Origin: Chionoecetes opilio
Lineage: Eukaryota > Arthropoda > Malacostraca > Decapoda > Majidae
Reading direction: 5' to 3'
DNA length: 64,000 nt
Assembly (NCBI GenBank): GCA_016584305.1
Contig: JACEEZ010011056.1
Coordinates: forward strand, 1-64,000
Numbering within the stretch: position 1 is the stretch's first letter; the number at the start of each line of letters is the position of its first letter. The notes under the pieces are model-generated. The model did no database searches, had not been told where the DNA came from, and saw only the letters and a program-made list of their open reading frames with translations. Positions 1 through 64,000 of this stretch are shown here, piece after piece. Made by a program: the position numbers and the translations under genes.

Positions 1-130
1 CGCTGCGCTTTTTACAAAAGTCGTATTTTACGGTTTAAAGGCTGGAAATCAATTATTTTTGTGGATTAGGTGTTTTGAATGGCATTAACCTATTAGGCCA
101 AAAAAAATGGGTTGGACGACTCTTAACGAT
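1..130 (+). repeat. Interspersed repeat, copy 1 (unclassified)
   Basis: The segment aligns by eye with 7361-7510 in the same orientation. Shared landmarks in order are CAATTATTTTT, TTTTGAATG, CTATTAGG/CTAATTAGG, an A-run and TTGGACGACT/CTGGACGACT. A short inverted match lies at 5027-5060. No coding potential and no family was recognised. Confidence 0.5.
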
Positions 131-1007
131 GTTCCTTGAGCCTCTGTAAGAGGTAATGAAGTGTACGACACTTTTACTCTCGGCAACATCAAAAAAGAGC
201 TTTGGCAGCGCTACAATCGTATTTTGTGATGGCAAGCAGGGGCGGAGCTTAAATAAGTATAATTTTACTCCGGAAGGACACTACAAAATACGCCTATTAT
301 ATAAGGACTATATATTATTAAATACAAAAAAATAATTCTTTAAGATAAACAAGAGGAAAAAAGATTCAGCGAAAAAATAATAATGTTTGTTTACATCCTA
401 ACGTCCCATCTTGCACCCGGGACCAGTATTAACACGTGAGTCCGCATTATATACCAAAAAGAGGCAAAATAGAGGATATAATAGCATATAAATCGTACAA
501 ATAACCTGAATAATAGAAATATTGACCCTTGACTATAATACCATTGCCAAGAGAGACGTTTTTAACCGTTGCATTGGTGAGAAATTTTGAATATAACCTC
601 ACTTGTGTGGAAATATCGTGGGAATTTCATGGGATATTTACTTCAAGACGTGGGAACATTTGTGGATAATTTTCCCTTTCGTGGGATATTTTTGTGGGAG
701 AAATCACCCAAAATCTCTTAAAACGCCTCAAACACGTCTCATTCGTGTCTTTCTACAAGTCCCGCACGGCTGTTCAGTGGTAGATAGGCTCAGCGGCGTG
801 CCTTGGCCTATAAGTGTTGATATGAGTGCCAAAAGATATACACAGAAATACCGGTCGGTGTGGGAAAAAGACGAGAGGCTGAAAGGTAAAAGATTAAAGA
901 GTTTATATTGATGTTATTGATAGTTATACAGTCATAAACAAAACAAAAACGGTGGTAATAATAGAGGAGGACTTCGCGGTCGTTTTCAGAGACACCGACT
1001 ATTTTTC
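131..1007. other. No recognisable feature
   Basis: AT-rich noncoding DNA. The only open frame is 102 codons (603-911, plus strand) with no recognisable motif and no splice or start context, so it is not called as a gene. Confidence 0.5.
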
Positions 1008-1155
1008 TGGCCTACAATAGGTGCTTTTTCTAATGGAGATAGTTTTTTTTGCGCAAACCCATAAAAAAAAAAACAAAAAAAAATCAAAAAATTGTATGGG
1101 GTTTTCCTTTAAAAAACAGTATCTCCATCGAAAAAGATTTAAAACTGGCCCGGGA
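1008..1155. repeat. Short inverted repeat (hairpin)
   Basis: The left arm around 1008-1065 (TTTCTAATGGAGATA, T-run, AAACCCATA) is matched in reverse complement by 1093-1155 (the TATGGGGTTTTCC and TATCTCCATCGAAAAAG motifs). The centre is near 1079. It abuts the CCTAA-type array. Confidence 0.6.
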
Positions 1156-1184
1156 AAATTTGTCAGGGTCTTATAATTTTTAAA

Positions 1185-1960
1185 TAAAACCCCTTACCTA
1201 ACCTTAAAAGGTTTTAATAAAACCCTAACCAAACCAAAATTTAAAAAAGGTTTTTAAAAACCTTAATTAAATTTTTTTTAAAAAAACCAAAAGGGTTTTT
1301 TCCTTAAACCCCAAATTTTAATTGGGTTTTTTCTTTTAAAACCTAAAAGGGGTTTTGGTTGGGTTTCTTTAAAAACCAAAGTTTGGAAAATTTTTCCCCA
1401 AATTTTTAGGTTTTTTTCATTCCTTTTAAGAAAGGATTTTTTTAAAAACCAAAGGAAAAATTTTTTTCCCGGCCAAAGATGCGGTTTTTCCTCCATTAAA
1501 AAAGGGACCATTAACCCAAAAAAAAAACCTCTAAAACCCAACCAACCTCCTCCTTTTAAAAAACCCAAAAACCCCCCCTTTAACCAACCTAACCTAACCT
1601 CCCCTAACCTAACCAACCAACCCTAACCAAAACCTAACCTTTAAAATTTAAACCTTAACTTAACTTAACTTAACTTAACTTAATTTAAACTTAACTTAAT
1701 TTAATTTAACTTAAACTTAACTTAATTTAATTTAAAACTTAACTTAACTTAACTTAATTAACTTAACTTAACTTAACTTAATTTTAATAATTTAAACCTT
1801 AATTAATTTTTAAAAAAGGTTTTCTTTAAAACCCTAACCAACCTTAAAAACAAAGTAGGTCTAATTTAAAATTTTATAGGTTTTCATAAAAACCTAACCT
1901 AACCTTACCAAAAAGTATACCAAACCCAAACCCTAAACTTAGGGGTTTTCTTTAAAAACC
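1185..1960 (-). repeat. Degenerate CCTAA (telomere-type) array
   Basis: Repeated CCTAA/AACCT pentamers (clearest near 1585-1640 and 1885-1910), the complement of the arthropod telomere unit TTAGG. A block at about 1650-1800 is instead (AACTT)n. The spacer AAGTATACC near 1912 is the reverse complement of the GGTATACTTTGTGG spacer of the array at 5590-6565, so the two arrays are the same composite family in opposite orientation. Homopolymer inflation makes the copy number unreliable. Confidence 0.7.
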
Positions 1961-3484
1961 AAAACCAAACCCCTTAAACCTTTTAGCCCTCTTACCTTGA
2001 GGTTTGGGAACCCAGCGAGGGGTTTTCCCCGGAAAGTGGTAACATCCAGCACTCATATTTTCTCGCCGTAGATTTGTTTTAAAATAAAACCCTTTACAGT
2101 ACAAAGATCCGTTGTCTTTTGGGGGCCCCCTTTGTTGGTTTCCCAAAGCCCCTTTTGGGTTTGGGCCCTCCCCTATGAAGTTTACTATTTATCGTAAAAA
2201 AATTTGGGAGCCGTCATTGGCTAGGGAATTCGCCCTGTTTTGGGCACTCCCTCCCTGACCTGATCCCCATTCAACACAATGAAAACACTGACTAAGTTCA
2301 GTTTTAAAATAGTATTGCCGAAGGAGTAAGGTGTGTCTGTGTGCGTTTTTAAATAAATTCAATCATTGGGGGGCCTACGGGGGGGGGCGCGTCGCCTTCC
2401 CCCCCTACGACGCCACTCCCGGGGGGCACGACCCCGCAAGTTCCCAGCAGGCTCCTTTCCCATCCAAAACAAACTCCCCGACAAGAAAAATCAAATTGCC
2501 CCACCACGAGGGCCCTTTTGGGGGGCCCCCCCTTGGGCCCCCTCCACGCCAGATTGTCTGTTACAGATACAACCCATGGGAAGGATCAGTTTTTGGGTAG
2601 GGGTGCCCCATTTCCCATTGCCGAAGTGGGACTGACCCGGGCTATGCAGGAAAAAGGCCTCGATTTTAGTCCACGTGCAATCGCTGATTTGGGCACGTAA
2701 TCATCCCCGCGTACCCCCTGATTTTTTGCGAAGACACTTATTACCTAAGGGCACGATTCGCTTCTTTTAAGTCGCTATTTTTGTGTCCAAAGTCTCACAA
2801 CCCATTTGAGGGAAGGGCAGGGATCACAAGCGACCTTTTAAGTCCCGAACTTTTTTCCTCCTGCCCCAGGTACCGACAATTTCCAAATACTCTGCTGAGC
2901 GAGTCCCCAAAAAAAACCCTGGGCCCTGCCCCAAACCCCCGTAAAAGGGCTTTTTGGCTGAAATTATTTGTGCGCTATTAGACCAAATATAAAAAAAAAC
3001 CACTATATATTTAAATTTTTAAGGATTAAATGGAAGTAAATTAGGTTTCTGCACCCTATACTGGCAAAAAAAATTACCGAAAAAAGGATTGGGGAAGGGG
3101 GGTTTCCGACCGCGAAAATTTTTCCCTCCCTTTTAACCATTTTAAATTTAAAAACAATAATACAATTTTTGTATTAGAGTTCATAAAAATTTAATTTTTT
3201 TGATTTTATGTTTAGCACCCAATCTCCCTTTTTTAAAAACTTTTTTTTCACTTTTTTAACAAACCCCAAAAAAACCCGTTTTTTCACGTTTTAACATAAA
3301 CACAAAAAATTTTTTCCCGTTTTAAAAAAACCCCTTGATGTATCCCCAGCATGGATTGAGGCCTTTCCCCCCAAAAGATTAATTTTTATACGTTTAAAAA
3401 AACTCAAATATCAAGTTTTTTCATTTTAACACCCCCAGACCCAGCTTTCACGTTTTAACATAGTCACCCCTTTTTTTTATAAAA
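1961..3484. other. No recognisable gene
   Basis: Low-quality noncoding sequence with a GC-rich patch at 2380-2560 (long G and C runs). Short overlapping open frames at 2331-2700 and 2781-2981 are rich in P, G and R in every frame, as expected of GC-rich noncoding DNA. No motif was recognised. Confidence 0.5.
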
Positions 3485-4385
3485 ACATAAAAAATAAGGG
3501 AAAGCTAAAAGAGGTCATGAACCCTACACGGGGATTTCCCTGTACTTAACATACCTACTCCACCTTTCACCCCCCTTCCACGAAATGATTAGCCCCCTTT
3601 TCAAAGCTCCCTAATCTCTGCACAAACTCCCTTTCAAACGAGCCTTCCAATCATTTACCCCCCTATTTGTAACCATTTTTTCCCCCTATTCTTTTTTTAA
3701 ATTAAGGGGGTTTTTTCCAACTTGAATCAGTCACTCTTTTTCTACCCGGTTTTAATAGCCGTAAGAACTTTTCCCAGATCTTCTTTATTGTATCTCTTTA
3801 TACACTTAAAATTTTATCAACCCCCCTTTTCCTCACGCCTCTCAAGTGAGTGAAAATTTAATAGTTTCAATCTTTTTTTCAAAACAAAAGTTATGCACCC
3901 ATGTATAATTTTAGTCATCCTTCTCAGTACAGAGAAGGATACCAAAATGATCATGGGAGCATAATTTATTTGAAAAAAAGATTAAGCTACTAAATTTACA
4001 CTCACTTGAGAGGTAAGGAAGGGGGGATTTTAAATTTTAAATGTATAAAAAATACAAAAAAGAAATCAGGAAAAATTCTTAGGCTATTAAAAAACCCCCC
4101 CCCCCCGGGAAAAAGACGTGACGATTCAAGTTGGAAAAACGTAGATTTAAAAAAAAAATAGGGGAAAAAAGTTCATAAATAGGTGGTAATGTTGGAATGG
4201 ACTCGTAGACGGTAGTTAGTGCAAGTCCCCTTTGGGAGTTTAAAAGGAGGGTTTAAAAATTTCAGGATGGGGATGAAAGGGGGGATGTAGGTATGTTAAA
4301 ATAAAAAGAAACTACTCGTGTAGGTCTCACGGCCCCTTGTAGCTTCCTTTTTTTCTTTTCTTCTTATATTTTAACATAACCCCAA
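3485..4385. repeat. 0.9-kb palindrome of a LINE-tail-like repeat
   Basis: The left arm reads from a degraded AACATAAGAACATAAG-type end through GGAAGCTACAAGAGG-like and CCTACACG motifs. The right arm is its reverse complement, ending in CGGCCCCTTGTAGCTTCC at 4330-4350. The arms meet at about 3932, where CCTTCTC/GAGAAGG face each other. The same family occurs at 11815-12076 (plus) and 12231-12300 (minus). Confidence 0.7.
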
Positions 4386-4621
4386 CCCCTTTTTATGCCC
4401 TTTGAACCCCTACATCTATCCCCACCCGGGGTTGGGCCTTTTCCCGGGGGAAAGTCACAAAGGCCGCTGCCCGGGTATGTGACGTGGGACAAGCCACATA
4501 AATCCATCCTCGGCCACGCCACGGCAAGAAACACCTGGAGAAACTCACCCCTAAAGGGGGAAAAACGATACTGGGAAAAGGGGCCCTTGGAAAAAACTGA
4601 CCCATTCTGGATATATGTTGG

Positions 4622-5035
4622 ATTTTGGTATTTTTTGTATTAAGGTTTTTTTTTTTGTATTAAGGTTATTTTTTGTATTAAGGTTATTTTTTTTTATTAA
4701 GGGTTTTTTTTGTATTAAAGGGTTTTTTTTTTGATTAAAGGGTTTTTTTTTGTATTAGGTTATTTTTTGGGGGAAAAGGTTTTTTTTTGTATTAAGGTTT
4801 TTTTGTATGAAGGTTATTTTTTTGTATGAGGTTATTTTTTGTTTTAAGGTTATTTTTTGTATAAGGGTTATTTTTTGTTTTGGGTTTTTTTTGTATTAAG
4901 GTTTTTTTTTTGTTTAAGGTTTTTTTTGTATTAAGGGTTATTTTTTGTTTAAGGTTTTTTTTTTGTTTAAAGGTTATTTTTTGTTTTAAGGGTTTTTTTT
5001 TTTTGTTTTAAAGGTTTTTTTTTTGTTTTAAAAGT
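4622..5035 (+). repeat. Minisatellite, TTTTTTGTATTAAGGTTA unit
   Basis: About 23 tandem copies of an approximately 17-18 bp unit made of a T-run followed by GTATTAAGGTTA. The same unit forms 7505-7690. The right edge (5027-5060) carries AGTAGTCG, the reverse complement of the CGACTACT that precedes the 7505 array. Confidence 0.8.
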
Positions 5036-5589
5036 AGTCGCCCAAACCCCTTTTCTCATTCCTGTTTAATGCAGTCAAATCATGCCTTGACGAGTATTTT
5101 CAAAAATACGTCTTCCTTTTTGTTCCAGTCAGCCGTTTTTAAAAAATCCGAAATCAAATCTGAAAATTCCCCCGAGTTCCCCAAACGAAACTAAAGATTT
5201 GCAGACCTCAGGCTCAGCCCCGGACGTCCCATCAGGGGGGCTCATCTTCCCGCGCTGATTAGGGGAACGTAAACACGAGTAAATAAATAGTACTTAAAAA
5301 TATTTGGGTGTTTTTGATAAAAATTTTTTTTTGGAAAAAAATTCCCCAATGCATGCTTTCCTTTCGGGGTGCAGCATGTTTCCCTTTCCACCAAACCCCT
5401 GCACCCCCAAACCCCTTTCCCCCACACCACCCGGGGAAATATTTGGGAACTCACCCTTTTCCGGCTTTGACAAAATTTAACTCCCCGCCCCTGTATTGTA
5501 TGTTATTATCTTCACATCTGAAAAGGGTTTTCCAGCGTGCGCTCAGCCCCTTTGGGTTTAACCCCCCACGACCGCTATGAAATATGGGT
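5036..5589. other. No recognisable feature
   Basis: Mixed-composition noncoding sequence between two tandem arrays. The P/F-rich 90-codon frame at 5308-5580 has no recognisable domain. Confidence 0.4.
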
Positions 5590-6565
5590 TTCCTTTAAAA
5601 AAATTTTAAGTCCGTTTGGGGTTTGGTTAGGTTACTTTTTTTGGTTTTAAAGGTTTAGGGGTTTTGGGTAAAAACTTTGTGGTTTTAAAGGGTTTGGGTT
5701 TTTAGGGAAAACTTTTTGGTTAAGGTTGGTTAGGTATCTTTTTTGGTTAAGGTTAGGTTAGGGTTAAAGGGATACTTTTTTGGTTAAGGTTAGGTTTGGT
5801 TTTATACTTTGTGGTTTAAAGGGTTTGGTTTTTGGGGTTGGTTTAAATTTGTGGTTAAGGTTTTGGGTTTGGTATCTTTGTGGTTAAGGGTTTGGTTAGG
5901 GTTAAGGGATACTTTGTGGTTAAGGTTAGGTTTGGTTTTGGTATACTTTTTTGGTTAAAGGGTTTGGGTTTGGTTTTGGTATCTTTGGGTTAAGGTTAGG
6001 TTAGGCTAGGTTTTGGTTACTTTTGGTTAAGGTTAGGTTTGGCTAGGGGAAATTTGTGGTTAAGGTTAGGTTGGTTAGGCTATACTTTGTGTTTTTAAAG
6101 GGTTTGGTTTGGTTTTGGGTTAGGTATACTTTGTGTTTAAGGTTTTGGGTTTGGGTTGGTTCCTTTTTGTTGGTTAAAGGGTTTGGTTAGGTTTTTACTT
6201 TGTGGTTAAGGTTAGGTTAGGTTAGGTTTAGGTTTTGGTTAGGTATTTCTTTTTGGTTTTAAGGTTTGGTTGGTTTGGTATCCCTTTTTGGGGTTTAAAG
6301 GAAGGTTTTGGTTAGGTTTGGGTTTTTTTTGGTTTTACCCTTTTTTGGTTTAAAGGGTTTGGTTTTGTTTTCCTTTTTTGGGTTTGGGGTTTGGCTAGGG
6401 TTTGGTTTTTGGTTTTACTTTTTTTGGTTAAGGTTTTGGTTTGGGATCCCTTTTTGGTTAAGGTTTTTGGTTTTGGTTAGGTATCTTTTTTTGGTTAAGG
6501 TTAGGTTGGTATACTTTGTGGGTTAAGTTGGGTTTGGTATACTTTGTGGTTAAGGGTTTTGGTTT
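5590..6565 (+). repeat. TTAGG (telomere-type) composite satellite
   Basis: Tandem GGTTAGGTTAGG pentamer runs are interrupted at regular intervals by a TATACTTTGTGGTTAAGG spacer. TTAGG is the standard arthropod telomere unit, and the spacer makes this a higher-order, probably subtelomeric or interstitial, satellite. Many units show G and T runs lengthened by consensus error. Confidence 0.8.
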
Positions 6566-6734
6566 GGTTAATTTTTTTCATATAGACTTTTATGATTTTT
6601 TTGGGGGGCCATAAAACCCTTTTTATTTGCTTCCCCCCCCCAAAAAACCCCCTTTTCCCGCCAGTTTTCCCCCGGGTTGTTTTGGGTTTTAGGGGGGGAA
6701 AAAAAAAAAATAGGGGGGAAGGACTTTTTTCCCA

Positions 6735-7200
6735 AATTTTTTTCCCCGCCTGCACACACGCCCCCTTCCCACAAAACACCTTGCATCACGCCTCCCCTTC
6801 CCCCAAACACGCCTGCACCACGCCCCTTCCCACACACAAAAGCCGCAGCCCCCGCTTTTTTCCCACCCCACCCCCCCCTGCACACCCCACACCCTTTTCC
6901 CCCAAAAAGATCCTGCACCCCCAAAACAAAGCCTTTCACACACCCTCCTTCCCACACACACCCTCCTTTTCCCCCACCACGCTTCCTTCCCCCACCCCCA
7001 CGGGCCCTGCACACCGACACCCCTTCCCACACCACGCCTGCACAAACTTCCCCACACCGACACCCTTCTTTCACCCGCCTACTTCCCCACCAAAACGCCT
7101 GCACACCGCCCTCCCACACGTGTGTGTTGTGGTGTATGTGTGTGGGGGTGGGTGCAGGGAAGGGGGTTGGTGGCAGGCGTGTGTGCAGGCGGGGGTGTTG
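6735..7200. repeat. C-rich minisatellite that inverts
   Basis: Up to about 7110 the plus strand repeats ACACGCCTGCACACGCCCC TTCCC-type units. From about 7120 it switches to the complement (GGCAGGCGTGTGTGCAGGCG). The turn-over lies at CCCACACGTGTGTG near 7115-7128. All frames stay open across it, which reflects composition rather than a gene. Confidence 0.6.
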
Positions 7201-7360
7201 GGAAGATGTCGGGCACAGCGACCGATTCACTTCCGACACCGAAGTCCCGGTCCCTCCCTAACATTTTTCCGGGCGGTGGGCAACAGAGTGTCTGGGGGGC
7301 GTCCCTGTTCTGACGTCATCAATAACAGTCGTAGCCCCCGTTGGAGGGAAAATTTTTTTT

Positions 7361-7510
7361 TTCGCGCATCTTTTTTTTTAAAAATCGTGTTTTTTTTTGG
7401 AAATAAGGGGCCCGGAAAACAATTATTTTTTGGGGGAAATTTGGTTTTTTTGAATGTACAGTCCCTAATTAGGGGAAAAAAAAAAGGGGCTGGACGACTA
7501 CTTTTAAGGG
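7361..7510 (+). repeat. Interspersed repeat, copy 2 (unclassified)
   Basis: Second copy of the element at 1-130, ending CTGGACGACTACTTTTAA directly against the GTATTAAGGTTA minisatellite. Confidence 0.5.
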
Positions 7511-7690
7511 TTTTTTTTTTGGGATTAAAGGGTTTTTTTTTGTTTTTTAAGGTTATTTTTTTTTATTAAAAATTTTTTTTTTTGTATTAAGGGTTTTTTT
7601 TTTGTATTAAAGGTTTTTTTTTTTGTATGAAGGTAATTTTTTGTATTTAGGTTATTTTTTGTAGTAGTATTTTTTTTTTTTGCGGGGGAA
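7505..7690 (+). repeat. Minisatellite, GTATTAAGGTTA unit, second array
   Basis: About 10 copies of the same T-run plus GTATTAAGGTTA unit as 4622-5035, with inflated T runs. Confidence 0.75.
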
Positions 7691-8074
7691 GCGGGGTTTG
7701 TTTTTAGGATTTTGTTATTGAAGAAACACAACAGCCCATCCTCGTAATCATAATAATACAAATAATTATCTTTTCACCCGAAGGCATAGGTACTGTAAAT
7801 AAAACAAAAAATAAAATACTATCTTGTCAGTCCATGTTGTGATTTGGTATTTTTTTATTATATTCATTTTTTGTGGTAATATTATTATTATTATTATTAT
7901 TTTTTGAGGGGAGGGGGTTGTGATTTTTATTGTCTTATTAATATGTTACATTTTCAAGTTTTTTTCTAGCTAATGTCATGTTTTTTTTTTTTTTTTTGGA
8001 GGGTGGGGCGGTTTGGGGGAACAACAATGTTTTCTTTTTTTATGTTAGGTTTCAATAAGTTTTTTCCTTAATTA
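7691..8074. other. No gene; AT-rich with short (ATT)n
   Basis: T-rich noncoding sequence with a small ATT triplet run at about 7880-7902. Nothing else was recognised. Confidence 0.4.
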
Positions 8075-8311
8075 CCTCCGCCAACGAAGTTGGAGGGGTT
8101 ATGTTTTCACCCCGATCTGTCTGTCTGTCTGTCTGTTTGTTAGTGTACAGGATTTCTCGAAAAGTTACGAATAGATTTGGACCAAACTCGGTATACCAAG
8201 TCTATTTGGTATAAGGAAGAACTGATTTAATTTTGGATGAAATCTATTGACAACTGTTGCCATGGCAACCAATTGATGAAATATTCAGCCGGAGGTATGC
8301 GCTCATACTGA

Positions 8312-8317
<6 letters not shown>
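8075..8317 (+). mobile_element. MITE-like interspersed repeat (CTCCGCC...GGAGG)
   Basis: Starts CCTCCGCCAACGAAGTTGG, continues through a TCTG tract and a TTTCTCGAAAAGTTACG motif, and ends CGGAGGTATGCGCTC. I recall this as a very abundant noncoding repeat in marine invertebrate genomes. A second end (GGCGGAGGTAGGTGCTCTAC) lies at 9336-9367, after the (AT)n and the Tigger-like insertion. Confidence 0.55.

Positions 8318-8384
<67 letters not shown>
8318..8384. repeat. (AT)n microsatellite
   Basis: Near-pure alternating AT. The Tigger-like element at 8385-9259 inserted at a TA in this tract, and the remainder of the tract is at 9264-9329. Confidence 0.9.
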
Positions 8385-9259
8385 CAGGGAGGTCCCGTTA
8401 TACGAGCATTCGGTATACTAGGAATCCGATGATACGAGATGTGTAAATTAGGGTCTATTTTCAATATACGAGATCGAAAATCCAATGCTATGATAACATT
8501 CAAACTGGGGTGAGTAAAATTATCAAGTTCAAAATACTCGCCCTACCACTCCCAGTCTGGACAAAGGGGGATTTGGTTGACCCCAGTCAGGTCACCCCTA
8601 GCAAGCCGTGACCTGAAGGGTAATTAAGCATATGGCGCAGCCTGACATGTAGTGGTAATTAGCCAGGTGTGCGGCTCCAACCTTGGGACCGCAGTCAGTG
8701 ACGTGAAGGGTAATTAAGCATATGGCGCGGCCTGATCCTTAGTGGTAATTAGCCAGGTGTGCGGCTCCAACCTTGGGACTGCAATCAATGACCTGAAGGT
8801 AATTAAGCATATGGCCGGCCTGATCCTTAGGGTAATTAGCCAGGTGTGCTCCCCCAATCTTAGGACCTCTACCTACCCTCTTTTGTATCACGCGGCGTCC
8901 CCTTCAGTCCCAACGTCTTTTTTTGCTTGTTATGCATGTTTTATGTTTGATAATTGCAGTTTGTTATTTTGTGTGCTATTTTCTCTTTCAGAATGCTTTT
9001 TCTACAGAATAGGTAGTAATAGAGTGGATAGTGATAGATACAGAATAGTGGGTAATATAGACCTGTGTGTTTGTTGTGTTTGCTATATTTTTATTTTAGC
9101 TTGAAAAACACGTTTTTTTTTTTTTTTTAATTTTTTATAATTGATGGTCCTTTGAACCAAACCTATATTTACCATTAGTTTATGTTTTTCGTTATACGAG
9201 TTTTTCGCTTTACGAGTATGCCAGGTGAACCTAACTGCTCAATCTTGGGGACCTCCCTG
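8385..9259. mobile_element. Tigger/pogo-like nonautonomous DNA transposon, copy 1
   Basis: The element starts CAGGGAGGTCCCGTTATACG and ends GGGGACCTCCCTG. These terminal inverted repeats are flanked by TA on both sides (8383-8384 and 9260-9261), the Tc1/mariner/pogo target duplication. ATACGAG motifs occur near both ends. The interior holds about three tandem copies of a unit of roughly 100 bp (TGACCTGAAGGGTAATTAAG ... CCAGGTGTGCGGCTCCAACC), against fewer in the copy at 23433-23906, plus about 300 bp of unrelated sequence from about 8870. No transposase frame was seen. Confidence 0.8.
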
Positions 9260-9263
9260 TATA

Positions 9264-9265
9264 AA

Positions 9266-9327
<62 letters not shown>

Positions 9328-9329
9328 AT
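9264..9329. repeat. (AT)n microsatellite
   Basis: The other half of the AT tract split by the Tigger-like element. Confidence 0.85.
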
Positions 9330-9446
9330 GAAATATTCCGGGCGGAGGTAGGTGCTCTACTGAGTGCCCCCCCCCTATTTTTGGTATGTATTTCCTTTAA
9401 GCAAGAAAATGAAGTGTTTTTAATATTTTTTTCTCAATAGAAAAAA

Positions 9447-9529
9447 ATGGCTGACGGTCACGACTTCGCGAAAGAAGGGGTTTTTGGGGGAAGTCGGAGG
9501 AATGCCGGAAGGAACACCGACTGTCAGGG
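9447..9529 (+). CDS. DHPS: DHPS exon with start codon
   Basis: ATG at 9447 begins [10 protein letters not shown]. One frame later the DNA reads a DHPS-like MPEGTPTVR just before the donor GTGAGT at 9530, and the next exon continues GYDFNQG as expected. One or two single-base indels (GGGGG/TTTTT runs at 9477-9490) are needed to join the frames. A good acceptor (TTTTTTCTCAATAG, ending 9440) lies six bases before the ATG, which suggests a 5'UTR intron and an untranslated first exon further left. This is the least certain exon because the N-terminus is poorly conserved in the family. Confidence 0.65.
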
Positions 9530-11212
9530 GTGAGTGTGTGTGTGGTGTGTGTGTGTGTGTGTTTACCTAGTTGTTTTTACCTATTTTGTAACATACAGGA
9601 AAAGAGCTATGCTCGTACTGTCCCGTCCCCAAATCTACTATTATCCAGCTTGCCTTTGAAGTCCTGAATATTTCCCTTGCATTAATCCTTTTGCATCAAG
9701 GTTGTTCCAGGCTTTCTATGCTTCTATACGGAAACTGTTTTTTTTTATGTCCCTCTTGCATGTTGTCCTTTTCAATTTTTTCCCTCATGACCTCTTGTAC
9801 TTCTATCGTCCCACACAAACAGATCTTCTCTATCAATTTTTTTTCCAGACCCATTGATCTCTATACACTGCCTAAAAATCTCCCCTTTCTCTTCTTTTCT
9901 CAAGAGTTGGGAGTTTTAGTCTTGAAAGTCTTTCCTCATATGGTAAATCTCTCAGGCTTGGAGCCATTTTGGGGCTGCTCTTTGTATTCTCTCAATCTTC
10001 CTTATATCCTTTTTTTTATGGGGTGACCAAATCACTGCCGCATATTCCAACCTTGGTCGAATCAAAGATGTTATCAATTTCTTAATCACTCTTCATCAGA
10101 TATTTGAATGCCATTCTTATATTCCTCACACTGATAGTATCTCCTGTGATCTTGTTTATATGCTTCTCAGGTGACAAATTATCCGTAATCCACACTCCCA
10201 GATCTTTTTTGACCTTTGTTTTGATTATCCTTAATTTCCCATCGAATACTTTCCTCTCTGTCTCTTTTTGCTACTGCCCCTTTTTCCCTCCTTTAACACT
10301 TTTTAGCATTAAACTCCATTTCCCATAGTTGACTTTCCCTCTGAAAATCTTATCTAACTTTTGTAAAACCTCACAGTCCTCTTTACTTTCTACTTTTCTT
10401 AGTAATTTAGCATCATCAGCGAATAAACTCATATAACTGTTCACGGTCCTTCTGCCATATCATTTACATAGACCAAGAACATCACTGGGGCCAATACTGA
10501 TCCTTGGAACTCCACTTATCACACTGCACCATTCTGACTTCTGATCTTTTATTACTGTTCTCATCTCTCTGTTGCTCAAAAAGTCTTCCATCCACTTCAG
10601 CAAACCACCCTTCAATCCTCCTACATGTTCTAGCTTCCAGAGCAGTCTCTTGTGAGGTACCTTGTCAAATGCCTTCTTTAGGTCCAAGTATTGCAATCGA
10701 CCCACCCCTCTCTTCCTGTGTCACATCGATCACTCTCGAGTAAAAGCTTAATAAATTCATTGTACATGACTTCCTCCTCTAAATCCAAACTGGCCCCTGC
10801 AAGTGTGTTTGTCTCTTCCAAATATTGCAACCATCTGTCCTTCACAATTTTTCAAAACATTTGCCACTACACTTGTTAATGATACTGCCTGTAATTTAAT
10901 GGTTCGTGTGTGTGTGTGTGTCATTCACCCCTGGTCTTTGTCCACGCGAGCTGGCTCGCGATCGCCAGTTTCACCCCTCTCAGTGCGAGCTTGGAGCTCA
11001 TTATTACTGATCTTTGGGCAATGCTGGGACCTCACCACCCAAAACCCCCATCCCCTTGCTCAAGGGGGACAGTAAACCGCCCAAATTTGTCAAGTGAAAA
11101 TCCCCCGGGGGCGCGAGGATTCGAACCGCCTACCCACAGAGTGAGAGACCAGAACGTTATCAAACTGACTATCGCGCGGTGTGTGTGTGTGTGTGTGGGT
11201 TGTTGGTGTTGT

Positions 11213-11260
<48 letters not shown>

Positions 11261-12354
11261 GTGTGTGTTTACTTAGTTGTAATAAAGGGGAAATGAGTTA
11301 ATACACAGGTGGGGTCCTGCTGTCTCCTTGTCTAAATGGGTCAATCCTAGCTTTAAAGACATGAATATGTGAAGGTTGTCTCACTCACCAACTCATGTCA
11401 CTCACACAGTCAGCCAGTCTCCTCACTCATTGTTGTTCATTCACTCACACAGTCACATCAATACATGAATGTCTTCTTAATATGTTACATGGTTATTGAT
11501 GCATAGACAAGACTGTTGAAAGTAGATTGCTTTAGACAGTGCACAGGTAGCAGCTAGTATAGATATTTATACACACAAATAGCTGGAAAGGTCTGAGGAT
11601 ATGCAAATGTTTTCAATAGTGTGTGTTGGCTGGCTGGGAGAAGCATCAAGAAGCCTCCAGGATTCGTCAGAGGGCTGTAAAACCAAGTTGATTGATTGAT
11701 TGATTGAGTGCCAAAAGAGAAAAAAAAGTGGGTGTCTTGAGATGTGCCCGAAATTAAAACCAGAAACTAGAAACCAAAAGAAGAAGAAAAAGAAACAAAT
11801 AAGGGGAGGGTTACATAAGAACATAAGAAATTAAGGAAGCTACAAGAGGCCGCAAGACCTACACGTGGTAGTTCCTGTCACCTAACACCACCTTTCATCC
11901 CCATCCATGAACCTATCCAGCCCATCTTTAAAGCTCCCCAATGACTCCGCACTAACTACCTGTCTACTGAGACCATTCCATTCATTCACCACCCTATTTG
12001 TGAACCAGTTTTTCCCTATTTCCTTTCTAAATCTACGCTTTTCCAGCTTGAATCCGTTACTTCTTACTTCTGGTTAGGAATACATCACAGCCATGGCATG
12101 GGTAGTACATGGAGGTAGGAAAAGGTACCTATGGTTGAACTAAAGATTGACGCTTTAAAAACCTCAGTTACTCATCATTTGTAGTTAAGATTCGTCGTCT
12201 ATTGGGTATATTGCGCAAATGTTTACAGGAACTACCACGTGTAGTTCTCGCGGCCTCTTGTAGCTTCCTTATTTTCTTATGTTCTTCTTATGTTCTTATG
12301 AATACTTTTGGCATCAATAATTTCACTGTCCAGGCTATTCCACATATCAATGCA

Positions 12355-12430
<76 letters not shown>

Positions 12431-12674
12431 TTATTCTAACTGTTATACTACTACTACTACTACTATTTTATTATAAGGAAAGATAAATATGATGACATAG
12501 AGGAAGGATAAATCATCAATTTTTTAATGATAAATAGATGATGGAATATATAAACAGATGAATTATTATGAAAGATATTATGTTAATCTTGTTTTTTTCC
12601 TCCTCCTTCTTTCTCTCCTTCTCTTCTTCTCCTCCCCCTATTATTATTTCTCTTCTACCTTTCCTTATTCCACC

Positions 12675-12717
<43 letters not shown>

Positions 12718-13475
12718 ACTACTACTACTACTACTACCACACTACTATACCACACTACTACTACACTACACTCTACTTCTACAACTCCCATACTACTACT
12801 ACCCCCAAATACTACCACCACTACTACTCCCACCCCCACAACTACCACATACTACACTAAAACACCCCCTACTCTACTACTACTACCACTACTACTACAC
12901 TATACTCTATACTACTACTACTACCACCACTACTACTACCACCACCAAAACTACCACCCTACTACACTCAACACGCCACTACTACTACACTACTACCCTA
13001 CTACTACAAATACTACAAATACTACTACTACTACTATACTCCCTTACTACTACCACCACCACAACACCACACTACCACTACTACAAACCACCACTACTAC
13101 CCCAACACTACTACTACTACTACAAATCTACTACTACCACTACTACTTCTACTACTACTACTACTACTACTACCACACTACTACTACTACTACTCCACTA
13201 CTACTCTACTACTACCTACACCCTCCCACACTACTACTACTCACTACCATACCACCTACTCTACTACTACTACCACTACCCTACACTACCTACACTACTA
13301 CTACCTACCCCCACTACACTCCCGGGTATGATTTCAACCAGGGAATCGACTACCACAAGTTATTCGATTCCTTCCGTTACTCTGGTTTTCAGGCGACAAG
13401 CTTTGGTTGTGCTGTAGAGGAGATCAAGAAAATGGTAGGTGAGAGAGAGAGAGAGAAAGAAGAGAGAAGGAGAGG

Positions 13476-13548
<73 letters not shown>

Positions 13549-16500
13549 GGGGGGGGGGGGGGGGGTGATAATAATGGTGTTTCTGTGGTTGATATAAAAA
13601 AAATCTAGTTTGTTTAATATAAGAGACAGAGAAATATTACACTCATCATTTTTATAGTTCTTAACACACCCTCCTTCCTCCTCTTCCTGCCTTCCTTCTT
13701 TCCTTTCCTTCCTTCCTTCCTTCCTCCTTTCCTTTTTTCCTTCCTTCCTTCCTTCCTCCTTCCCTTCCTTCCTTCCCTTTCCCTTTCCCTTTCCCTTTTC
13801 CTTCCTTCTTTCCTTCCTTCTTTCCTACCCCCTTCTTTCCCTTCCTTTTTTCCTTCCCTTTCCCTTTTTTTCCTCCCTTTCCTTTTTTTTCCTCCCTTCC
13901 TTCTTTCCTACCTTTCTTTCCTCCCTTCCTTTTTTCCCTTTCCCTTTCCTCCCTTTCCTTTCTTTCCCTTTCCTTCCCTTTCCCTTTCCCTTTCCCTTTC
14001 CCTTCTTTCCTTCCTTCCTTCTTTCCTACCTTCCTTCTTTCCTTCCTTCCTTCTTTCCTACCTTCCTTTCTTTCCTACCTTCCTTCTTTCCTACCTTTCT
14101 TTCCTACCTTCCTTCTTTCCTTCCTTCCTTTTCCTTCCTACCTCCCTTTCCTCCCTCCCTTTCCTTTCTTTCCTCCCTTTCCTTTCTTTCCTACCTCCCT
14201 TTCTTTTTTTCTTTCTTTTTTTTTTTCTCCGCCTCAGATGCCTGCCGAAATCCCACTACGAAAAAGCGGAAAAATCTTAAATCGCGGACGGCATCGAATT
14301 CATAAAAAATTGCACCATATTCTTGGGCTATACCTAACATGGGTCTTGTGCGTAAGGGAAACCATCGGGGTTGTGGTGGTGTGTGTGTGTTTTTGGGTTG
14401 TGTTGTGTGTGTGGTGTGTGTGTGTGTGTATTCATCATTGTATTCATCTAGTTAAATTTCTCTATTGTATTTTACGGGGCCAAGCAATGCTCTTTGGCCC
14501 CGTCTCCATATAAACATTTTTAATCATTCATCCTTATGCTTTGTTTGGCCGAACCCACCACCCCGGAGAGCAGGTAAAAACCCCGGCAAACCCCCGGGTA
14601 CCCATTCACTGCTGGGGGACAGGGGCTGGGGTTTTTAAGGGAAAACAACCCATCTTTTTTTCCGCTCCCCCTGGGACGAACCGGGACTTTTTGGGTTTTG
14701 TGAACCGACGGGTTTCCCTTAACCACAGAGTACCCCTCCCTTTGTGTGTTGTGTATTTACCTAGTTGTATTTACCTTTGTAACATCGGGAAAAAGAGTTA
14801 GCTCGTACTGTCCCGTCTCCAATCTACTATTTTATTTTTGCCTTTAAAGTCCTGAATACTTCTTGCATTAATCATTTTCTTTAAAGGGTTGTTCCAGGCT
14901 TCTATGCTTCTATACGGGAAGCTTTTTTTTTTATACCCTCTTGCATGTTGTCCTTTTCAATTTCTTCTCATGACCTCTTGACTTCTGTCGTCCCCACAAA
15001 CGATTTTCTCTTCAATTTTTTCCAGACCCTTTGATGCTCTATACCTGCTAAAAAATCCCCCCTTTCTCTTCTTTTCTCAAGATTTGGGGAGATCAGTCTT
15101 GAAAGTCTTTCTTCATATGTTAAATTCTCGGCTTGGAGCCTTTTTTTGTGGCTGCTCTTTGTTTCTCTCAATCTTCCTTATCCTTTTTTTTATTGGTGAC
15201 CAAATCACTGCCGCTATTCCAACCTTGGGTCGAATCAGAGTTTTAAATTTCTTGTCTCTCTTCATCCAGATATTTAATCCCTTCTTATATTCCTCGAAAC
15301 TATATTTCTCCTTGATCTTTTTTTATAGCTTCTCGGGTGAAAATTGTCAAAACCAACTCCCAATCTTTTTCGACCTTTTTTTTTGTTTATCCTTTAAATT
15401 TCCCATCGAATGCTTTCCTCCTGTCATTTTTTTCCCTTGCCCATTTTCCTCATTTACATTTTTTTGGCTTAAACTCCATTTCCCATAGTTGACTCCCTGA
15501 AATTTTATCTAGATCCTTTTTAATCCTACAGTCCTCTTTACTTTCTACTTTTTTTAGTAATTTAGCATCATCAGCAAATAAACTCATTAACTGTTCACCC
15601 TTCTGCCATATCATTTCATGCCCCCAAAACATCACTGGGCCCAATACTGATCCTTGGGAACCCCACTTATCACACGGGGCACCATTCTGACTTTTGATCT
15701 TTTTTACGTTCTCATCTCTCTTTTTGCTCAAAAGTCTTCCATCCATTTCAGCAAACCCCTTAAAATCCTCCTACTGTTCTAGCTTCCAGAGCATCTCTTG
15801 TGAGGACCTTGTCAAATTCCTTTTTTTGGTACAAGTATATGCCATCGACCCACCCCTCTCTTTCCTGTGCACAAAACGATCACCCTCTCGAGTAAAACTT
15901 TAATAAATTTGTTGTACATCATTCTCCTCAAATCCAAAATGGCCACCTGCGAGGGGTTTGTCCCCTTCAAATATTTCAACCACTTTCCCTTTACAATTTT
16001 TTCACACATTTTTTCCACTACACTTTTAATGTACTGGCCTGTAAATTTGGGTTCTTCTTTGTCACCTCCTTTGTGAATTGGCACTATTTTTCTCTTTTTT
16101 AAACAAGCGGGGCCTGCCTCCTTTAGTGAACTCTCATTACACTGTAACTTTCCTGCTAGTTGGTTACTGCACTCTTTCATTATCCGTTGGACACTCCATC
16201 TGGCCCGGGGGTTTTTTTTCACATCTTGACTTTCCATTAGCCCTTTTTTCTTCTATTACTCTACTTTTATGTCTTTCCCTTTATTTTCTTTTTTTATTAT
16301 ATTTTTTCGTTTTAAATTCCCCCTTTTTTGTAAAAACAGTCCCGTAAGCACTTATTCATCCCTCGGCCTGTTGTAATGCACTTCATACCTAGGGCCCTTC
16401 TCCTTCAGCTTATCTATTTCCTTCCTTGTTTTTTCCTTTTTCCCCTTTATATTCTATAGAAAAGTTTTGGGGCGTTCTATTTTTTCTATTTTAATTCCCC

Positions 16501-19500
16501 TCATTTTTACTTTCTTTTTCTCTTTGGATTCTTCATATTCATTTCTATTGTTTTGTACTTCTCCCCAAGGTTGATACCTCCTTTTTTCCCCCAAATTTTC
16601 CATTTTTTTCTCTTTCTTCTTTCTAATTCAAAATTTTTTTGTTAAACCTTCTTTTTTTTCTTTTTTTCTGATAACTATCCTTGAACTAAATATTTTTTCC
16701 TTCGGTGTAATTCAGATGAAATCTCCCATTTTTTCTGGGTACTCCTTGCTGCAGGAATTTTTCCATCTGTCTCCCGAAGAATTTCTTATCCCAAAATTCT
16801 TTTTTCCCTAATTGTATCTTTTCCTTTTTTGTGTTCTTCTCTTTTCCCCTCTTTTTTTCTATCATTTTTTCAAAATTCAATAAGACATGGTCACTCTTGC
16901 TAAGTGGGCACTGATAATTTACTTTACTAAATTTCTTCCAGTTCTTTCATCACTATAGGTCTAGTTTTTGGTTCTTCGCTACCTCTGAATCTTTTTTCTC
17001 TTTTAATCCACTGATTTTGATGTTATTCTTCCAAATCCACATGTACCCCCCTGATCTTCTCCTCCTTCAGTATACCTTTTTCCCCCGCAAACTTCTTTGC
17101 TTAAAACTCCCATCAAAAATTTTGTTCTCACTATTTTCCATCGTATTCTTTAAACTTTGCTTGTGTCTCTTTCATGTCTCCGTACTCTTCTTCCCCCAGG
17201 AATTTGTCTTAGGGGGAATGTATAGGAGTACTAAGTCTCTTTTCTTTTTTTTTCTCCCAAAATCTACCTTCAAAACCTCGGGGCCCTTCCCTTTTCCTTT
17301 CTCCACTTTCCTACTACCACTCCTCCTTGTTAAAAACCCTTTCCCCCCCCCCCTTTTTCTGGTTTCGGGTTTTCCCTCATACATTATTTGCCCTCCCCAA
17401 CGGCACTCCTCGAATCACTCGCTTCGTTTTTACTAAACCCCAAAATTTCTGGTTTTTTGGCTCTCAGGTAACGTTACTTCTGTTAAGTTGACTCTACCCA
17501 TTTATATTTGTGTGTGGGGTGTGTGTTTGTGTTGTGTGTGTTTGGGGGTGTTGTTGTGTGTGGGTGGTGTGTGTGTGTGTGTTATGTGTGTATTGAAAAA
17601 AAATTGTAATATGAAAATGTTATTGGTCTTTTCTCTCTCTCTCTCTCCCCCTTTTCTTCCTCTCTCTCTCCTCATCCACAGGGTTTTTTGTGAGCATAGC
17701 TAGTGGATTGCATCGTCACCCCAGCAGGGGGCGTGGAAGAGGCCGATCAAATGCCTGGCTAACACATACAAGGGGGGTTTTTGGGACTTAACGGGAAAAA
17801 AACTGAGGCGAAGGGAAAAAAACCGCTGGGAATTTGCTGGTGCCCAAAAACAAATATTTAAATTTTAGGGCTGGGGTTTTGCAACTGGACACCATGGGTT
17901 CAAAAACAAAAGAGGAGGGGGGTGTGGGGGTGTTTAATGCATATTTTGTTTTTTATTTTGTTTTTTGGTGTGATTTTCTCTGATTTTTGGGGTGGTTTCT
18001 GTGGTGAGTGGTGGTATAAATTTTTTGTGTGTGTGTGTGGTAGGGGGGGTTTTTTGTGTGTGTGTGTGTGTATGGGGGGGGTTTTTTGTGTGTGTGGGGA
18101 TGGGGGGTTCTTTTTATTGGTGTATGGGGGGGCTTTGTGGGTTTTTGGTATGGGGGGGTTTTTTGTGTGTTGTGTATGGGGGGGTTCTTTGTGTGTGTTG
18201 TGTGTAGGGGGGGTTTTTTTTTGTGTGTGTGGGGGGGGGGGGTTTTGTGTTGTGTTTGGGGTGTGTGTGTGTGTATGGGGGGGTTCTTTTGTGTGTGTGT
18301 TAGGGGGGGTTCTTTTTGTGTGTGTGTGTATGGGGGGTTCTTTGTGTGTGTGTGTAGGGGGGGTTCTTTTGTGGTGTGTGGTGTATGGGGGGTTTTTTTT
18401 TGTGTGTGTGGTGTATGGGGGGGTTTTTTGTGTTGTGTGTGTGTGTATGGGGGGGTTCTTTGTGTGTGTTATGGGGGGTTCTTTGTGGGTGTGTGTGTAG
18501 GGGGGGTTCTTTGTGTGGGTGTGTAGGGGGGGTTCTTTGTGTGTGTGTTTGGGGGGGGTTTTTTGTGTGTGTGTTATGGGGGGGTTCTTTGTGTTGGGTA
18601 GGGGGGTTTTTGTGTGTGTGTGTTGGGGGTTTTTGTGTGGGTGTGTGTATGGGGGGGTTTTTTGTGTTGTGTGGTGATGGGGGGTTTTTTTTGTGTTGGG
18701 TTATGGGGGGTTCTTTGTGTTGTGTGTATGGGGGGGGTTTTTTGTGTGTGTTGTGGTATGGGGGGGTTCTTTGTTGTGTGTGTGTGTATGGGGGGGGGTT
18801 TTTTGTGTGTGGTGGGTGGGGGGGTTCTTTGTGTGTGTGTTATGGGGGTTCTTTGTGTGTGTGTGTGTGTATGGGGGGGTTCTTTGTGTGTGTGTGTATG
18901 GGGGGTTCTTTGTGTGTGTGTGTGTGTATGGGGGGGTTCTTTGTGTGTGTGTGTATGGGGGGGTTCTTTGTGGTGTTTCCCTAGGTGTGTTTTTACAGGG
19001 CCTGAGCTACACTCCTATGGCCCTGGTCTCCACAGCTATATTTAATTTTGCTTACTTAGTGGTTAGTGTTTGGCTAGTGTGTATGGTGTTGTGTGTGTAT
19101 TTACCTAGTTGTGTTTTACAGGGCCTGAGCTACACTCCTAGGGCCCCGTCTCCATATCTACATCTATCCATTTTTCCTTCAACTAGTGCACATTCTTTGC
19201 CGATATCACCCTCCTCATTTAGTCCATGTGTGTGTGTGTTTGTGCATGATTGGGGGTTGGGAAAGAATATATTTGTGATTATCTCTCTCTCTCTCTCTCT
19301 CTCTCTGCATACTTATACCTTCATCAACCTCTCCACTCATACACACTCACACACCCTACCCCTCAACCTTTCATACCCCACCCCCCCCCTCCACCGACCC
19401 TTTCCACACATTTCCTCACCCCCCCCACACCCCAGGTACCAACTGCCCTCCCTCTAAGATCATCAAAGGCTCGCAGCGAGATGGACGACCCTACCAGCAT

Positions 19501-19636
19501 CGCTTACGGGGCCTCGCGTAACAACATTCCAGTCTTCAGCCCGGCCCTGACAGACGGCAGCCTGGGTGACATGATGTACTTCCACGGCATTAAGAGTCCT
19601 GGCCTGGTGGGGGATATTAACGAAGGTTTTGTGTGT

Positions 19637-19728
<92 letters not shown>

Positions 19729-22700
19729 TTACCTACAGTAACCCTCTCGCATTCGACTAATTCGGTCAAGGAGTAGTACGAATAATGAAAGGATCCAAAA
19801 AATGCAGGGATAAGAAAGAAAAAAAAGAAAAAAAGTAGGTGAATATAAAAAATGTCTAAGTCATGCAGATATCAATAAATATAAGATAATCTGTCAAAAA
19901 ATAAATCTACAGTAAAAATACACACTACAGTACTGTACAGGAGTATGTACAGCACTGTCAGTTCCTACTCTGGCAGCGGGAGCCGGCAGCAGTATCATGA
20001 TGCGGAGATTTCCTCCTCCTTTTTGGTGTTGTATGTAGGCTGCGAGGACCCCTTGAGGAGTCCTAAAGATTTCCCCGGTGATATCCTATATGCTATCACA
20101 GGCGTGGTAGCTGACCTGTCTTCTTCAGGAAGGCACAGGTGAGGCGGATGACAGCGTGTTTTTCCTGGAAGGGGAGGCAGGGCGCCAGGCGGAGCAGGTC
20201 GCTCGCCAGCAGGGGGGCAGGGTTTTTTAACGTCATTACTAGTTATTATACATCGTAGTGATTATGGTGAGCTGTTATATACACGCCTCATTATTTAGGT
20301 CAGTGTAGTACCTCGTGTCACCTTAAATAAGGGATATTTAAGGTGTTTGAGGTGGCGGGGTAGCCCGTGAAGGGGAAAAATTCTTGCCGCAGCCACCCCG
20401 TAACACTAATGGAAAAAGTGTCCATGTGACACTACCTTTAAAGGCCGTGTCAAAAGTATTGTTGACTTGTGATTGGTCCCAGAAGTTTTTAGAAACAGTT
20501 TGTCATTGGCTGGTGACTGATGACAATTTGATGACGTCATTACTCGTCCAACCCTCAGGGCCTTCCTACCTGTTAACTACCTAACGAGGGAGGCTTTCTG
20601 GATACGGTAGTGAGGCAGTAGTATCTAGGTGGTTTGGGAGAGCGGGTGGTAGCTAGAGATACGACCTCCGTTGCTGGATCTGGGTCCAAGGCTCAATGGC
20701 CTCAGATCACTCGCCAATACAACATTTGGACACAACAAAGAAACCACAATTACAGTATACAAAGTATATGCTCAGTGATGGATCATAAATGCTCTGCCTG
20801 GCTGCCTGGGCCTCTAACCTCACTGACTCACATCATGACACCCTAAGGAGGAGGAGGAGGAGGTCCGAATAATGTCGAAGTCAGAATAATGAAGGTCCGA
20901 ATACGAGGGTTTACTGTACTTGTATTTACCTAGTTGTGTTTTACAGGGCCTGAGCTACACTTGTGTGGTCCCGTCTCCGTATCTACATTTATCCAGTCTT
21001 TCTTTCAATTGGTGCACATTATGTGTCGATATCACCTCCTTCTAGTCCATTACAAACTTCTACATTTCTATGAGGGAAGCTGTACTTTTTTATGTTGTTC
21101 AGGCATCTCCCTTTTCATAGTTGTTTTGTATGTCCTCTTGTGTAGCGACCTTCTCTTTGTTTCCAAGTCAGTAGTCTCTCATGGTCTGTTTCTTCCATCT
21201 TAGTTATTAGCTTAAAAATTGTTATTAAGTCTCCTCTTTCTCTTCTCTGCTCGAGTGTTGGTAACTTTATTTCTTTCAACCTTTCCTCATAAGAGAGAGA
21301 GTTTTTCTAGCTCTGGTACCATCTTTGTTGCCATTCTCTGTATCCTCAACAACTTTTTCACATGCTTCTTTTTATATGGGAACCATACAATGGCAGCATA
21401 TTCCATTTTTGGTCGGATCATTGTAGTAATTATCTTTCATCATATTTTTGTCTGTAATGAAATAAAGGTAAAGATGGAAGCATACGCTAAGCTGCGCGTG
21501 GTATTCGGTGCTCATCTCCGTGGCATTAGCCCTTAGAGCCTGTGGTGGGTGAGGACTCATTACCCCGGGACACAGGGCTAGTGTGACAGTGGGACACCCA
21601 GGCTACCACAGTTACCTTCCCCAGGTTACCCCAGGTACCCATTTATCAACCTCGAAAGGAAGGAAGAACAGCTGGGTTGGCTGGTCGCCGACTTGCCCAG
21701 GCCCGGATTCGAACCAGGGCCCGCAGATTCGTAGCCCGGCATGCTAGCCACTACACCACGGAGGCGACGTGTAATGAAATGCTACTCTAATATTCTTTAA
21801 CATCCTGTTTATATTTCCAATTTTTTTTTTTTTTTTTTTTTTTTTCTTCTGGTTGTAGGTTATTCTCCATTATCACTCCTAAGTCCTTTTCTTCATGAAC
21901 CTTTGTAATTATTTCATTTCCCATTTTATATGGCCATTTATAAACCTTTTTGCTTTTTCCAATTTCCATCACATGACATTTATTCACATTAAATTCCATT
22001 TCCCATCTTCTGCTCCATTCGTAGATCTTGTTCAGGTAGTCTTTATAGCTTTTTATTTCTCTTAATAGTTTTGCATCCTCCGCAAATAGACTAATATAAC
22101 TTTTTATTTCCTCCGTCATGTCATTGACGTAAATCGTGAACATTATTGGTGGCAGCACTGGTCCTTGTGGCAGCCCACTAAATACCTTTCTCCATTCAGA
22201 CTGTTCATCCTTCACTACTGTTCTCATTTCTCTTCCTCTCAGATAACTTTCCATCCAGGTTTTGATCATCCCTGTGATTCCTCCTATATTTTCCAATTTC
22301 CAAAGTAGTCTCTCATGTGGAACTTTATCAAATGCCTTTTTAAGATCTTGATACACACAGTCTGCCCATCCATCTTTGCTTGTGTTATATCAATTACTCT
22401 TGAGCAAAAGCTTATTATGTTGGTCACACATGATCTCTTTTTGCTAAAACCCTACTGCCGGTCTGTTATTATACCTTCATTTTCTAAGTATTCCGTCCAT
22501 TGCTTCTTTATTATTTTATCACCTATCTTGCATACTGTGCTAGTCCATGACACTGGTCTATAATGTAGTGGTTCATCCTTCTTCCCTTTTTTATATATTG
22601 GCACTCTATCTGCTTCTCTTTCACGCCTTGGCACTTTTACCATTGTTAAGAAAACTTTATTAATATATATTATGGTTAACCCACTGCTTTCTGCACTCTT

Positions 22701-25700
22701 TAAAACATAACCCGGGAACTTCCGTCTGGTCCCTGCTTTCCTCTCCTCCAATTCCTCTCAACAATCACAAACTTCCCTGTTCTCTAGTTTTTATTTTCCA
22801 ATCCTTTTCTGAATGTTTTCATTCTTGCGGTTTCATTGCACTTTGATTCTTTGGTGAATTTATTGCTGAAGTTTTTATTTTTAAAATTTCAACTCATTAT
22901 TTTTGGATCTCATCTATCTAGTACCTTCCTTCAGTCTCTCACTTCTGTCCTTATGCTTGATTCTTCCATTGATAAATCTGTTATAGAACAGTTTGGGTTC
23001 TTTCCTAACACTTTTCAAACTCTATCCCCTCCTAACTCTTCGCTTACTCTCTCCTTATGCACACATAGTCATTTTCTTGCTAAATTTATAGTTTTATTTA
23101 TTTCTTTGGTTCCGATTATTCTTGACTTTTTCCCATGCTCACCCTTAATCTCTTTGCCCTCTCACATCTTCCATTAAAAACCATTCTTTCTTTCCCCTTC
23201 TCTCTTGGTGTATAATGGGTACCTGTTTTTCAATTCCTTTCCAATAGCTCAGAAAAATGTTGTATTTCAACTTGCCACCATCGATCACTCCTTTCATGTC
23301 TTCCCCAATCAATTTCTTCATAGTATTCTTTTCAGGTTCTTCCATGTAGTTTTTCCAAAGTCTCTTTTCTGCTCTTGTGTACAATTTCATCTCCTCCTTT
23401 ATGTCTCTTTCGTCTCCATTTCTAAGGATCACCAGGGAGGTCCGTTATACCAGCATTCAGGGTATACGAGAATCCGATGATACGAGATGTGTAAATTAGT
23501 GTCTATTTTACAATATCCGAAGATCGAAAACCAATGATACGACATTCAAAACGGGTGAGTAAAAATTATCAAGTTCAAAATGCGTTGCCCTACCATTCCC
23601 GGGCTGGACAAAGGGGGATTGGTGACCCCAGTGAGGTCACCCTAGCAAGCGGTGACCTGAAGGGTAATTAAGATATGGCGCGGCCTGACATTAGGGGTAA
23701 TTAGCAGGTGGTGCGCCCCAACCTTGGGGACCCGCAGTCAGGTCACCCCTAGCAAGGCGTGAACTGAAGTGTTAAATTAAGCATAGGGTGCATATGGGTC
23801 CTGGAACCAAACCTATATTTACAATAGTTATGTTTCGTTATACCGAGATTTCGCTTTACGAGTAGCCAGGTGGGAACTAAACGCTCGTATCTTCGGGACC
23901 TCCCTGTATGGGTCACTTTTCCCATGGGCAACCATAAGTGATCTCATTTGCTGGGGTGGGCGGGGGGGTTCTTATTTTTTTTTACACCCCTTGGGTAACA
24001 CTAGGTCAAGTCTTTGGGTCGTCATCTCCCCTATATCTTGTGGTTTTCTGTCACCCAGTGAGTCAATCGTGTTTTCCATTGTTATCAGTTTCAACAATCC
24101 TTATCCCCCAAACATTTTAATTTCCTCCTTCAAATGCTCCCATTTTACTTCCTTGCATTAAAATCTCCAACCAGCAGTATTCTTTTTTACTATTCTGATT
24201 ATTTTGTTTAATTACTCAAGGTGTCTTCTCAATACTTTATCATGTTTTCTGCTCCAGGTATTTGTTCTGGGTGGTAGACAGTGTTAAATTTCCTAGTACA
24301 CAACTGCACTCACTGCACTTCTGGGGACCAAACTGTGTTTTCACTCCAGTTGTATGTTTGTCACGTGATCAACCAGTGAGGACGTCATGAGCCAGCTGAT
24401 GATATGCAGTCTGCCATGGTTACGCCGTGGCGGGCGTGTACAAACAATACAAACAAGCGGGACTGTGCTAACACACTCGCTATATTACACACTTGCTATT
24501 TTCTTTTTTTCTTTCTTTGCGTTTACCCCTTTAGTACATACTACTATGTACAATTGGTATGACTGGTCACCACAATAACATATTTAACTCCCTACATGTT
24601 GCTGATGACAGTCAACACCCTAATCCCGACTGACTGGCCTCCCGCAGCCGCATAGTCGTCGCGCCTTCCTTGGGTAAGGCAGTCTGCAAGTGGCTTTCGA
24701 TGTATCCACCCACGTACCTCTTCAATTCCCCTTGATCCAACATATCTCGAAGCAGATATATCAATCTCAGACGCTTGTTGTCCGCCCAATTTATAGGTGT
24801 ATAGGGCTTCCCAATCGTACGGTTGTCCACAAAACATACTGATTAGGGATCCCCCACATCGGAGATCTCCTGCAGAATACAATAAACCCTTCATGGCTCG
24901 CGGGGGAATTAGGGACACAGAGACACCCGCGGTATCGTAAATGCCGGCGCATGACATTATTCATCATTTACCCAGTTTTTTTTTTTTTTTTTTTTTTTTT
25001 TTCATCAACAAGGAACTGGCCAAGGGCACAAACAAAAAATGGGTTAACACAAAGCCCGCTTAGTCGGTCAGTCCCTATAAAGAAGGACAGTAAGAGAATA
25101 AAATAAAAACAGAGGGGTAGGCCAATTTAGTTGGGGAGGTGTCTTGTTACTCTTCTTTTGAAAAGATTAAGGCCATAGGAAAGTGGAAAAATAGAAACAG
25201 GAAGGAGAGTTCCAGAGTTTACCAGTGAAAGGGAGAAAGAGTAAAGATACTGATGAAACTCTTGCATTAGGAAGTATGGACAGAATAGGGATGAGAATGA
25301 GTAGAAAGTCTTGTGCAGCGAGGGCCACGGGCGCAGTGGGGGAGGGCATGCAGTTAGCAAGTTCAGAAGAGCAGCGGAGCATGAAAATAACGGTAGAAGA
25401 GAGCAAGAGAAGCAGCATTCCGGCGGTGATTTAAAGATTAAAGACAGTCAGTCAGGAGGAGAGGAAGTTGATGGACGAAAGCTTTTGACTAACCTGTTTA
25501 GGAGAGCTGTTATGAGTGGATCCTCCCCCAACATGGTGTGAGACATACCCATACATGGGCGGATAAGGCCCCTGTAGAGAGCAAGCAATTGGGAGGAGTA
25601 GAAAAGAAAAGGAAAAGAAGAAGAAAAAAAAAAAAAAAAGAGTGTGAAAACCCAGCGAGTAATAAAATCGCGGCCTGGACACCCGCGAGCGGAAGGGTTT

Positions 25701-28700
25701 TATTGTACGGCCACATACCAACTTGCAGTACTAACACCATCCAGAAGTGCCCAGGGTTATCAGCAGCAAGAGTTATTGACCCACCCGTCGAACCTTCCTT
25801 GACTGCCAGTAATAGGCCCCGTACCATTATTAGTGGCGCACAGAAAGAGAAAGATGGTAAAGCCCCTGAGAACCATGTTCCCTGGCAGGTTGGCGAAGGA
25901 CGCGCGTCAGCGTAGCACTCAATGTGGCACTCATCTAAAGGTCTAATCCTCGGGGTAAAAAACAACCCAACATGATCTGTTTTTCACACGCCCAATCACC
26001 TATTTAGTTCTCAATATCAGATCACCGTAAGCCTTTGGAATTGAAACACTCAGCTCGCAACCATCGAACGCTTATATCCGGATGAGTGTGAGTAGCATCC
26101 AATTTAGTTGCCGACCAACCCAGATATTCGTTTTCTCTGTTTGACAAATCACTCGTTCTTCTCAATGCCCGGACAACTGCTAAGGCAACGGATTCAATGG
26201 ATGCTCATACCTGAACTGGTCGATTGGATACCGCCGTCCTCTGTGGGTAACTACGTTGAACCCCACATACTTAAAGCACTCGGAATCGAAAAGACACCTA
26301 CTGGAAGGTCCTTACGCAATTGGTTATGACGTTCCTGCTCAAAGTTCATAGTTCCACCACAAGAGTCATTCCACATTACGCATTATGATACCCTCTGTTC
26401 CACCATGTTGGCTCCACGAAACACAATGCAGGTAAAGGGACGAAATTTGCACCGAGACATATCAGCTGTTCCTCACCCTAATGTTACCAGTGTTCGGCCG
26501 CGTCGCACAAAAACCATAACGGGTTTCTTCCTCAGGGACGCCACAATAAGCCATTGTCAAACTCAGGATAGGTATCAGTGTACACTTCACGCTCTATTTT
26601 GTTCCCTTGGAGCGTACGCAGCCTGTATATCCATTGTGTCTGCACACCCAACCATTAGCTGAGGCGAGTACCATCGCCAAAACGGACCGCATCCTTTGAA
26701 CAAATGGGAGAGTTCTTCTGCATCCCTATGGTGTCCTCTCCAAAGCCCCTGGTACCAAAACGTGCCTTCACAATAGTCTTTTCCATGCCTTTCAGCTTTT
26801 CTGTGACCACCCAACGTACGATATAGCTTTTTTGACCCACATTCTCCACCTCTTCATAACACCTCCTTGGTCCTCCATTCTCAATCTCTTTTTCCCTTAG
26901 CACACACCACCTATCTGTATTAAAAAAAAAACACGCATTTTAACCGGTAGCCTCGGCCACTGTTCCCACGACCGTCCGTTAAAATCTCTGTCCAGATCCA
27001 TCCAAGTAATGTTACCATCTTTATCACTCTTAATGTTGTAGCAGTGGCGTATCGACCAGTCGCCTTCCCCGCCCGACTAAACAATTCTACCCATATCCAC
27101 TCACCACTCGCTTTCTTAACGCCCTGATCCTTTGACCCGCTTTAACTCTCACTACAGGAATTGCCACACACACCGAAGGCTACTCGCATCCGCCGAAGTC
27201 ACCATTGTGGGCCATCCACAGCACTGCGCCACCCTCACCACAACATCAACAATTTCACCAGGATGGTCGTCATCATCCGAGTCCATGTCTGAATCCCCGA
27301 ATCAAGCTCCACATCACACGCACACTAGGACTCGCAGAGCACTGGGTATTGGGCGAGTGAGACACATACTCCCTCATTTGACACTGCAGCAGGATCAACA
27401 CTGGGTCGGTGCCGTGGCAATTGACATGTGGCACCCTAAACACCACATTCCACCGTGCTTCACTACAAAAATGTTTTCGTCTTTCCCAATTATGGTAACC
27501 AGGCCAGCGCAATTAGTTACTGTCTAGACGCTATGTAGTAAACAATAATCTCCGAGTGTAGGTCTCGGGGTGGTCGCTGTCTTACCTTATGGACTAAAGT
27601 GCTATACTAGTCAGCCTTCACTAGATTCCGTACGGTAAATGCTCTCCGTGCCGCGGGAAGTGCATTAAGGGTATCCTTCACTATACCTGCAGGTGTGGCC
27701 TACGCCGTTCTAGTGCCGGTAGGTTATATAAAAGGCTCCAGGGAATCCCAGGGGTTCTGGCAAACAACAGCTGGTGGGGGAAGTAACCCGAAAATGGTGA
27801 CAGTGCATTCTGGCAAGCACAAGGCTCAAGCCAGAGCAACATCCTAAATCACAGTCAGGACAATCTGCCAAAATCTGTTACCATTCCTCCCAACACAGCA
27901 TTGAGCCTCTTACAAACATCATTACTCCAAAGGGCTTTCGCTGACGTCGTTATAATCTTAAACATTTGATATGCCTTCACCTAGAGACCTCATATCTGGA
28001 ATTAATTAACTTACAGCCATTATCTGCTAAGATTTTCCTGGGGCCCAAAATAGCACAACCCAACGAGAAAGATGAGCCCCGAATAATAGTGCCCGCATTC
28101 TTTCTGGAACCAACCACAGGTTGTACAATATCTTGTATACAGGTCACTACACCAAGAAATACTTCTTGCCCACGACTTAGGTCTCATTGGCATTACATCG
28201 TTTAAAACCTGCTAGCCACCAAAGGGACACTCCACTGGTTCGGGGCTCGGTTTCTTATTACCGTTTGCACACGTCCACAGTCACTTGTCCACTTTATCAA
28301 TGTCCTCCTTTCCAGGTTCGAGTCCCTAAGTCGCATCTCTCACAAAGCTTCTTCAATTTTTCTGCTGTGGGTTGTCCAAACTGACGAAGTTTCAAGACCC
28401 CTCTTCTCGATGTCCTTTAAGAGTCCTTGTATGGAGTGCCACGGAAGTGCCTCAGGCTATACTAACTTCCGTTAGTCATGCCGATAAAGGCACCAGATAG
28501 TGTCCTGACATGATGTATGTTAGATTGACGAAGTCCTTTTCCGCCCACTTGATTTATTGCTCACGTTGATTACATTTTGGCTCTTTTCATAGAAAGATCT
28601 ACTCAGCAACAATGTAAATTACAGTTCACCACCTCAGAGGTCACAATTGGCACGCATATTCCCTATACAACAGGGAAAACGTAACTTTCTTGAAGGAAGT

Positions 28701-31700
28701 CACAGCAAATACATGGCCAATGTGAAGCTGGAATTAGAGCATTTCTCTTTCACAAGTCCACGCTGCATCATTCAGTCAACCATTTACATTACGCTTCGAA
28801 TGCCAACGTGAACCACACACACAGTGTTTGTACAAACCTTGTATCGAGGACGGCACACCCCTTCGATCACTCACTAGTTTCAATAAATTGTCCTCGCTAT
28901 CTTTATCATTTTCACATTAGCCACGAATACGTTCACTGGTTCCTCAAACGTACCCCACCATGGCCTCTTTGTTTCGTAGGCATCAGGGCAATCACGTGCC
29001 AGTGATATATCAATTTTCACAAATAGCACATTTGGATATTTGTACCATTGTGCCACACATAGGGTTTTTTCTCCTATGTCCTGTCTTTGACGTCCACTAT
29101 TAACCACGCCCACGGGCATAGCCTTGCGGTCCCGCCAAACCAAGTCTACCTCGAATGGTTCCGCCCCCATACAGGGCTTCCTCACTTGCACCAACGTTCT
29201 GCCCTCATTACCACAAATAAAGGTTTGATTTTATCTGGTATGTGGGCGCTCGGTCCCTTCGCCCACTCAAAAAATATTTCGGTTTTGAGCGTCGCCTTCA
29301 ATTATCGTTGTTACAAACCTGTGTTGCCGACATGACTAATTGTTTCTCTTCTTCCTCTAACAAACATTAAGCCAATAACATAAAGGCCACAAACCGAATC
29401 GTTCAAGTTTTCATCCGCTTTGTAACCCATGGTACGGATGTTCAAACTCCTCGACACAAAGTACTTAAATTTTGCTCTCTTTTTTCTCCGTTAAGGGCAT
29501 ATAAAGCCTCAAATGCTGCCAAATTTCATTCTTCTTCATCGACCATAAAACACATGCATCCAGTCTCTTCATTAACCCACTTCCCGCCATCCTCGGCCTC
29601 CAACTTGGTCTTATCAATTTCCGACGATGCACTTCTGGCCCGCCCGGCCAATTACAGATGTATCGCCCCAGCGACCGCTTTCCGTTTCTCTATTGTGGGA
29701 AGTCTGCACCCACACCTACATCCCCTTCCACATTTCGTATTCTTAATCACGCTCCAATTTCGGAGGCCACTTCAGTGAACCAGCCATTATTGCAGTTGTG
29801 AACTACGCCTGTACCAATGTTAATATTCTAGGACACAATGCATCACTCACTCTGGGGACCAACTGTGTCATTCGACTCCACGTTGTCTGTCCTTGTCACG
29901 TGATCACCAGTGATGCGTCATGAGCCAGCTGATGATATGGCAGTCTGCCATGGTTTCACGCCGTGGAGGGCGGTACAAACAATACAAACAAGGACTGTTG
30001 TGCTAACACACTCGCTATCTTAACACACTCGCATAATTAAAACACACTGGTTTGCTACGATGTCTGCGTTTCTTCTATTTCGACTTCTATTTGTACACTC
30101 CACTATTTCAGCTTTCATTCTCCATACTCCACTTCTGACTTCACCCTAATTCTGTTCAGTATCCATAGCCTCCACCACCTCTCTACCACTTCTGTCATCC
30201 TTCTCCACATGTTGTATTTATTGCTTATCATCACTTTTTTTTATCGCTTTTTCTTTATTATTTACATATGTGCTCATAGCGCCTGTAGGCATGGTGACCC
30301 AGGGCTTGGATGGTAGGGCTCTGGAGGTCCCTTGAGGGCGGTGATGGCTTGCCCTCACCCGTGGTGGCGCAGGCGATTTTATAGTTACGCCTGTGAATTA
30401 GAAGCTCACGCGCGCCCCTGCCCGTGTCCTTACGCTGCACTTGCAATCCAAGTAGAGGTGATGGGCAGGGCATTTGGGTGTTCTTAGGTCCACTCGACGG
30501 TGCAGAATGGTTTTGGTTTTTAGTCGGGGATGAACTCGGAGTCCACCGAGAACGCAGTCGGGAGACGCTAACCACTCCGCTACCGCCTCCCCAAGAAGAC
30601 TGGTCATCTTCTACTAATTAAGTGTCTGTAGAACACCGCGTCGGGATCTTTATTTAATAAATCAATCTTTAGTTCAGCCTTCTTGGTATTAGGTGTGTGT
30701 GTGTGCGTGTGTGTGGGGGGGGGGGGGGGGGGTGTTTAGTGTAAAAAAAGAAGTAAAAAAAAAATGCGCTGGTTTGCTGTGTTGCTAGACGCTATTGTCA
30801 CCTCCGTAGGTGTAGTGGTTTAGCGTGCCGAGCTACGAATCGGCGGGCCCTGGTGCGAATCCGGGCCAGGGCGTCGGCGGCAGCCCACCCAGCTGTTCAT
30901 CCTTCCTTTCTGGGGATGGTGGATAAATGGGTAACTGGGGAAGGTAACTGTCGGTGGCCCGGATGCCACACTAGCCCTGTGTCCCGGGAGTGCCACAGGC
31001 TCAAACGGCTAATTCTTCCTCCTTATATCATCAGGATTGCAGCGTCTCAACATCGACAAGAAACTATCAATACACGGAATGGTAATTGAGGAGGGAGCTT
31101 GGTTAAACATCACATCTGTAATTTAATTCCTTATGGAAGTACAGGGGGAGGTGTGTAGCTAATGTCCAGTTTTTAGGTAGGAGGACATTTTTGGGGGGAT
31201 GACTTTACTGTTATTATTGTAAGATTCGAATTTTTTATATATTTTTTTGCTATACGTATATTTTTTATATATATTTACTGTTATTATTTATAGTTTTGTA
31301 TATTTTTGTGTGGTCTCTCTCTCTATCTCTCTCTCAGCACAACACCCATCTCTCTCTTCTTCTCTCAGCACAACACCCATCTCTCTCTATCTTCCTCTCA
31401 GCGCAACACCCATCTCCCTCTCCTTCCTCTCAGCGCAACACCCATCTCTCTCTCCTCCTATCACACAACACCCATCTCTCTCTTCTTCCTCTCGCGCAAC
31501 ACCCATCTCTCTCCTCTCTTCCTCTCAGCGCAACACCCATCCCCCTCCCCCTTCCCACTCACCCTCCCCTCTCCCTCCAGCGCAAGGGGGCCAACTTCTC
31601 GGTTTTCCCTGAAACGGCCAGCGGTGGGACGGCAGTGATAGGGCCCCCGGGCCGGACGAGGCCGTGTCCGGGGCAAGTTTAAATTGGAGCCACCCAGTCA

Positions 31701-32159
31701 AGGTATAAAAAAATAATAATAATAAAAAATAATAATAATAATAATAATTTTTGTTATTTTACCTATTAATGTAAACCAGGGAAGGAAAACTGGGAAACCC
31801 GGGATGTCACACTAGCCCTGTGTCCCGGGGACCAAGGCCAAGGGCTAATCCCCGGAGATGAGCACGAGCCAGCGTCACATAGCGTATCCCCCATCTTTTA
31901 CCTTTACCCATTAAAATTACTTCTACTACTGTCAATAACACTTCTCGCCTGCATAATGTCGCCAGGAAAAATTATACAGGGATTATTAGGAATGTTAGCA
32001 CACTACAGACTTGTATGTGCACGAAGACGGGTACATAATATAAACTACTGTGCATAACTCTTCAGTGGTACATAAAAGTCTGTAGTGATGCTAACACTCC
32101 TAATATATGGCGCCTGGCAACTATAGTGTTGTTGACGGTACCTACTACTACTTCTACTT

Positions 32160-32229
<70 letters not shown>

Positions 32230-32389
32230 CACCACCACTACCACCCTTGACCACCCCATTCATTCGTTACAGATTTATGGGGAAGCATCGTTCTTCTTCC
32301 CTCTACTGGTTGGCGAGACATTTGCTAGACACTACCACCAGCGCAACAAAGAACAAGGAAAACAAGAACATCAAGATAGTCCAGAGTAG
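9447..32389 (+). CDS. DHPS: Deoxyhypusine synthase gene (seven visible exons, one missing)
   Basis: Deoxyhypusine synthase transfers the aminobutyl group of spermidine, with NAD, to one lysine of eIF5A. This is the first step of hypusine formation in the cytoplasm. Seven coding segments occur in the correct order on the plus strand and cover the family sequence from the N-terminus to the C-terminus: [15 protein letters not shown], the TAGGVEE-type segment, [18 protein letters not shown], the active-site WGK segment and the [16 protein letters not shown]-terminus. Visible coding sequence is about 994 nt; adding the missing 105 nt or so gives about 366 residues, close to the 369 of human DHPS. 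The missing part, expected between 19625 and 31581, would encode the GGG...KHH region, including the histidine that corresponds to human His288. Most exons carry one to four single-base indels that read as consensus errors. All recognised retroelements with coding remnants in the introns lie antisense to the gene. Confidence 0.9.
9533..9562. repeat. (GT)n microsatellite
   Basis: A GT run at the 3' (left) end of the antisense LINE that follows. Confidence 0.85.
9563..10904 (-). mobile_element. LINE copy A (CR1/Jockey-type), 5'-truncated
   Basis: Antisense to DHPS, with its 3' end at the left (GTTTACCTAGTTG next to a GT run). The minus strand at 10460-10705 encodes reverse-transcriptase block [19 protein letters not shown] and then SGVP. 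The [14 protein letters not shown] catalytic block lies around 10400-10440 in another frame. Copies B (14752) and C (20919) share the same 3' end and the same protein blocks. It is truncated at 10904, where a GT run and a SINE begin, and no complete frame remains. Confidence 0.85.
10460..10705 (-). pseudogene. LINE A reverse-transcriptase fragment
   Basis: An 81-codon open piece of the RT finger/palm region ([37 protein letters not shown]). It is broken on both sides by frameshifts, and the FADD motif is outside it. Nonfunctional remnant. Confidence 0.85.
10921..11179 (-). mobile_element. tRNA-derived SINE, family 1, copy A
   Basis: The tRNA-like head is at the right: the minus strand reads GTCAGTTTGATAACG, then TAGGCGGTTCGAATCCTC (B-box). 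The body contains CCCCCTTGAGCAAGGGGATG and GAGCTCCAAGCTCGCACTG, with a (CA)n tail at the left. The same body occurs at 36985-37200, 39738-39812 and 39866-40136. Confidence 0.8.
11180..11270. repeat. (GT)n microsatellite
   Basis: Long, slightly interrupted GT run. Confidence 0.9.
11271..11814. other. Intronic, no gene; short tandem CACTCAC motifs
   Basis: DHPS intron. GTTTACTTAGTTGTAATA after the GT run resembles the shared LINE 3' end. Around 11370-11460 the motif CACTCACACAGTCA recurs. No coding feature was recognised. Confidence 0.45.
11815..12076 (+). repeat. LINE-tail-like repeat (ACATAAGAACATAAG...)
   Basis: Starts AACATAAGAAATTAAGGAAG, then GCTACAAGAGGCCGCAAG and CCTACACGTGGTAGTTCC, and ends in a TTCCAGCTTGAATCC region. 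The same sequence forms both arms of the palindrome at 3485-4385. I recall it as a widespread decapod repeat, probably the 3' part of a LINE. Confidence 0.65.
12231..12300 (-). repeat. LINE-tail-like repeat, inverted fragment
   Basis: CGGCCTCTTGTAGCTTCC followed by TTATGTTCTTCTTATGTTC is the reverse complement of the start of 11815-12076. The two face each other across about 150 bp. Confidence 0.65.
12356..12430. repeat. (GT)n microsatellite
   Basis: Pure GT run. Confidence 0.95.
12672..13318 (+). repeat. (CTA)n/(TAC)n triplet-rich array
   Basis: About 650 bp of CTA triplets with CCA interruptions, on the plus strand, ending directly at the DHPS exon at 13325. It stays open for a long way in several frames only because of its triplet nature. 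Confidence 0.9.
13325..13434 (+). CDS. DHPS: DHPS exon, YDFNQGIDY region
   Basis: Encodes [17 protein letters not shown], then GFQATSFG and AVEEIKKM, which matches the conserved N-terminal part of DHPS (human RGYDFNRGVNY...GFQATNFGRAVQQVN). The donor ATG|GTAGGT at 13435 is good. The acceptor reads CTCCCGG instead of an AG, presumably an error at CCCAG. It sits directly after a 650-bp CTA-rich repeat and before a (GA)n tract. Confidence 0.88.
13439..13565 (+). repeat. (GA)n tract with terminal G run
   Basis: Begins at the donor of the exon ending 13434 (GTAGGTGAGAGAG) and ends in about 18 G. Confidence 0.9.
13674..14230 (+). repeat. (CCTT)n polypyrimidine tract
   Basis: About 550 bp of almost pure pyrimidine (CCTT, CCCTTT variants) leading into the acceptor of the DHPS exon at 14238. 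Confidence 0.9.
14238..14369 (+). CDS. DHPS: DHPS exon, TIFLGYT region
   Basis: The acceptor is TCTCCGCCTCAG (ends 14237). The frame opens [10 protein letters not shown]; further on another frame gives NCTIFLGYT and then a VREТI-like stretch, matching human [23 protein letters not shown]. At least two one-base errors are present (the A-run near 14310 and TAACATGGGT). The donor is taken as GT at 14370. The first half of the exon is the variable DHPS linker. Confidence 0.72.
14435..14520 (-). mobile_element. LINE 3'-end fragment
   Basis: ATTCATCTAGTTAAATTT ... TTTTACGGGGCCAAGCA ... CCCCGTCTCCATAT matches the start of LINE C near 20925-20990. Only the tail is present. Confidence 0.5.
14541..14740 (-). 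mobile_element. tRNA-derived SINE, family 3
   Basis: On the minus strand from about 14740 the DNA reads AGGGGTACTCTGTGGTTAAG (A-box-like), then GGTTCACAAAACCC, then a GGTTCG B-box core near 14680. Left of this is a body ending near the GGTTTTTACCTGCTC motif. The B-box is damaged by indels. Confidence 0.6.
14752..17500 (-). mobile_element. LINE copy B (CR1/Jockey-type)
   Basis: Antisense to DHPS, with its 3' end at ATTTACCTAGTTGTATTTACC. Protein fragments in the expected order from right to left are: a pre-RT region (15812-16237, with [19 protein letters not shown]), RT with FADDAKLL (15450-15746) and a C-terminal piece (14968-15171, TYEERLSRL...LEKRRERGD). Frames are heavily broken. The right limit is approximate. 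Confidence 0.85.
15450..15746 (-). pseudogene. LINE B reverse-transcriptase fragment
   Basis: Contains [13 protein letters not shown], then [15 protein letters not shown] (the FADD catalytic motif), then [11 protein letters not shown], which is typical of the RT palm and thumb. The product would be incomplete because neighbouring blocks lie in other frames. Confidence 0.85.
17505..17672. repeat. (GT)n then (CT)n before a DHPS exon
   Basis: A GT-rich run (17505-17590), then a CT tract (17630-17672) that serves as the polypyrimidine tract of the exon at 17682. Confidence 0.8.
17682..17921 (+). CDS. DHPS: DHPS exon, TAGGVEE-type region
   Basis: The acceptor CCTCATCCACAG ends at 17681. Across three frames the exon encodes a segment resembling human DHPS from YLVQHNMVDVLVTTAGG to [19 protein letters not shown], then [13 protein letters not shown], then GKKLRR...NRWGNLLVP-like, then LDTM. 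At least five indels lie in the G and A runs, so no single frame is open. The donor is placed at GT 17922, where the (GT)n/G-rich minisatellite begins. Recognition rests on the collinear order of several short motifs and on correct placement between the neighbouring exons. Confidence 0.75.
17922..18985 (+). repeat. G-rich minisatellite (GGGGGGTTCTTT + GT run)
   Basis: About 35 tandem units of 22-30 bp: TATGGGGGGGTTCTTT followed by (GT)3-8. Each unit has a run of six or more G, so the plus strand (the DHPS mRNA-like strand) has dense G-quadruplex potential. Long open frames here (for example GGSLCVCV repeats) are artefacts of the repeat. Confidence 0.9.
18986..19230 (-). mobile_element. LINE 3'-end fragments, two partial copies
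   Basis: TTTACAGGGCCTGAGCTACA occurs at about 18990 and again at about 19117, each followed by a GGCCC...GTCTCCA motif, as at the 3' end of LINE C. The second is preceded by ATTTACCTAGTTGTG. Confidence 0.65.
19275..19306 (+). repeat. (CT)n microsatellite
   Basis: CT run upstream of the DHPS exon at 19436. Confidence 0.85.
19436..19625 (+). CDS. DHPS: DHPS exon, [11 protein letters not shown] region
   Basis: The acceptor CACACCCCAG ends at 19435. The main frame reads [11 protein letters not shown], then [18 protein letters not shown], then [11 protein letters not shown], a near-identical match to the most conserved block of DHPS (human [30 protein letters not shown]). The tryptophan of the YWA motif is lost to a one-base deletion in GCTTACGGGGCC. 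The first 40 bases (PSKII-like) are in another frame. The exon ends GATATTAACGAAG at 19625 in phase 1, so the missing next exon should complete a Glu/Asp codon. A (GT)n tract follows at once. Confidence 0.95.
19627..19733 (+). repeat. (GT)n microsatellite at DHPS donor
   Basis: A GT run starting at the donor of the exon ending 19625. It is a likely site of assembly collapse. Confidence 0.9.
19736..20916. mobile_element. Tigger/pogo-like element, second family
   Basis: The left end CAGTAACCCTCTCGCATTCG and right end CGAATACGAGGGTTTACTG are inverted repeats, with TA on both sides (19734-19735 and 20917-20918). Length is 1.18 kb. No transposase frame was seen. It sits against the 3' end of LINE C; ATTTACCTA occurs on both sides. 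Confidence 0.8.
21464..21769 (-). mobile_element. tRNA-derived SINE, family 2, copy A, with TSD
   Basis: Flanked by identical 11-bp direct repeats TGTAATGAAAT at 21453-21463 and 21770-21780, a textbook target-site duplication. The head at the right reads on the minus strand GTCGCCTCCGTGGTGTAGTG (A-box region) and CCCTGGTTCGAATCCG (B-box). The body includes CCTGTGTCCCGGGGTAATG and the tail is TTTACCTTT. Related copies are at 30797 and 31769. Confidence 0.92.
21787..22356 (-). pseudogene. LINE C reverse-transcriptase fragment
   Basis: A 190-codon frame, the longest RT piece in the window: [91 protein letters not shown]. The catalytic FADD motif reads FAED, an Asp-to-Glu change that probably destroys activity. 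The frame ends in a lysine run made by a poly-T tract (about 21823-21845). The N-terminal part of the protein lies in another frame at 22452-22751. Confidence 0.88.
22452..22751 (-). pseudogene. LINE C pre-RT fragment
   Basis: Encodes [20 protein letters not shown] and [20 protein letters not shown], the N-terminal motifs of LINE reverse transcriptase. It continues into 21787-22356 after a frameshift. Confidence 0.8.
23433..23906. mobile_element. Tigger/pogo-like element, copy 2 (same family as 8385)
   Basis: Starts CAGGGAGGTCCGTTATACC and ends GGGACCTCCCTG before TA (23907-23908). The body matches 8385-9259 (TGATACGAGATGTGTAAATT, GGTGACCTGAAGGGTAATTA). At 474 bp it lacks the extra tandem units and the roughly 300-bp insert of copy 1. 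Inserted in LINE C. Confidence 0.8.
24282..24498 (-). repeat. Copia 3' LTR
   Basis: Starts TGTTAAATTTCCTAG. It shares GTCACGTGATCA, ATGAGCCAGCTGATGATATG, GTCTGCCATGG, ACAAACAATACAAACAAG and GTGCTAACACACTCGCTAT with 29818-30033. The right boundary is set where the two copies diverge. Confidence 0.85.
24600..24957 (-). pseudogene. Copia RNase H C-terminal fragment
   Basis: Two overlapping minus frames carry the end of Copia pol: an EALYTYKL piece, then DNKRLRL in the other frame, then a [14 protein letters not shown] motif, which corresponds to the conserved LADCLTK end of Copia RNase H. It is split by frameshifts. Confidence 0.8.
24969..25640 (-). mobile_element. Jockey-type LINE 3' end nested in Copia
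   Basis: A poly-T run at 24976-25002 is the poly-A tail. The minus strand encodes the C-terminus of a Jockey-type [15 protein letters not shown] (25167-25418), [17 protein letters not shown], then a FKRRVTRHL end at 25127-25160. It separates Copia RNase H into two parts, so it inserted after the Copia element. It belongs to a different family from LINEs A-C. Confidence 0.85.
25640..26903 (-). pseudogene. Copia pol remnant (RT to RNase H)
   Basis: Read on the minus strand. [20 protein letters not shown] followed by RGF and NSP motifs is the Copia RT start. MDIQAAY corresponds to the MDVKTAFL block. YGLCDAA and KYVGFNVVT mark the RT core and connection, LVGN the end of RT, and [11 protein letters not shown] with a LAAETWALL-type motif the RNase H. 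Motifs lie in alternating frames, with at least eight breaks. No functional product is possible. Confidence 0.82.
26940..29802 (-). other. Copia 5' half (gag/protease/integrase expected), unresolved
   Basis: Lies between recognised RT and the 5' LTR, so by position it should hold gag, protease and integrase. The longest minus frame (28880-29194, 104 codons) has no motif I can assign. Base composition is even, without homopolymer inflation. The absence of a clear zinc knuckle or integrase motif suggests strong decay. Confidence 0.5.
29818..30033 (-). repeat. Copia 5' LTR
   Basis: Starts TGTTAATATTCTAGG and ends AACACACTCGCA. About 15-20% divergent by eye from the other LTR, which implies an old insertion or poor consensus. 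Confidence 0.85.
30238..30598 (-). mobile_element. tRNA-derived SINE, family 4
   Basis: On the minus strand from 30598 the DNA reads GGGGAGGCGGTAGCGGAGTG, GTTAGCGTCTCCCGACTGCG and CTCCGAGTTCATCCCCGAC, a tRNA-Ser-like head with A and B boxes. A body of about 270 bp ends at the left in an A-rich tail (T-rich on the plus strand at 30234-30265). Confidence 0.75.
30599..30796. other. Intronic, no gene; GT and G runs
   Basis: DHPS intron with a GT run (30690-30713) followed by about 20 G. Nothing coding. Confidence 0.5.
30797..31040 (+). mobile_element. tRNA-derived SINE, family 2, copy B
   Basis: The head GTCACCTCCGTAGGTGTAG, then GCTACGAATCGGCGGGCCC, then a GTGCGAATCCGGGCC B-box with one change from GGTTCGAATCC. 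The body CACACTAGCCCTGTGTCCCG matches 21464-21769. The right end is approximate. Confidence 0.82.
31317..31556 (+). repeat. Minisatellite of acceptor-like units before DHPS exon
   Basis: Seven units of about 30-35 bp: pyrimidine tract, TTCCTCTCAG, CGCAACACCCATC. Each contains CTCTCAG|CGCAA (or a one-base variant). The true exon 25 bp further on starts CCTCCAG|CGCAAGG, so the array repeats the acceptor motif. Confidence 0.85.
31581..31702 (+). CDS. DHPS: DHPS exon with active-site lysine
   Basis: The acceptor CTCTCCCTCCAG ends at 31580. The frame opens RKGANFSVF, matching RNGADYAVY. Then DGSD-, PDEAVS- and GKF-type motifs appear in other frames and the exon ends PVK before the donor GTATAA at 31703. 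The exon is 122 nt where 126 would be expected, so about four bases are missing, including the T of the TGG codon in the WGK motif. In human DHPS the lysine of WGK is Lys329, the enzyme-intermediate residue. Confidence 0.85.
31769..31912 (+). mobile_element. SINE family 2, 3' fragment
   Basis: GTCACACTAGCCCTGTGTCC, then GGGCTAATCCCCGGAGATGA, then a CATCTTTTACCTTTACC tail; matches the tail half of 21464-21769 in reverse complement. It lies in the last DHPS intron. Confidence 0.75.
32147..32240 (+). repeat. (CTA)n-(CCA)n array left of DHPS last exon
   Basis: About 25 CTA triplets, then about 8 CCA triplets, ending some 30 bp before the terminal exon. Complementary to the (TAG)n array at 32387-32481. 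Confidence 0.95.
32273..32389 (+). CDS. DHPS: DHPS terminal exon
   Basis: The acceptor CATTCGTTACAG ends at 32272. The exon encodes [18 protein letters not shown] followed by a 20-residue polar tail, and the stop codon TAG is at 32387-32389. It matches the DHPS C-terminus (human [21 protein letters not shown]) without frameshift. It is bracketed by (TAC)n on the left and (TAG)n on the right, and the stop codon is the first unit of the right-hand array. Confidence 0.95.
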   Translation: MYGEASFFFPLLVGETFARHYHQRNKEQGKQEHQDSPE

Positions 32390-32392
32390 TGA

Positions 32393-32479
<87 letters not shown>

Positions 32480-32490
32480 CAGTAGTAGTA
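32387..32490 (+). repeat. (TAG)n array starting in the DHPS stop codon
   Basis: The stop codon TAG is followed in frame by TGA and then about 28 TAG triplets, so the 3'UTR begins with a run of consecutive in-frame stop codons. It is the reverse complement of the CTA array on the other side of the exon. Confidence 0.95.
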
Positions 32491-32853
32491 GTGTTTATTC
32501 AGCTTAAACTGTCCCCTAATATTCTACCATTATATATATCTTTTATTTCTTCTGTAATTCCCATGTTAATGTAATGATTGAAATGCCTTAAGTTTTTTTG
32601 TGTGATTTTCTCAATTTTTTATTTTTTTTTAATTTTCTCGGATGTTAAAATGGTGAAATAAGCTTTTTTTGTGTGGAGTTTGATTTATTTTGGGAATTAA
32701 AGCAGTGAAGTTAGTAATGATTTTTTTCTTCTATTTTTTGCCATGGTAAGATAAGAGTTCTGTATTTTTCTTATTCATAAAGTCATATTTTGTTTATTTT
32801 ATTGAGAAATTGTATATTTTTCACATAATTCTGTAATTCTAAATGGTATAAAC
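32491..32853 (+). other. Probable DHPS 3'UTR / downstream DNA
   Basis: T-rich, with an ATTAAA hexamer near 32694 that could act as a polyadenylation signal; no AATAAA was seen nearby. Nothing else. Confidence 0.35.
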
Positions 32854-33600
32854 CAGTGCTCTTCAACCTTTTTTGATGTCGTGCACCCTAGCAGTGATTT
32901 GGTAAGAGCTGTCGTCCACCACAACTATTTTCTCTTTCAAATCTCACGGCTCTGACATTTTAAATCTAACTATGTAGCTACGTATATCATTCTACAAAAT
33001 ATATAGGTAGGAAAGGGCAGCTTCACTCATTTTAAATTTACATTTTACATATTCTTCTGTATAATAACACAGCAAATGCATTTTTCTTCATGAAACTAAA
33101 GTAAAATTGCACCTAATATGAGTTATATTTGGTAATCCAGAAAACAGCCTTTTCCTTCAAGAAACAAAAAACAGTGGCTTGGCTGCTGTTGCAATTTGTC
33201 TGCTATCAGCTTAAATCGAGGTATCAGTCAATTTTCAAGTGCAACCCACATATCCAAATTCAGAATGGCATTTCTTTTCTATGCCTTGATTTCTAAGTTT
33301 GAGAAAATTTGCTGACACAGACATGATGTTGGCGTCTGCACAGACATGTGTGTTGTCTTCTCAGCTAGCTTACTCCTTAAAGTCCTGACCGTCAAGCAGG
33401 ACAACCCAGCAATGCAATGTATAGAATGGCCAAATGTTTTGAAAGCTGCTTTTTAAGAATAATCCACTGGAAGCTCCAATAGGGCATCAGATTGATCAGT
33501 TCCATCATGTGGAAGGTCTGAGGTGTTTGGAAATAGAAGTCAAGGTTGCAAGCGACATTTCTCTTGCTCCCCCGCAGGAAAACGCATTAGTTAGTGTCAT
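32854..33600 (-). mobile_element. hAT element 3' fragment
   Basis: Begins with the hAT-type end CAGTGCTCTTCAACC at 32854. The minus strand at about 33150-33480 encodes, in two frames, MWVALEN and IPRFKLIADKLQQQPSH, which resembles the extreme C-terminus of ZBED-like hAT transposases. The other end was not located. Confidence 0.6.
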
Positions 33601-33719
33601 GCTTTGCAAACATGCTTGGACCGGGAACAATATATAGGAAAAATTTGGCAAATTTTATTTAGGAGAAATAGAATTGCTACATGGAAAATACAATGAAATA
33701 ATCACAAAAATCACATTTT

Positions 33720-33905
33720 AATCATTGATTATTATGAAGAAAAATATGATTATGATTTGATTATGATTAAAGCTGCAGCTTCATATTTGATTATGATTTG
33801 ATTTTGATTATACCTGTTGCTTAACTTTTGATTATGATTTGATTATGATTATGTAATCACACCCTTGGATTATGATTTTTTTTGATTAATAATCATAATC
33901 ATGTC
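33720..33905 (+). repeat. GATTATGATTT minisatellite
   Basis: About 12 imperfect copies of an ATTATGATTTG unit. Confidence 0.85.
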
Positions 33906-33940
33906 CATGTCTGATGTCCCACACTAGAAGTAAAACCACA

Positions 33941-34080
33941 CACACACACTATAGATATTCTTTCTTTCTTATTTTAAACACACACACACACCCCACATTA
34001 TAATACTATTTCTTTTCTTTTTTTTACACACTCACAAAAACACACACACACACACACCCCCACACACACACACCCCACTT
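33941..34080 (+). repeat. (CA)n-rich tract
   Basis: Interrupted CA runs with T-rich spacers. Confidence 0.85.
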
Positions 34081-34155
34081 CTTACATAATTTTAGCTTCA
34101 AAAAAATAGCTGAAATCCGCCCCCACAGTTTAAAACCAGCCACGCCAACTCCACC

Positions 34156-36791
34156 CAGGGCCGGATTTAGACGTGTGGAGGCCCTGGGCAGCCTCTGTGT
34201 GGAGGCCCTGGGCAGCCTCTGTGTGGAGGCCCTGGGCAGCCTCTGTGTGGAGGCCCTCCTGCATTAAAAAATTTTACAAAGTATAGGGTTGCCTAGTGAA
34301 GCGGGGCTGAGCAGTGGGAGCTTCGGATTTTTTTTGAGATTTTACCCTTTTTAAGAGCTTTTTGAAGCAATAAGCAAAGCTAAATTGAGAAGTATATAAG
34401 CTTTAGCAATGTATACAATAGAGAAGGATTGATTATCATTATCAATTTATAAGCAAAGTAAGCAAAAGCTACTATTTACAACACTAGTCTGAAAATCTAT
34501 GATGCATATCTACATTTTCCATGTCTGCTAAGAAAAATCAATTATACAGTACCAGTACCTTTAATTACAGAACTGGAAGTGTCACTTTACGAGATCTAAC
34601 CCTTGCAAAGTTTTTTTATCAACTCAGGGGAAGTCAGTTCTCTGAGGATGTCATATTCGATGCTCATCAGGCTAGGTGGCTAACCCCTGTCATGAACATT
34701 GTAGCACAAAGTCTGTTTTGATAGATTTCATTTTACTGAAAGAAACGTTCTCCAGAACAATTTGTGACCATGAGCACCAAGTACACCCACAGGATTATTT
34801 CAAATTTGGAAATGTATCAACAACATTCTTGTACATGAACAGCTTGTAAAGGAAATGTGCCCTCCCTTTCTCTACATCTTCGTCTTTGAGAAATTGAGTA
34901 AAGAAGGCTGCAAACTGCACTAGTTCAACTCCAAGTGTTTGATCCAGATCATTCTTGTACTCAGCAACCAATTTCGCGGGCAGCTGCTTCAATTTCATCA
35001 CAATTCAATGATTCCATTTTATCCAAGAATCCAAAAAGTGAACAGATTTCTTCTAGGCCTTTAAAACCGTTGTCCAGTGAACTCAGGAACTGATCAATTG
35101 CTGGAAATTCTGTATGCGAAATGCTTCTGACGTGAGAGGGATGCCTTTTCAGATCGTCCATAATCCAATAGATTGAGTCGTACATTACCCTTGCGCTTAC
35201 GTGTCTGTAAATATTCCTCGGTTTTCCCGAAATTCCCCCCCCTTCTCATAAACATGGAAGCGATCTCGTTTTTCACGTACAAAACATTCCAAGGACTTCA
35301 TCATTGTGACTGCTGTGTTCAAAATCAAGTTTAGGATCTTGCAATGCGTGGCTTGTGGGCATCAACTCTACCAAGAATGTCATGCCTAAAAACAGCATAA
35401 ATGGCTGTCTCTAGCTTGCCCATCCTTTCAAGGAGACCACTGGCTTCATAATGAGTTTTGCTCATCTCATTTCATCTCTAGCTATTTTAGCAAGTGCTTT
35501 AGGGATTGGTAAAATATCCTTGGACTGGCTTTCACTGCAAAATGCTCGACAGGACCATCTTGTTGTAGAAATCCCCCTTTTGGTACAGACACTGGGCCAG
35601 ATTCTACATTTTTAGTAAATCGCTAAGAATTGCATAACGACGTGTAGAAGCTGTGAAGAACACATAAATGGCCTCTAGAAAAAAAAAAAAAAGAGATAGC
35701 TGCTTGACAACATTCAGCTGCAGCTTTTCCAACCAGGTTTAATGAGTGACCTGCACAAGGTATCCAAACTGCATGATGATTTTTAGCTGCAACTTTGGCT
35801 TGCAGACCATTGTATCTCCCACTCATATTGTTGCATCACGACACTTTGAATGTCAATTTAGTCTGTTTGAAATCTCATCAAACTTTCAAAACATTTTTTT
35901 AGCCTTGTGTTTTGGTTTGGTAAGAACTTCACAAACTTCTTACAGGTGTTATCATGCTCCATGTATCTGAAGATCAGTGTCAGTGATCAACATGACCTTC
36001 ATCAGGTGTTGAATCCAAAGAAATTGAGTAATATTTTGACAGCTTTATAAGTCAATTATTTCCTTGAGTACTTCATTGCCTATTAGTCTGGTGATTTTTT
36101 CACAGATGGTTGAAGATAAATAGTTTGTATGGCCACTGCCTCGACGGCATGATTATATATGTGTGCCTGAGGAAATCATCATACTCGGCCAAAAGCTCTA
36201 ACAATCCTAAATAATTTCCATTATGAGGAGATCCAATTTTTATCATTCCCCGAAGAGCTAGGCCTCTTTTACAAAAACATTTCAGCACATTAATCAGTTT
36301 TCAAAAGACTACACCAATACGCTCAACTTGATCCACTTGTGTTGGTTTCCTTTGAGTCTACACCTCCAACTCTCATTGCACGACTTGTTGCTGACAAAAC
36401 TGTTGAATGTGGTCCTTTGATTGTTTATGGACAGCAAGCCCATTGGCGTGTTTCCAGTCACAGAAACCCATCAGATGTGAACTGAGATCTCGAAACACCC
36501 ATTAGCTTGCAATATAAGCAGTAGACTCTCCCATTTTTTGGAGATAGACATAGCCAATAACGCTGTTAACTTCCCCATTTCGATTCCTTCGCTCAAAACA
36601 TACCTGGTGTGCATTTGCGACTGACATTTTATCCCTTTTTGGATTGCTGTTTTAGCTTCCAAAAATTTTTGCATCACTGTATATGGTGGCCCCGGGCCCC
36701 CATTTTGGCAGTTTGCCCCATTTTGTGGGGGGCCCCTGATTGTGGAGGCCCCTGGGCGCTGCCCATTTTGCCCACTCCTAAATCCAGCCTG
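34156..36791 (-). mobile_element. Complete hAT DNA transposon (8-bp TSD)
   Basis: The left end CAGGGCCGGATTTAG and right end CTAAATCCAGCCTG are terminal inverted repeats. The perfect 8-bp duplication ACTCCACC flanks it at 34148-34155 and 36792-36799, the hAT signature. Inside is a minus-strand transposase of the DUF4371/ZMYM1-like group, broken by frameshifts. Near the left end (34172-34258) a 24-bp GTGTGGAGGCCCTGGGCAG-type unit is repeated three and a half times. Confidence 0.95.
34560..36480 (-). pseudogene. hAT transposase (ZMYM1/DUF4371-like), frameshifted
   Basis: Transposase of the hAT group that is often annotated as zinc finger MYM-type protein 1-like. Pieces on the minus strand in order are: KRGLALRG and GSPHNGNYLGLLELLAEYDD (36100-36288), a DSTPDEGHVD-type core block (35950-36030), MSGRYNGLQAKVAAKNHHAV with IPCAGHSLNLVGKAAAECCQ (35623-35826), YKNDLDQTLGVELVQFAAFF (34795-35001), and a RSRK end near 34570. 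The C-terminal dimerisation region reads through several frames. An A-run at 35683-35695 causes one break. About 640 codons, close to the family's usual length; not translatable as it stands. Confidence 0.88.
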
Positions 36792-36829
36792 ACTCCACCG
36801 CAAAAACGTAAATGTATCACGAAGATATA

Positions 36830-36880
36830 CCGTATTTCCCGGCGCATAAGACGCATTTTTTTCCCTGAAAAAGGAATGCA
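36830..36880 (+). repeat. Pogo-like element end, fragment
   Basis: ACCGTATTTCCCGGCGCATA followed by AGACGCA resembles the end of a Tigger-like repeat known from many animals. No partner end was found. Confidence 0.35.
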
Positions 36881-36984
36881 AAGTTCCCCTGCGTCAATGC
36901 GGCCATTTTAGGCATGGAGGTCGGGCACACACAACAAAGACACGCGCACACAGACAAAACATACCCACACACACACCCACACCA

Positions 36985-37184
36985 TCCCGAGGGTCAAATG
37001 GATAGAGCACGGGCCCTGCCATTTGTGGTTAGGCCGGTTCGAATCCTCACTGTCCCGGGGAATATTTCACCGACAAATTGGAGGATATGTCCTCCTTGAG
37101 AAAGGGGAGGGGGTTGTGTGGGTGTTTTTAGCCCAGCATTCCCCAAAGATCGGTAATAATGAATTCCAAGCCAGTGGGAGCTAG
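36985..37184 (+). mobile_element. tRNA-derived SINE, family 1, copy B
   Basis: GGGTCAAATGGATAGAGCAC (A-box), then GGCCGGTTCGAATCCTCAC (B-box), then TTTCACCGACAAATTGG, CTCCTTGAGAAAGGGGAG and CCCAAAGATCGGTAATAATG. The same body as 10921-11179. Confidence 0.82.
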
Positions 37185-37397
37185 GTATCTATCAATGGGG
37201 GGGGTGTTGGGGGGGGGGGGGGGGGCACTATGGGAAGCGAAGCTCAGGGGATTTGATGCCACATAGAAGGGGATAGGGGCTATCGCCCGGGCACAGGTCC
37301 CGGCAGGTACGGCAGCCATGGCCGTGGGGGGGGACCTGGGGGGGGCCCCCCATTTTTAGGGGGGGGGGCATCTTCCCCCCCCTAGCTACGCCACGGT
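37185..37397. mobile_element. hAT-like MITE fragment (GGGGGGCAC / TAGCTACGCCAC)
   Basis: G-rich body ending CCCCTAGCTACGCCAC. Shares TGATGCCACATAGAAGGG with 39273-39293 and GGCAGCCATGGCCGTGGGGG with 39639-39662. CAGTGGCGTAGCTA-type ends are typical of hAT MITEs. Confidence 0.55.
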
Positions 37398-37940
37398 ATA
37401 GCTGATCTGACGTTATAAAGGTAGAAAGATAACGAGGTAAAAGCATTTCTTTGCAGGGAGGACAAACTACCTCAACCTTTTTACTCCCTCCTACACACCC
37501 GTACGAACTCCCCCCACATTTACACCCCGGCTCCATCTGCCACCCCCCCGTCTGTAGGTGGGCCAAGACATCCCGGCCAGGTCACTTTCTACCGCCTGGA
37601 GGTTTCCGCCGCTGCCTCCATCCTGACGGCAGAAAACTTTTTGCCCTCAGGGGGGGATCAAGTATGCCCCACCCGGGCCCCCTCCTGTACATAACCATAT
37701 TTTACCCACCCTACAGCCCCAACTTCTCCGACGTCACCGCCCTCACACTCACCATGCCCTTTGCTTTCACATCCACCCCCTCTTTCTTCACTTATCCTCC
37801 TTGGCCATGTCATCCACCCTTTAGTGGGTGCCCTCCACATTGGTGCAGGGGGGAACCGTGGCCCACAGGGGGGCAGCAGAGGCACACTCCCTCCCCTTTT
37901 CCCATAGAATGACCACAACCGACTGATTCATGACTAACCC
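37398..37940. other. C-rich sequence, no recognised gene
   Basis: The 153-codon plus-strand frame at 37451-37912 is P/H/F-rich and has no recognisable domain. It may be the degraded upstream part of the LINE at 37941-38480. Confidence 0.4.
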
Positions 37941-38480
37941 TTTGACTAAAAGCAACCGACACTAGGACACAGAGCTGAATGACGCCTTACAGTACATTCA
38001 CTGGACGAATACGAACGACACACGACACCACGGTGGACCCACTCCCCCAGCCGTGCCCTGGACACCGCAGTCACCAGACTCCGGATTGACCACACCGCCT
38101 CAACCTCACCTACACAAACTGGGCATGACTGATGACCTCACTGCCCCTGGTGCCCCACATACCTGGACACACGTGAACACCTCCTCCTGCAATGTCCCCG
38201 CCACCAATCCCACCGCACGGCATCCTCCAATCAAATATATCCACTCCTCCTCCGCAGACCAACTCTAGCCGACCTCTTGGGTGGCTCTCCAGATCCGGCT
38301 TTCTTCAAAATCCTCAAGCACACCAGGACCCTTTCCTACGAGCTGGCCAACTGCACAGGAGTTTAAACCCGTGATTAATTTGCATCTTGCACCTTCGGGG
38401 CACTAGAGGCTGTGGCACCACAGCCTGCAAAGGCCCCTTTAAACCCCAACAACAATAAACTACCTCAAATCACAAAGTAA
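37941..38480 (+). mobile_element. LINE 3' end (pol C-terminus, zinc-binding type)
   Basis: The plus strand encodes RALDTAVTRLRIDHT-like sequence, then HCPWC and REHLLLQCP (the CPxC...H...C element found at the C-terminus of many R1/I/CR1-type LINE pol proteins), then LADLLGGSPDPAFFKILKHT, in at least two frames. The 3'UTR-like CAAAGGCCCCTTTAAACC is followed by CAACAACAATAAAC. The only LINE recognised here in plus orientation, and it lies outside DHPS. Confidence 0.7.
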
Positions 38481-38513
38481 GGCTCTCTGCCTTCTCCCTC
38501 CCTCTCCCACTCA

Positions 38514-38702
38514 CAGTGGCGCCTCGAGGAAATTTTGGACTGGGGTGGCCAAGGTTGGATACGTATCTAGTGTGGGGTGGCCATGGCATAGCCATTAAAA
38601 ATAAATTAATGAAGTTTCATTAGACCTCAGACTCAGATCTGGTGTGGCCAATGAGATTTCATCATTTCAGGGTTGGCCGTGGCCACCCCATAGATCCGCT
38701 AC
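38514..38702. mobile_element. Short hAT-like MITE
   Basis: Starts CAGTGGCGCCTCGAGG and ends CATAGATCCGCTACTC, with a GGGGTGGCCA motif near both ends in opposite orientation. No convincing 8-bp duplication was seen. Confidence 0.5.
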
Positions 38703-39198
38703 TCATTCCTCTCACTCTCTCTTCCACTCACTCCCTTTCTCTCTCTACTTAACTTGCGCTGCAGAAATATGAAGAAAAACAACAAATTATAGCGTGTTTG
38801 GGCCAAAAATTCATCCCTTCCCCCTCCCCGCTGCTTACGGTGACACGCGTCCTGCCTCCTTGCCGTCTCGCTCTCGACTGTCGCTCGCACCGGATGACTC
38901 AAGGAACTCAACACTGCTTCGAATCCCCCTTATTTCCTTCCCACGCCTTTACCTGTTAACCTTTGGTCAATAACTCTTGACCTGTAACGTTATATAAGTC
39001 TTAATTGTTAGTAAATGTGAGTTAGCAATAGTGTTGGCATAGTTTTGTAGTATTTCTTTTAAAGCTTAAATTGAATGGGTTCGTTAATGCTTCGAACTCA
39101 TTAACATCGTCGCAGAGGGTTGTGGGTAGGATATCATCTTATTTTGTTTTGTTTTGCTACTTAGTTTGTGGGTTGTTAAAGGACTGGATTACTTTGTT
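38703..39198. other. No recognisable feature
   Basis: Mixed sequence. CTTGCGCTGCAG near 38760 resembles a splice acceptor, but the following frames carry no recognisable protein. Confidence 0.4.
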
Positions 39199-39300
39199 AG
39201 CAGTGGCGTATGTATCAATGGGGGGGCACCTTGGGGGGCACTAGCTCTGCCTTGCCTAGCTCTTGTGGCCACTCTGATGCCACATAGAAGGGTATATTCT
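39199..39300 (+). mobile_element. hAT-like MITE fragment
   Basis: Starts GCAGTGGCGTATGTATC, then GGGGGGGCACCTTGGGGGGC, then GATGCCACATAGAAGGG. Same family as 37185-37397. Confidence 0.55.
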
Positions 39301-39638
39301 AAGATCAGATCAGTTGTGGTTATTAGAGCATTATACAGAATACGGTAAAACTGCAGTTTAGTACAATACTCTCTATTGACCAATATTCTTCTGGCATAAC
39401 TGGGGGAGCTGCGTCAACCCCCCCCCCCCCCTCGCTAATTAACTGACCTAGCCTGGACATTGATTACATAATCTAACCTCGATGGGAGGGTTTCGTCCTC
39501 CAAGACCCACCTTGTGTTATTTGTCCTTTCCACGGGTGTTATAGGGGTTAGAAATGCTGCAAATTGTCAGATCTACAAGTTGAGGATCGTTATAACTACG
39601 TGCCTTGTAATGCATTAAACTGCAATAGAACCCATAAT

Positions 39639-39735
39639 ACGGCAGCCACGGCCTGTGGGGGGGCACCTTGGGGGGCAGAGGATTCTTATGGGGGGGCACG
39701 TGCCCCCATGCCCCCCCGTAGCTACGCCACTGCTC
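39639..39735 (+). mobile_element. hAT-like MITE fragment, right end
   Basis: GGCAGCCACGGCCTGTGG, then GGGGGGGCACGTGCCCCC, ending CCGTAGCTACGCCACTG. A good family end. Confidence 0.6.
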
Positions 39736-39737
39736 CA

Positions 39738-39812
39738 AGCTCGCTCCGGAAGGTTGAACCTGATGATCGCAAGTCCGAATCGCGTGGACAAGACCATGGG
39801 TAAATGACACAC
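39738..39812 (+). mobile_element. SINE family 1, 3' fragment
   Basis: CTCCAAGCTCGCTCCGGAAG, GATCGCAAGTCCGAATCGCG and TGGACAAGACCATGGGTAAA, then a (CA)n tail (39808-39862). Only the 3' part is present. Confidence 0.75.
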
Positions 39813-39865
39813 ACACACACACACACAAACACACACAGACACACACACTAACACACACACTTTAT

Positions 39866-40182
39866 CGCCTGCATGGTCAAGTAGATAAGAGCGGCAGGCA
39901 GACATCATTTTGTGGGCTGGCATTCTATCCTCGACCCCGCTTGCTCCCGGGGATTTTTCACTGACAAATGCGGGAAGTTACTGTCCCCCTTGAGCAAGGG
40001 GATGGACTGTGTGTGGTGTGCGAGGTCCCAGCATTACCCGAAGATCGGTCATTACGAGCTCCAAGCTCTTTTCGGGAGGGTAAAACTTGCGATCCACCTC
40101 TCGTGGACAAGAGACCAAGGGCCGTGGTGAATACAACCCACCCACACACACACACACACACCACAAACACACACACACACAC
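39866..40182 (+). mobile_element. tRNA-derived SINE, family 1, copy C
   Basis: Starts CGCCTGCATGGTCAAGTAG (A-box region), has a degraded B-box at TCTATCCTCGACCCC, then CCCCCTTGAGCAAGGGGATG, GAAGATCGGTCATTACGAGC and GTGGACAAGAGACCAAGGGC, then a (CA)n tail at 40140-40182. It ends close to the assembly gap. Confidence 0.82.
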
Positions 40183-40214
40183 ATATTTTCGAAGCAGGTA
40201 CTTTTTTTTTTTTT

Positions 40215-40823
40215 NNNNNNNNNNNNNNNNNNNNNNNNNNNNNNNNNNNNNNNNNNNNNNNNNNNNNNNNNNNNNNNNNNNNNNNNNNNNNNNNNNNNNN
40301 NNNNNNNNNNNNNNNNNNNNNNNNNNNNNNNNNNNNNNNNNNNNNNNNNNNNNNNNNNNNNNNNNNNNNNNNNNNNNNNNNNNNNNNNNNNNNNNNNNNN
40401 NNNNNNNNNNNNNNNNNNNNNNNNNNNNNNNNNNNNNNNNNNNNNNNNNNNNNNNNNNNNNNNNNNNNNNNNNNNNNNNNNNNNNNNNNNNNNNNNNNNN
40501 NNNNNNNNNNNNNNNNNNNNNNNNNNNNNNNNNNNNNNNNNNNNNNNNNNNNNNNNNNNNNNNNNNNNNNNNNNNNNNNNNNNNNNNNNNNNNNNNNNNN
40601 NNNNNNNNNNNNNNNNNNNNNNNNNNNNNNNNNNNNNNNNNNNNNNNNNNNNNNNNNNNNNNNNNNNNNNNNNNNNNNNNNNNNNNNNNNNNNNNNNNNN
40701 NNNNNNNNNNNNNNNNNNNNNNNNNNNNNNNNNNNNNNNNNNNNNNNNNNNNNNNNNNNNNNNNNNNNNNNNNNNNNNNNNNNNNNNNNNNNNNNNNNNN
40801 NNNNNNNNNNNNNNNNNNNNNNN
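40215..40823. other. Assembly gap (609 N)
   Basis: A run of N between a T run and the ACCGGACGGTA minisatellite. Frames spanning it are meaningless. Confidence 1.
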
Positions 40824-41395
40824 TTTGCTCCCGGACGGTACTAGGTGTTTACCGGACGGTATAGGTGTTTACCGGACGGTACTAGGTGCTACCCGGCGGT
40901 ACTAGGTCTCCCGGATTTTTAATTAGGTGTCCCGGGACGGAAACTAGGTGCTCCGGAGGGGTACAGGTGCTACCAAAGGGTTTAACTGGGTTTGTACCGG
41001 ACGGTATAGGGGGGTACCGGACGGTACTGGGTGGTACCAAAAGGGTTTACTGGGTGCTCCCGGACGGTATTTGGTGGTACCGGACGGTACTGGGTTGGGG
41101 GTACCGGACGGTACAAAGGGGGTTTAACCGGACGGTACAAGGTTTGGTACCGGAGGGTTTAAAAAGGGGGTCCCGGGGGCGGTACTAGGTGCTACCGGAC
41201 TTTTTACTAGGGCTCCCGGGCCCGGGTACGGGTGTTTACCGGACGGTACTGGGTTTGCTCCCCGGGGGACGGTACTAGGTGCCCCGGGAAACGGAAACCG
41301 GGGCGCTACCGGAGGGGGTCCCGGGGGCCCCAAAAAACCGGACGGAAACCGGGGCCGGAAACCGGGACGCTACCGGACGGTTTTTGGGCCACACC
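40824..41395 (+). repeat. ACCGGACGGTACTAGGTG minisatellite
   Basis: About 28 copies of an approximately 19-20 bp unit, GCTACCGGACGGTACTAGGT, with the half-palindrome ACCGGACGGT. It abuts the gap, so the array is probably longer than assembled. Confidence 0.9.
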
Positions 41396-42505
41396 GATTG
41401 AGAGAGACCTACCATCTTATCCATAAAAAAGGGAAAACTCAAATGATGCCAAAATAATCACAAGCAATGACAAAATAGTACCACCTGTCTTCTATACACA
41501 TTTATCCTATTTTACTTCGCCTATTTCCCCTAGTGACTATTCCACCTATTCCTCCTCCCCCCCCTTTTTAGCTTCTGTCGCCTTCTTATCTTCCCTTCCC
41601 CGGGCCCCCTTCTATAAATTTTTTTTGGGCTTCTGTCTCCTTTTTTTCTTTCTTTCTTTCTTCTCCCCCTTTTTCCCTTTCTCCCCCTTTCCTCCTCCCT
41701 TTTTTCCCAATTAATTGTCAAAAAATACTAAGAACCTAAAGAGAAAGAGGAACATGGTTTAAAATTTACGTATTTTTCCTCCTTTGCTTCGTTTTTCCCA
41801 ATATTTGCTAACATGTCATTTTTTTTTATATTTTATATTTTTCCCATTTAAAAACCCAACTATGGGTTTTTTTTTTTTTTTTTGGGTGTGTGTGTGTTTT
41901 TTTGTGTGTGTTGTGTGTGTGTGTGGGGGTTTTTGGGGTGTGTGTTTGTGTGTGGGGTTTTGGTGTGTGTGTGTGTTTGTGTCGTTTGATTTTTTAATTT
42001 TTTTATTCTTTCCTTTTTTTTTCATTTTAATTTAAACACAACCCCGCAGTGCCACCGCTGCAACAAACAAATCTTTCATCACATCCTAAAAAATCCCTGG
42101 GAAACCCCCCCCCCCAAAAAAATGTGGGGGTTTTCTATTTTGATTTTAGAAAATTTAGGTTTCCTGAGCCCGAATATAAAATTTTGTTTTCCCTTTTATG
42201 GGTTTCAATTTTTTTGAAAAATACAGCCATAGGCCCCTACTTTTTGAAGGGGAGTTTTTTTTAAATTTTTTGGGCTTTATTGGGGTTTTTTTTGGACCCC
42301 CCTTTCATTAAATATTTTTTTCTTGAAGAATAAATGAATTCCCAACCCAACAGACACGAATAAAGGGAATTTCCCCAAAATTTACCCCAAATAAAATCAA
42401 CCCCTGTCTAAACCTTTAAACTCCTTTCAAAATTTTTCAAAATTTCAAAAATTCCCAAAATTTCATTGTCTGAACTCAGCTGAATTTTTCTTTTTCTTTC
42501 AGTTT
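41396..42505. other. No gene; polypyrimidine and GT tracts
   Basis: Contains CT-rich sequence (41540-41705) and a GT run (41883-41983). A TTCTTTTTCTTTCAG tract ending at 42502 looks like a splice acceptor for the following coding remnant. Confidence 0.5.
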
Positions 42506-43119
42506 TTTTTTGTGATGGTTTCCCGGCGGGGCGCGGTCATGCAGGAATAATCTGCCCGTTTTCTGAACATCTGCGGACAATACACGCTGTCAGGGGACAG
42601 GAAGAACTAACAGGTTTGTGAAGCGCCCCCTGGGGGCCTTATTTTTAAAGTCAAGCGGGGTGCCAAAGATAAGTCTGGGCCCCCCGCACACGGGGGTGCA
42701 AGACTTTGCGGGGAAATACCCCCGGCGGTGGCCAAAGGGGCGCAAAAAATTTTCACTGAAGTTTGGGATTCCGAGGGTTTTGGGGGGCCTTTTGCCCATT
42801 GCACCCCGGATTGGGTTACTTTTTTGGGGCCATCAATACTAATGGCATCAACCGGAAGAATGGCCCCACCCTCCAGTCCCCCGACCTTCCATCCCCCCCG
42901 CCGCCCCAAGGGCTCCTGCGAAAAAAAAATTCCGTACCCGTTCACAGAGTTTCCCCGACACGGCCCAAAAGGGGCCCCCCGTACAGACGAGCGAGGATAT
43001 ACAGAAAAAAGGAGTATGAAGCCCAAGATAGCCCCGACCCCTTTTTTCCACAATTTTAGTTAAATGATCTGGTTGGGGGATCTCAGTTTGGGCAAAAGAT
43101 TTCCCTTTTCCCCGGGCTG

Positions 43120-44262
43120 TTGGCCTCCAGACTAAAAGAGAAAAACCCTATTTGGGGAAAGGGAAAGGGCGGTATCACTTTTTTCGTAAAAGGGCATGGG
43201 GGCCAAAACATGGGCTACTTTTCCCAGGGGGAAAGACCTCGTGTACTCCCGAGTTTGTCCCCCGGTTTCTTCTTAAAAAAACTCGGCGCTCCTAAATACG
43301 ATCCGAGAGATTTGGGGCTCTTCATTGAAAAGCGTAAGCCTCTTTGAAGTGTGTGCTCCTCCACAACGGGAACCCGTTCGCCTCAATCCCCCTTGCGCAC
43401 TCCACAAATCTCAAAAAGGGAAAAAAAGAAGCGTGAAGTACGTGCTCGGAAAAAAATCCCAAAATGAGCAGCACAAAGGTTTTCTGCGTCGACTTGAAGA
43501 GGTGAAATTTCTTTTTGGGGCAGCGGGCGGGTTCACGAATACCCATGCTTTTTTTGCAGTGGGACAGTCGAGAAGAGCCCCACTATGTTTAAAAAAAAGA
43601 GTGGCCGGCGCAAGGAGCAGTTTGTCCCCGGGGCGAGAAAAAATCATAAACGAACCTCTTGTTGACCCGGGGGAAGATATTGACCAACCCCCTACACTTT
43701 AAGCTTGGGTTTAAAGAAACAGTTTACGCGCGCTCGGACAAAGGTGGGGGGTGCTTCAACTACCCGTTTCCGGCCTTTCCTGGACTGCATTGGGGAAGTG
43801 AAAAGGGCCCGGGATTTTCGATGGCCCACAGGAAAACGGGGAAAACCCCATAAAGGACACAGAGTTCCCCAAAAATCCAGAAACACCTAGAGTGGGGCCC
43901 CGTGGAAATCGTTTGGCAGGTGGTGAAAAAACTTCCTGGGGAAAAACGAAGGCACAAAAACCCCGCCCCGACTCGTCAGCAGCATGATAAGGCCTTTCCC
44001 AAAAAAATCGGGTGTTTGGGGGAGTATTTTAAAATTCACTTCCCGTTCTCAAACATGGAGAAGTTTTTTGAAAAACCCTTTGGGGGGATGAGCGACGAGC
44101 GGGGGAAAGGTTCCATCAGGACAGCGCCAAAAGGAGGAGAGGGACCCGGGGGGGGGGGGGGACGCCCCGTCATGATGGCGGACTACTTTCTGGTCGCTGA
44201 AAAGAGCAACCCGCAGCTGCTCACACCGGGAATCGAAGAAACGCCCCATTTTAAAGCCCCCT
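43120..44262 (+). pseudogene. Arthropod repeat-encoded protein, frameshifted
   Basis: Fragments in three frames match, in order, a protein family I know from many arthropod genomes, where it is multicopy and annotated as uncharacterised. The landmarks are SRLKEKN (43132), a KKLGAPKYDP...LGLFIEK block (43275-43335), a VLLHNGNPFASIPLAHS-type block (about 43345-43420), an FLFGAAGGFTNTHAFFA block (43510-43560), INEPLVD (43648), a HFKLGFKETV block (43697), and an FSNMEKFF...GGMSDERG...VMMADY block (44049-44195). The family resembles a transposon-derived protein, but its function is unknown to me. Related coding sequence may start at 42506 after an acceptor-like tract, though I could not align that part. 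About ten indels lie in G and A runs, as expected of poor consensus. Confidence 0.62.
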
Positions 44263-44642
44263 GAAAAATCGAATTTTTTGTCCGAAACGCTCATTCTTAT
44301 ACTAATATTTGATAATTATGCTTATAAAAATTTTGATGGAAAAAATAAAAACTGAATAAATTTGAACCTGTTTTTTATTTTTGGGGAAAAAGGGAAAAAA
44401 AATCATAGGGTTTTCTCAGCTGATGATCCGCAAATTTTTTTTTTTTAACAAAAATCGTTTTTTTTAAATTTTCTGTAGCAAAAAACCTGACCATTGAGAA
44501 AAAACCAAGGTCTTTTTCGGATCAAGCATCAAATTATCAAAATTCAGCGGGAAAAAACCCTGGACGTTTCAAAAAAATTTTTTTTGTTACCCAGGAAATT
44601 TAATCAAAAATAGCTTTTGTTTTTTTTTTTTCCGCCATTAAA
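44263..44642. other. AT-rich, no feature
   Basis: AT-rich noncoding sequence with long T and A runs after the coding remnant. Confidence 0.4.
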
Positions 44643-44922
44643 GAGAGGAGAGAGAGAGAGAGAGAGAGGAGAGAGAGGAGAGAGAGAGAGAGAGAGAGAG
44701 AGGAGAGGAGGGGAGAGAGAGAGAGGAGAGAGAGAGGAGGAGAGTGTGAGTGAGGAGTGAGTGATAGTGAGTGGTGTTTGAGTGAGTGAGGGTGAGTAGT
44801 GGTGAGTGAGTGAGTGAGTGATGAGTGAGTGTGAGGGTGAGTGAGGGGGTTTGAGTGAGTGATGAGGGTGGGAGATGAGTGAAAAGAGAGAAGAGAGAGA
44901 GAGAGAGAGAGAAAGAAGAGAG

Positions 44923-44959
<37 letters not shown>

Positions 44960-45300
44960 AAGAGAGAGAGAGGAAGAGTGAGAGAGTGAAGATGGGGGAT
45001 TTAGTGAGTGAGTGGTGATGATGAGTGAGTGATGGTGAGTGAGTGAGTGGTAGTGGGGGAGTGAGTGAGTGAGTGATGAGTGATTTGATGAGGAGTGGTA
45101 GGAAAGAGGGGAGAGAGAGAAGAGAGAGAGGAGAGAAGAGAGAGAGAGAGGGGAGAGAGAGAGAGAGAGAGAGAGGAGAGAAGAGAGAGAGAGAAGAAAG
45201 GAGAGAGAGAGGGAGAGAGAAGGAGAAGAGAAAAGGGGGAAAGGAGAAGGAAAAAAAGAGAGAGAGAGAGAGGGGAAGAGAGAGAGAGAAAAAGGGTAAA
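44643..45300 (+). repeat. (GA)n with (GAGT)n blocks
   Basis: Purine-rich array: GA runs at 44643-44745, 44885-44980 and 45105-45290, with GAGTGAGTGA blocks between. All frames are open, which is an artefact. Confidence 0.92.
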
Positions 45301-45829
45301 TAAATGGTGTTGTATTGGGTTTTCGTGTTTTGATCATTATAAAGCAAAAAAAAATGCATAGATATTTCCAGCTATATTTTTTTTCCCTGAATAAATAGAG
45401 AAATTCCAAACGTTATTAATTAAAATTTTTATATTGTTTTTATTGTTTTTTTATTTACGTGTATATTTCATATCAACCAATTTATGTTTTTTTTTTTTTG
45501 GTTTTCCTTACGTTATATATATTAATTTTAAAATTTTTTTTGTTTTTTTTATATTTTTTCTAATGTTGATTATATTTTTTTGGGGTTTTTATTTTTCTAT
45601 TCTTTTAAAAGTTGATGCTTCCTTCGTTGTTTAAAAGCTATTTTCAGAAAATTTCTATTTCTTTATTTGTGTTTATTACGTAAAATATTTCAGTATTCAG
45701 TCATATATTTGTTTTATTTCTGTATCTTATAACTTAAATATTGAGTTCTACTTTAAAAAACCTTGATACTTCCTTCGATGTTCAAGCGCTCGGAAAAGTG
45801 TTGATTTGGGGTTAAAATTTTTATGCTTG
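45301..45829. other. AT-rich, no feature
   Basis: T-rich DNA. CTTCCTTCG next to GATG and TTAAAA motifs recurs at 45615-45630 and 45765-45785. Nothing coding. Confidence 0.4.
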
Positions 45830-46130
45830 AGGGAGGGGGGGGGGGGCGGGGGGTGAGGGGGGGGGGGGGGGGGGGGAAAAGGGGGGGGGGAAAAGGGGAA
45901 GGGGGGAAAAAAGAAAAGAAAAAAAAATAGAAAAAATAAAGGAGAGGCTATTAAAAAGGGAAAGGAAAAAAGTGAGGTAATAGATTTTATCAGGGGGAGA
46001 GAGGAAGAAAAGGGAGAGAGAGAGAAGAAGAGAGGGGGAGAAGAGAAGAGAGAGAGAGGTAAAAAGTGGGAGGGGCGGGGAGGGGTTGGTGAAGGGGACA
46101 GTAGGGGGCGGTGGGGGGCGTTGACCCCTT
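45830..46130 (+). repeat. G/A-rich low-complexity tract
   Basis: Poly-G runs (45835-45910), then AG-rich sequence. Strong consensus artefact is likely. Confidence 0.8.
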
Positions 46131-47131
46131 GGTGCGCCCCACTTCACCCAAAAAGGGGGGAAATCTATTTTTTCATGTCATTGTTTTTATCAGCAAAGAG
46201 GAACATCAGCCCTTTTTTCTATGCTAATTTGGCTCCTCTTTGTGTGTGGTGTGTTTAAAGGTTTAAAGGTTTTTTACTCAATACAGACCCCGAAGGGGGG
46301 TATTAGAGTTTAAAATTTTAATAAATATCGTTTTGACCCGGGGAAAAGAAAAAACAAACAAAAAAAAAAGTAACTAACTTAATAGCGAAATAGTTAATAT
46401 AATCCCTTAAAAATAATAATAGCAAAAACAGATAAGCAAACAAAATTTTTAGAACATGAAACAGCTCTACTTAAAATTTTTTGAAATTTCACAAAAACTT
46501 CGCAAATTTAAAAGCACTTTAAATTTTGTACGGGAAAAAAGTTCAGTATTTTATATTATAGGGAATCATATAGTAGGGTTTTACATATGCTTTCAAACAT
46601 TATGAAAGAAATACTTTTAAAAAAGGTAAGAATTCGTCTCCACGTCTTTCCCTATACGTGGGTCAAAAACGATCCTAAAATTCCCAAATTTTAGTATTCT
46701 ACCTTCACAATCGGAAAAACGATGTTTAAAACACACTTAAAATTTACAAAAGTCCTGAAATATTTAGATGGTAGTTTCTCGAAAACTTTTCCCATTCCCC
46801 TTATTTTCAGCAAAACCCTTTAAAATTGCACAAACTAAAATTATTGTAGTTTTTTTTCTTCCACTTTTTTTGTAAATGCCGTTACCACCCTTAGCTTGAA
46901 AGCTTCCCTTTACCCATTACCTTTAAAACATCATTTACACTAATAAAAACTTGGGTCATACCCCGCAACTTTTTAAAAAATGGTTAACCTTCATAACCCA
47001 AACAGATCTATAATTTTTGATCATACAATTTTTTAACAAACATATAAAATATTGATGTATTTTGTTTTATCTCCATTTTTCAATTCTAAAACCCAAAAAA
47101 TTTTAATCCTGTTATCAAAATACTCCCCTAT
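46131..47131. other. AT-rich, no feature
   Basis: About 1 kb of AT-rich noncoding sequence. No motif, repeat or frame of note. Confidence 0.45.
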
Positions 47132-47287
47132 TGTTTTTGTGTGTGTGTGTGTGTGGTTGTGTGTGTGTGTGTTGTGTTGTGTGGTGTGTGTGTGTGGGGT
47201 TGTGTGTGTGTGGTTGGTGTTTTGTGTGCCTGTGTGTGTTTGTGTGTGTGTGTGTGTGTTTGTGTGTGTTGTGGTGTGTGTGTTGGT

Positions 47288-47321
<34 letters not shown>

Positions 47322-47330
47322 TAAGTTTTT
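47132..47330 (+). repeat. (GT)n then (AAGT)n microsatellites
   Basis: Interrupted GT run to 47285, followed by nine or so AAGT units (47288-47326). Confidence 0.92.
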
Positions 47331-47454
47331 ATTTTAAAAAGCAATTATATACTATATAATAACAAATTTAAATAAATTTTGGAAGAATCTGTCGAGCCAA
47401 GGCTCCTTGCGATAATTCATTAAAAAAAAAAAAAACAATTTAGGTTAGGCCCTG

Positions 47455-47612
47455 TACACACATAACACACACCAACACCACACACACACACACCACACAC
47501 CACAACACACAACACACCACACTGTGTGTGTGTGGTGTGTACGGGCCTATGCTTTACTCGTGTGGTCCTGTCTGATATCTGCATTTTTTCTATCGTTTTT
47601 TTTGTGTGTGTG

Positions 47613-47647
<35 letters not shown>

Positions 47648-47800
47648 TGTGTGTGTGTTGTGGTGGTGTGTGGGGGTTTTGTGTGTGTGTGTGGTGTGCG
47701 CGCGGGTGTGTGTGTGTGTGTGTGTGTTGTGTGTGGTGTGTGTGTGTGTGGGTGTGTGGTGGTGTGGTGGTGGTTTTTGTGTGTGTGGTTGCATTATTTT
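47455..47800. repeat. (CA)n facing (GT)n, with LINE-tail fragment
   Basis: A CA-rich run (47455-47522) flips to a GT run (47523-47540), then GGGCCTATGCTTTACTCGTG resembling the LINE 3'-end motif, then a long GT-rich run (47600-47790). The CA and GT tracts are complementary and could pair. Confidence 0.75.
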
Positions 47801-49213
47801 CGTGTGTTTTTTTCCGTCCACAATAAATTTCGCACGTCACAACTTCCTTTCTTCTTCCCCCATTCACCTCATTCACGAACACTACTTCTTTTTTTCTCCT
47901 CATTTTTATTACTTTTATTTCCCCACGTTCTTCCTACCTCTTCCTTCTTCCTCTTCCTTTCCCCTTCCCTTCATACGAGTCAAAACAAAACACCGCACAC
48001 CACAAACACACACCCAAAAACACGCAGAAAAAAAAAAACCCTTTAAAAATACATGATGCATAAAAAAACGGCCCCTAAATAAGCAGCAAGCCCCTCTGGA
48101 AAACCCCCCTCTTAGAGGAATCGCGTCCCAATGTTGTTAAGCTGGAAAAAAACCCGATCTAAAACCCCCTCACCGGGGGCCCGGGATTGGGGTGATTAAT
48201 TAGCACCTGCCACGACTCCCCTAAAATGGCTTCTCTCCCCCTCTCATTCCCTCTTTCCCCCCCCCCCCCCACCCACTGTACCTCTATCCCCCTTTCCCCC
48301 CACCTACCCTCCCTCCCTACCCACCTACTGTACCCCCTACCTAACCCCCCACAACCCGCGATAGTTGAGCCGTCAGGTAAAAAAAGAAAAGAACTTCGCA
48401 GGTGAGGTGACTGAAGGAGGGAAAGGGGGGAAAGGGAGGGGAAGGGGAGGGGAAGGGAGGGTAGGGAAGAGGGAGGGAAGAAGGAGGGAGGGGAAGAGGG
48501 GAGGGGGTGAAGGGGAGAATCAGACTAACAAAGTTTTCGGCGTGAATTTACGGCGTGTGCTGTTACCGCCCCTCGCACGCACGTCTGTCTCTACCTGGGC
48601 GACGCTGCCATGTCGGGGGTTACGTCTCTTTTGTTTTTACTTCGCGGTAGAGAAAGTAAGGAAAGGGAGGAAGGTGTAGGTCCTGTAGGAGGAGGACGTG
48701 AAGAGAGAGCGGCATGGAATGGAGACACAAAAGAAAAAGAACTGATTGAGAGTTGGCATAAGAGAGAGGTGATAAAATGAGGTAAAGAAAAAAGGTTAGA
48801 TGAGAAAAGGGGCAAGGGTGATAGGAAGAGTGTGTGGGGATGGAGAGAAGAGAAAGGGATAAAGAGGGAAGGAGGAAGTAAGTCGCAAGGTGGTGGAGGG
48901 GGAGGAGGAAGGGAGGGGGAATGACAGGGGTTCGCGATATAATTCGAGGGCTCGTCGCTATATATCAACCTGCTTGGTATCGACGGAGCCTCGCGAATCG
49001 CCTCTTACATCACACCAGAATATGTTGTTTCTTGTTACACGTCGCCTGTGAGTCAACTTCGCCCCCCACCTGTTCCTCTCCCTGCCTCCCCCTTCCTCCT
49101 CTCCCTGCCGCCCCCCTGCTCCTCTCCCTGCCGCCCCCCTGCCCCTGGAGGTTCGAGGCGCCCCTGTAACCTGCAAGGGTGAGCATAAAGACGGTGCTTC
49201 AGGTAACACACAA
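47801..49213. other. No secure gene; C-rich and GA-rich tracts
   Basis: C-rich sequence at 48235-48355, G/A-rich at 48405-48520 and GA-rich at 48650-48920. From 49060 to 49145, CTGTTCCTCTCCCTGCCGCC-type units repeat about four times. No recognisable protein. Confidence 0.45.
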
Positions 49214-49578
49214 TTGGCATCGCGGGTAAACGACTCGTTATTAGAGGAATCGAGGCCGTTTTCACACTATGGAAAGGAACGTCGTCTTTTACCTCTTCCT
49301 CTTGACTCCGCTGCCAACATTACTCCTGCTGCCCCTACTACTACTCCTACTACTACTGCCACTCATGCTGTCCCCACTACTACTGCTTCTGCTATTCCTG
49401 CTGCTACTCATGCCGCCCCTACTACTACTGCCACTCATGCTGTTCCTACTACTCCTGCTGCCCCTGCTTCTGCTGCTACTGCTGTCCCTATTGCACCTGC
49501 TGCGGTTCCTGCTGCCGCTGCCCCTCTTTCTTCTGCTGCAGCCCTCACAAGCCCCCGTGATGGAGGGACACAGAGGCA
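49214..49578 (+). CDS. Possible exon, Ala/Thr/Pro-rich protein
   Basis: A 154-codon frame from ATG 49214. The middle (about residues 35-95) is an imperfect repeat of ATHAVPTTT-type motifs made by CTACTACTG-like triplets. Then comes a unique end SPRDGGTQRQ before a good donor-like site CAG|GTAATG at 49579. The composition would suit a mucin-like extracellular linker, but a codon-periodic microsatellite would give the same frame. The product was not recognised. Confidence 0.25.
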
Positions 49579-50227
49579 GGTAATGAAGGATCTGCCTGAG
49601 AGGGTTCCCAGCCGTGCGTTGTGTTGTGTGTCCGCCTTTCATCCTGTCATCACGGGTGCTTCAGCGGCGGCGGGGTGACTAAATGAGGGGCTACACCAAG
49701 GTAATTGCTTGCTAACGGTTTGGCTGGCGTGATAATTTGGTGTATCGTTGTCTTGCCACACGCGCCTCGGCGTTACAATTCGCTGGTCAAATGTCTTAAT
49801 CCGTCCGCGTGTCTGCACACCTGCACACCGCGTGTCTGCTTCAGGATGACGCACTCCCCTTGAAGGCACGGCAAGCAGACGCCCGTCCGTCACCCCCTGA
49901 ACAAGACAGGGCGCTTCACACCTGGCCGGCCCCGCCCCGCCCCGCCCCGCCGAGCCGCCACTAAGCCCCCCGGCCCCACCCTGGCCACTTAGCGCGGCGG
50001 CCCAGCCTGCAGCGGCAGCGCAGGGGTGGCAGCTCCGCCCCGCGCCTGATAAGCATGTTACCTTCTTTACGAGAACAAATTACAGAGGGAGTGATGTGTG
50101 TGGCCCCCCCATGCACGACCTGATCAGCACTTGCCGGGAGTTACGGCTGCTTGGGGCGAGAAGTGGTCCGTGGTCATGCATGCACTGGGGCGGGGCGGGG
50201 AGGGCGCGTGCGGGAGTGTGTCTTGTG
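49579..50227. other. GC-rich, CpG-dense stretch
   Basis: 49915-50045 is strongly GC-rich, with four CCGCCCCG-type boxes in a row near 49928-49950 and several CpGs. It may be a CpG-rich promoter region for something in this area, but no gene start can be tied to it. Confidence 0.4.
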
Positions 50228-51120
50228 TGAATTAGAGAGAACTGCAACTCCGAAATGCCAGTGGTCGCTGGCAGTTTTAACTCACAATTTGGTGAAAAGT
50301 TGGTCAACTTGAAAGAAAAATATGGGCTTATTCCACTGCACTTAAAACACACAAGTATAATATTAAGAACGATTTTCTTCTATATGTATATTGTATAGAA
50401 GCCTGATTCTGTAAAACATTGTATATAACCAAATAACCAAGTAGGTTATAGTTGAGGAGGCGAGGTAAATGCTACTCTATGATATTATATAGTCAATAAC
50501 GAATGTTTAGAAGTTATCTATACCTAGGCAGTCATATTTTCCTGTTATTATTGTGTATCAATCAGATAGAAAGCCTGGAAGTGCAATGAGTCGACGCGTG
50601 AAGTCGTAATGTTTTGATTCAATCTCCCCGCCACAATCTCCCCGCCCACCACTCCCCGCCGCGGCACGTCGCCTCCACTATTATAACCTACATTGTCGCA
50701 GCAACAAGCCGATTTCGGCATTCTTTATTCTTCGTTTTTCCAAGGCATTGCTTATTGTATTTTGACAAGCGTTTGCCAGACGCAGCAGTACTGTCTTAGA
50801 AAACAGTGTGAACATCGCCCAAATTTTACATGCCACAATATACATGTAAAAAATCTATTAAGCTTTGCTACTCGAGGCGAGTAATTTGCATTAAATTGCT
50901 ATTATAGAACGTTCCATCGTAATGCATGTCATCCATATAATTAGTAGAACAACAGAAGAACTATATTTTTTGGTATTCAGATGCTGTGCATCAACGTTTA
51001 TCGCGAAATTAATTTATGAAAAATATTAGTCGCGGAGCCAAAACACAGTAGACCAACCTTTGAGTTAAAACTGCCAGCGACCACTGGCATTTCTCGAGTT
51101 TCAGATCATTGGAATTAGAG
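50228..51120. mobile_element. MITE-like element with long inverted ends
   Basis: The left arm (50231-50310) and right arm (51047-51120) are inverted copies sharing ATGCCAGTGGTCGCTGGCAG, TTTTAACTCA and a TTGGT motif. Each arm itself contains the small hairpin TGCCAG/CTGGCA. The 740-bp interior is AT-rich without a long frame. No family was recognised and no target duplication resolved. Confidence 0.65.
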
Positions 51121-51530
51121 GCGTGCGTGATACGTGTGGGCAGCGTGGGCAATACGAGAAGTGTGGCGATATTGACCAGACTCTGAGTAAACAAACCTTG
51201 ATGTTCAAACCTCCGAGTATCTTTTCCCCGCGTTCAGTAGAATATAACGAAGCAACTTGTTCGTTGGGCAGGGCGCGAGGCCAGCCTGGCAACAGTCTTG
51301 GCGACAGTCAGGTGGCGGAGTTTACTGCTGTGACCTGTCTGACACGAGTGACCTCTCCCTACCTGGGCGGGTCTCTGAGGGGATTAAGAAGGGTAATTAG
51401 CGGGTTGGTGGGTCTGTATTCAGCCAGTCCCTCCCTCAGTGAGTGAGTGAGTCAGTGGTGATCGGCGCTGCCCTCCATACACACCCGCCTGTCATCCTCG
51501 CCTTCACTCCAGCCTCAGCCACGCAGTAAG

Positions 51531-52201
51531 ATGGAGACCTCCACGGCGCCGGCGGTGATCATCTCCATCGGGTTCCTGTGCCTGGTGTTCCTGGCCCTCG
51601 TGTACAGGCTGTTGTCCAGGCTGTGCAGGCGGGACCAGGCGACCCTTCCCACAGCGTTCAGCAGCAGGCAGCCAGGCGGTGGCGAGCAGTGTAGCAAGGC
51701 GCCCACAGCCTCCTCGCCGCGACTGTGCTCCTACAAGAACAGGCGTTTCCTGGCGTCCATGCCCAACCAGGACCGCCTGCTGTGCAACACTGTGGGCTGG
51801 CAGGAAGGCGTCACGCTGAAGTCTGGTTTGGGGGACGAGTCCTGCGGGAACCAGACCAAGGCGAACACCACGACGGTGCGGCAGCCGCCAGCCCGCCCGG
51901 CGCCACACAACGACGCTGACAACAACAAAGAAACAACCAACAAGCACCACGGCACACAAGACGGAGAATGGTGGCCAACAGCAACGCCCCGGCCGGCGAC
52001 AGGCCCTCGGCCTCCACGCAGACCAGCGGCGCGCGGGGCACCACCACCACCACCACAACCAGGACCCTGGCCCACTCCATCCACAACTTGGTGTCCGCCA
52101 TCCCCAACATCTCTCTGGGATCCTTCTCGCAGTCCCAGTCTCTCCCCAACGTGCACGGCTGCCTGACGGAGTCTGTGTCCACGTGCGCGGGGTCGCGGTG
52201 A
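51531..52201 (+). CDS. Small membrane-anchored protein, unrecognised
   Basis: ATG at 51531 (CAGTAAGATGG context). Residues about 9-29 (VIISIGFLCLVFLALVYRLL) form a strong membrane segment followed by the basic stretch SRLCRR, so this looks like a single-pass N-anchored protein with a cytoplasmic tail. The frame runs well to about residue 144 (HGTQDGEW). From 51968 a second frame continues to a stop at 52199-52201 with a more natural sequence (a Thr run, then HSIHNLVSAIPNISLGSFSQ); one missing base near 51966 would join them, giving about 223 residues. In the first frame the tail becomes low-complexity PPPP/RR. TCAGT initiator-like motifs lie at 51436 and 51452. I do not recognise the protein. 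Confidence 0.6.
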
Positions 52202-52815
52202 CTGGTGTGCTGTGGTCCACCACCACGTGGAGAGCACTACTCGGGCATCCCTCACATCCGACCCGCGTGGAGTGACCGCGTCCCCACAGCGAGGACGCGG
52301 GGGCTGCAGCCTCGGTGGCATGCGGTGCCATAGTTAGGCCGGCGTTAGAAGCTGTGGTGGGAGCAGTCAGAGTGACGTGACTGACAGCCTGGCTTGCAAT
52401 GCTCGGCTCGACGGGAAGTGAAGGTGAAGTGGTGTGCCTGTCGGCAGGACCCAGTGTACGGCGAGGTGAGGTGCCCCATGGAGGGTGGCGTCAACAGCCG
52501 CGGCGTGGCCGTGAAGGACTGCTGTGGACATGTAGTGTGTGTGACGACGTGATGATTGCTCAGAAAATTTGTGAGCAAAGACAACAAACGTGTTGATAAT
52601 AGGGCAGATGGTTTTAATGTGGTGTTTTCACTTCCTACGAACATGTACTTTGTTTACCATGTGACTTGTGTGTGTGTGTTACTGTGCTTCAGTGACGAGC
52701 TGTGACTGCGTACCGTTGAAGTACGATGAAACCGTGGACAATACAAAATATTTTGTTATTCAAAACTTGTCCAAAAAATTCTTTTTTTATCCAAAAACCA
52801 AAACCACAGATAGGG
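52202..52815 (+). other. Probable 3' flank of the 51.5-kb gene
   Basis: Unique sequence without repeat until a GT run near 52667. No AATAAA was seen close to the stop. Confidence 0.35.
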
Positions 52816-55800
52816 ATCACCTGAAGAACCGTCACCCCAGGATATCCCACCTGAAGATCCGTCACCCCAGGATATCCCACCTGAAGATCCGTCACCCAGG
52901 ATATCCCACATGAAGATCCGTCCCCAGATATCCCACTGAAGATCGTCACCCCAGGATATCCACCTGAAGAACCGTCACCCAGGATTCCCACCTGAAGAAC
53001 CGTCACCAAGGATATACCACCTGAAGAGCCTCACCCCAGAATATCCCACCTGAAGAAAACCGTCACCCCAGGATATCCAACCTGAAGATCGTCACCCCAG
53101 GATATCCCACTCAAGATCGTCACACCAGGACAGGCCCACCTGAAGATCAGTCACCCCAGGATTATCCACCTGAAGATCGTCACCCCAGGATAATCCTAAC
53201 CTGAAGATCCGTCACCCAGGATATTCGTCCCCCTGAAGAACGTCACCCCAGGATATCCACCTGAAGATCCGTTCACCCCAGGATATCCAGGCCTGAAGAT
53301 CGTCAACCCCAGGAATCCCACCTGAAGATCCCTTTCACCCAAGGATATCCCACCTGAAGATCCGTCACCCCAGGATAATCCCACCTGAAGATCGTCACCC
53401 AGGATATCCCACGAAGAAACGTCACCAGAATCCCACCTGAAGATCCGTCACCCCAAGGATTATCCCACCGAAGATCCGTCACCCCAGGATATCCCACCTG
53501 AAGATCCGTCACCCCAGATATCCCACCTGAAGATCCGTAACCAAAGGATATCCCACCTGAAGAACCGTCACCCCACGGGATACTCCATCACTGAGATCCG
53601 TCACCCCGGATATACCCACCTGAAGAACCGTCACCCCGGATATCCCACCTGAGATCCGTCACCCCAGGGATATCCCACCTGAAGAACCGTCACCCCAGGA
53701 ATCCCACCTAAAGAACCGTCACCCCAGGATATCCCACCTGAAGAAACCGTCAGCCAGCCAGGCTAATCCCATCTGAAGAAAACCGTCACCCCAGGAATCC
53801 AACCTGAAGAACCGTCCACCCCAGATATCCCACCTGAAGAACGGCACCCCAGGATATCCCAACTGAAGAAACCGTCACCCCAGGATATCCCACCTTGAAG
53901 AAACCGTACCCCAGGATGATCCCACCTGAGAACGTCACCCCAGTGATAATCCCACATGAAGATCAGTCACCCAGGAGATCCCACCTGAAGAAACAGTCAC
54001 CCCATGATATCCCACCTGAAGATCACGTCACCCCAGGATATCCCACCTGAAGAAACCGTCACCCCAGGATATCACACCTGAAGATCGCACCCCAGGATAT
54101 CCCACCTGAAGAACCGTCACCCCCAGGATATTATCCCACCTAAGAACCGTCACCCCAGGATATCCCACTGAAGATCCGGTCACCCCAGGATATCCACCTG
54201 AAGATCCGTCACCCCAGGAATCCACCTGAGAAACGTCACCCAGGATATCACCACCGAAGATTCCGTCACCCCAGGATATCCACATGAAGATCAGTCACCC
54301 AAGGATATCCCAACCTGAAGATCCGTCACCCCAGGATATCGCACCTGATAATCCTCACCCCAGGATATCCCACCTGAAGAACCGTCACCCCAGGATATCC
54401 CACCTGAAGATCCGTCACGCCAGGATATCCCACCTGAAGAAAACCGTCCCCCAGGCTATCCCACCTGAAGATCCGTCCACCCGAGGATAATCCCAACTGA
54501 AGATCGTCACCCCAGGATATTTCCACCTGAAGAACGTCACCCCAGGATACCCACCTGACCAGATCCGTCCATCAGGCAGCAAGAACACCTGATGATCCGT
54601 CACCCCAGGATATTCCCACCGAAGAACCGTCACCCCAGGATATCCCACTTCAAGAACCGTCACCCCATGGATAGCCCACCTGAAGAACCGTCACCCCAGG
54701 ATATCCCACTGAATCTCCCCCCCCCCGTCACCCCAGGATAATCCACCTGAAGAACCGTCACCCGAGGAGTATCCCACCTGAAGAACCGTCAGCCCAGGAT
54801 ATCCCACTTGAGAAACCGTCACCCAGGATATCACCACCTGAAGATCCGTCACCCCAGGTATACCACTCTGAAATAACCTCACCCCAGGATCCATACCACC
54901 TGAGAACCGTCACCCCAGGATACCACCTGAAGATCAGTCACCCCAGGAGACCAACCTGAAGAGAACCGTCACCTACAGGATATCCCACTGACAGAACCGT
55001 CACCCCAGGCTATCCCACCTGAAGAACCGCACCCCAGGATATCCCACCTGAAGAACGTCACCCCAGGATATCCCACTTACGAACAGTAACCCAGGATATC
55101 CCACCTGAAGATCCGTCACCCCAGGATATCCCACCTGAAGATCCGTCACCCCAGGATATGCCCACCTGAAGACCACCCCAGATATCCCACCTGAAGATAT
55201 AGACGTCACCCCAGGATATCCCCCTGAAGATCCGTCACCAGTGATATCCCACCTGAAGAAACGTCACCCCAGATATCGCACCTGAAGAACCGTCACCCAG
55301 GATATCCCACCTGAAGAACGGTCACCCAGGATATCCCACTGAAGAACCGTCACCCAGGATATCCCACCTGAGAACAGTCACCCCAGGATATCCCACCTGA
55401 AGAACCGTAACCCCAGGATATCCGCACCTGAAGATCCGTACCCTCAGGAATACCACGCTGAGACCGTCACCCAGGATATTCCCACCTGAAGAAACCGTCA
55501 CACCAGGATATCCATGCCTGAAGAACCGTCACCCAGGTATCACCATGAAGAACCGTCACCCCAGGATATCCCACCTGAAGAACGTCACCCCAGGATATCC
55601 CACCTGAAGATCCGTCACCCAGGATTGTCCACCTGAAGATCCGTCACCCCAGGATATCCCCCCACTCTGTGTTCCTGTTTTTCCTTTAAAGTCCGTACCC
55701 CAGGATATCCAACCTGAAGATCCGTCACCCAGGAATCCCACCTGAAGACCGTCACCCCAGGATATTCTCCAACCCTGAAGAACCGTCACCCCAGGATATC

Positions 55801-58256
55801 CCACCTGAAGATCACCGTCACCCAAGGATATCCCACGGAAGATCCGTCAACCCCAGGATATCACACCTGAAGATGTCCGTCACACCAGGATATCCCACCT
55901 GAAGGATCGTCACCAAAGGATTATCCACCTGAAGGAACCGTCACCCCAGGGATATCCCACCTGAAGATCGTCACCCCAGGATATCCCACATGAAGAAACC
56001 GTCACCCCAGGATATCGCCCACCTGAAGGACGACAGTCACCCCAGGATATCCCACCTGAAGAACGTCACCCAGGATATCCACCCCTAAAGAACCGTCACC
56101 CCAGGAATCCCACCTGAAGAACCGTCACCCCAGGGATTATCCCATCGAAGAACAGTCACCCAGGATATTCCCACCTGAAGAACCGTCACCCCAGGATATC
56201 CCACCTGAAGAACCGTCACCCCAGGATATCCTACCTGAAGAACCCCGTCCACCCAGGATATCCCACTGAGAGAAACCGTCCCCAGGATGTATCCACCTGA
56301 AGAACCGCACCCAGGATATCCCACATGAAGTATCAGTCACCCAGGATATCCACCTGAAGAACCGTCACCCCAGGATATCACACCTGAAGATCCGTCACCC
56401 AGGATATCCCACCTGAAGACCCGTCACCCAGATATCCCACCTGAAGATCCGTCACCCTGGATATACCACGAAGAACCGTCCCCCAGGATATCCCACCTGA
56501 AGAAAACCGTCACCCCAGGAATCCCACCTGAGATCGTCACCCCAGGATATCCACCGAAGATCCGCACCCCAGGATAGCCAACCTGAAGAACCGTCCACCC
56601 CAGGATATCACACCTGCAAGATCCGTCACCCAGGAATTGATGCCCACCTGAAGACCGTCACCCAGGGATATCCCACATGAAGATCCGTCACCCCAGGATT
56701 ATCCCACCCTGAAGATCCGTCACCCCAGGATATCTATCACCTGAAGAAAACCCATGTCCACCCCAGGGATATCCCACCTGAAGATCCGTCACCCCAGGAA
56801 TCCACAATGAAGAAATCCGTCACCCAGGATATCCCACCATAAGGATCCGTCACCCAGAGATCCCACCTGAAGATCCGTTCACCCCAGGATACCCCACCCT
56901 GAAGAACCGTCACCCAGGATATCCCACCTGAAGATCCGTCACCTCCGGGATATCCCACCAATGATCCGTCACCCAGGATATCCCACCTGAAGAAACCGTC
57001 CACCCCAGGATATCCTCACTTGAAGAACCGTCACCCAGGAATAGCCACCTGACGAACCGTCACCCCAGGATATCACACTGAAGATCCGTCACCCAGGTAT
57101 CCACCTGAAGAAAACCGTCACCCGAGGACTAATCCCACCTGAAGAAACGTCAGCCCAGATATCCCACTTGAAGAACCGTCACCCCAGGATATCCCACCTG
57201 AAGATCCGTCACCTCAGATATCCCACCTGAGAAACCGTCACCAGGACTATCCCACCTGAAGAAACCGTCACCCCAGGATATACCACATGAAGAATCCGTG
57301 ACCCCAGGATAATCCCACCTGAAGAACCGTCACCCCAGGATAATCCCACCTGAAGAAAACCGTCACCCCAGGATATCCCACCTGAAGAACGTCACCCAGG
57401 ATATCCCACTGAAGAAACCGTGCACCCAGGATATCCCACTTGAAGAACAGTCAAACCAGGATACACCTAAGAGTCCGTCAGCCAAGATATCCACCTGAGA
57501 TCCCGTCACCCCAGGATATGCCCACCTGAAGAACCGTCACCCCAGGGATAATCCAACTGAAGAACCGTCACCACAGGATATCCCACCTGAAGATCCGTCA
57601 CCCAGGATATCCACCTGAAGAACCGTCACCCCAAGGATATCAGCACCGGAAGAACCGTCACCCAGGATATCCCACCGGAAGAAACCGTCACCCCAGGATC
57701 ATCCCACCTGAAGACGTCATCCCCAGGATTCCCACCTGAGAACAGTCACCCCAGGCTATCCCACCTGAAGACCGTCACCCAGGATATCCACCTGAAGATG
57801 TCCGTACCCCAGGAATCCACCTGAAGATCCGTCCCCCCCCACCCCCCCCCCAAGGGGGGGGATATCCCACCTGAAGAAACCGTCACCCCAGGATAATCCC
57901 CACATGAAGTAACCCGTCACCCAGGATATCCCACCTGAAGAGCCGTCACCCAGAGATATCCCACCTGGAAGAACCGTCACCCAAGGATATCGCACCTGAA
58001 GAAAACCGTCACCCAGGATGTTTTATATCCCACTGAAGAAACCGTCACCCAGGATATCCCACCTGAAGAACGTCCACCCAGGATATCCCACCTGAAGAAC
58101 ATCACCCCAGGATATCCCACTGAAGAACCGTCACCCAGGATATCCCACCTGAAGATCCGTCACCCCAGGATATCCCACCTTGAAGAACCGTCACCCAGGA
58201 TTATCCCACTGAAGAACCGTCACCCCAGGATAGACCACCTGAAGATCCGTCACCCA
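52816..58256 (+). repeat. 5.4-kb satellite of 30-bp units
   Basis: About 180 tandem copies of a 30-bp unit: GATATCCCACCTGAAG followed by A(T/A)CCGTCACCCCAG. Two main variants (GAAGATCC and GAAGAACC) alternate irregularly. Many units carry one-base indels. Each perfect unit holds an EcoRV site (GATATC). As 30 is divisible by three, short frames appear (GGISWGDGSS on the minus strand) but break constantly. A single insert interrupts it at 55670-55692. Confidence 0.97.
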
Positions 58257-59054
58257 GCCCACAGTGAAGAATATAAAAAAATTAGTATTAACAAATAATC
58301 CTTTGTGTTATGCATTTTTGATGAAAGTTTAAAGGAAAAAAGAAAGGTAATATACAGTGTCCAAAATACAAAATACATTATACTTTACCAGCAGTATTAC
58401 AAAAATACAGTGAATTTAATCGTCGGATCTACAACTTCAGGGATTCTTTTGTTGGCATTTCAACAGACAAAACCATCCACTCGATCTTGGAGTATTGTCC
58501 AATCATCAGTTCATCACAAGGATCCACACTTAACTTCACGCTTTAAAAGTGTTTTGTTGAAAGCCACCCGAATACATAAGTAGGAATCACACAACAGCAC
58601 AGTGGTAGGACGCATAGTTTGGAAGGTATTGCGTGTGTCATGGTCGACTGACTCCATGGAATAATTTCTTAGTCACTGACTGTTTATATAGTCATCTACC
58701 TGACTGGAGGTCACTGACTCCTCCCGTTTTTACCCACTGACTAACCTCACTTGGAAGGATGAAGTCGGCAGGTCTTGACCACCTGAAGAAACTGTCACCC
58801 CAGGTGTTGCACCGAAGAACCGTCACCTATATGGATATCCCACCCTGAGATCCGTCACCCTACAAAAAACAAAATCGGGGTGAGGATCTTTCAGGTGAGC
58901 CCAGAATAGTTGCAAATTAGTATGATTCAGTCATAACAAAACGAAGATGAATTGTACAAAAGGTGATGAAAACCTGAAAAAACACAAACCCAACGCCGTC
59001 GCATTGCCATGAACCTGAACCTACAATACAAGGAAAAGCGTAAAGACAATTTTG
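58257..59054. other. No gene; relic satellite units
   Basis: Unique AT-rich sequence to 58775, then three diverged units of the 30-bp satellite at 58778-58860 (CCACCTGAAGAAACTGTCAC and others). A 92-codon frame at 58305-58583 has no recognised motif. Confidence 0.5.
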
Positions 59055-59140
59055 GGAGGGGGGGGGGGGGTTATGTGTGTGGGGGGGGGGGGAGAGGGGG
59101 GGGGGGAGGGGGGGGGGGGGGGGGGTGGGGGGGGCTTTAT
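59055..59140 (+). repeat. Poly-G tract
   Basis: Almost pure G, with a GTGTGTG interruption. Length is unreliable. Confidence 0.85.
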
Positions 59141-59166
59141 TTTTATTTGGGACTGGACCAGACACC

Positions 59167-59331
59167 ATGAAAACACAGACGAGGCTCTTTATACTTGATA
59201 ATCCCCACTACCCTCCCCCTGCCAGACCGGGCAATAACTACCCTGATAGCCACTCCCTTTATCCCCTTTCCTTCCTGTCCCCGGTCATGTCTCACTTGAC
59301 TTATGATAACCGGGCCTTTCGCCTCAATAAG
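59167..59331 (+). CDS. Probable exon 1 of an unrecognised gene
   Basis: ATG 59167 opens 55 codons (MKTQTRLFILDNPHYPPPAR ... SPVMSHLTYDNRAFRLNK) ending exactly at a good donor AAG|GTAATG. The codon pattern looks natural and the composition differs from the surrounding G and CT tracts. The start could lie further left, because the frame is open upstream through the poly-G tract. No domain was recognised. Likely joined to 59674-59872 after a 340-bp CT-rich intron. Confidence 0.45.
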
Positions 59332-59381
59332 GTAATGGACTCCAATGTTTGACTTCGTGTGTGTCTGTTTCATTCATTCTG

Positions 59382-59672
59382 CTCTCTCTCTATTCATCTC
59401 TCCTCCTCCTCTATCTCTCTCTCTCTCTCCTCTCACTCTCATCTCTCGTCTCTCTCCGTTACACGTCACTGTACTACGTCGTAATTGAGTCCATACAAGA
59501 AGATTTTACTCACATTGACTGCCTGAAAATGTCTTTTGTATATCAATTAACTTCTCATGTATCGATAGGGGCGAAAAGAAGTATAAATTTTTTTTTTTTC
59601 ATCACTCTCTATCTCTCGACTCTCTCTCTTCTCTCTCTCGTCTCTCTCTCTCTCTCTCTCTCGTCTCCACCA
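59382..59672 (+). repeat. CT-rich tracts flanking a probable intron
   Basis: TCTC runs at 59382-59458 and 59600-59672. The second forms the polypyrimidine tract of the acceptor at 59673. Confidence 0.85.
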
Positions 59673-59673
59673 G

Positions 59674-59872
59674 AAAGAAAGTTGCTCGTGACCTCCGGCT
59701 TCGTGATAGCCACAAAAAAACACTAAAGAACCTGAATGAGGCTGAAGAATATGTAAGAAGTCCAGACTTTATCGAGGCGGAGGAGGGGTTCAGGGAGAAG
59801 GCATTAGCCAAAGTGTTTACCGCGGGAGCGAGAGAGAGACAGGGGGGAGGAGGAAAGAGTAGGATTGACCAA
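59674..59872 (+). CDS. Probable exon 2 of an unrecognised gene
   Basis: After the acceptor TCTCCACCAG, one frame runs 65 codons to a TGA: KKVARDLRLRDSHKKTLKNL, NEAEEYVRSPDFIEAEEGFR, EKALAKVFTAG, then an Arg/Gly-rich end made from a GA-rich tract that may in truth be intron. It is charged and helical, and coiled-coil-like. The phase does not join the 59167 exon unless a second AG four bases downstream (59676-59677) is used or one base is in error. No family was recognised. Confidence 0.5.
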
Positions 59873-60009
59873 TGAACACCATATATACAGCAGCACACAC
59901 ACACACACACACGTTAGCCTGCTCCCATATGCTAGTCTCCTGCGTCGTCCCCACGAGAGAACACAATGACACAAAACCTATCACAAAATTTCCTGTCACG
60001 CAGCGAATA

Positions 60010-60017
60010 GGTATAAA
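60010..60017 (+). promoter_or_regulatory. TATA-box-like element
   Basis: TATAAAAA inside GAATAGGTATAAAAACCC. No gene start can be attached to it, so it may be chance. Confidence 0.25.
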
Positions 60018-60235
60018 AACCCTCCTGTAATACCAATCTGGGCTTAAAGTTTCCCGCACGTCTACTCCCTGGAATACTCTGAACTGATCGAGAAGTTCGT
60101 TGTTAGTAGCAGTAATAAACGTGGTGTAGCAGCAGCAGCAGGTCATAGTAAGTCCTAATTGTTATTGCCTTTGGAAAATATTGAGAAATAGTTCTCTCCG
60201 TCCACCCCACGTCTGTTAAGTCCTTCCCCTGATCC

Positions 60236-60395
60236 ACACACCCGACACCGTGACATGGAGCTACACCCTCTCCACACACCCGACACCGTGACGATCCACC
60301 TACACACCCTCTCCACACAACCCGAAACGATGAAATTCCACCTACACCCGCTCCAGACAACCCGACAGCACACCGTGACATTCCACGACACTCTT
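60236..60395 (+). repeat. ACCCGACACCGTGACA minisatellite (arm 1)
   Basis: Four copies of a 36-40 bp unit (CACCCGACACCGTGACATTC plus CACCTACACCCTCTCCA). The mirror copies are at 63820-63985. Confidence 0.85.
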
Positions 60396-61503
60396 ATTAA
60401 TGTATCAAGCGCGCCCACACCAAGATATTTTTTTTCCCCTAGTAAAGTAGTTTTTAGTTATGACATTCATCCTACGCATCATAACTGAAAAGATTTTGCT
60501 TGTAGAGAGACTGTGTTACAGGGAGATTTAAGTTAACTTGCCTTTAAGTTACTAATTAAGTATTTATAGTTCATGTTTATACAATGTTGAAGATGGCAAC
60601 CAAGTTCATGGCTTACTAGAGTACATTTTTTTCATATTCACACTTAAAAATGTATGTAGTAAAGTTTTCACGATATTTGCACTAGTGCTTATGTATGTAG
60701 GACCGTAAATTATAATACGATAATAACTGGAAATTATAATAACGTTAAATTTGTTCGTTACATTAACCATAATTCAACTAAACGTCGAATTTTCCTAATT
60801 CTGAAGTATACATGATCTCATTTCTTAAATAAATACATTAATAAAATTATTCAATCTCTCTTCTACAGTCTCAATTCCTCTGTCATATGTTAAGTCTCTA
60901 TTACGGGGACTAAATAGTTAACAAGCAGGCTTTTATCCAACTTAAAAAATTCTTCTGCCTAATCCAGAACCCTTACCAATTATTAAACAATAAACTTCAA
61001 TAGCGAGGATTCTACAATTACCTGAGTCACGTGACCCTAATCGCATCATCCTTGCTAGAACATATATTCCTTCACTTAGTTATAATACATCACGCATTTA
61101 CGTCACCTCTTATATGATCAATTGTTATCTATCCTTCTTCACTGCACTTCCTGTCGCAGCAAATCTCAGATTACTAATCTGTTCTGGTATTCATGGAACT
61201 CTGTAACGCAAGATCTTTCAATCATTTCCACCTCGCTATTTCCATACGAGGCTCACAGGTTGTACTACAGGTTTGTACGCAGCTGACAAAGGCGCTTCCA
61301 GCGTGAAGGAAGTATAAGGGAGAAGAAATGCAAAAAGGGAGCAGTATGGAATCGGAGGTAATAGTTGTAGTTGAGCGGTAATAGTAGCAGTATTATTGGG
61401 TATGAGTATAGTAGTGATGGTAGTAGTGAGTTGTAGCAGTACTAAAAAGTAGGTAGTAGCAGCAGGAATATGATACTATCTATTATTAATAATATAAGCA
61501 AAA

Positions 61504-61524
61504 GTGTGGTGTGTGTGTGTGTGT

Positions 61525-61585
<61 letters not shown>

Positions 61586-61593
61586 TGTGTGTG
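61504..61593 (+). repeat. (GT)n microsatellite (arm 1)
   Basis: GT run mirrored by the CA run at 62623-62709. Confidence 0.95.
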
Positions 61594-61774
61594 TCCCGCG
61601 ATAGGGCGCCCCCCGTGACCAATCCATCTATGCACAGTTTGGAACCAGCTCGACCAGGGGAAACTTTTAAGCCCACTATGAGATTGATCCGATACTTTTT
61701 TTTTTTTTTTAGCAGCCTATTTTAGCGAAAATTGTGAAAAAAAATGTGGTTGCAGAATTGAGGAAATTGATGTA

Positions 61775-61990
61775 GGGGATGGGTGAGTGAATGGTGGGGG
61801 ATGGGTGATCGGTGGGGGTGATGGGTGAGTGAATGGGTGGGGGGTGATGGGGGATGGGTGAGGGAATAGGTGGGAGGGATGGGTAATGGGTGATGTGAAT
61901 GGGGTATGGTGATGGGTAATGAGTGAGTGAATGGGTGGGGTGGTGATGGGTGAGGGTGAATGGGGTGGGCGGGTGATGGGTAAGCGTTAA
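61775..61990 (+). repeat. GGGTGATGGGTGAGTGAATG minisatellite (arm 1)
   Basis: About ten imperfect units of 18-24 bp. Mirrored as CATCACCCATTCACTCACCC-type units at 62195-62410. Confidence 0.9.
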
Positions 61991-62032
61991 TACATACATT
62001 GTCTCATCATCATGATTTCAGGCAAAGTTGAG

Positions 62033-62146
62033 AGGGCTATCTGGAGAGTCTGTGTTTGGTGGGCAAAGGCCGCACCAAACACATGTCTCAGAAAGCTGGT
62101 TTGGTGGTCCTTTGGCCCACCAAACAACAGACTATCCAGATAGCCC
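62033..62146. repeat. Inner inverted repeat at the palindrome centre
   Basis: GGGCTATCTGGA ... TGTTTGGTGGGC on the left pairs with GGCCCACCAAAC ... TCCAGATAGCCC on the right, with fewer than about 30 unpaired bases at the centre near 62090. Confidence 0.9.
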
Positions 62147-62194
62147 CTTTAACTTCCTTGGAAATGCATGGATGTAAAAGTATGTATTAACGCA

Positions 62195-62410
62195 TTACCC
62201 ATCACCCCCACACCATTCACTCACCCATCACCCCCACCATGTCACCAATCATTACCATCGCACCATGACACCATTGCACGTCAGCCCATTTGACCATTCA
62301 CCTCACACCTATCACTCACCCATCACCCATCACCCCACACCATTCACTCACCCAATCTACCCCACCACCATTACCCATCACCCCACCCATTCACTCACCC
62401 ATCACCTACA
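62195..62410 (-). repeat. Mirror of the GGGTGATGG minisatellite (arm 2)
   Basis: CACCCATCACCC-type units, the reverse complement of 61775-61990. Confidence 0.9.
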
Positions 62411-62622
62411 TCAAGGTTTCCTCAATTCTCGCAACCCACACCCAACAACTTTTTTTCACAATTTTCGTAATGGATGCTAAAAAAAAAAACAAAAAAAAAA
62501 GTTGATCGGATCATCTCAAAGTGAGGGCTCTAAAAGTTGCCCCTGGTCGAGCTGTTCCCCCAAAACTGTCGCCATATGATGGGATTGGTGCACGGGGGGC
62601 GGCACCTAGCGCGGACAACAAA

Positions 62623-62709
62623 CACAGACACACACACAAACACACACACACACCACACACACACACACACACCACCCACACACACACACACACCACACAC
62701 ACACACACT
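62623..62709 (+). repeat. (CA)n microsatellite (arm 2)
   Basis: CA run, the mirror of 61504-61593. Confidence 0.95.
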
Positions 62710-64000
62710 GTTTGCCTTATATTATTAAATAGATAGTATCACTGAGTTACTGCTGCTACTACCACTTTCATTACTGCTACACATACTACGACCATCCACT
62801 ATTAGACTAATACCAAATAATACTGTACTAATTACCCGCTACAACTACGATACTCCATACCAATACTCCCTTTTTGCAATTTCTGCTCCTTATATTCCTT
62901 CACGGGAGCGCCTTGCAGCGCGTACAAACCTGTAGTAAAAACCGTGAGCATCGTATGGAAAGAGCGAGAGGTGGAAATGATTGAAAGGTTGCATGTACAG
63001 AGTTCATGAAATACCAGAACAGAATTCGTATCTGGAGAGTTGCTGCGACAGGAAAGGAGTGAAAGGATAGATAACACAAGTGATCATCTAAGAGGTGAAC
63101 GTAATGGTGATGTATTATAACTAAGTGAAGGAAATAATATGTTACTAGCCACGGATGAGGCGATTAGGGTCGCGTGACCAGGTAATTGTAGATCAGCGGA
63201 TATGAAGGTTTATGTTAGCATGTAAAGGGCGTTCTGGATTAGGGCAGAAAATATAAGTTGGAATAAAGAGCTTGCTGTTACTTTTAGTCCCCGGTATTAG
63301 AAGATAACCTATGACAGAGGGTAATTGAGACTGTTAAAGTAGGGAGAGTTGCAATTAATTTATTAGTTATTTATTTAATGAAATGAGATCATTTATACTA
63401 AGCAATAGGAAAATGACTTTTAGTGAATTATTGTTAATGTAACGAACAAATATTGTTATTATAATATTTCCAGTTATTATTTCGTATTATATTACGTCTA
63501 ATAGCAATAGCACTGCCAATCGAAAACTTATAACCTCATTTTAAAGGATGTGATATAGAAAAAAAATGTACTCATAGTAAGCCTATGAACATGGTTGCCA
63601 ATCGTATAACATTGTATAAGCTGTAAACTAGAAATATTAATTAAGGTAATGAAAGGTAAGGTTACTAAAATCTCCGTAACACAATCCTCACAACAAAATC
63701 TTTTTCAGTTATGATGCGTAGGATGAATGTCATCAACTAAAAACTACTTTACTAGGGGAAAAAAAAATTATCTTGGTTGTAGGGCGGCGCTTGAACATTA
63801 ATAAGAGGTAGGTTGGAATGTCACGGTTGTGGCGGGTTGTGGGAAGAGGGTGTTAGGTGAATTCACGGTGTCGGGTTGGTGTGGAGAGGTGATAGGTGGA
63901 ATGTCCCCCCCCCCCCCCCCCGGTGTGGTTGTCGTGGAGAGGGTTGTAGGTGGAATGTCCACGGTGTCGGGTTGTCGTGGACAGGGGAAGGATTAACAGA

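What the first reader, a model, noticed from the sequence alone, without database searches (positions are those of the whole stretch)
32147..32490. Last DHPS exon sits between complementary (CTA)n and (TAG)n arrays
The terminal exon (32273-32389) has about 25 CTA triplets on its left and about 28 TAG triplets on its right, on the same strand. These are reverse complements, so DNA or pre-mRNA could form a long stem that encloses the whole exon and its acceptor. Such a stem could alter splicing, recruit double-stranded RNA editing or stimulate deletion of the exon, and repeat-length polymorphism would tune it. That the arrays can pair is seen in the sequence; any effect is inference.
Basis: partly seen in the sequence, partly recalled or inferred. 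Interest (0 to 1): 0.78.

Follow-up and report, generated by a model that had tools for sequence, protein, structure and literature searches.

The report
Complementary microsatellites around DHPS last exon
A crab-like decapod's gene for deoxyhypusine synthase has a CTA repeat just before its last coding stretch and a matching TAG repeat that starts at the stop codon; the two could pair in the unspliced RNA and differ in length between two copies of the gene, but this genome is so rich in such repeats that coincidence is the likeliest explanation.

Summary
A CTA array (32142-32219; 26 CTA/CTT triplets, 20 in a pure run) ends 53 nt before the last coding stretch (117 nt with stop) of deoxyhypusine synthase, and a TAG array (32387-32491; 35 triplets) begins at the stop codon. 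In a fold of the last intron plus terminal exon about 76 of 78 left-arm bases pair with the right arm. A second assembled copy (contig C5848) has identical coding sequence there and both arrays at other lengths, 34 and 24 triplets.

The right arm lies in the terminal exon, so ordinary exon skipping is not open to it. The modelled stem does not bury the acceptor: unpaired 0.55 with it, 0.41-0.55 with the left arm scrambled. (ACT)n is very abundant in the 1.94 Gb genome: 347,773 overlapping (CTA)10 matches; 2 of 61 clusters among the first 100 listed array starts mix orientations. Best reading: coincidence of microsatellites, helped by a preference for AG-free orientation before acceptors. Any effect on last-intron splicing is untested. 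More unusual, in passing: a minisatellite of repeated 3' splice sites before exon 7.

The parts
31705..32272 (+). last intron of DHPS (568 bp; donor AAG|GTATAA, acceptor TTACAG|ATT)
   Evidence: exon 7 ends at 31704, exon 8 starts at 32273; 599 bp in copy B
31927..32140 (.). MITE-like hairpin element abutting the left array, with CTT/CTA triplets also on its far side (insertion into the array inferred by eye)
   Evidence: DNA MFE of 31915-32160 -45.8, z -8.1; present in copy B
32142..32219 (+). left arm: (CTA)3 CTT CTA CTT (CTA)20, 26 triplets, no AG on the sense strand
   Evidence: 34 triplets in copy B
32220..32237 (+). (CCA)6 run behind the left arm; (CCA)3 in copy B
32246..32252 (+). candidate branch site CTTGACC (A at 32250, 22 nt before the last intron base); by eye, not mapped
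   Evidence: sequence
32271..32272 (+). 3' splice site AG, first AG after 144 AG-free bases (159 in copy B)
32273..32389 (+). last coding stretch of DHPS, 38 residues and TAG stop
   Evidence: identical in copy B
32387..32491 (+). right arm: TAG(stop) TGA (TAG)29 CAG (TAG)3, 35 triplets, 31 in-frame stops in a row; part of the terminal exon
   Evidence: 24 triplets with 7 leading stops in copy B
32696..32701 (+). ATTAAA, nearest candidate poly(A) signal; no AATAAA in 32390-34000

Best explanation
Two ordinary, length-variable (ACT/AGT)n microsatellites of an SSR-rich decapod genome lie in opposite orientation on either side of the last coding stretch of DHPS. The left one is in the last intron, upstream of the likely branch site; the right one starts at the stop codon and is part of the 3' UTR. 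Opposite orientation is partly expected: before an acceptor the AG-free CTA orientation is tolerated, whereas TAG would put an AG every three bases before the true acceptor; behind the stop codon TAG does no harm. The arms can form a stem in pre-mRNA until the intron is removed, but the pairing arose by coincidence and is most likely near-neutral. Shown: the sequences, pairing potential, difference between two copies, genome-wide abundance, the AG-free zone. Inferred: the tolerance filter and the neutrality.
For: (CTA)10 matches number 177,692 + 170,081 (overlapping), about 55 times the same pattern read backwards; 14,862 array starts in one of three phases, so very roughly 45,000 arrays and about 256 chance opposite pairs within 500 bp even without clustering. 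2 of 61 clusters among the first 100 listed starts mix orientations. Arm lengths do not go together: 26/35 in the window, 34/24 in copy B. Acceptor accessibility is unchanged by the stem. Left arms hold 0 AG, right arms 34 and 22; 4 of 6 acceptors measured in the window follow an AG-free stretch of >=144 nt against 27 of 3315 AG intervals. (ACT)n and (AGG)n are the SSRs named as exceptions to the lower density in Eriocheir than in shrimp (PMC7878876, section 7).
Against: Only one other place in the window equals the duplex energy; 1 of 8 DHPS exons has it, and no (ACT)n opposite pair occurs in the 140 kb sample. The stem is long and is kept in both copies. The branch-site stretch is less open with both arms in the short fold. 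The orientation argument rests on one gene, and E6 and E7 (34 and 50 nt AG-free) do not follow it. The exon-cluster estimate uses a capped list.
Confidence: 0.72

Rival explanations
1. Functional stem: (CUA)n and (UAG)n pair co-transcriptionally, hold branch site, acceptor and coding stretch in a loop and slow or speed removal of the last intron; array length tunes it. Retention would end translation right after the donor (GTA TAA) and lose the last 38 residues.
For: Stable in both copies: MFE -178.0 and -140.6, 0 of 100 shuffles as low in each; 75.6 of 78 and 63.9 of 102 left-arm bases paired with the right arm; branch stretch 0.38 open against 0.75 without the right arm in the short fold. 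Complementary repeats are proposed to act in splicing (Lian and Garner 2005, as cited in PMC10027321, passages).
Against: Acceptor accessibility unchanged; branch effect nearly vanishes in the long fold; no length matching between arms; no RNA data.
Confidence: 0.14
2. The (UAG)n array acts as a 3' UTR binding site for UAG-binding proteins (Musashi, Unkempt; hnRNP A type by recall); the left array is incidental.
For: Musashi-1/-2 and Unkempt bind a UAG core, and binding rises with the number of UAG motifs (PMC12136788, passages); the array stays in the mature mRNA.
Against: No binding data, no conservation test beyond two copies; the array is 24 or 35 triplets long and interrupted differently.
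Confidence: 0.08
3. ADAR substrate: the pre-mRNA duplex is edited; UAG is a preferred ADAR triplet.
For: Long duplex predicted; UAG preference of metazoan ADARs is stated in PMC4817773 (passages).
Against: The left arm leaves with the intron, so editing would need to precede splicing; recoding of the stop is blocked by 31 (window) or 7 (copy B) successive in-frame stops. No RNA data.
Confidence: 0.04
4. Assembly artefact: one array is false, or the locus is a decayed pseudogene.
For: Alignment of the window copy to Eriocheir DHPS needs 21 frameshifts over 317 residues in 8 exons (none in E2 and E8), with stops penalised more than frameshifts.
Against: C5848 holds the same last intron, both arrays, the identical last coding stretch and an uninterrupted exon 7, so an intact version of these exons exists.
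Confidence: 0.02

Closest known systems
Complementary DNA sequence repeats flanking alternatively spliced exons (Lian and Garner 2005; not read, seen as cited in PMC10027321 passages)
   Same: Complementary simple repeats on either side of coding sequence that can pair in pre-mRNA.
   Different: Here one arm is intronic and the other exonic (3' UTR of the terminal exon); alternative splicing not shown.
Long AG exclusion zones upstream of exons (Gooding et al. 2006, PMC1431707, passages)
   Same: 144 nt (window) and 159 nt (copy B) without AG before the acceptor.
   Different: The zone is a microsatellite plus a near-consensus branch site 22 nt from the intron end, so a distant branch point is not required.
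SSR expansion in decapod genes (PMC7878876, section 7 and passages)
   Same: Microsatellites in introns and UTRs that differ in length between related copies; (ACT)n notable in Eriocheir.
   Different: That work, in what I saw, does not discuss orientation or complementarity.
Inverted-repeat-driven exon circularisation (recalled)
   Same: Inverted complementary arms around an exon.
   Different: Needs a downstream 5' splice site, which a terminal exon lacks.

Membership tests
Deoxyhypusine synthase gene | Homology of the exons to DHPS (PF01916 in the listed hits) | tested here: met
Deoxyhypusine synthase gene | Intact reading frame | tested here: inconclusive
   window: 21 frameshifts in 317 residues, none in E2 and E8; exons 7 and 8 clean in copy B; E1-E3 not found on C5848
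Complementary repeats flanking an alternative exon (Lian and Garner type) | Complementary simple repeats on both sides | tested here: met
Complementary repeats flanking an alternative exon (Lian and Garner type) | Both repeats intronic | tested here: not met
   the right array begins at the stop codon and lies in the terminal exon
Complementary repeats flanking an alternative exon (Lian and Garner type) | Exon alternatively spliced | not testable with these tools
   no RNA reads of the organism
Inverted-repeat circular RNA exon | Exon flanked by introns on both sides | tested here: not met
   terminal exon with stop codon; no downstream DHPS exon found
AG-exclusion-zone exon | Extended AG-free stretch before the acceptor | tested here: met
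   144 and 159 nt
AG-exclusion-zone exon | Distant branch point | not tested
   only a near candidate noted by eye at 32246-32252
ADAR-edited duplex | Long duplex | tested here: met
   predicted only
ADAR-edited duplex | A-to-I mismatches in RNA | not testable with these tools
   no RNA reads

The most novel reading that the evidence does not exclude
Splice-site constraint makes exon-flanking microsatellites complementary by default. Upstream of acceptors AG-free orientations (CTA, CT, TCCT) survive while AG- or GT-rich orientations accumulate downstream, so SSR-saturated decapod genomes would hold many exons framed by complementary arrays whose length polymorphism tunes splicing, above all of last introns. 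DHPS exon 8 would be one instance, with a stem energy differing by about 37 kcal/mol between two copies of the gene.
Probability: 0.1. Interest if true: 0.55.

Novelty: new member of a known kind. Interest (0 to 1): 0.27.

Why it matters
If only a coincidence, it shows how closely microsatellites can crowd the splice sites of a housekeeping gene: 7 of the 8 DHPS exons have a repeat array against at least one splice site (by eye). If the orientation idea holds, strand bias of SSRs at exon edges predicts a countable class of exons with polymorphic stems in SSR-rich genomes.

Tried and rejected
Assembly artefact and pseudogene: rejected for the last exons because copy B (C5848) has both arrays, the identical last coding stretch and a clean exon 7. 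Stem burying the acceptor: not borne out in silico. Exon skipping and circularisation: rejected on gene structure. Length-matched arms: not seen in the two copies. Stop recoding by editing: unlikely because of the run of stops. Haplotype or recent duplicate: not settled. Of the 3' flank 32493-33400, among 40 scored of 1147 candidates only C8611 and C5848 match before base 346 (98% alike). C5848:37509-42509 and 49937-54648 align in parallel to window 16151-21128 and 29484-33897; the stretch between was not fetched. C5848:22000-24000 and 33500-36500 gave no match to the window, C5848:30000-32000 (958 N) none, C5848:74500-76500 only 75-80% matches of about 420 nt to unrelated window places; E1-E3 were not found on C5848. 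Copy number of the MITE-like element was never obtained (search unanswered nine times). Ten paper searches listed no report of complementary arrays at a decapod exon; they were broad and only top rows were seen, so this is weak.

Full report
What is there. The window is eukaryotic. Eight stretches encode deoxyhypusine synthase (DHPS). The best named homologue is that of the mitten crab Eriocheir sinensis, then Macrobrachium and Homarus (best 120 of 3822 listed), so the source is a decapod, probably a crab; no tool names it. The genome held has 1.94 Gb in 20,818 contigs and the window is part of contig C8611.

The last exon. 32273-32389 gives IYGEASFFFPLLVGETFARHYHQRNKEQGKQEHQDSPE and a TAG stop. 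Decapod DHPS proteins end in IYGEASFVFPLLVGETFARHHH and the like, and the 38 residues match solved DHPS chains, best E 0.001. The preceding exon ends at 31704 before GTATAA, so the last intron has 568 bp. The left array fills 32142-32219, the right one 32387-32491; the stop codon is the right array's first triplet and 31 in-frame stops follow one another. No AATAAA occurs in 32390-34000; ATTAAA is at 32696 and 33766. The right array is therefore in the terminal exon, not beyond it.

Can the arms pair? In a 381-nt RNA fold the MFE is -178 kcal/mol, 0 of 100 shuffles as low; with DNA parameters -87, 0 of 100. In the whole last intron plus terminal exon (1016 nt) 75.6 of 78 left-arm bases are expected to pair with the right arm. 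Alone the arms give 0 and -24.1, the duplex -132.9. Short CUA and UAG repeats were unstructured in melting experiments, with a very low transition for UAG, and the same paper cites hairpins of various stability for 17-repeat transcripts (PMC9144543, passages).

Does pairing hide the splice site? Mean unpaired probability of the acceptor region is 0.53 with both arms, 0.53 without the left and 0.53 without the right arm; in the long fold 0.55 against 0.55, 0.42 and 0.41 for three scrambled left arms. The branch stretch is 0.38 with both arms, 0.46 without the left and 0.75 without the right arm in the short fold, but 0.42 against 0.45-0.47 in the long one. So the stem holds the acceptor in a loop without burying it. 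These are equilibrium models without proteins or transcription kinetics.

A second copy. Eriocheir DHPS finds 8 places on two contigs of the own genome, three on C8611 (the window) and five on C5848. On C5848 the last coding stretch is identical over 117 nt, exon 7 reads without interruption, the MITE-like element is there, and so are both arrays at other lengths: left 34 triplets (14 mixed CTA/CTT, then 20 CTA), right 24 triplets (TAG TGA (TAG)5 TTG CAG (TAG)15). Its stem has MFE -140.6, z -10.1. The 3' flank differs at 15 of 1096 aligned bases plus four gaps. Among 40 scored of 1147 candidates, only these two contigs match the first 345 bases of that flank; beyond it lies a dispersed repeat. 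I take the two as haplotypes or a very recent duplicate. Parallel alignment was seen for C5848:37509-42509 and 49937-54648 and fails for 33500-36500. In either case the arrays are real and vary. The window's frameshifts (21 over 317 aligned residues, none in exons 2 and 8) are best read as sequence errors of this contig; array lengths in such an assembly are approximate.

Is it special? Locally, yes: of 3128 test positions, 5 reach its flank-to-flank duplex energy, 3 at the locus itself and 2 (two strands) at 62031; 1 of 8 DHPS exons has such flanks. By genome measures it is not exceptional. (CTA)10 occurs at 177,692 + 170,081 overlapping positions, about 55 times the pattern read backwards; array starts in one phase number 7,631 + 7,231. 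If the three phases are alike there are roughly 45,000 arrays, and about 256 chance pairs of opposite orientation within 500 bp without clustering. The first 100 listed starts form 61 clusters, 2 of mixed orientation within 800 bp. In the sample fetched (19 stretches, 139,978 bases, 10,002 of them N) 6 opposite-orientation pairs lie within 500 bp at 4 places, all (AG)n, none (ACT)n. Four inverted-arm clusters (arms >=40, gap <=600) are in the window, ours second by score. PMC7878876 (section 7) names (AGG)n and (ACT)n as the exceptions to a lower SSR density in Eriocheir than in shrimp.

Why opposite orientation? From array to acceptor there is no AG in either copy, while the right arms hold 34 and 22. 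AG-free stretches before acceptors in the window are 578 (E3), 192 (E4), 168 (E5), 34 (E6), 50 (E7) and 144 (E8) nt; 27 of 3315 AG intervals reach 144. E2 has no AG at its expected boundary in this copy and, like E1, is not in that count. That the first AG downstream of the branch point is used, and that long AG-free zones mark some exons, is from PMC1431707 (passages). I infer that arrays before acceptors are kept in AG-free orientation while the array behind the stop is free, which makes complementarity likelier than one in two. This rests on one gene, and E6 and E7 do not fit.

What it most likely does. Most likely nothing that selection sees: a transient stem until the last intron leaves, then a bare (UAG)n in the 3' UTR. 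If it acts, the step open to it is last-intron removal or 3'-end choice, not exon skipping; retention would end translation just inside the intron (GTA TAA) and lose the last 38 residues. UAG-binding proteins (PMC12136788, passages) or ADAR (PMC4817773, PMC8809894, passages) are possible but unsupported here.

Other repeats of the gene. A MITE-like hairpin (31927-32140) abuts the left array, with CTT/CTA triplets on its far side too, which suggests insertion into the array. Before exon 7 a minisatellite repeats the exon's own 3' splice site: by exact nine-base matches copy B has 14 acceptor-like sites upstream of the real one, 11 of 14 in frame with it, 8 of 14 spacings being 33 nt; the window has 5, 2 of 5 in frame. 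One unit in copy B resembles a degenerate piece of exon 7 (by eye). A 30-base unit of it occurs 5 times in the genome search, all in this gene on C5848. In my view this is more unusual than the given finding.

Noticed in passing
window 31316-31580; C5848:51754-52339 (L033): Minisatellite of 31-33 bp units before DHPS exon 7, each unit a copy of the exon's own 3' splice site (pyrimidine tract, CTCTCAG, CGCAAC). Copy B has 14 such acceptor-like sites (11 in frame with the real one), the window 5 (2 in frame); an exact 30-base unit occurs 5 times in the genome search, all on C5848.
   Followed up: partly
window 31927-32140: MITE-like inverted-repeat element (DNA MFE z -8.1 with flanks) that seems inserted into the CTA array; genome copy number not obtained.
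   Followed up: partly
window 9447-32389: DHPS exons carry 21 frameshifts over 317 aligned residues, while exons 7 and 8 are clean on C5848: the contig is error-rich in parts.
   Followed up: yes
window 12684-13322: About 620 bp of (ACT)n directly before DHPS exon 2, with no AG from 12575 to 13339, including the expected acceptor.
   Followed up: partly
C5848:41000-41130 (L028); window 19620-19726: The donor of DHPS exon 5 is the first GT of a long (GT)n array in copy B.
   Followed up: no
window 32838-33400: A dispersed repeat begins about 350 bp behind the TAG array; 66 matches listed from 40 scored of 1147 candidates.
   Followed up: no
window 52818-58257: A 5.4 kb satellite of a 30-bp unit, about 182 copies.
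   Followed up: no
window 61811-62238: Another inverted pair of simple-repeat arms (GGGTGAT-like and CACCC-like, 88% over 49 nt, gap 330) around an inner inverted sequence.
   Followed up: partly
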